20,363 nucleotides of DNA from a virus. The stretch is from positions 1 to 20,363 of IMG/VR virus record IMGVR_UViG_3300032309_001379. One strand, 5' to 3'. A program made the translations under genes and the position numbers. Positions 1-20,363 of the stretch are shown here, piece by piece; position 1 is the stretch's first letter; every line of letters begins with the position of its first letter. The notes under the pieces are model-generated. The model was not told the origin of the DNA. It ran no database searches and saw only the letters and a list, made by a program, of their open reading frames with translations.

Positions 1-1
1 G

Positions 2-340
2 CAGAAGCTGGAGCAGTCCGGTATCATGGCTCCCCTTGCCGCCGCCACCGGTGCGGCCAACGTGTTCTCCAACGTCAAAGTTCCGAGCACGGTGTCCGAG
101 AAGGCGAGTGCCCCAATTCCCGGTGCCTATTCTACGTCGCCACTAGCACAAATCGCAGGTCTCGGCTCTCTCTTCGCTTCCGGACCTCAAGGTGGTACTA
201 GTGCCGCCACTGGATTCGGCAACGCATTCAGTTCGCTCGGCACATCACTCAGCAATTTGTTCAGCAGTCCTAGCTTTAATTACGATTTCTCGAACAGCGG
301 TTGGCAAGGCCAGACCGACGAGTTCGGCGGCATCAAGTAA
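2..340 (+). CDS. C-terminal part of a phage virion-type protein (5' end outside window)
   Basis: The frame is open to the left edge of the window, reading QKLEQSGIM before the first internal ATG at 26, so this is probably the end of a longer gene rather than a 104-residue protein. The visible part is rich in Gly, Ala and Ser, has low complexity and ends in an aromatic, Asn-rich tail (FNYDFSNSGW). I recognise no domain. It lies 9 bases upstream of two large proteins of the virion/ejection type and shares their direction, so a structural role is likely by context only. That it is coding is well supported by the open frame and the spacing; the function is not known. Confidence 0.6.
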   Translation, partial: QKLEQSGIMAPLAAATGAANVFSNVKVPSTVSEKASAPIPGAYSTSPLAQIAGLGSLFASGPQGGTSAATGFGNAFSSLGTSLSNLFSSPSFNYDFSNSGWQGQTDEFGGIK

Positions 341-349
341 AGGTTGATT

Positions 350-1969
350 ATGGCAGAACCTACTGAAGAAACAAGCGGCTACAGCCCACTGCTCGCGCAG
401 ATGATGAAGATCGACCCCGAGAAGATCGGGAGTGTATCGCTTTCGGCTCTCGGGCGACAGGCCATGGGTGCGGACTCCGAGGCCTACAAAGCCGCGAAAG
501 CCGAAGTAGACGCCGCACGCGAGACCATGAAGCAAGCGTTGCAAGACCGAAAGGGACGCATCGACCCCACCTACCTTGCACTCGCTCAAGGCTTCCTCGC
601 TCCTACACGCACTGGCTCGTTTGGTGAGTCATTAGGCACTGCTGTGGGTGCTTATGGCAAGGCTCAGGAAGCCGAAGCGGATCGCAATGCCCAACTCGCC
701 AAGATGCGCTACGAGCTGTCGCTCAAGGCCGTCGAAGAAGAGAAAGAAGCCGCCCGCCTCGGTCTTAATGTGGTGTCCAAGCTCACCCCGCAGATGACCG
801 CGTACCAAAAGCAAGTGCAGTCCGAGGGCATCGATCCGCGCTCACCGGCCGGTATTAACCGCGTCAAAGAACTGCTAGCGGTAGACAAAGCGACACCTGA
901 GATGAAGGCATTCGCCGGTCAATCCGGAGTATCACTGACTGACCCTCAGTTCGCGATGAAGTTTAAGATGTTCGAGGACACCAAAAGCCTGCGTGACATT
1001 GCAACCCGCTTGAACTTGAACCTCAATGATCCCGCGCAACTAGTAACAGCGCAACAGGAAGCTCAACGCGAGAAATTCCGTGCCGAGAACAAACTCGTGT
1101 CGGATGCATTGCAGACATTTGGTGGCGACCCACTTAACGAGAGGGACCGTGCTCGCGCACAGAAGATCGTGGACGAGAACGTGCGTTTGGAGCAGACTAG
1201 CAAGCGTACATCAATCGCGGCACAAGTCGCACAGACCACTCGAACCAAGCAAGAGATCGATGACCACATTCGCAATGGCGACATTAACGCGGTCGTTACT
1301 AAAGCCATGGATGTCGGTGTGCCGATAGATCCAAAGACCTCCTATCGGGGCCTGAACAAGATCGAGATGGCCAAGAAACGTGAAAAGGATCTGGAAGAAT
1401 CCGGTAAGTACATCCGTGAGAAGATCTCGCCGTTCACTGCCGGAATTGAAGATGATATTCGTAACCTTGAGCGTGCTCTAAAGCTTAACTCCGAGATCAG
1501 CACCGGGTACACCTACGGTATCGGGTTCGGGATCGGCGACATTGCCAAGCTTTCCTCCGGCGACCGCGCCAAGATCAACGAGTTCGACTCACTGTCCGCG
1601 CTTGCCGCAAAGCAAAACCGTATTCCCGGCGATTCCAACGTGTCGAACTTGGACGTCAAGATGATGCAACTCGGCACGTTCAGCTCCGATAAAGAGCCAT
1701 CCACCAACAAGACCCTGCTCGAGTTCCAAATCGCTCAACGCCGCCGCGACGCGGAGTTTAACAAGTACATGGCCGACTACGCCGCCGTGAATGGTGCTAT
1801 CACGCCTTATGCTGAAGCCCAGTGGCGCAGGTATTTAGATTCAAACCCGATCACGGTGCGCGACGAAAAAGGTCGAGTATCTATCAATCCGAACCGGATG
1901 ACTTACCAGCAATACTTCAGCATGCCCCGAGTGCGTGTTGACAGCCAAGGACGGGAGACTCCCCAATGA
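350..1969 (+). CDS. Putative internal virion / structural protein
   Basis: The ATG at 350 is preferred over an in-frame TTG at 344 because AAAGG at 339-343 is correctly spaced from it. The protein has about 539 residues, is hydrophilic and mostly helical. A segment around residues 110-140 (EAEADRNAQLAKMRYELSLK) looks like a coiled coil. The stretch ALAQGFLAPTRTGSFGESLG near residue 80 is of a type I associate with podovirus-like internal or ejection proteins, but this is from memory and not a domain hit. No enzyme motif, signal peptide or membrane segment is seen. It overlaps the next gene by ATGA, which implies translational coupling and a shared late operon. A tail or scaffold-associated role is possible. 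The coding call is firm; the role is inferred. Confidence 0.72.
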   Translation: MAEPTEETSGYSPLLAQMMKIDPEKIGSVSLSALGRQAMGADSEAYKAAKAEVDAARETMKQALQDRKGRIDPTYLALAQGFLAPTRTGSFGESLGTAVGAYGKAQEAEADRNAQLAKMRYELSLKAVEEEKEAARLGLNVVSKLTPQMTAYQKQVQSEGIDPRSPAGINRVKELLAVDKATPEMKAFAGQSGVSLTDPQFAMKFKMFEDTKSLRDIATRLNLNLNDPAQLVTAQQEAQREKFRAENKLVSDALQTFGGDPLNERDRARAQKIVDENVRLEQTSKRTSIAAQVAQTTRTKQEIDDHIRNGDINAVVTKAMDVGVPIDPKTSYRGLNKIEMAKKREKDLEESGKYIREKISPFTAGIEDDIRNLERALKLNSEISTGYTYGIGFGIGDIAKLSSGDRAKINEFDSLSALAAKQNRIPGDSNVSNLDVKMMQLGTFSSDKEPSTNKTLLEFQIAQRRRDAEFNKYMADYAAVNGAITPYAEAQWRRYLDSNPITVRDEKGRVSINPNRMTYQQYFSMPRVRVDSQGRETPQ

Positions 1970-4020
1970 CCATTGAACGAGTGATTGACGGCAAGATCTA
2001 CGAATTCCCAGCTGGAACGCCCGAGGCGACGATTCGCAGGTTCACACTGAACAAAGCAGGAACGCCCGATTCTTCAGCCCCCGCCGCGCCGGTACGCCCA
2101 CAAGCCCCACGCCCCAACGCGATGCTTCCGGGTGCGGCAGGTCAGGCACTGCAGGGTCTATCGATGGGCTTCTCGGATGAAGCTATCGCTAGGTTGCGCT
2201 CGATGGGTGGCAATCAAAGTTATGAAGACTTGGTAAAAGCCGAGCGCGAAGGCTTGCGCAAGTACGCTGAAGAGAATCCCCGCACTGCGGTTGCCTCAGA
2301 ACTTGGTGGCGCATTGGTTCCGGCTCTGTTCACTGGAGGTGCTGGCGCGATTCCGTCGGTCTCCAAAGCTGTTGGCCCGAAGCTCGCTGGCATGCTCTTC
2401 GGTAAAGCTCCAAGCATCCCTCGAATGATGGGCTACGGTGCTGGGTCTGGTGCCGTAACCGCTGTCGGTACGAGCGAAAAGCCTCCCGGCGAATTGGGCG
2501 GAGAAGCTGTCAAAGGCGCGACTGTCGGTGCTGTGACCACTGGTACGTTGGGACTGCTCGGCAAATACGTGGCGATGCCAGCGTTTAGCAAGATCAAGCA
2601 ATCGCTGGGCTTCGGCGACGCTAACAAAGCGGCCGACCTCGCGATCGTTAAGGCACTGGAAAAGGACGGGATGACACCCGACCAAGCTCTGGCCAAAATG
2701 CAATCGATGTCTCGTGGCGAGATCACACTGGCTGATCTGGGCGAGAACACCGCCGCACTACTCCGCAACGCAACCGCCGCCCCATCGCCAGCGCGACGCA
2801 TCGGTAAATCCGAACTTGTCACCCGCGAGATGGAACGCATCCCCCGTGTATCGGAAGATTTACGTACGTTGATGTCAGGTTCTAAAGACTTCTACACAGA
2901 CGTGCTAGACCTCATTAAGAAGCGTAGTGACGAGGCTGACCCGCTCTACAAAGCGGCTTATGCGAGTGCTCCGACTTTCAGCCCCGCGACCGCGCCCGAC
3001 ATCGCTCGACTCCGGAACTTGCCTACATTTAAAGAGGCGATGAAGATTGGTGCAAAGCGGATGGCCGATAACGAGATCGATATTACCGATCCCCGCAATA
3101 CCCTGCGCGGATTGCACGAGACCAAGATCGCGCTGGACGACATGATCGAAAACGCAATGCGCGAAGGCAGTGGTGGCCAAGCCGCGACGCTCCTGAATAT
3201 GAAACGGCGACTGCTAGCCGACATGGAAAAGGCGTCGCCCGAGTACAGAATCGCACGGCAAACCTTTGCCGGTGACTCCGAGCTGTTAACAGCGATGAAA
3301 GAGGGTCAGCAGATTTACACGATGCCCGAGCTGGATATGCGCAAGCTTATCGATCGATTCAAGGATTCGCCGTCCGAGTATGATGCTTTCCGGTCCGGTA
3401 TCTCCCAAGCAATGCTGGAGAAGCTTCGCGTCGCGGGACCTACGGCTGACCCGGTGAAGTCGATCTTGTCCCGTGACGCCGAGCAGAAGCTTCGCCGCGC
3501 TTTCCGTGACGACGCCGCATTTGACGAGTTTAAGGACCGCCTGATGCAAGAGCAACGGATGCTCCAGACTGAAAAGGCCGGGTTCCGCCGGACGCCACTG
3601 GATACCGACCTTGACCAAGGTGCCGCAGGGGTTGGTGCCGCCGCGAACCTGATGGCTGGCCGTCCTTTCACCGCCGCCGGGGATGCGCTTCGCGCCCAAT
3701 TTCCGAACATGATTGGAATGCCGCCCCGGGTTGCTCGCCAAACGACTCAGAAGCTCCTGACGCCGACAGACAAGGTAGACACAGTGATCGACAGTATCAT
3801 GCAGTCGCTCAAACAGCAGGAGGAGTTGCTACTCTCCTCGAGCCGTGCTACGAACGCTGGGGCATCACTCGTCGGCGGTCTTGCCGCCTCTCGGGATCCC
3901 AAAGATCAATATCCCGAAGACTCAATGGCCCCCACACGGCCACCGAGGGTAGAGCTGTCCGGTATGGCGACCCCGCCAGCCGGTCCCCCGCCCTCTCCCT
4001 TGGGTTCCATGGGCCAGTAA
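1966..4020 (+). CDS. Putative DNA-ejection / internal virion protein
   Basis: This 684-residue protein opens with a short module (residues 1-30, including EFPAGTPEATIRRF) common at the start of phage ejection-type proteins. A Pro-rich linker follows (residues 31-55), then a Gly/Ala-rich hydrophobic tract (about 110-204) containing possible membrane-inserting helices. The rest is a long helical, charged region; SPEYRIARQTFAGDSELL is typical of large phage internal virion proteins. The C-terminus is Pro-rich. The architecture fits a protein carried in the capsid or tail and injected with the DNA, forming a channel in the envelope. No lytic transglycosylase or peptidase motif is visible. Its start overlaps the previous stop (ATGA). 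It is the last gene before the 423-base non-coding region, so it ends the late operon. The ejection role is inferred from architecture and position. Confidence 0.7.
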   Translation: MTIERVIDGKIYEFPAGTPEATIRRFTLNKAGTPDSSAPAAPVRPQAPRPNAMLPGAAGQALQGLSMGFSDEAIARLRSMGGNQSYEDLVKAEREGLRKYAEENPRTAVASELGGALVPALFTGGAGAIPSVSKAVGPKLAGMLFGKAPSIPRMMGYGAGSGAVTAVGTSEKPPGELGGEAVKGATVGAVTTGTLGLLGKYVAMPAFSKIKQSLGFGDANKAADLAIVKALEKDGMTPDQALAKMQSMSRGEITLADLGENTAALLRNATAAPSPARRIGKSELVTREMERIPRVSEDLRTLMSGSKDFYTDVLDLIKKRSDEADPLYKAAYASAPTFSPATAPDIARLRNLPTFKEAMKIGAKRMADNEIDITDPRNTLRGLHETKIALDDMIENAMREGSGGQAATLLNMKRRLLADMEKASPEYRIARQTFAGDSELLTAMKEGQQIYTMPELDMRKLIDRFKDSPSEYDAFRSGISQAMLEKLRVAGPTADPVKSILSRDAEQKLRRAFRDDAAFDEFKDRLMQEQRMLQTEKAGFRRTPLDTDLDQGAAGVGAAANLMAGRPFTAAGDALRAQFPNMIGMPPRVARQTTQKLLTPTDKVDTVIDSIMQSLKQQEELLLSSSRATNAGASLVGGLAASRDPKDQYPEDSMAPTRPPRVELSGMATPPAGPPPSPLGSMGQ

Positions 4021-4040
4021 GCTACTAATATAGCTCCCCA

Positions 4041-4063
4041 CCTCTTCGATGCGCTCGGAGAGG
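4041..4063 (+). terminator. Hairpin, possible terminator of the late operon
   Basis: CCTCTTCGA and TCGGAGAGG form a 9 bp stem (one T-G pair) with loop TGCGC, 20 bases after the stop of the putative ejection protein. The following CTTCCGCTT is only weakly T-rich, so intrinsic termination is plausible but not clear. Confidence 0.4.
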
Positions 4064-4111
4064 CTTCCGCTTACATGCATACGCACGAGAAGACCCTAGA
4101 ATCGACTACCT

Positions 4112-4129
4112 GTACCATTGAGATGGTAC
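4112..4129. other. Perfect 7 bp hairpin
   Basis: GTACCAT-TGAG-ATGGTAC is a perfect inverted repeat with a 4-base loop, extendable by a T-G and a C-G pair. It could be a hairpin in RNA from either strand or a protein-binding site. It has no T-tract. Confidence 0.45.
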
Positions 4130-4155
4130 GGCGTCTGGAACGCTCTGGTGTCTCG

Positions 4156-4177
4156 AAGCCCGCGTCCTTCGGGGCTT
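4156..4177. other. Inverted repeat AAGCCC...GGGCTT
   Basis: A 6 bp stem with a 10-base interval is the third hairpin in a row after the late operon. It lacks a following T-run on the + strand. It may be a weak terminator or part of a structured transcript. Confidence 0.35.
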
Positions 4178-4266
4178 GAATGTGTCGTGTTCCGTTGTAC
4201 CCCCCGTTCCATCATATACCCCCCGTATCGAACCACGGCGTTGACAGAGAATTCCCCGCGTGCGCA

Positions 4267-4348
4267 TGGAACGGTGGAACAGCTATGCCGTCTGTCGAAT
4301 GGGAGAGGGTGTTCCATCGTGTGTTCCATTGCTATGGAACGGTGGAAC
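4267..4348. repeat. Cluster of TGGAAC / GTTCCA iterons
   Basis: The 14-base unit TGGAACGGTGGAAC occurs twice (4267-4280 and 4335-4348), each time preceded by A and followed by A. It holds two TGGAAC words 8 bases apart. Inverted copies GTTCCA lie at 4311-4316 and 4323-4328, so 4323-4340 forms a perfect GTTCCAT-TGCT-ATGGAAC hairpin, and 4311-4318 can pair with 4341-4348 around it. Further words lie at 4136, 4189 (GTTCCG), 4206 and 4366 (GTTCCG, inside the forward promoter spacer). Direct plus inverted copies near a primase gene suggest binding sites for an initiator or repressor. Confidence 0.6.
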
Positions 4349-4360
4349 AAACGGTGGGGG

Positions 4361-4389
4361 TTGCTGTTCCGATGGCGAGATGTTATAAT
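4361..4389 (+). promoter_or_regulatory. Sigma-70 promoter for the primase operon (extended -10)
   Basis: TTGCTG (4361-4366), a 17-base spacer and TATAAT (4384-4389), with the extended -10 element TGT just before it. The weak -35 is offset by the perfect extended -10. A GTTCCG repeat word overlaps the -35/spacer boundary, so a factor bound to the repeats could block or recruit polymerase. Transcription would begin near 4396 and run into the primase gene. Confidence 0.65.
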
Positions 4390-4416
4390 TATACCAGCCC
4401 ACAGAGGTGGTGTCAA
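4388..4416 (-). promoter_or_regulatory. Consensus reverse promoter sharing the -10 palindrome
   Basis: On the - strand TTGACA (4416-4411) is followed by a 17-base spacer and TATAAT (4393-4388), a perfect consensus match. The two -10 boxes overlap as the palindrome TATAATTATA at 4384-4393. The reverse transcript would begin near 4381 and cross the repeat cluster and hairpins toward the late genes. No convincing gene lies in that direction, so it would be a non-coding or antisense RNA, or an origin transcript. Confidence 0.6.
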
Positions 4417-4443
4417 TACATAGACGTATAGAGAGGTGAAACG

Positions 4444-6006
4444 ATGACTAGTCTAGTTCAGGACTACGCGAATCTGTTCGCTGGGAATCTCCGGTCCTTT
4501 GGACAGTGGGACCCGGCGACAGGCAATATGGTGACCGAGAAGAGCGAGGTTACATTACAACATTACGCCGACCATTTGGGCGGCAAGATGGGGCTGGGGA
4601 TAGTTCCGATCACGGACGGGGGTACAGTGCTGTTCGGCTGTATCGATGTGGATAACCACGGGAAAGGCTCGGATGGGTCCGACATTGACATCCCCAAGCT
4701 CGTGGAGAAAATCGAGCATTACCGGCTCCCGCTAGTGGCGACCCGGAGCAAGTCTGGCGGGGCGCACCTGTACCTGTTCGGCGAGGAGTATCTTCCGGCC
4801 AAGCTCGTAATTCGGCTCCTGAATTCGTGGCGCGACATGCTACAGATCCCGAACCATGTGGACATCTTCCCCAAGCAGGACTCGCTGACCACGTCCAGTG
4901 GCGAGAAGTCGCTGGGGAACTGGATCAACCTACCGTTTTTCGACAAAGACAAGACGGTGCGGTACGCGGTGGATGACAAAGGCCAGAAGATGTCGTTCGA
5001 GCTGTTCATCTCGTACGCTCAGTCGCGTCGGGTGACAGTGGCGGCACTTCAGGAGATGGCCCACCGGGAGCACTTGGAAGCCCCGCCGTGCATTCAGACG
5101 ATGATTCACACGGGTGTGGAGTCCGGCTCCCGCAATGACTCGATGTACAACGTGGTAGTGTACCTCAAACGTGCCCGCCCTGACACATTCTTTGACGATG
5201 CGATGGCCTTGAACCGCACGATGTTCGACAAGCCACTGGGACCTGCCGAGGCCAAGAAGGTGATTCGATCCGCATCGCGCCGGGACTACCTGTACAAATG
5301 TAGCGAGGAGCCGTGCAAATCGCTCTGCGACCGCAAGGTATGTGTTACCCGCGAGTTCGGAATCTCAACCGACGAGAGCAAAGAGCTGGATGCACAGGAT
5401 CAACTGCCCCAGTTCACCGAGCTGATCGAGTACCAATCCGAACCCCCGCGCTGGGGTATCCACGTTAACGGGAAGCTCATCGCGAACATCCCGACTATTA
5501 TCCTACGTGACCCCGCCGCGATGGGTACGCTGATCTTCGAACAGCTCAAGATCAATATACCGAAAATCACACAGGACTCGTGGCGGCGTCGTATCCTCGA
5601 CCCGCTCATTCCGACACTGCGGGTGATTGAAGTGCCAAAGGAGGCTAGTGCGTCGGGCATCATTGCCGCCAAGTTCAACGAGTTTGTGCAAAAGGCCGAC
5701 CTCACTTCGGATGGTACTAACACCGAGGACCGCAAGGCACTCACCCGTAACATCCCGGTGGTGCAGGTCATCAACGGCACGCGGTGCATCGTGTTCCGGG
5801 GCACTGCATTCTCCGAATTCCTGAAGCGCAACAAGGCCGAGGTGATGACGGGGATGGATCTGTGGACGTCGCTCCGGCGTGACTGCGGCGCGGACCACGA
5901 CAAGCTCCGAATCCCGGGCGGCAAGCCCATCAACGTTTGGTACGCCCCCATAACTGAAGATCATGAGGTGAAAGTCGATGAACCCAAGTTCCGATCAGAA
6001 TTCTAA
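4444..6006 (+). CDS. Archaeo-eukaryotic primase (PrimPol-type)
   Basis: This 520-residue protein probably makes primers, and possibly short DNA, on single-stranded template during phage replication. The AEP catalytic pattern is visible: the metal-binding pair D68-x-D70 in FGCIDVDNHG, the nucleotide-binding SGGAHLYLF with H108, a third acidic residue at D140 in NHVDIFPKQ, and GNWINLP (158-164), as in primase-polymerases. A possible zinc or structural cluster follows with C286, C291, C295 and C300 (CSEEPCKSLCDRKVC), then a helical C-terminal domain with no helicase motif. AGAGGTG lies upstream of the ATG. The helicase gene at 5978 overlaps its 3' end, so the two are co-translated. The Z-genome phage S-2L also carries a PrimPol, which fits this context. 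Family assignment is strong; whether it also polymerises is untested. Confidence 0.85.
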   Translation: MTSLVQDYANLFAGNLRSFGQWDPATGNMVTEKSEVTLQHYADHLGGKMGLGIVPITDGGTVLFGCIDVDNHGKGSDGSDIDIPKLVEKIEHYRLPLVATRSKSGGAHLYLFGEEYLPAKLVIRLLNSWRDMLQIPNHVDIFPKQDSLTTSSGEKSLGNWINLPFFDKDKTVRYAVDDKGQKMSFELFISYAQSRRVTVAALQEMAHREHLEAPPCIQTMIHTGVESGSRNDSMYNVVVYLKRARPDTFFDDAMALNRTMFDKPLGPAEAKKVIRSASRRDYLYKCSEEPCKSLCDRKVCVTREFGISTDESKELDAQDQLPQFTELIEYQSEPPRWGIHVNGKLIANIPTIILRDPAAMGTLIFEQLKINIPKITQDSWRRRILDPLIPTLRVIEVPKEASASGIIAAKFNEFVQKADLTSDGTNTEDRKALTRNIPVVQVINGTRCIVFRGTAFSEFLKRNKAEVMTGMDLWTSLRRDCGADHDKLRIPGGKPINVWYAPITEDHEVKVDEPKFRSEF

Positions 6007-7720
6007 GGTGCAGATCGCATATGACGCAAAGACCAGCCGATTCGTCATTCATTCCCCGCCGTGGATGGTGGACAAGATTCGCCGCATTCCCAATCGGCGT
6101 TGGGATTCTCGTCGCCGCGTGTGGACAGCTCCTGCTCTTCGGGCTAATAGCGAGTTCCTGCTGGGTAATTTTGATGCTGACACATTCACAGACGATGCTC
6201 GCACGGTTGCAACTTCGACTATCGAGCGCGTACGCACGAACCAAGTAGCGGCGTTCCCGCCCGTCTACACGTTCAAGACCACACCCCGGCCGTACCAGCT
6301 TAAGGGACTCGACCATGCGTGGAACAAGAGCACGTTTGCGTTCTACATGGACATGGGTACGGGAAAGACCAAGACTTCGCTCGACCTCTTTGCCGCCTAC
6401 TTTATGGACAGCAAGGTGGACCGGGTGCTGATTGTCACCAAGTTCAGTACGCGTAAGAACTGGGAGCGCGAGGTGATTATTCACTGCCCGATGGAGTGCG
6501 ACACGATGATCCTGAACACCAGCAAGCCCAAGGCATTCGAGGAGTGGAATACCACGACCGATGGCCGTCTGAAGTTTCTAATCGTCGGCACCGAGTCGCT
6601 TGCGGCTGGGGGCGCGGTGCATCTTGCGCAGAAGTTCGTGGACTGCAGTACCCGTGTTGGGATGATCGTGGACGAAGCACATATGATTAAAAACCACTCG
6701 GCCGTGCGCAGTAAAAACTGTGTGAAGCTGGGTAAATCCGCGAATTACAAAGTGATCATGACGGGCACGCCGGTGGCGAATGGCCCGATGGACATCTTTA
6801 TGCAATTCGAGTTCCTCGATCCGAACATTATCGGAATCGGGGATTTCTACTCTTTCCGCAACCGGTATGCGATCATGGGTGGGTACGAGGATCGGCAAGT
6901 GGTAGGCTACCAGAATATGGAAGAGCTTATCGAGCTTATCTCGCCGTTCATCTACCAAGTCCGCAAATCCGAGGTGCTGACGGAGTTACCACCTAAAGTG
7001 TACCAGACCCGAGAGGTTGAACTGACAGATGAACAAAAACGACTATATAAAGACATTGCTAAGCGTGACAAAACGGTATCTGGAGATCAAGGAATCACCG
7101 TCAAGACAGTGCTCGAGCGAATGCTCCGGCTCCAAGAGATTGCCGGAGGTATCATCACCTTTGAGCGCAACCCAGACCTTTACGACGCGGCGAAGTTCAC
7201 GCATAATCGCATCGCAGGAAAGAATCCGAAAGTCGAGGAGCTACTCGCTATAGCCGAGGAGAACGACGCCAGCACGATCGTGTGGTGCCGGTTTATCGAG
7301 GAGATTCGGATGGTGTGCGAGGCTTTGCGCGAAAGGTACGGCCATGACTCCGTGGTGGAAATCCACGGCGGCATCAGCGAAAACGACCGTGACCACAACG
7401 TGCAGAACCTGTTCCAAACCGGTAAGGCGCGATTCCTTGTGGGCAACGCGGCCACCGGCGGTGTAGGTCTTAACATGACCCGCGCCGAGTTGGTGGTGTA
7501 CTACTCGAATTCCTTCTCTTTCACCGATCGCGAGCAGTCCGAAGATCGTGCACACCGGATCGGGCAGACGCGGAGTGTGACCTACATCGACATCATTGCC
7601 GAGGGCACTGTAGATGCGGCCGTAAATCAGGCGTTGCGAGAGAAGAAAGATGTGAGCGAGTTCGTGCGGACAAGCATCAACGACCGAAACGATCGGAACT
7701 TGCTGGGAATGCTCGCGTAG
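5978..7720 (+). CDS. SNF2-type superfamily 2 DNA helicase / translocase
   Basis: This 580-residue ATPase carries Walker A MDMGTGKT (124-131), DEAH (232-235), motif III MTGTP (261-265), motif V GGVGLNMT (494-501) and motif VI QSEDRAHRIGQ (520-530), the RAHRIGQ form being typical of SNF2 proteins. The N-terminal part (about 1-60, IPNRRWDSRRRVWTAP) resembles the HARP-like module of annealing helicases. It probably moves on duplex DNA or branched forks during phage replication or recombination. The gene starts inside the primase gene with GAGGTG as ribosome binding site and a 29-base overlap. A promoter for the next gene spans its last codons and stop. All expected motifs are intact. The exact substrate is unknown. 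Confidence 0.88.
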   Translation: MNPSSDQNSKVQIAYDAKTSRFVIHSPPWMVDKIRRIPNRRWDSRRRVWTAPALRANSEFLLGNFDADTFTDDARTVATSTIERVRTNQVAAFPPVYTFKTTPRPYQLKGLDHAWNKSTFAFYMDMGTGKTKTSLDLFAAYFMDSKVDRVLIVTKFSTRKNWEREVIIHCPMECDTMILNTSKPKAFEEWNTTTDGRLKFLIVGTESLAAGGAVHLAQKFVDCSTRVGMIVDEAHMIKNHSAVRSKNCVKLGKSANYKVIMTGTPVANGPMDIFMQFEFLDPNIIGIGDFYSFRNRYAIMGGYEDRQVVGYQNMEELIELISPFIYQVRKSEVLTELPPKVYQTREVELTDEQKRLYKDIAKRDKTVSGDQGITVKTVLERMLRLQEIAGGIITFERNPDLYDAAKFTHNRIAGKNPKVEELLAIAEENDASTIVWCRFIEEIRMVCEALRERYGHDSVVEIHGGISENDRDHNVQNLFQTGKARFLVGNAATGGVGLNMTRAELVVYYSNSFSFTDREQSEDRAHRIGQTRSVTYIDIIAEGTVDAAVNQALREKKDVSEFVRTSINDRNDRNLLGMLA

Positions 7721-7728
7721 TGTATAAT
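7700..7728 (+). promoter_or_regulatory. Promoter overlapping the helicase 3' end
   Basis: TTGCTG (7700-7705), a 17-base spacer and TATAAT (7723-7728). It uses the same -35 sequence and spacing as the primase promoter. The -35 is coding sequence and the helicase stop (TAG, 7718-7720) is in the spacer. It would start a message near 7735 carrying the short leader of the gene at 7761. Confidence 0.6.
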
Positions 7729-7760
7729 AGGATACATAGAGATTAGAACATAGAGGAAGT

Positions 7761-8102
7761 ATGCAAAAACCCGTAGTATTCGTGACACAAGAGGTCACGA
7801 CAGCCAATTATCAGGATGTGGAACGCTTTGGCGAACCCGTATTCTTATCCACCAGTGAGGTGTCGAATGTCCCGGATTCCCTCCACAACCAAAAGCTTAT
7901 CTCCTTCATCCGAAGCCGATTCGACAAGTACGACCCCGGCGTTGACTTCATTGCCCCCAGTGGAAGTCCTATCGTCGCGGGGTTGGTATTTGCGATGGCT
8001 CGAGAAAAAGGAGACACCTTCAACATCCTCAAGTGGAACAACCGCGACAGGCAATACACAGCGATCCGAATCGGAGTAAAGGGAGAGAAGAATGTCTATT
8101 GA
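7761..8102 (+). CDS. Conserved-type phage hypothetical protein
   Basis: The start ATG follows ATAGAGGAAGT, a strong ribosome binding site. The 113-residue product is soluble, with no signal or membrane helix. The C-terminal half (from about 55: FDKYDPGVDFIAPSGSPIVAGLVFAM..., ending ILKWNNRDRQYTAIRI) matches a recurring small phage protein type found near replication and recombination genes. I know of no assigned activity. It begins a new transcription unit and overlaps the next gene by 11 bases. No catalytic motif can be pointed to. Confidence 0.7.
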   Translation: MQKPVVFVTQEVTTANYQDVERFGEPVFLSTSEVSNVPDSLHNQKLISFIRSRFDKYDPGVDFIAPSGSPIVAGLVFAMAREKGDTFNILKWNNRDRQYTAIRIGVKGEKNVY

Positions 8103-8529
8103 GATCGAGAGCGAATTCAAGAAGTACGACCCGATGTCGCTAGTGGATCTGGTCCACGCGATGTCCACGATGCAGAATCGCAAAGAGGCACTGGAAGACC
8201 AGCTTAAACTGATTAACCGGGAATTCGACTTCCTGCGCATCACGAAGATCCCGAGCAAGATGGAAGAGGACGGCGTGGACCGCATTAACGTGACCGGCAT
8301 TGGCCGAGTATCACTTACGGCGGATATGCACGTGTCGGTGAAAGCGGATCTCAAGTCCGAATTCTTCACGTGGCTCCGCGACAACGGGCGCGGCGACCTC
8401 TTGCAGGAGAATATTAACCCCTCAACACTTAAGGCGGCAGTCAAGAAGATGTTCCGTGAAGGCGAAGAAGTGCCGGATCAGCTTCTGAATGTATCACCTT
8501 TCACGCGTGCCTCAATCACGCGGACCTGA
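8092..8529 (+). CDS. Phage protein with N-terminal coiled coil
   Basis: This 145-residue protein starts with AGGGAGAAG upstream of the ATG and overlaps the previous stop. Residues about 15-50 are helical and likely coiled coil (AMSTMQNRKEALEDQLKLIN). A beta-rich part follows (VDRINVTGIGRVSLTADMHVSV), then a helical tail ending VSPFTRASITRT. The same coiled coil plus beta layout recurs in the gene at 18564, so the two may be distant relatives. Such proteins are frequent near phage recombination and replication genes, but I know of no tested function. A DNA-binding or nuclease-accessory role is only a guess. Confidence 0.7.
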   Translation: MSIEIESEFKKYDPMSLVDLVHAMSTMQNRKEALEDQLKLINREFDFLRITKIPSKMEEDGVDRINVTGIGRVSLTADMHVSVKADLKSEFFTWLRDNGRGDLLQENINPSTLKAAVKKMFREGEEVPDQLLNVSPFTRASITRT

Positions 8530-8554
8530 ATTCGGCAATGGTGCTGGATATCCC

Positions 8555-8569
8555 GCACGCAATGCGTGC
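8555..8569. other. Small hairpin GCACGC-AAT-GCGTGC
   Basis: A perfect 6 bp inverted repeat with a 3-base loop in the 59-base gap between 8529 and 8589. No T-run follows, so it is not a typical terminator. It sits 19 bases before the next start and could set mRNA stability or act as a weak attenuator. Confidence 0.35.
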
Positions 8570-8588
8570 ATGTAACTAGGAGCTAGTA

Positions 8589-9332
8589 ATGGCTAAAAAT
8601 CAAGTAGCAGTAAAAGAAGAGTTCGAACTCGTAACTAACGAGATCCCGGATTTCATGAAGCAAGGTAATCGCGGAGCGGAGAATGTTGGCACTGACGACA
8701 TGATCATCCCCCGCATCGAGCTGATCCAAGCACTGTCCCCAGTGCGTAAGAAAAGCGACCCCGCTTATATCGAAGGCGCGGAAGAAGGCATGCTGTACAA
8801 TAACGTGACTCGTGCGCTGTACGGCACTGAAGTTACCGTGGTGCCAGTGTACTACACGAAGCAGTTCCTCGTGTGGAAAGACCGCAAAGCGGGCGGCGGC
8901 GGTAGTAACGGCTTCCGTGGTGCGTTCGCTAGCAAAGAACTGGCTGACCGTGCGATCGCGGAGCTGGCCGAAGAAGCGTTGGAAGTGTCCGATACGGCTC
9001 AACACTTCGTGCTGGTGCGCAATGGCGACGACTGGCAAGAGGCGGTGATCTCGATGGCCAAGTCCAAGGTCAAGGTGTCCAAGCGTTGGAATTCGCTGAT
9101 GCGACTCTCGAACACCGATTCGTTCAGCCGCGCCTACAAGCTGTCGGCCACGACCGAGACCAATGCGCGGAATGAGAGCTACTTTAACTTCAACGTCGCG
9201 GCCCTCGGGTTCGTGAACAAAGAGCTGTACGAGCGTGCCGAGAAGCTGTACGAAACGATCCGCTCCGGCGGCGTCAAGGTCTCTAACGACTACGACGGTG
9301 AAGTGAATGAAGTCGCAGAATCCGAGTATTGA
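8589..9332 (+). CDS. Putative ssDNA-binding-type phage replication protein
   Basis: AGGAG lies 9 bases before the ATG. The 247-residue protein contains a pattern I associate with a widespread phage family often labelled single-stranded DNA-binding protein: IIPRIELIQALSP (39-51), an EGAEEG turn (62-67), LYNNVTRALYG (69-79), then VTVVPVYYTKQFLVWKDR (82-99) and a Gly-rich loop (102-105). The last 14 residues are acidic (YDGEVNEVAESEY), as in many SSB tails. It lies between small recombination-type genes and a UvrD-like helicase. It shares one base with the helicase start (TGATG). The family memory is moderate and the biochemical role is inferred, so treat the name as tentative. Confidence 0.6.
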   Translation: MAKNQVAVKEEFELVTNEIPDFMKQGNRGAENVGTDDMIIPRIELIQALSPVRKKSDPAYIEGAEEGMLYNNVTRALYGTEVTVVPVYYTKQFLVWKDRKAGGGGSNGFRGAFASKELADRAIAELAEEALEVSDTAQHFVLVRNGDDWQEAVISMAKSKVKVSKRWNSLMRLSNTDSFSRAYKLSATTETNARNESYFNFNVAALGFVNKELYERAEKLYETIRSGGVKVSNDYDGEVNEVAESEY

Positions 9333-10747
9333 TGCAAGTTAACGCCATCTACGGACCCCCCGGGACTGGCAAGACCACGGAGCTACTCCGGCGTGTGAAA
9401 GAGACTAGGGATTCAGGCGTTCAAGCCGAACGCGTGGCCTTCGTATCTTTCACCCGCGCGGCGGCTTCCGAGGCACTCTCCCGACTAGGTCTGAAGCGTT
9501 CGGACAATGTGTCCACTATTCACGCGATGGCCTTCCGTCACATGGGCTTGCGGCAGACGCAAGTCGTGGACGCGATGAAGCTTCGCGAATTTTCAACAGT
9601 TATGGGGATACCGATAATTGGCAAATCCCCGGAAGACGATGAGGAGCGTGCCGATGGAGACTTCTACCTTGACCTACTCAATTATGCCCGGAACACCTTT
9701 TCCGATCCGGCAGAAGTTTACGACATCTCGGACCGGCCGGGCACTCGGGCCGAGTTCAATGCGTTTGTTCGGGCATACGCTGATTGGAAATCTACGTACG
9801 GCTATTACGACTTCACCGATATGCTTGAACGTGCCGCCCGTGGCGCAGTACGAGCAGACGCCGAGGTCGTATTTGTCGACGAAGCTCAAGACTTATCACC
9901 TCTTCAGTGGGCTGTCATCGAGAAGCTCGTCAGACGTTCTCACGAAGTGCATATCGCTGGGGACGACGATCAGGCGATTTATACATGGGCCGGTGCGGAT
10001 GTACACGGTATGGCAAGATTTACACAAAAGCATAAGGGTGATAGCCGTGTGCTCTCGCACTCGCATCGACTTCCTGCTTCAGTCCACGCACGATCTCAAG
10101 ACCTCATCCGTCGAGTCGCATTCCGCGTGGATAAGGAGTTTAGTCCCAAAGCAGATGTGGGATTGGTCCGAGTACACGGATCGATCAACTCGGTGGAAAT
10201 CACCCACGGGGAAGATATACTACTACTGGGACGGACGCATTCAGTCCTCCGCGAAGTTGAACAATCACTTATTGAACAGCGCATCCCATACACTAGAGAG
10301 TCGGGCCGCCCCGGGCTTTATCAAAATCGTTATGCCTCCGGTATCCGGGCGTTCCGCAAGCTTGGCCGAGGCGAGCGAGTCACGGACGGGGAGCGAAATG
10401 CAATATTCACCATTTCCAGCGCTGAGACTCGCAGGCTTCTTGAAGCGGGCGACCTCGCCACTCTTGGTCGCACCCCGTTCTACGTCGCTCTTCAAATCCC
10501 CGGCCGGGTCGTGGACTTCTACACCGACGCCGATCTCGATACTGAGCCTACTATCCGACTTTCTACGATCCATGCGGCAAAGGGTCATGAGGCGGATCGA
10601 GTCATTCTTCTCACCGACATGACCACGCGGGTTCAGCAGACCGCCGAGACGTCACCGGACGACGAGGTCCGGGTGTTCTACGTCGGAATGACTCGCTCCA
10701 AGCGAGTGCTAGATATAGTAGAGGGGTACAATGGCTACAAACTGTGA
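9332..10747 (+). CDS. UvrD/Rep-like superfamily 1 DNA helicase
   Basis: This 471-residue helicase carries the full SF1A set: Walker A GPPGTGKT (8-15), motif Ia VSFTRAAASEA (38-48), DEAQD (183-187), motif III GDDDQAIYTWAGAD (210-223), SHSHRLP (242-248), motif V IHAAKG (413-418) and FYVGMTRS (449-456). It should unwind DNA 3' to 5' at the phage fork or during repair. It is much shorter than UvrD (about 720 residues), mainly lacking the large insertions, as is usual in phages. The ATG at 9332 is chosen over an in-frame TTG one codon earlier because it forms the TGATG coupling with the upstream stop. A consensus promoter begins 3 bases after its own stop. Confidence 0.88.
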   Translation: MQVNAIYGPPGTGKTTELLRRVKETRDSGVQAERVAFVSFTRAAASEALSRLGLKRSDNVSTIHAMAFRHMGLRQTQVVDAMKLREFSTVMGIPIIGKSPEDDEERADGDFYLDLLNYARNTFSDPAEVYDISDRPGTRAEFNAFVRAYADWKSTYGYYDFTDMLERAARGAVRADAEVVFVDEAQDLSPLQWAVIEKLVRRSHEVHIAGDDDQAIYTWAGADVHGMARFTQKHKGDSRVLSHSHRLPASVHARSQDLIRRVAFRVDKEFSPKADVGLVRVHGSINSVEITHGEDILLLGRTHSVLREVEQSLIEQRIPYTRESGRPGLYQNRYASGIRAFRKLGRGERVTDGERNAIFTISSAETRRLLEAGDLATLGRTPFYVALQIPGRVVDFYTDADLDTEPTIRLSTIHAAKGHEADRVILLTDMTTRVQQTAETSPDDEVRVFYVGMTRSKRVLDIVEGYNGYKL

Positions 10748-10750
10748 CAG

Positions 10751-10779
10751 TTGACAGACAGTAGCGCGGGTGGTATAAT
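10751..10779 (+). promoter_or_regulatory. Consensus promoter ahead of the SSB-tail gene and Z cassette
   Basis: TTGACA (10751-10756), 17-base spacer, TGG then TATAAT (10774-10779): a perfect -35, -10 and extended -10. It is one of the two strongest-looking promoters here. It probably starts the message for the small SSB-tail protein, dpoZ, purZ, mazZ and datZ, since no clear promoter interrupts them until 16067. Confidence 0.8.
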
Positions 10780-10800
10780 AATACCTTCATTAACCAACAG

Positions 10801-10810
10801 ATAGAGGACA
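10801..10810 (+). promoter_or_regulatory. ATAGAGGACA leader motif with ribosome binding site
   Basis: The 10-base leader motif contains the GAGG ribosome binding core and lies 5 bases before the ATG at 10816. The same motif follows three other promoters at 16116, 18547 and 19309. Confidence 0.6.
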
Positions 10811-10815
10811 TTAAG

Positions 10816-11079
10816 ATGCAGTACGATAACACCAATTCGGGTATGATGGCTCGTAACGAGCGTCGCACCACCGACAAGCACCCGGAATTCTCCGGCTCGA
10901 TCAACGTCGATGGCGTAGATTACTGGCTCTCGGCTTGGGTGAACGAGGGTAAAGCGGGTGGTAAGATGGAAGGTAAGAAATACTTCTCCATTAAGCTCTC
11001 CCGTAAAGAAGGCGGCACCGTTACTAGTAAACCGACGGGCGGCTCTAACTTCGATTACGACGACGACATCCCATTCTGA
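10816..11079 (+). CDS. Small phage protein with an SSB-like C-terminal tip
   Basis: This 87-residue protein has a compact beta-type core (about 14-63: NERRTTDKHPEFSGSINV... then YWLSAWVNEGK and KYFSIKLSRKE), a type seen in many small phage proteins. A flexible Gly/Ser linker follows, then the acidic tip FDYDDDIPF (79-87). The last six residues, DDDIPF, are identical to the tip of E. coli SSB, which recruits replication and repair proteins. It is the first gene after a very strong promoter, so it is probably abundant, as expected of an ssDNA-binding or partner-recruiting protein. The stop shares one base with the polymerase start. The tail is directly seen; DNA binding by the core is inferred. 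Confidence 0.75.
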   Translation: MQYDNTNSGMMARNERRTTDKHPEFSGSINVDGVDYWLSAWVNEGKAGGKMEGKKYFSIKLSRKEGGTVTSKPTGGSNFDYDDDIPF

Positions 11080-12914
11080 TGACCGAATTCCCACGGATCG
11101 ATCACGCACCCGTCGTGGTCATAGACACCGAGACCACGGGGCTGAATTGGTGGGCCGACAAGCTGTTCGGCATTTCCATCGCGCTCCCCGGGTTCTCGGG
11201 GTATTGGGACGTCCGGTCCGATCCTCATGTCATCAAATGGCTCAACGACCTTATCGATGAGAAACGTGTCGATGTGTGGGTCGGCCACAATCTTAAATTC
11301 GACCTCCACTTCCTCCGGGAAGCTGGGGTGGCGATCCCGTTGGACCGAATCGACTGCACGATGACCCGTGCCGCGCTGATTTCGGAGCACGAACCCACCT
11401 ACGCACTCGACTTCCTCGCCCGCAAATACGCTGGCATGAAGAAGGACGACGAGATCTACGAGGAGATGGCACGACTCTTCGGTGGCCGTGCAACCCGGAA
11501 TGCACAGATGCCGAACATTTCGCGTGCCCCGATCAGCATGGTGTCGAAATACGCGATCCAAGACGCCGTGGTCACACTGGCACTGTACGACTGGCAAGAG
11601 GAGCAGATGCGGACGCAGAACCTCGCCCAAGTGCACCGGCTAGAGCGCGATTTGATGCCGGTGATCATGGACATGGAAGAGCAGGGCGTGCGGGTGGACG
11701 TGGGGCTGGCTGAGAAGGCCGTCCGTGACCTCACCGTGCGCGTTGACAATATGCAGAGGGATCTGAATAGCTTGGCCGGTTTCGAGGTCAACCCGAACCC
11801 GTCCGGATCGATCGCGGATCTGTTCAAGCCAACACTCGCGGACGATAACGAATGGTATCTGATCGACGGTACGAAAGCGGACAAGACCGATGGCGGCAAG
11901 GCCTCGATCAACGCCGATTGTCTCCGTCGCATGAAGCACCCCGCCGCGAAGATGATCCTCGACCTACGCAAAATGCTGAAGACCCGCGACACTTTCCTGT
12001 CGGGTCACATCTTGGGGCACGAACACGATGGTATCATTCACTGCAACTATAACCAGACTAAAAACGACGCTGAAGCGGGAACTGGCACTGGACGCCTATC
12101 AGTTACCAATCCCGCTCTCCAGCAGATACCATCTAGAGACGTTGCCATCAAATCGCTTATCCGGCCGATTTTCAAGGCTGATGTGGGTGCTAAATGGATG
12201 GGGCTGGATTGGTCACAATTTGAATTCCGAGTGGCTAACCATTACGGTCAGGTGCCCTCGATTATTGAGGCCTATCGCGCTAACCCTAAGCTCGACTTTC
12301 ACCAGTTGGTGTCTGACCTCACCGGTATCCCCCGAAACGCTCAGTACGCGGGTGGCCCGTCTTCGAAAGCGATTAATCTTGGGCTGGCGTTCAATATGGG
12401 ATCGGGGCGGCTAGCGCAGGAGTGCGGACTACCTTACACCGAGGAAGTGGGGCCGAGTGGTAACGTGTTCTTGAAGGCCGGACCCGAGGCGATGGAGCTG
12501 TTTGACAAATACCACGCCGCGAACCCCGGGATGCGCAACACCGCACAGAAGGCGAGTAACATCGCCAAGGAGCGTGGCTCGGTACATTCGGTGATGGGCC
12601 GTAGGCTCCGATTTCCGGGCGGGCAATTCGTGCACAAGGCGTCGGGGCTGATCTACCAAGCCACTAGCGCGGACTGCATGAAGCAAAAGCTCATCGAACT
12701 GCACAAGTATTTAACCGCCGAAGGCTGTGGGCGACTACTGTTGACGGTACACGACGAGGTGGGCATATCGCTCGATAATGACTCACTCGACAAAGCGCAA
12801 GAGGTAGCACGAATCTACACGACCTTTGATGGTGTAGAATGCCCTATTCACCTACGTGTTCCGATCACGTGCGAGTGGGGTATAGGCGAGGATTGGTATG
12901 AAGCGAAAGGATAG
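11079..12914 (+). CDS. dpoZ: Family A DNA polymerase with 3'-5' exonuclease (DpoZ-type)
   Basis: This 611-residue replicative polymerase lacks the 5' nuclease domain. The proofreading domain shows D16-x-E18 (VIDTETTG), Exo II GHNLKFD (69-75) and Exo III with Y158 and D162. The polymerase domain shows TGTGRLS (335-341), motif A D377 in GLDWSQFEFR, motif B K430 in SSKAINLGLAF, and motif C VHDE (557-560). Two things are odd. The position of E. coli Phe762 is Leu434, and Tyr766 is Phe438. The Arg normally four residues before the motif B Lys is absent: IPR ends at 419, and AQYAGGP intervenes. The gene sits 5 bases before purZ, the arrangement expected of DpoZ in 2-aminoadenine phages, where the polymerase prefers dZTP. 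Polymerase identity is certain; Z preference is inferred from the cassette. Confidence 0.88.
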   Translation: MTEFPRIDHAPVVVIDTETTGLNWWADKLFGISIALPGFSGYWDVRSDPHVIKWLNDLIDEKRVDVWVGHNLKFDLHFLREAGVAIPLDRIDCTMTRAALISEHEPTYALDFLARKYAGMKKDDEIYEEMARLFGGRATRNAQMPNISRAPISMVSKYAIQDAVVTLALYDWQEEQMRTQNLAQVHRLERDLMPVIMDMEEQGVRVDVGLAEKAVRDLTVRVDNMQRDLNSLAGFEVNPNPSGSIADLFKPTLADDNEWYLIDGTKADKTDGGKASINADCLRRMKHPAAKMILDLRKMLKTRDTFLSGHILGHEHDGIIHCNYNQTKNDAEAGTGTGRLSVTNPALQQIPSRDVAIKSLIRPIFKADVGAKWMGLDWSQFEFRVANHYGQVPSIIEAYRANPKLDFHQLVSDLTGIPRNAQYAGGPSSKAINLGLAFNMGSGRLAQECGLPYTEEVGPSGNVFLKAGPEAMELFDKYHAANPGMRNTAQKASNIAKERGSVHSVMGRRLRFPGGQFVHKASGLIYQATSADCMKQKLIELHKYLTAEGCGRLLLTVHDEVGISLDNDSLDKAQEVARIYTTFDGVECPIHLRVPITCEWGIGEDWYEAKG

Positions 12915-12919
12915 AGGTA

Positions 12920-14047
12920 ATGGACAAGATTAAAGTGGTAGTCGATCTACAATACGGGAGCACCGGCAAGGGGCTGATCGTGGGTAAGATCGCGGAGGAC
13001 GAAGAACCCGATACGGTAATCACCGCGTGGGCACCGAATGCGGGGCACACGTACATCAGCAAGACTGGACGCAAGTTCATTCACACGCACCTTGCGAACA
13101 GCATCGTGTCGCCTATGCTAAAGCAGGTGCTACTCGGCCCCGGCTCGCTGATTAACCCGGTGCAACTGCTCGAAGAGATCGCCTCGTGCGCAGACCTGCT
13201 AAAGAACGTTCGCATCGCGATCCACCCGCACGCCGCCGTAGTGACGGATCGTCACATCGAAGAGGAGGCTGGGCCGATGACCAAGATCGGCTCTACTAAA
13301 AAAGGCGTGGGTGCCGCGATGATTCAACGCATTCGCCGAGACCCGGACGACCTGAATATAGCCGCTAATTGCGAGGGACTGTCGAAATACGTGGTCACAG
13401 TGTCCACCTATCGTGCGCTTCTACGCGAAGCCGAGCATGTGCTGGTGGAAGGTGCGCAAGGGTACGGACTCTCGATGTACCACGGCTTCTATCCCTACAC
13501 CACCTCGCGTGATGTGAGCTTGTGGCAAATCCTCGCCGATTGTGGCATCCCGCACGACCTGTTGCCCACAGTGATGGACCTGCCGGACATTACCGTCGTC
13601 GGCACTTGCCGCACTTACCCGATCCGAGTGGCGAATCGATTCGATACTCACGGGACGCAAGTCGGGTACTCCGGCCCGTGTTACGACGACCAGCTGGAGA
13701 TCACATTCGAGGAGATCGGGCAAAAGACCGAGCTGACCACCGTCACTAAGCTCCCGCGCCGTATTTTCACATTCAGCCGCAAGCAGGTCGGGGAAGCGAT
13801 AGAGTATAATGGTGCCCGCGAGATTTTCCTGAACTTCGTTAATTACTGCAAGACCGAGGAAGAGGTGCAGGACATCGTCGAGTCGATCGAGCGTTCGCCT
13901 AACACATTTGTGCGTTGGATTGGACTTGGACCGGAATATAAAGACGTGTACTCGATGCCCCAGTACGGGAAAGAGACACGAATGGCGCGAATTCTTGAAC
14001 TTTGGAGAGCTTATGCTACAGGTAGAATCAACAGTACACACGGATGA
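12920..14047 (+). CDS. purZ: PurZ-type succinyl-aminodeoxyadenylate synthetase
   Basis: PurZ condenses dGMP with aspartate using ATP (or dATP) to give the succinyl intermediate that host PurB cleaves to dZMP. This 375-residue protein is clearly in the PurA fold family: QYGSTGKGLIV (11-21) aligns with the QWGDEGKGKIV of E. coli PurA, NAGHT (40-44) with the catalytic His loop, IGSTKKGVGAA (123-133) with the IMP-site loop, and EGAQG...YPYTTS (177-196) with the same segment in PurA. The catalytic Asp13 of E. coli PurA is Ser14 here, the hallmark separating PurZ from PurA. It is also shorter than PurA (about 430). GAGG lies 3 bases before the ATG. Its neighbours, dpoZ before and mazZ after, support the call. 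Confidence 0.92.
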   Translation: MDKIKVVVDLQYGSTGKGLIVGKIAEDEEPDTVITAWAPNAGHTYISKTGRKFIHTHLANSIVSPMLKQVLLGPGSLINPVQLLEEIASCADLLKNVRIAIHPHAAVVTDRHIEEEAGPMTKIGSTKKGVGAAMIQRIRRDPDDLNIAANCEGLSKYVVTVSTYRALLREAEHVLVEGAQGYGLSMYHGFYPYTTSRDVSLWQILADCGIPHDLLPTVMDLPDITVVGTCRTYPIRVANRFDTHGTQVGYSGPCYDDQLEITFEEIGQKTELTTVTKLPRRIFTFSRKQVGEAIEYNGAREIFLNFVNYCKTEEEVQDIVESIERSPNTFVRWIGLGPEYKDVYSMPQYGKETRMARILELWRAYATGRINSTHG

Positions 14048-14516
14048 ACTCAATGAGACCCCTTGGGCCGTACACCCGAACCGAGCGGCAGAAATTGTCG
14101 ATGCGCACGGCGCAACCATCGCGACTTTCGAAGTCCGTCACCACTTGCGTGGCGTTATGGGAAACTGCGATAAAAATGCCGACCTTGCGGTCCGCGCCGT
14201 CAACGCGTATAAGAAGCGTGGTGGGGCTGACATCCGACAGCTACAGGATCGAATCACCAAGTGGGCAGACTCGCGTTTTCCGGCGCGTACCACTGCGGAC
14301 ATCCTACTCAAGCTCTACGAGGAAGTGGGCGAGTACGCTCGTAACCCAAAAGCCGCTCTCGAAATGGGTGACATCATGATCCTGTTGCTGGACGTCGCGC
14401 ACATGAACGGTATAGACGTACATAGGGCGGTAGAGGACAAGATGGATATCAACGAGGGACGCGAGTGGGAAGTCGACGTCAACACGAGGATTATGCGTCA
14501 TGTCGAACCGAAATGA
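14013..14516 (+). CDS. mazZ: MazG-fold nucleotide pyrophosphohydrolase (MazZ-type)
   Basis: In Z-genome phages MazZ hydrolyses dGTP (and GTP) to the monophosphate, feeding PurZ with dGMP. The C-terminal half of this 167-residue protein has the MazG metal-binding pattern EEVGE (E103, E104, E107) and EMGD (E117, D120), followed by the helix NGIDVHRAVEDKMDINEGREW. The start at 14013 is chosen because GGAGAG sits 3-8 bases before it; a longer frame from 13908 would lie deep in purZ. It overlaps purZ by 35 bases. Residues 15-66 (PWAVHPNRAAEIVDAHGATI ... ADLAVRAVNAY) form a separate module typical of stand-alone small phage proteins, so this looks like a fusion. MazG fold is strong; dGTP specificity is inferred from position. 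Confidence 0.84.
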   Translation: MLQVESTVHTDELNETPWAVHPNRAAEIVDAHGATIATFEVRHHLRGVMGNCDKNADLAVRAVNAYKKRGGADIRQLQDRITKWADSRFPARTTADILLKLYEEVGEYARNPKAALEMGDIMILLLDVAHMNGIDVHRAVEDKMDINEGREWEVDVNTRIMRHVEPK

Positions 14517-14715
14517 TGAATTCAACAGTTGGTACAACGAGTCCTTTGGCCATGTGCTTGGGTCCGAGGACGATGAGAATCGCAATGCGGTGAAACAGAT
14601 CTGGAACGGAGCACTAGAGCACATCGCTCGCAAGTACGAATTCCAGCTCTTCGACGAATTGTCCGGCGACCAGATCGCGGACCAAATTAGGCGTTTACAG
14701 GCGGTAAAATCATGA
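14500..14715 (+). CDS. Small phage protein inside the Z cassette
   Basis: This 71-residue protein is acidic and helical, starting 17 bases inside mazZ with GAGG upstream, and overlaps the next gene by ATGA. The central part (VKQIWNGALEHIARKYE, about 31-47) resembles the W-x-A-A-L-E-H helix common at the C-terminus of small phage proteins. No catalytic residues stand out. Tight coupling on both sides says it is made with MazZ and DatZ; whether it acts in Z metabolism is unknown. Confidence 0.65.
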   Translation: MSNRNDEFNSWYNESFGHVLGSEDDENRNAVKQIWNGALEHIARKYEFQLFDELSGDQIADQIRRLQAVKS

Positions 14716-15347
14716 GTTACATTGTCGCATCGCTCCCGCCCATGAAATGCTTCGTGCGGCGCGAGTTCTTGTATAACGACCACAAGGGCCACGGGGAACT
14801 GGAACCCGCGATTTGGGTCAGCATTAAAGCTCTCCGAGGCCAAGTGTTCCGGATCGAATCGCTCTTGCCCAATTATGGTGCACTGTACGACAAGCTCCCT
14901 ATCCATGCCTACGTTTGGCAATCGGACTACACCGGAAATCTGCCGATCGACGTTCTGCAACTGTGGGACTGCATGGGCTATCGGTTCACGATCATCGAGA
15001 AGATCGGCTTGCGTAATCTAGGCGTGAAGTTCCTCGGCAAAGACCGGGAATGGCATTTCGGCCGATACCTGTTCACTGTGGACTTCTGCGCTGACGGCAT
15101 GGATATAGACACGGGATACACCGAGCAAGCCGAGGAGCACAAGAGCTTCAACTTCATCGCGCTGGACAACGGCCAGTTCGCTTGCCAGCCGAACAATCGG
15201 TGCCTGTGGTACGATCAAAGCTTGATCCCGGCCGAGACTAAATTCCCCGACTTTCAAGCGGCACAACGTATGTGGACCGTCGATGGTACACGCAAGTGGA
15301 GTGCTGGGGACGACTGGTTCTACGACATTAAGGAGAAAAATATATGA
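14712..15347 (+). CDS. Conserved-type phage protein of unknown function in the Z cassette
   Basis: This 211-residue protein is coupled by ATGA to the genes on both sides. It begins with a beta-rich module (MSYIVASLPPMKCFVRREFLYN, then HGELEPAIWVSIKALRGQ) and contains LPIHAYVW (62-69), LQLWDCMGY (82-90) and EEHKSFNFIALDNGQFACQPNNR near residue 140-165. I recognise this set of motifs as belonging to a protein type found in many unrelated phages, always as hypothetical. It is soluble with scattered Cys but no paired CxxC. It sits between mazZ and datZ, which makes a link to nucleotide pools possible, but since the family is also found outside Z phages a general role is at least as likely. Confidence 0.72.
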   Translation: MSYIVASLPPMKCFVRREFLYNDHKGHGELEPAIWVSIKALRGQVFRIESLLPNYGALYDKLPIHAYVWQSDYTGNLPIDVLQLWDCMGYRFTIIEKIGLRNLGVKFLGKDREWHFGRYLFTVDFCADGMDIDTGYTEQAEEHKSFNFIALDNGQFACQPNNRCLWYDQSLIPAETKFPDFQAAQRMWTVDGTRKWSAGDDWFYDIKEKNI

Positions 15348-15907
15348 GCCTGACAGTATACGAACAGCTTCGCGCTTGCCACGTCAAGCGGTGGCACATA
15401 GTGCAGACGTCGCGGGAGCAGACGCTGGCCGAGCATTCTTTCGCGGTAGCAGTGATCGCAGGATCCCTCGCGGCGGCTATGCGCTGGAAAGGCCTCTTGC
15501 AAGACTCGGGCAAGCTCAAGCTCTTGCAGTGGTCGCTCGCGCACGATATAATCGAGGTGCGCACCGGGGACATGCCGACGCCGTTCAAGCGAGACCTAGA
15601 AGCGGTAGGGGGTAAGGGTATCGTGGAAAAGGCCGAGGACCGAGTGGACAGCGAGACCATGGGGGCGTACCGGCAGGTGAAAGGCTCCGATATAGAAGCT
15701 ATAGTCAAGCTCGCGGACCAAATCGAGGCGATCTTCTTCCTGCAGGATAATGGTGTGGGGGCACACGCCAAGCAAGTGCTAGATGGCCTTCGGGCGATCC
15801 TCGCCGACATGGTGAACGAGACTGAGCGTTTGCATCCGACATTGAACGTGCGCGAGTCGGTTCGCCGCGTTTGCAACGATATAGGAATTACAGGGGGTTG
15901 GTTATGA
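15344..15907 (+). CDS. datZ: HD-domain dATP triphosphohydrolase (DatZ-type)
   Basis: DatZ removes dATP (dATP to deoxyadenosine and triphosphate) so the polymerase has only dZTP to place opposite T. This 187-residue protein is close in size to S-2L DatZ and shows the full HD set: H31 in TLAEHS, H67-D68 in LAHDIIE with E71, and D125 in KLADQIEA. The RWHIV turn (16-20) before the first His is typical of the YfbR-like 5'-nucleotidase/DatZ group. It is joined to the upstream gene and to the following zinc ribbon by ATGA overlaps. On sequence alone a YfbR-like dNMP phosphatase is the main alternative. The presence of purZ, mazZ and dpoZ in the same unit makes DatZ much more likely. Confidence 0.86.
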   Translation: MSLTVYEQLRACHVKRWHIVQTSREQTLAEHSFAVAVIAGSLAAAMRWKGLLQDSGKLKLLQWSLAHDIIEVRTGDMPTPFKRDLEAVGGKGIVEKAEDRVDSETMGAYRQVKGSDIEAIVKLADQIEAIFFLQDNGVGAHAKQVLDGLRAILADMVNETERLHPTLNVRESVRRVCNDIGITGGWL

Positions 15908-16119
15908 ATTGTATTAAGTGCGGCGAGGACACCCGAGTCACCACTACTTACCAAAATGCGAACGGCGTTACCCGCCGCCGCCGGACCTGCAATCACTGTG
16001 AATTTCGTTTCACCACCCGCGAAAGGCCGGAGATACCCGAATCACCCGAAGAGGAGAGGGAGGGACTTGACAACCTGTCCCACGTGTGGTATAATGGATC
16101 CCCGACCAACAAACCATAG
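15904..16119 (+). CDS. NrdR-like zinc-ribbon protein without ATP cone
   Basis: The start at 15904 forms ATGA with the datZ stop; an earlier in-frame ATG at 15871 would lie inside datZ. The 71-residue product opens with C3-x2-C6, then a basic strand VTRRRRTC (22-29), C29-x2-C32 and EFRFTTRE. This is the layout of the DNA-binding zinc ribbon of NrdR, the repressor of ribonucleotide reductase genes. The nucleotide-sensing ATP-cone domain is absent; the rest is an acidic Pro/Glu tail. It may bind DNA, perhaps at host NrdR boxes, or be a general zinc ribbon. Its last third overlaps a complete consensus promoter (16067-16095), and its stop codon is part of the next gene's leader motif. Zinc ribbon strong, NrdR relation moderate. 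Confidence 0.72.
   Translation: MNCIKCGEDTRVTTTYQNANGVTRRRRTCNHCEFRFTTRERPEIPESPEEEREGLDNLSHVWYNGSPTNKP
16067..16095 (+). promoter_or_regulatory. Consensus promoter inside the zinc-ribbon gene
   Basis: TTGACA (16067-16072), 17-base spacer, TGG then TATAAT (16090-16095). It is a perfect match with extended -10, lying entirely within coding sequence. It drives the deacetylase-family gene at 16131. Confidence 0.8.
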
Positions 16120-16125
16120 AGGACA
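16116..16125 (+). promoter_or_regulatory. ATAGAGGACA leader motif
   Basis: Copy of the shared leader motif, 5 bases before the ATG at 16131. Its second to fourth bases (TAG, 16117-16119) are the stop codon of the upstream zinc-ribbon gene. Confidence 0.6.
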
Positions 16126-16130
16126 TCACC

Positions 16131-16997
16131 ATGACTAGTACCCCCATATTCTACCACCCGGCCCAAGAGGTCTCCTACGACTTCATCTCGGTAGCGAAGA
16201 TTCCCGAATTCATCCACCAGTTGGAGGGCGATGTGCGATCGAACTTCGAGCCGTACACGGCGGTTGACTTCGAAGAGGCCCATCACCGCGAGTACGTCCG
16301 TGGTGTACTGAAGAATGTCGCCCCCAACGGGTTTAACACGATCGATCCCGAGATCACCAACTCGCTCCTCTACTCAAACGCTGGCCACTGGGCGGCGGCT
16401 AAACATGTACTCCAGCAAGGTGGCGTACGTGGTGGCGTGGCATGCTCCGCGACTCAGGGCTTCCACCACGCTCACTTCGAGGATGGCTACGGCTACTGCA
16501 CGTTCAACGGGCTGATGATCACCGCGATGAAGTCACTCCGGAACGGCGCGACGAATGTGTTGATTATCGACGGGGACGGGCACCACGGCGACGGCACTGA
16601 GGACGTGCTTGACCACCTGATGGTACGGGGCCGTGTGACGCACATCACTCGCCCGGACATTGGACGCCCAGTCCACTCGCACTGGAACGCCGAGATGTGG
16701 CAGTCGTTTGCTAAGGGATTGATTCGAAGCTCGAAGGCGGGTATAATACTATATCAGGCCGGTGCTGACGCTTGGGACCAAGATCCCTACGGTGCCGGGT
16801 ACCTGTCCAAGGAGGGTCTCGCGGCCCGCGATCGTGGCATTTTCACCGCCGCACGCGAAGCCGGAGTCCCATTAGTGTGGAATCTAGCAGGGGGATACTC
16901 GAAGCCGATGCAACACACGATCGACATCCACCTGCAAACGCTGGCGATCAGCGATGAGGTCTATTATGCCGCCAATCAAGAATCTCTCGTTCGCTGA
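16131..16997 (+). CDS. Histone-deacetylase-family zinc hydrolase (acetylpolyamine amidohydrolase-like)
   Basis: This 288-residue enzyme belongs to the arginase/deacetylase fold family that removes acetyl groups from lysines, polyamines or related amines. All key residues are present: the His pair H112-H113 in GFHHAHFEDGYGYCTFNG, the Asp-x-His metal site D149 and H151 in IIDGDGHHGDGTED (D147 likely the charge relay), the third zinc ligand D213 in YQAGADAWDQDP, and a catalytic-type Tyr, Y256, in AGGYS. GGYS is closer to bacterial AcuC and amidohydrolase-type proteins than to class I GGGGY enzymes. It has its own consensus promoter and leader motif, directly after datZ. The fold and active site are clear. 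The substrate (host protein acetyl-lysine, acetyl-polyamine or a modified nucleotide) cannot be told from sequence. Confidence 0.87.
   Translation: MTSTPIFYHPAQEVSYDFISVAKIPEFIHQLEGDVRSNFEPYTAVDFEEAHHREYVRGVLKNVAPNGFNTIDPEITNSLLYSNAGHWAAAKHVLQQGGVRGGVACSATQGFHHAHFEDGYGYCTFNGLMITAMKSLRNGATNVLIIDGDGHHGDGTEDVLDHLMVRGRVTHITRPDIGRPVHSHWNAEMWQSFAKGLIRSSKAGIILYQAGADAWDQDPYGAGYLSKEGLAARDRGIFTAAREAGVPLVWNLAGGYSKPMQHTIDIHLQTLAISDEVYYAANQESLVR
16719..16747 (+). promoter_or_regulatory. Possible internal promoter in the deacetylase gene
   Basis: TTGATT (16719-16724), 17-base spacer and TATAAT (16742-16747) without extended -10. It could give extra expression of the gene at 16966. It may be chance, since it lies inside coding sequence and has a weak -35. 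Confidence 0.3.
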
Positions 16998-18213
16998 CCT
17001 AATGGAGGGGGTGGGTAGGGGCCATCGTGCCATTGCCCGCACCCCGGACGCCCAGCGCATTCCGCTTGGGATGCGTCAAGCGCAAAAGGGTATGCTCCCA
17101 GCAGAAATCGTGGAGCAGTACAACAAGGCGGGAATTTTTGGCAAGACTTCCACCGGCGAACCGATCCGTGCGACGATGTCGAGTACCGATGAAGATGCGG
17201 TGGCCAAGGGATTCATGCCTAGAACCGGTAAGCTTCGGCTCGATCCCGAGAGCAAAGCTCCGAAAGATATAGATCAAGCGCACGCGATGGGTCAATATCC
17301 CAATATTACTTGGACCTACGGCCGCGCTCGCCCCGGTAAAGAAGACCTAGGGTATGGTATCCAAAAGTTCATGGAACAAGCCGCCGCTAACGATCTCCGC
17401 CGGACTCCGTCAATGCCCGATCCAGTGATGACCGAGCTTTACGCGATGGATGTCAAGCCCGAAGGGTACGGAATGCGAGACCCCAGTGCCGCGTGGTGGA
17501 AGAGCCTGCCCGCGAAAGGTAAGGAGATGTACGCGCTGGCGTACGACATGATGCGAGCACAGGGTCACGGCAACGTGGCGTCGCACTTGACCGATGTGAA
17601 TCAAGCGCGGCGGCTCGGCAATGTGGCGTCGCATTCACTCGGACACGGGGACTTACGGTTCATTTCGCCAGTAGAGGAGATGAGCCACATGCCCGGGATG
17701 TCTGGCCAGCTTTTCTCCGCTCCGATCAGCTCCGCGCACGGCGAGGATTACTACCTGAAGAAGCTATTCGGCGGTCCGGGCATGGTCGCGAATCGCAAGA
17801 CCGACGAATTCATGGATGCGGCGTCGGAGCTTCGCACGCCGGATTTTCTGTCGATGACACCCGAGCAGACGATCGGTACACTTCTCACACGTGAAGCGCA
17901 ACTGGCAGGAGCCTATGGCCCCGGCACGGGGACAGCGTCCCCACTACGATTCAGCCAAGTACGCCCGCACGAGAACGTTCTACTCAAAAATCTGGCCGAG
18001 CCGCACGTGGTAGCAAATCCCGGACGTATAGAGGGGGCTATGGGTCCCGCGACGCTCGGACGACAGGCTACGACCGAGGCCTTGATCCGTGGGATGCTTA
18101 AAGGGTACGACCCCGACGAGATCGTTGAGCGTTTGTTGCAAGACGCACCACCCGGCGGGTACAAGAATCGGTACAAAAAAGGAGGACTGGCTCATGCCGC
18201 AGTCATCTCTTAA
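16966..18213 (+). CDS. Large phage protein of unknown function
   Basis: The ATG at 16966 is preferred to one four codons upstream because ATGAGG (16954-16959) is then well placed as ribosome binding site. It overlaps the deacetylase gene by 32 bases. The 415-residue product is soluble. Its centre has a His-rich, repeat-like stretch: QGHGNVASHLTDVNQA followed by RRLGNVASHSLGHGDLRF, in which GNVASH occurs twice about 17 residues apart. The C-terminus ends NRYKKGGLAHAA, a KKGGLA-type tail I associate with large phage polyvalent or virion-associated proteins. I recognise no enzyme domain. It might be packaged and injected, or serve early after infection. The coding call is firm because the frame is long and coupled on both sides. 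Confidence 0.7.
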   Translation: MPPIKNLSFADLMEGVGRGHRAIARTPDAQRIPLGMRQAQKGMLPAEIVEQYNKAGIFGKTSTGEPIRATMSSTDEDAVAKGFMPRTGKLRLDPESKAPKDIDQAHAMGQYPNITWTYGRARPGKEDLGYGIQKFMEQAAANDLRRTPSMPDPVMTELYAMDVKPEGYGMRDPSAAWWKSLPAKGKEMYALAYDMMRAQGHGNVASHLTDVNQARRLGNVASHSLGHGDLRFISPVEEMSHMPGMSGQLFSAPISSAHGEDYYLKKLFGGPGMVANRKTDEFMDAASELRTPDFLSMTPEQTIGTLLTREAQLAGAYGPGTGTASPLRFSQVRPHENVLLKNLAEPHVVANPGRIEGAMGPATLGRQATTEALIRGMLKGYDPDEIVERLLQDAPPGGYKNRYKKGGLAHAAVIS

Positions 18214-18499
18214 TATAGACGGTATAGTTACCGAGCGCGGGGGTGCGTACGGCGACTACACGATCCAAGCCGAGATCGCACAGACGCTGAAGGATCTCTT
18301 TCGCGAGTGCCCGGGTTGGGACCGGCTGGAGTACCACCAGCGCGAATCGCTCGACATGATCGCGTGCAAGGCGTCCCGCATTTTGAACGGCGACCCGAAC
18401 CACCTTGACTCGTGGGTGGACATCGCGGGGTACGCGACCATCGTGGCGACACGAATACCAAAGGGGGGTATTGACAAGGCTACCCCACCTGTGTTATAA
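18194..18499 (+). CDS. DUF6378-like phage protein
   Basis: GGAGG lies 8 bases before the ATG at 18194; longer in-frame starts lack a ribosome binding site. The 101-residue helical protein has the features I recall for DUF6378: YGDYTIQAEIAQTLK (19-33), W42, then HQRESLDMIACKASRILNGD (48-67) and HLDSWVDIAGYATIV (70-84). The spaced acidic residues (E51, D54, D72, D76) recall all-alpha MazG-type pyrophosphatases, so a nucleotide-related role is possible but only by resemblance. It overlaps the upstream gene by 20 bases. Its final codons read through the TTGACA of the next promoter, and its stop TAA lies inside that promoter's TATAAT. Confidence 0.76.
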   Translation: MPQSSLNIDGIVTERGGAYGDYTIQAEIAQTLKDLFRECPGWDRLEYHQRESLDMIACKASRILNGDPNHLDSWVDIAGYATIVATRIPKGGIDKATPPVL

Positions 18500-18500
18500 T
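18471..18500 (+). promoter_or_regulatory. Promoter overlapping the end of the DUF6378-like gene
   Basis: TTGACA (18471-18476), 18-base spacer, TGT then TATAAT (18495-18500). The upstream gene's stop codon TAA occupies 18497-18499 inside the -10 box. Confidence 0.75.
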
Positions 18501-18507
18501 ACAGGGA

Positions 18508-18529
18508 CTGGATCAGTGAGACGATCCGG
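18508..18529 (+). other. Leader hairpin downstream of the promoter
   Basis: CTGGATC and GATCCGG pair as a 7 bp stem (one T-G) with loop AGTGAGAC at the 5' end of the expected transcript. A 5' stem of this kind can protect an mRNA from decay. No other leader in the window has it. Confidence 0.4.
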
Positions 18530-18546
18530 ACCAACCGATAGACCAC

Positions 18547-18556
18547 ATAGAGGACA
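18547..18556 (+). promoter_or_regulatory. ATAGAGGACA leader motif
   Basis: Third copy of the shared leader motif, 7 bases before the ATG at 18564. Confidence 0.6.
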
Positions 18557-18563
18557 TATAATC

Positions 18564-18860
18564 ATGGCAAAGACTACTACTAAACCCGTCGCGATCACCA
18601 CTGACATGGTGGACGAACTCGCCAGCGTGCGTGATCAGCTCAAGGCGTTGACCGCCCGCGAGAAGCACCTAAAGGAGATCTTCCGCGCCGGTGGCGACGC
18701 TATTTACCGTGGCGACCAGCATCAGATCGAGATCAAGTTCACCAAGCGTCCCCAGCTCGACATGGACGCCGTCCGTGCGAAGCTCCCGGCTGAGTGGATC
18801 GCCGAGAACACCGGCGAAGTCGAGGTGATGAACATTCGTCAGATGGAGATCGTAAAATGA
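18564..18860 (+). CDS. Small coiled-coil phage protein
   Basis: The ATG at 18564 follows a promoter and the shared leader motif. The 98-residue protein has a helical, probably coiled-coil segment (about 14-44: DMVDELASVRDQLKALTARE...) and a beta-rich second half (YRGDQHQIEIKFTKRPQLDMDAVRAKLP). It ends with a short strand pair (EVEVMNIRQMEIVK). This matches a common small phage protein type often near exonuclease or recombination genes, with no tested role I know of. The coiled coil plus beta layout is similar to the gene at 8092. ATGA couples it to the membrane protein that follows. Confidence 0.72.
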   Translation: MAKTTTKPVAITTDMVDELASVRDQLKALTAREKHLKEIFRAGGDAIYRGDQHQIEIKFTKRPQLDMDAVRAKLPAEWIAENTGEVEVMNIRQMEIVK

Positions 18861-19075
18861 AGCCCACCCCGTATACTACCAAAACCGGCATCCAGATCGG
18901 GTGCGACTATCAGCCCCCACAGACGTGGGAGCCGAGCGCGGACATGGAAAGGCTCCAGTCCTCGTTGCTCAATCCCGAATACCGCCCAACGGCCGAACGC
19001 ATTTGGGACGCTATCCTTTGGACCCTCAGTGTCGCACTGCTTGCGATGCTCATTATAGGAGTACACTATGCATGA
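18857..19075 (+). CDS. Small single-helix membrane protein
   Basis: This 72-residue protein starts by ATGA overlap with the previous gene. The N-terminal 45 residues are polar and begin with YTTKTGIQIGCDYQPP (6-21), a pattern I recall from other short phage proteins. Residues about 51-70 (AILWTLSVALLAMLIIGVHY) form one clear membrane helix at the C-terminus, with the soluble part probably in the cytoplasm (tail-anchored). It could act in superinfection exclusion or host takeover, but nothing in the sequence decides this. It lacks partners such as an endolysin nearby, so a holin role is unlikely. Confidence 0.68.
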   Translation: MKPTPYTTKTGIQIGCDYQPPQTWEPSADMERLQSSLLNPEYRPTAERIWDAILWTLSVALLAMLIIGVHYA

Positions 19076-19253
19076 CGACGACGTCGAGGTGGACGAGGGC
19101 GCGAACACTTGCCCCGTCTGCAATGCGGGTATGGCTACCAAGTGCTTGGAGTCAAAGACCGACCCTCGACACGACATCTTTTGGGCGAAATATGGCTACC
19201 AGTGCGAAGAGTGTGGTCACCAAGGCGACACTTGGGAAGTACTGGGCGATTAG
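19068..19253 (+). CDS. Small zinc-ribbon protein
   Basis: AGGAG precedes the ATG by 6 bases, and the gene overlaps the membrane-protein gene by 8 bases. The 61-residue product has an acidic start (MHDDDVEVDEG), then C15-x2-C18 and C46-x2-C49 in NTCPVCNAG and YQCEECGHQG, a two-knuckle zinc ribbon, with an extra Cys26. Such small phage ribbons may bind nucleic acid or a host protein. No other domain is present. A promoter starts 7 bases after its stop. Confidence 0.68.
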   Translation: MHDDDVEVDEGANTCPVCNAGMATKCLESKTDPRHDIFWAKYGYQCEECGHQGDTWEVLGD

Positions 19254-19260
19254 ACGATAC

Positions 19261-19289
19261 TTGACAGGTTATCGCACCTGTGTTATAAT
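19261..19289 (+). promoter_or_regulatory. Consensus promoter for the DUF932 gene
   Basis: TTGACA (19261-19266), 17-base spacer, TGT then TATAAT (19284-19289): perfect boxes with extended -10 in a 74-base gap between genes. Confidence 0.8.
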
Positions 19290-19308
19290 TCATTCTTCAT
19301 CAACACTT

Positions 19309-19318
19309 ATAGAGGACA
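19309..19318 (+). promoter_or_regulatory. ATAGAGGACA leader motif
   Basis: Fourth copy of the shared leader motif, 9 bases before the ATG at 19328. Confidence 0.6.
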
Positions 19319-19327
19319 CTTCAGATC

Positions 19328-20308
19328 ATGGCACACGAACTTAACTTCAATTCCGCTGGTAAAGCTTCAATGGCGTACGCAGGAGAGACACCTTGGCACG
19401 GACTCGGCCAACAGTTGACCCCGGACGCCCCCCTCGACGTTTGGACTCGCGAAGCGGGTCTAGACTGGGAAGTCAAAAAGGGCGCGATCGCCTACGAGGT
19501 GCGCGACGAGGAGAATAACCCCGTCCGCATGCAGACCGTACCAGCACGCTGGGCATTGTACCGCTCCGACACTGGTGCGCCCTTGTCCGTCATGTCGAGC
19601 AATTACCACATCACCCAGCCCCGCGCCGTGATGGAATTCTTCCGCGACTTGACCGAAGGCGGCGACTTCAAGATGGAGACCGCTGGTGTCTTGCGCAATG
19701 GCTCCACCTATTGGGCGTTGGCCAAGGCCGAGGATTCGTTCGACGTGGGCGGCGGTGACGTGGTCCTGCCTTACCTACTGCTCGCGACGTCTTGCGACGG
19801 CTCAATGTCGAACACCGCCCAGTTCACGACTACTCGTGTCGTGTGCAACAACACGCTGTCGCTCGCCGTGGCGAACAAGACCGGCCAAATCCGCGTGCCG
19901 CACAGCACCCAGTTCAACGCCGACAAGTTCAAGGCGGAACTCGGCCTGTGCGCGGACACTTGGAGCCAGTTCAAGACCAGTGCTACGTCGCTGTCCAAGC
20001 GCAAGGTGTCGAAAGAGGAGGCGGCCCGCTACTTCCTCGACGTGTTCTACGGCGACGAAGCCGAGTCGATCGACGTCGAAGCCAAGCGTCCGATGATCGA
20101 GCTGGTCACCAAGATCTACCTCGACGGCGTGGGCCAGCGAGCCAAGACCGCCCAAGGCACAGCGTGGGGACTCTTGAACGCCGTCACCCGCTTCGCCGAT
20201 CACGAGCGCAAGGCCGCATCCCGCGACACTCGCTTGCAGTCCGCTTGGTTCGGTGCCGGTGCCCGCTTGAAACGCGACGCATTGACACAGGCGATGGCCA
20301 TGGTATAA
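19328..20308 (+). CDS. DUF932 (phage/plasmid-like) protein
   Basis: This 326-residue protein fits the DUF932 / phage-plasmid-like family: N-terminal ETPWHGLGQQL (20-30) and AGLDWEVKKGA (43-53), MSSNYHITQPRAVMEFF (89-105), and the core LLATSCDGSMSNTAQFTTTRVVCNNTL near residues 150-175. Family members occur in many phages and plasmids, often as an abundant early protein. Some were proposed to act in DNA transfer or anti-restriction, but no activity is established to my knowledge. It has its own consensus promoter and leader motif, so it is probably highly expressed. Its stop TAA falls inside the -10 box of a further promoter that drives a gene beyond the window. Confidence 0.85.
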   Translation: MAHELNFNSAGKASMAYAGETPWHGLGQQLTPDAPLDVWTREAGLDWEVKKGAIAYEVRDEENNPVRMQTVPARWALYRSDTGAPLSVMSSNYHITQPRAVMEFFRDLTEGGDFKMETAGVLRNGSTYWALAKAEDSFDVGGGDVVLPYLLLATSCDGSMSNTAQFTTTRVVCNNTLSLAVANKTGQIRVPHSTQFNADKFKAELGLCADTWSQFKTSATSLSKRKVSKEEAARYFLDVFYGDEAESIDVEAKRPMIELVTKIYLDGVGQRAKTAQGTAWGLLNAVTRFADHERKAASRDTRLQSAWFGAGARLKRDALTQAMAMV

Positions 20309-20309
20309 T
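20282..20309 (+). promoter_or_regulatory. Promoter at the end of the DUF932 gene
   Basis: TTGACA (20282-20287), 16-base spacer, TGG then TATAAT (20304-20309). The DUF932 stop TAA (20306-20308) is within the -10 box. The 54 bases left after it show no start with a ribosome binding site, so the controlled gene lies beyond the window. Confidence 0.75.
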
Positions 20310-20363
20310 CGTGGTGTCCATGGTTCCCCGCAGTTGCCATGAGATCTTAAAGGGGGCTTCGGC

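Follow-up and report, generated by a model that had tools for sequence, protein, structure and literature searches.

Does the phage represented by this locus use 2-aminoadenine (Z) rather than adenine in its DNA, and what company do its Z genes keep? The window, i.e. the whole stretch of 20,363 nucleotides analysed here, is a 20 kb IMG/VR virus record known here from sequence alone, and it probably covers about one third of a phage genome of roughly 57 kb. We compared it with 59 related loci from one collection. We estimate at about 92% the probability that this phage makes its DNA with Z replacing adenine, by a PurZ-type pathway predicted to be complete. Judging from the genes, their families, their diagnostic residues and the co-conservation of all these, Z is most likely present in virion DNA. 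By analogy with the named relatives, DatZ would remove the triphosphate of dATP, MazZ would convert dGTP into dGMP, which PurZ would couple to aspartate, host enzymes would complete dZTP, and DpoZ would insert Z opposite T.

Z enzymes and their diagnostic residues

The initial annotation had placed four Z genes at positions 11079-15907. All four were recovered there, on the + strand, with family matches far beyond chance, but the span holds six reading frames rather than four. The residues it named were confirmed (PurZ S14; MazZ E104/E107 and E117/D120; DatZ H31, H67-D68 and D125), and the alignment it proposed with S-2L and phiVC8 proteins showed agreement for DpoZ, MazZ and DatZ, and for PurZ except at N308. 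Residue tests for DpoZ, MazZ and DatZ were drawn from passages of structure papers (PMC8599892, PMC8342488, PMC8065100).

DpoZ (11079..12914, + strand, 611 aa), a family A DNA polymerase with a 3'-5' exonuclease, reached 776 bits with NF038380 (cut-off 500, E 2.4e-233), and its closest PDB chain was phiVC8 DpoZ (7pbk, E 1.7e-135). The phiVC8 signature L455, F459, G548 is found as L434, F438, G523, the exonuclease residues D26, E28, D85 as D16, E18, D75, and R161, M165 as R140, M144. One position counts against the assignment: phiVC8 S583 is E560 here, an E shared with SH-Ab and PMBT28; S583 is not counted as clade-specific in the relevant passage of PMC8599892. DatZ (15344..15907, + strand, 187 aa), a predicted HD-type dATP triphosphohydrolase, matched phrog_7076 (E 7.7e-30), with S-2L DatZ as closest PDB chain (6zpa, E 5.2e-18). 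The metal ligands H34, H66, D67, D119 correspond to H31, H67, D68, D125, residues R19, K81, K116 to R16, K82, K122, and W20, I22, P79 to W17, I19, P80. Against this, its sole NCBIfam match, to a 5'-deoxynucleotidase model, stayed under the cut-off of that model.

Adenine might be replaced only in part, if the pathway works and dATP still enters through a leaky DatZ or DpoZ. Passages of the relevant papers report that, in E. coli, S-2L genes left some adenine unconverted although the converted amount was significant (PMC8342488), and that DpoZ is selective in a relative sense, within one to two orders of magnitude of dNTP concentration (PMC8599892). Both enzymes are nevertheless present here with the known residues, like in phages given as fully substituted in a passage of PMC12884076, and we regard partial replacement as improbable compared with replacement of adenine by Z.

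MazZ (14013..14516, + strand, 167 aa) consists of a MazZ-1 core (about residues 70-167), matching PF04447, and an N-terminal extension; its start is an ATG with GGAG upstream. S-2L MazZ was the closest PDB chain (7ody, E 5.7e-12). The acidic metal ligands E35, E38, E50, D53 are found as E104, E107, E117, D120, and the guanine-reading I56, D60 and R83 as I123, D127 and R150; the protein differs at I16, N20 and A92, which the source passage describes as unique to S-2L. Two observations count against the assignments: MazZ reached no NCBIfam model, and MazZ and DatZ share only about 28-43% identity with their counterparts in S-2L, phiVC8 and SH-Ab.

PurZ (12920..14047, + strand, 375 aa), a predicted 2-amino-N6-succino-deoxyadenylate synthetase, reached 347 bits with NF038379 (cut-off 300, E 6.6e-104), and its closest PDB chain was S-2L PurZ (7odx, E 1.4e-79). 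Its S14 aligns with S-2L S23, the Ser that replaces the catalytic Asp of PurA. T273 and Q308 (S-2L numbering) are given as PurZ-specific and substrate-contacting in the source passage; T273 is present, and Q308 is N308 here, as in 4/5 aligned PurZ phages (phiVC8, SH-Ab, PMBT28, Bm1). In a tree of 29 rows, E. coli being the only PurA row, it fell into a PurZ clade of 25 rows (100/98) together with S-2L, phiVC8, SH-Ab 15497, PMBT28 and Bm1, and both the PurZ0 branch of three rows and the PurA of E. coli stood outside; the clustering with ordinary PurA that would have refuted the initial annotation was thus not observed. That the protein is instead an adenylosuccinate synthetase boosting ordinary adenylate, with neighbours merely cleaning the nucleotide pool, is hardly credible: although PF00709, the Pfam family of PurA, is matched (E 5e-30), a PurA identity is rejected on the model (over cut-off here, matched only below cut-off in 14 control genomes), on the residues and on the tree, and DpoZ and DatZ are its constant company.

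From the NCBIfam models, the residues and the PurZ tree, the cassette is therefore a further instance of the already known Z system, through which Z-genome phages gain one uncultured lineage. In 16 relatives, 53-59 kb in length, the DNA amino-methyltransferase families PF01555 and PF02086 had no match, which is what a lack of adenine would predict; for these two families no conflict with adenine methylation was found. The initial annotation had called the pathway known, and this instance and its neighbours possibly not; the enzyme set is indeed familiar, and the features that look new are those around it, namely a conserved deacylase gene and a series of promoters of unusual perfection.

Gene order and probable transcription units

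Among the genes found in the 59 loci, the order dpoZ-purZ-mazZ-datZ had no exception; in one relative (L036), a datZ match was absent from the 1.9 kb of contig 3' of mazZ, which counts against the reading. The gene for a single-strand DNA-binding protein (ssb, 10816..11079, + strand; phrog_7364, E 2.1e-14), first of the unit, runs straight into dpoZ and lies directly 5' of it in 41/41 relatives having both detected. Between mazZ and datZ stand two + strand frames, one of 71 aa (14500..14715) with a relative in 47/59 loci, and one of 211 aa (14712..15347; phrog_3704, labelled ferredoxin, E 4.3e-74), which is a sporadic insert present in 7/59 relatives and outside the cassette in one of those. 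The ATG of the following gene (15904..16119, + strand) overlaps the datZ stop; the 71-aa product of this gene carries a zinc ribbon of the NrdR type (PF22811, E 1.6e-08), gave no match to an ATP cone, and has a relative in 50/59 loci. A phage ribonucleotide reductase explaining this ribbon was rejected, PF02867 being unmatched in 16 relatives. Further downstream, a DUF6378 protein (18194..18499, + strand; PF19905, E 4.2e-07) has relatives in phiVC8 and Bm1.

We found + strand sigma70 promoters with 12/12 consensus positions and the TG of an extended -10 (TTGACA / TGnTATAAT, hereafter perfect promoters) at 10751..10779, before ssb-dpoZ-purZ-mazZ-datZ, at 16067..16095, 35 nt 5' of the deacylase ATG, and at 18471..18500, 19261..19289 and 20282..20309. 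Within 160 nt 5' of ssb, a TG site scoring 9 to 12/12 was present in 35/41 relatives scored (12/12 in 21 of the 35; no site in 6/41). Within 160 nt 5' of the deacylase, such a site scored 10 to 12/12 in 48/48 relatives (12/12 in 39), and because of this strong promoter, membership of the deacylase in the Z operon proper is weakened. On the + strand from 10751 to 15904, the only terminator-like site was a 6-pair one at 14751; over 8500-20363, both strands together, 6 were observed vs 9.6 in shuffles. The shared transcription unit that had been annotated is likely, but its probable start lies upstream of dpoZ, before ssb: promoter 10751 would probably read the Z genes as one unit, with the ssDNA-binding protein first, and promoter 16067 would start a separate next unit headed by the HDAC11-like deacylase. 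No known RNA family was matched at gathering score within the window.

Comparison with known Z systems

By megablast, named phages gave no near DNA match, in a search that may leave out records very near the window. At the level of genes, the PurZ-type clusters with DpoZ, those of phiVC8, SH-Ab 15497, PMBT28 and Bm1, have dpoZ, purZ, mazZ and datZ in common with the window, and all four have nearby an ssb and a relative of the window gene at 8589-9332 (phrog_2402). The dpoZ gene lies directly 5' of purZ in the window, and likewise in Bm1, whereas ssb comes between the two in SH-Ab and PMBT28, and a primase gene in phiVC8. Window MazZ is shorter than that of SH-Ab and PMBT28, and the zinc-ribbon and deacylase genes were unmatched in the 13 kb loci of the four phages. 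Cyanophage S-2L is alike in its purZ-mazZ-datZ order and residues, but, according to passages of PMC8599892 and PMC8065100, it has no DpoZ and uses a PrimPol. The Wayne/Ghobes PurZ0 systems also make dZTP via a PurZ relative; however, PurZ0 forms its own tree branch (with rows from PurZ0 phages other than Wayne/Ghobes), and DutZ/DmtZ stand in for DatZ/MazZ, as described in a passage of PMC12884076.

Perfect promoters among PurZ phages

The cassette opens the question of how ordinary host RNA polymerase reads DNA with Z at the base to be flipped. At a weak promoter, melting was blocked by a 2-amino group at position -11, but an optimal promoter still melted (PMC4496690). In Z DNA each -10 box would carry this group on the -11 purine, where the host sigma factor needs a free C2 hydrogen for the melting step; a weak promoter would then not open, and this phage and other PurZ phages would have been selected for perfect ones.

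Perfect promoters were present in 27/43 PurZ phage records, 0/3 PurZ0 records and 2/34 records without PurZ, these records being mutually related and unmatched for host, GC content and phage RNA polymerase use. Counted as PurZ are four records at 282-291 bits with NF038379, below its cut-off (G029, G031, G032, G041), and this model also passes PurZ0. G000, the same virus as G001, was left out, G019 was entered once, and membership of the window's clade was the analyst's choice from identities. Controls were screened with the PurZ model, which G022 matched at 139.6 bits, below cut-off. Of the 10 perfect promoters in control G050, three have exactly the sequences found in PurZ record G051, so this control may come from a PurZ phage with purZ lying outside the fragment; control G030, where the promoter is absent, may belong to the clade, its fragment not including purZ.

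Together with the melting result at -11, these counts suggest, though they do not prove, that optimal promoters are a requirement for Z phages; this would be a concrete and assayable answer to how host RNA polymerase reads Z DNA. No perfect promoter is present in S-2L, in Bm1 or in any of the three PurZ0 phages, which speaks against a strict rule. Perfect promoters are not unique to Z phages either: a collection scan found at least 120 stretches with them, in at least 80 loci, and PurZ was over cut-off in 1/50 records checked, with one weak match at 94.9 bits.

A conserved, predicted HDAC11-like deacylase

The gene at 16131..16997 (+ strand) is predicted to encode a zinc-dependent deacylase of the histone deacetylase superfamily (PF00850, E 5.7e-26), and lies downstream in 48/57 related loci having datZ. 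Its model (pLDDT 91.6) has an HDAC11-like predicted fold, with a VIA Z of 34.4 against 9gky. The zinc ligands D149, H151, D213, the His-His dyad H112-H113 and the catalytic Y256 are invariant in 43 sequences, and dN/dS is 0.10-0.20 (7 pairs). The foot pocket, QGFHH at 109-113, fits the GYHH/GFHH type that replaces RPP in HDAC11-like (cluster 5) fatty deacylases, as given in a passage of PMC11532494; a motif of this type was seen in Vibrio cholerae HdaH and human HDAC11, and GGY is a further shared feature. In fold the protein resembles HdaH (cluster 5b; VIA Z 34.4, 24% identity in alignment) and Leptospira HDAC11 (VIA Z 31.8, 20% identity), but unlike these two it is phage-borne. A polyamine deacetylase is less likely by sequence and fold: the cluster 4 acetylpolyamine amidohydrolase 3q9b gave E 2.7e-09 vs 5e-20 for 9gkv, and cluster 4 enzymes a VIA Z of about 27 vs 34. 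The substrate is most likely an acyl-lysine or a small acylated host molecule, early in infection.

The deacylase had no match in 7 loci of more distant PurZ (L050, L052, L054, L055, L057, L061, L066), in two nearer ones (L037, L059), or in the loci of S-2L, phiVC8, SH-Ab, PMBT28 and Bm1, and we reject it as a general Z-phage gene. Its retention beside the Z genes by this lineage hints at a phage-encoded step of protein or small-molecule deacylation. Tentatively, and with more doubt than confidence, we propose that Z phages are forced onto optimal host promoters, and that in this clade the same promoter type drives the deacylase as an early host-takeover gene.

The neighbours of bacterial deacylases gave no clear function from gene context. 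In L110-L114, a VWA-domain-like gene and a regulator-like gene, both named by eye, are divergent to the deacylase. Of the 10 bacterial deacylases closest to those of the phages, 8 belong to betaproteobacterial genomes, which is no more than a lead to the host.

Identity and relatives of the Z cassette

The window spans a 20,363-base virus record from end to end. Between positions 11079 and 15907, one of its strands encodes a DNA polymerase of family A, a synthetase resembling PurA, a MazG-like protein and an HD-domain protein, together with two small frames. The polymerase reached 776 bits against the NCBI DpoZ model (cut-off 500) and the synthetase 347 bits against the PurZ model (cut-off 300), and PHROGs identified the HD protein as a dATP triphosphohydrolase (E 7.7e-30). 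The best solved relatives of DpoZ, PurZ, MazZ and DatZ were respectively 7pbk, which is phiVC8 DpoZ (excerpt of PMC8599892), 7odx, 7ody and 6zpa, the chain letters of the last three being consistent with the aligned S-2L proteins.

Diagnostic residues, taken from excerpts of the structure papers PMC8599892, PMC8342488 and PMC8065100, were scored on alignments with S-2L, phiVC8, SH-Ab 15497, PMBT28 and Bm1 (all but S-2L for DpoZ, all but phiVC8 for MazZ). DpoZ has the L434, F438 and G523 signature of the phiVC8-like group, as well as the exonuclease residues, but E560 replaces S583 of phiVC8. In PurZ, S14 and T273 are present, whereas Q308 of S-2L is replaced by N308, as in phiVC8, SH-Ab, PMBT28 and Bm1. 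MazZ has all the acidic ligands, the guanine residues I123 and D127, and R150; it differs from S-2L at three places, described in the structure paper excerpt as unique to S-2L. In the DatZ alignment the metal ligands and the phosphate-binding R and two K are present, and the base-selecting places are occupied by W17, I19 and P80.

A maximum-likelihood tree of PurZ was built from 29 rows, with a single PurA row (E. coli) on a very long branch. The clustering with PurA that the initial annotation had named as contrary evidence was not observed: the window PurZ fell inside a 25-row clade of phage PurZ (100/98), separate from E. coli PurA and from the three PurZ0 sequences, which were set apart (97/97). 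The proposal of a full Z cassette was thus right, given model scores above cut-off for DpoZ and PurZ, the residues and the tree. The cassette is a further instance of an already known type of Z pathway; what merits further work is the promoter pattern, together with the deacylase.

An IMG/VR scan gave 59 distinct related loci (PurZ identity 44-100%), in which dpoZ was found 52 times, purZ and mazZ 59 times each and datZ 57 times, with no exception to the dpoZ-purZ-mazZ-datZ order among the genes found. Spacing between dpoZ and purZ was within 150 nt in 46 of 52 loci, and ssb stood immediately ahead of dpoZ in 41/41. The two loci without a datZ match are L053, whose contig ends 0.8 kb past mazZ, and L036, a clade member whose contig runs on for 1.9 kb past mazZ (11578-13452) with small frames only and without a datZ match; datZ may be truly absent there, possibly by loss or relocation. 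Megablast of the window against 50,697 phage records gave no match, and the nearest named PurZ is about 50% identical to that of the window. A survey of Z phages has covered 53,887 NCBI viruses (PMC12884076, excerpt). The mazZ-datZ interval of the window also encodes a phrog_3704 protein (14712-15347), which few relatives have; a 30% relative occurs at another locus, L360, on a contig that encodes a weak PurA/PurZ-like protein.

A deacylase downstream of datZ

Two genes follow datZ. The first, at 15904-16119, overlaps the datZ stop and encodes an NrdR-type zinc ribbon of 71 aa (PF22811), in which no ATP cone was matched. dATP is the effector of NrdR; as DatZ depletes dATP, this protein could act as a competitor at the NrdR boxes of the host. 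The second, at 16131-16997, encodes a protein of the histone deacetylase superfamily (PF00850), hereafter the deacylase. It was found in 48/57 datZ-bearing loci; in 46 of these it lies 227-505 nt past the datZ match, and in the other two 838 and 1916 nt past it. All 13 members of the PurZ branch (100/99) formed by the window and 12 uncultured viruses carry it. The nine loci without a match comprise seven with more distant PurZ (44-56%), and L037 and L059 (67%), where both the deacylase and the following gene are absent. Because H112, H113, D149, H151, D213 and Y256 are invariant in all 43 distinct sequences, and dN/dS is 0.10-0.20 (seven pairs), the deacylase is, as judged from its sequences, a maintained enzyme. 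It had no match in PHROGs; six records of the named phage collection carry relatives at 27-35% identity.

In an AlphaFold2 model (pLDDT 91.6), the predicted fold was nearest to Vibrio cholerae HdaH with decanoic acid (Z score 34.4, 2.2 A, 269 residues), then to Leptospira HDAC11 with dodecenoic acid (31.8, 2.7 A, 268 residues); among the matches listed, all remaining structures scored at most 27.9, a second HdaH entry excepted. HdaH is reported to act, with low activity, as a lysine de-decanoylase, while long-chain use is tied to a GYHH/GFHH foot pocket (PMC11532494, excerpt); the phage motif at this place is QGFHH. Since predicted fold and motif agree with HdaH and HDAC11, we favour a long-chain-type acyl-lysine or small-molecule deacylase over a polyamine deacetylase. 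Each of the ten virus homologues of acetylpolyamine amidohydrolase described in an excerpt of PMC9992855 comes from a giant virus.

In a 112-row tree, 25 Z-phage deacylases and 10 bacterial ones, eight of them betaproteobacterial judging from record titles, formed one starred branch (100) on a long stem, with the bacterial sequences nested, with weak support, within the phage ones. At the betaproteobacterial loci L110, L111, L112, L113 and L114, the nearest bacterial deacylases are divergent to VWA-domain-like and regulator-like genes (named by eye), possibly a bacterial system.

Perfect promoters in the window and their frequency in PurZ phages

A consensus scan for sigma70 hexamers, reported for 8500-20363 on the + strand, gave five 12/12 sites with an extended -10 TG, at 10751, 16067, 18471, 19261 and 20282; when the window was Markov-shuffled 300 times, no perfect TG-bearing promoter arose. 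The first site directly follows the helicase gene and precedes ssb-dpoZ-purZ; the second is 35 nt upstream of the deacylase. Among relatives, the 160 nt upstream of the deacylase contained a site of at least 10/12 with TG in 48/48 scored, perfect in 39; ahead of ssb the site was perfect in 21/41, and six relatives showed no site there. Because sites stand ahead of both ssb and the deacylase, the latter probably belongs to a unit of its own, adjoining that of the Z genes.

Perfect TTGACA-N(13-15)-TGnTATAAT sites were then counted over whole records of checked PurZ status. At least one was present in 27/43 PurZ phages (14/20, window excluded, and 13/23), in 14/26 of those outside the window's clade as we assigned it, in 0/3 PurZ0 phages and in 2/34 records without PurZ (1/12, 1/15 and 0/7). 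Fisher p values, 2e-7, or 5e-5 without the window's clade, are both too small owing to kinship. Two observations argue against a strict rule: perfect promoters are absent from S-2L, Bm1, all three PurZ0 phages and another 14 PurZ records, and many viral contigs without PurZ, among the matches listed, have one.

Z carries the same 2-amino group as 2-aminopurine and makes a third hydrogen bond with T. The unsubstituted C2 hydrogen of the -11 adenine is important in melting, and 2-aminopurine at -11 stopped melting in a weak promoter but not in one of optimal sequence (excerpt of the review PMC4496690). As Z shares the group that blocks weak-promoter melting, its presence in every -10 box would push the phage toward optimal promoters; the two could be linked in this way, although 2-aminopurine differs from Z. 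Among the PMC titles listed as matches, none joined Z-genome phages with promoter strength or a deacylase.

A sixth perfect promoter, likewise with an extended -10 TG, at 4388-4416 on the - strand, points left where genes occupy the opposite strand. Its stretch had no match in Rfam; similar sites occur in the loci L023 and L044, and an antisense or small RNA is possible.
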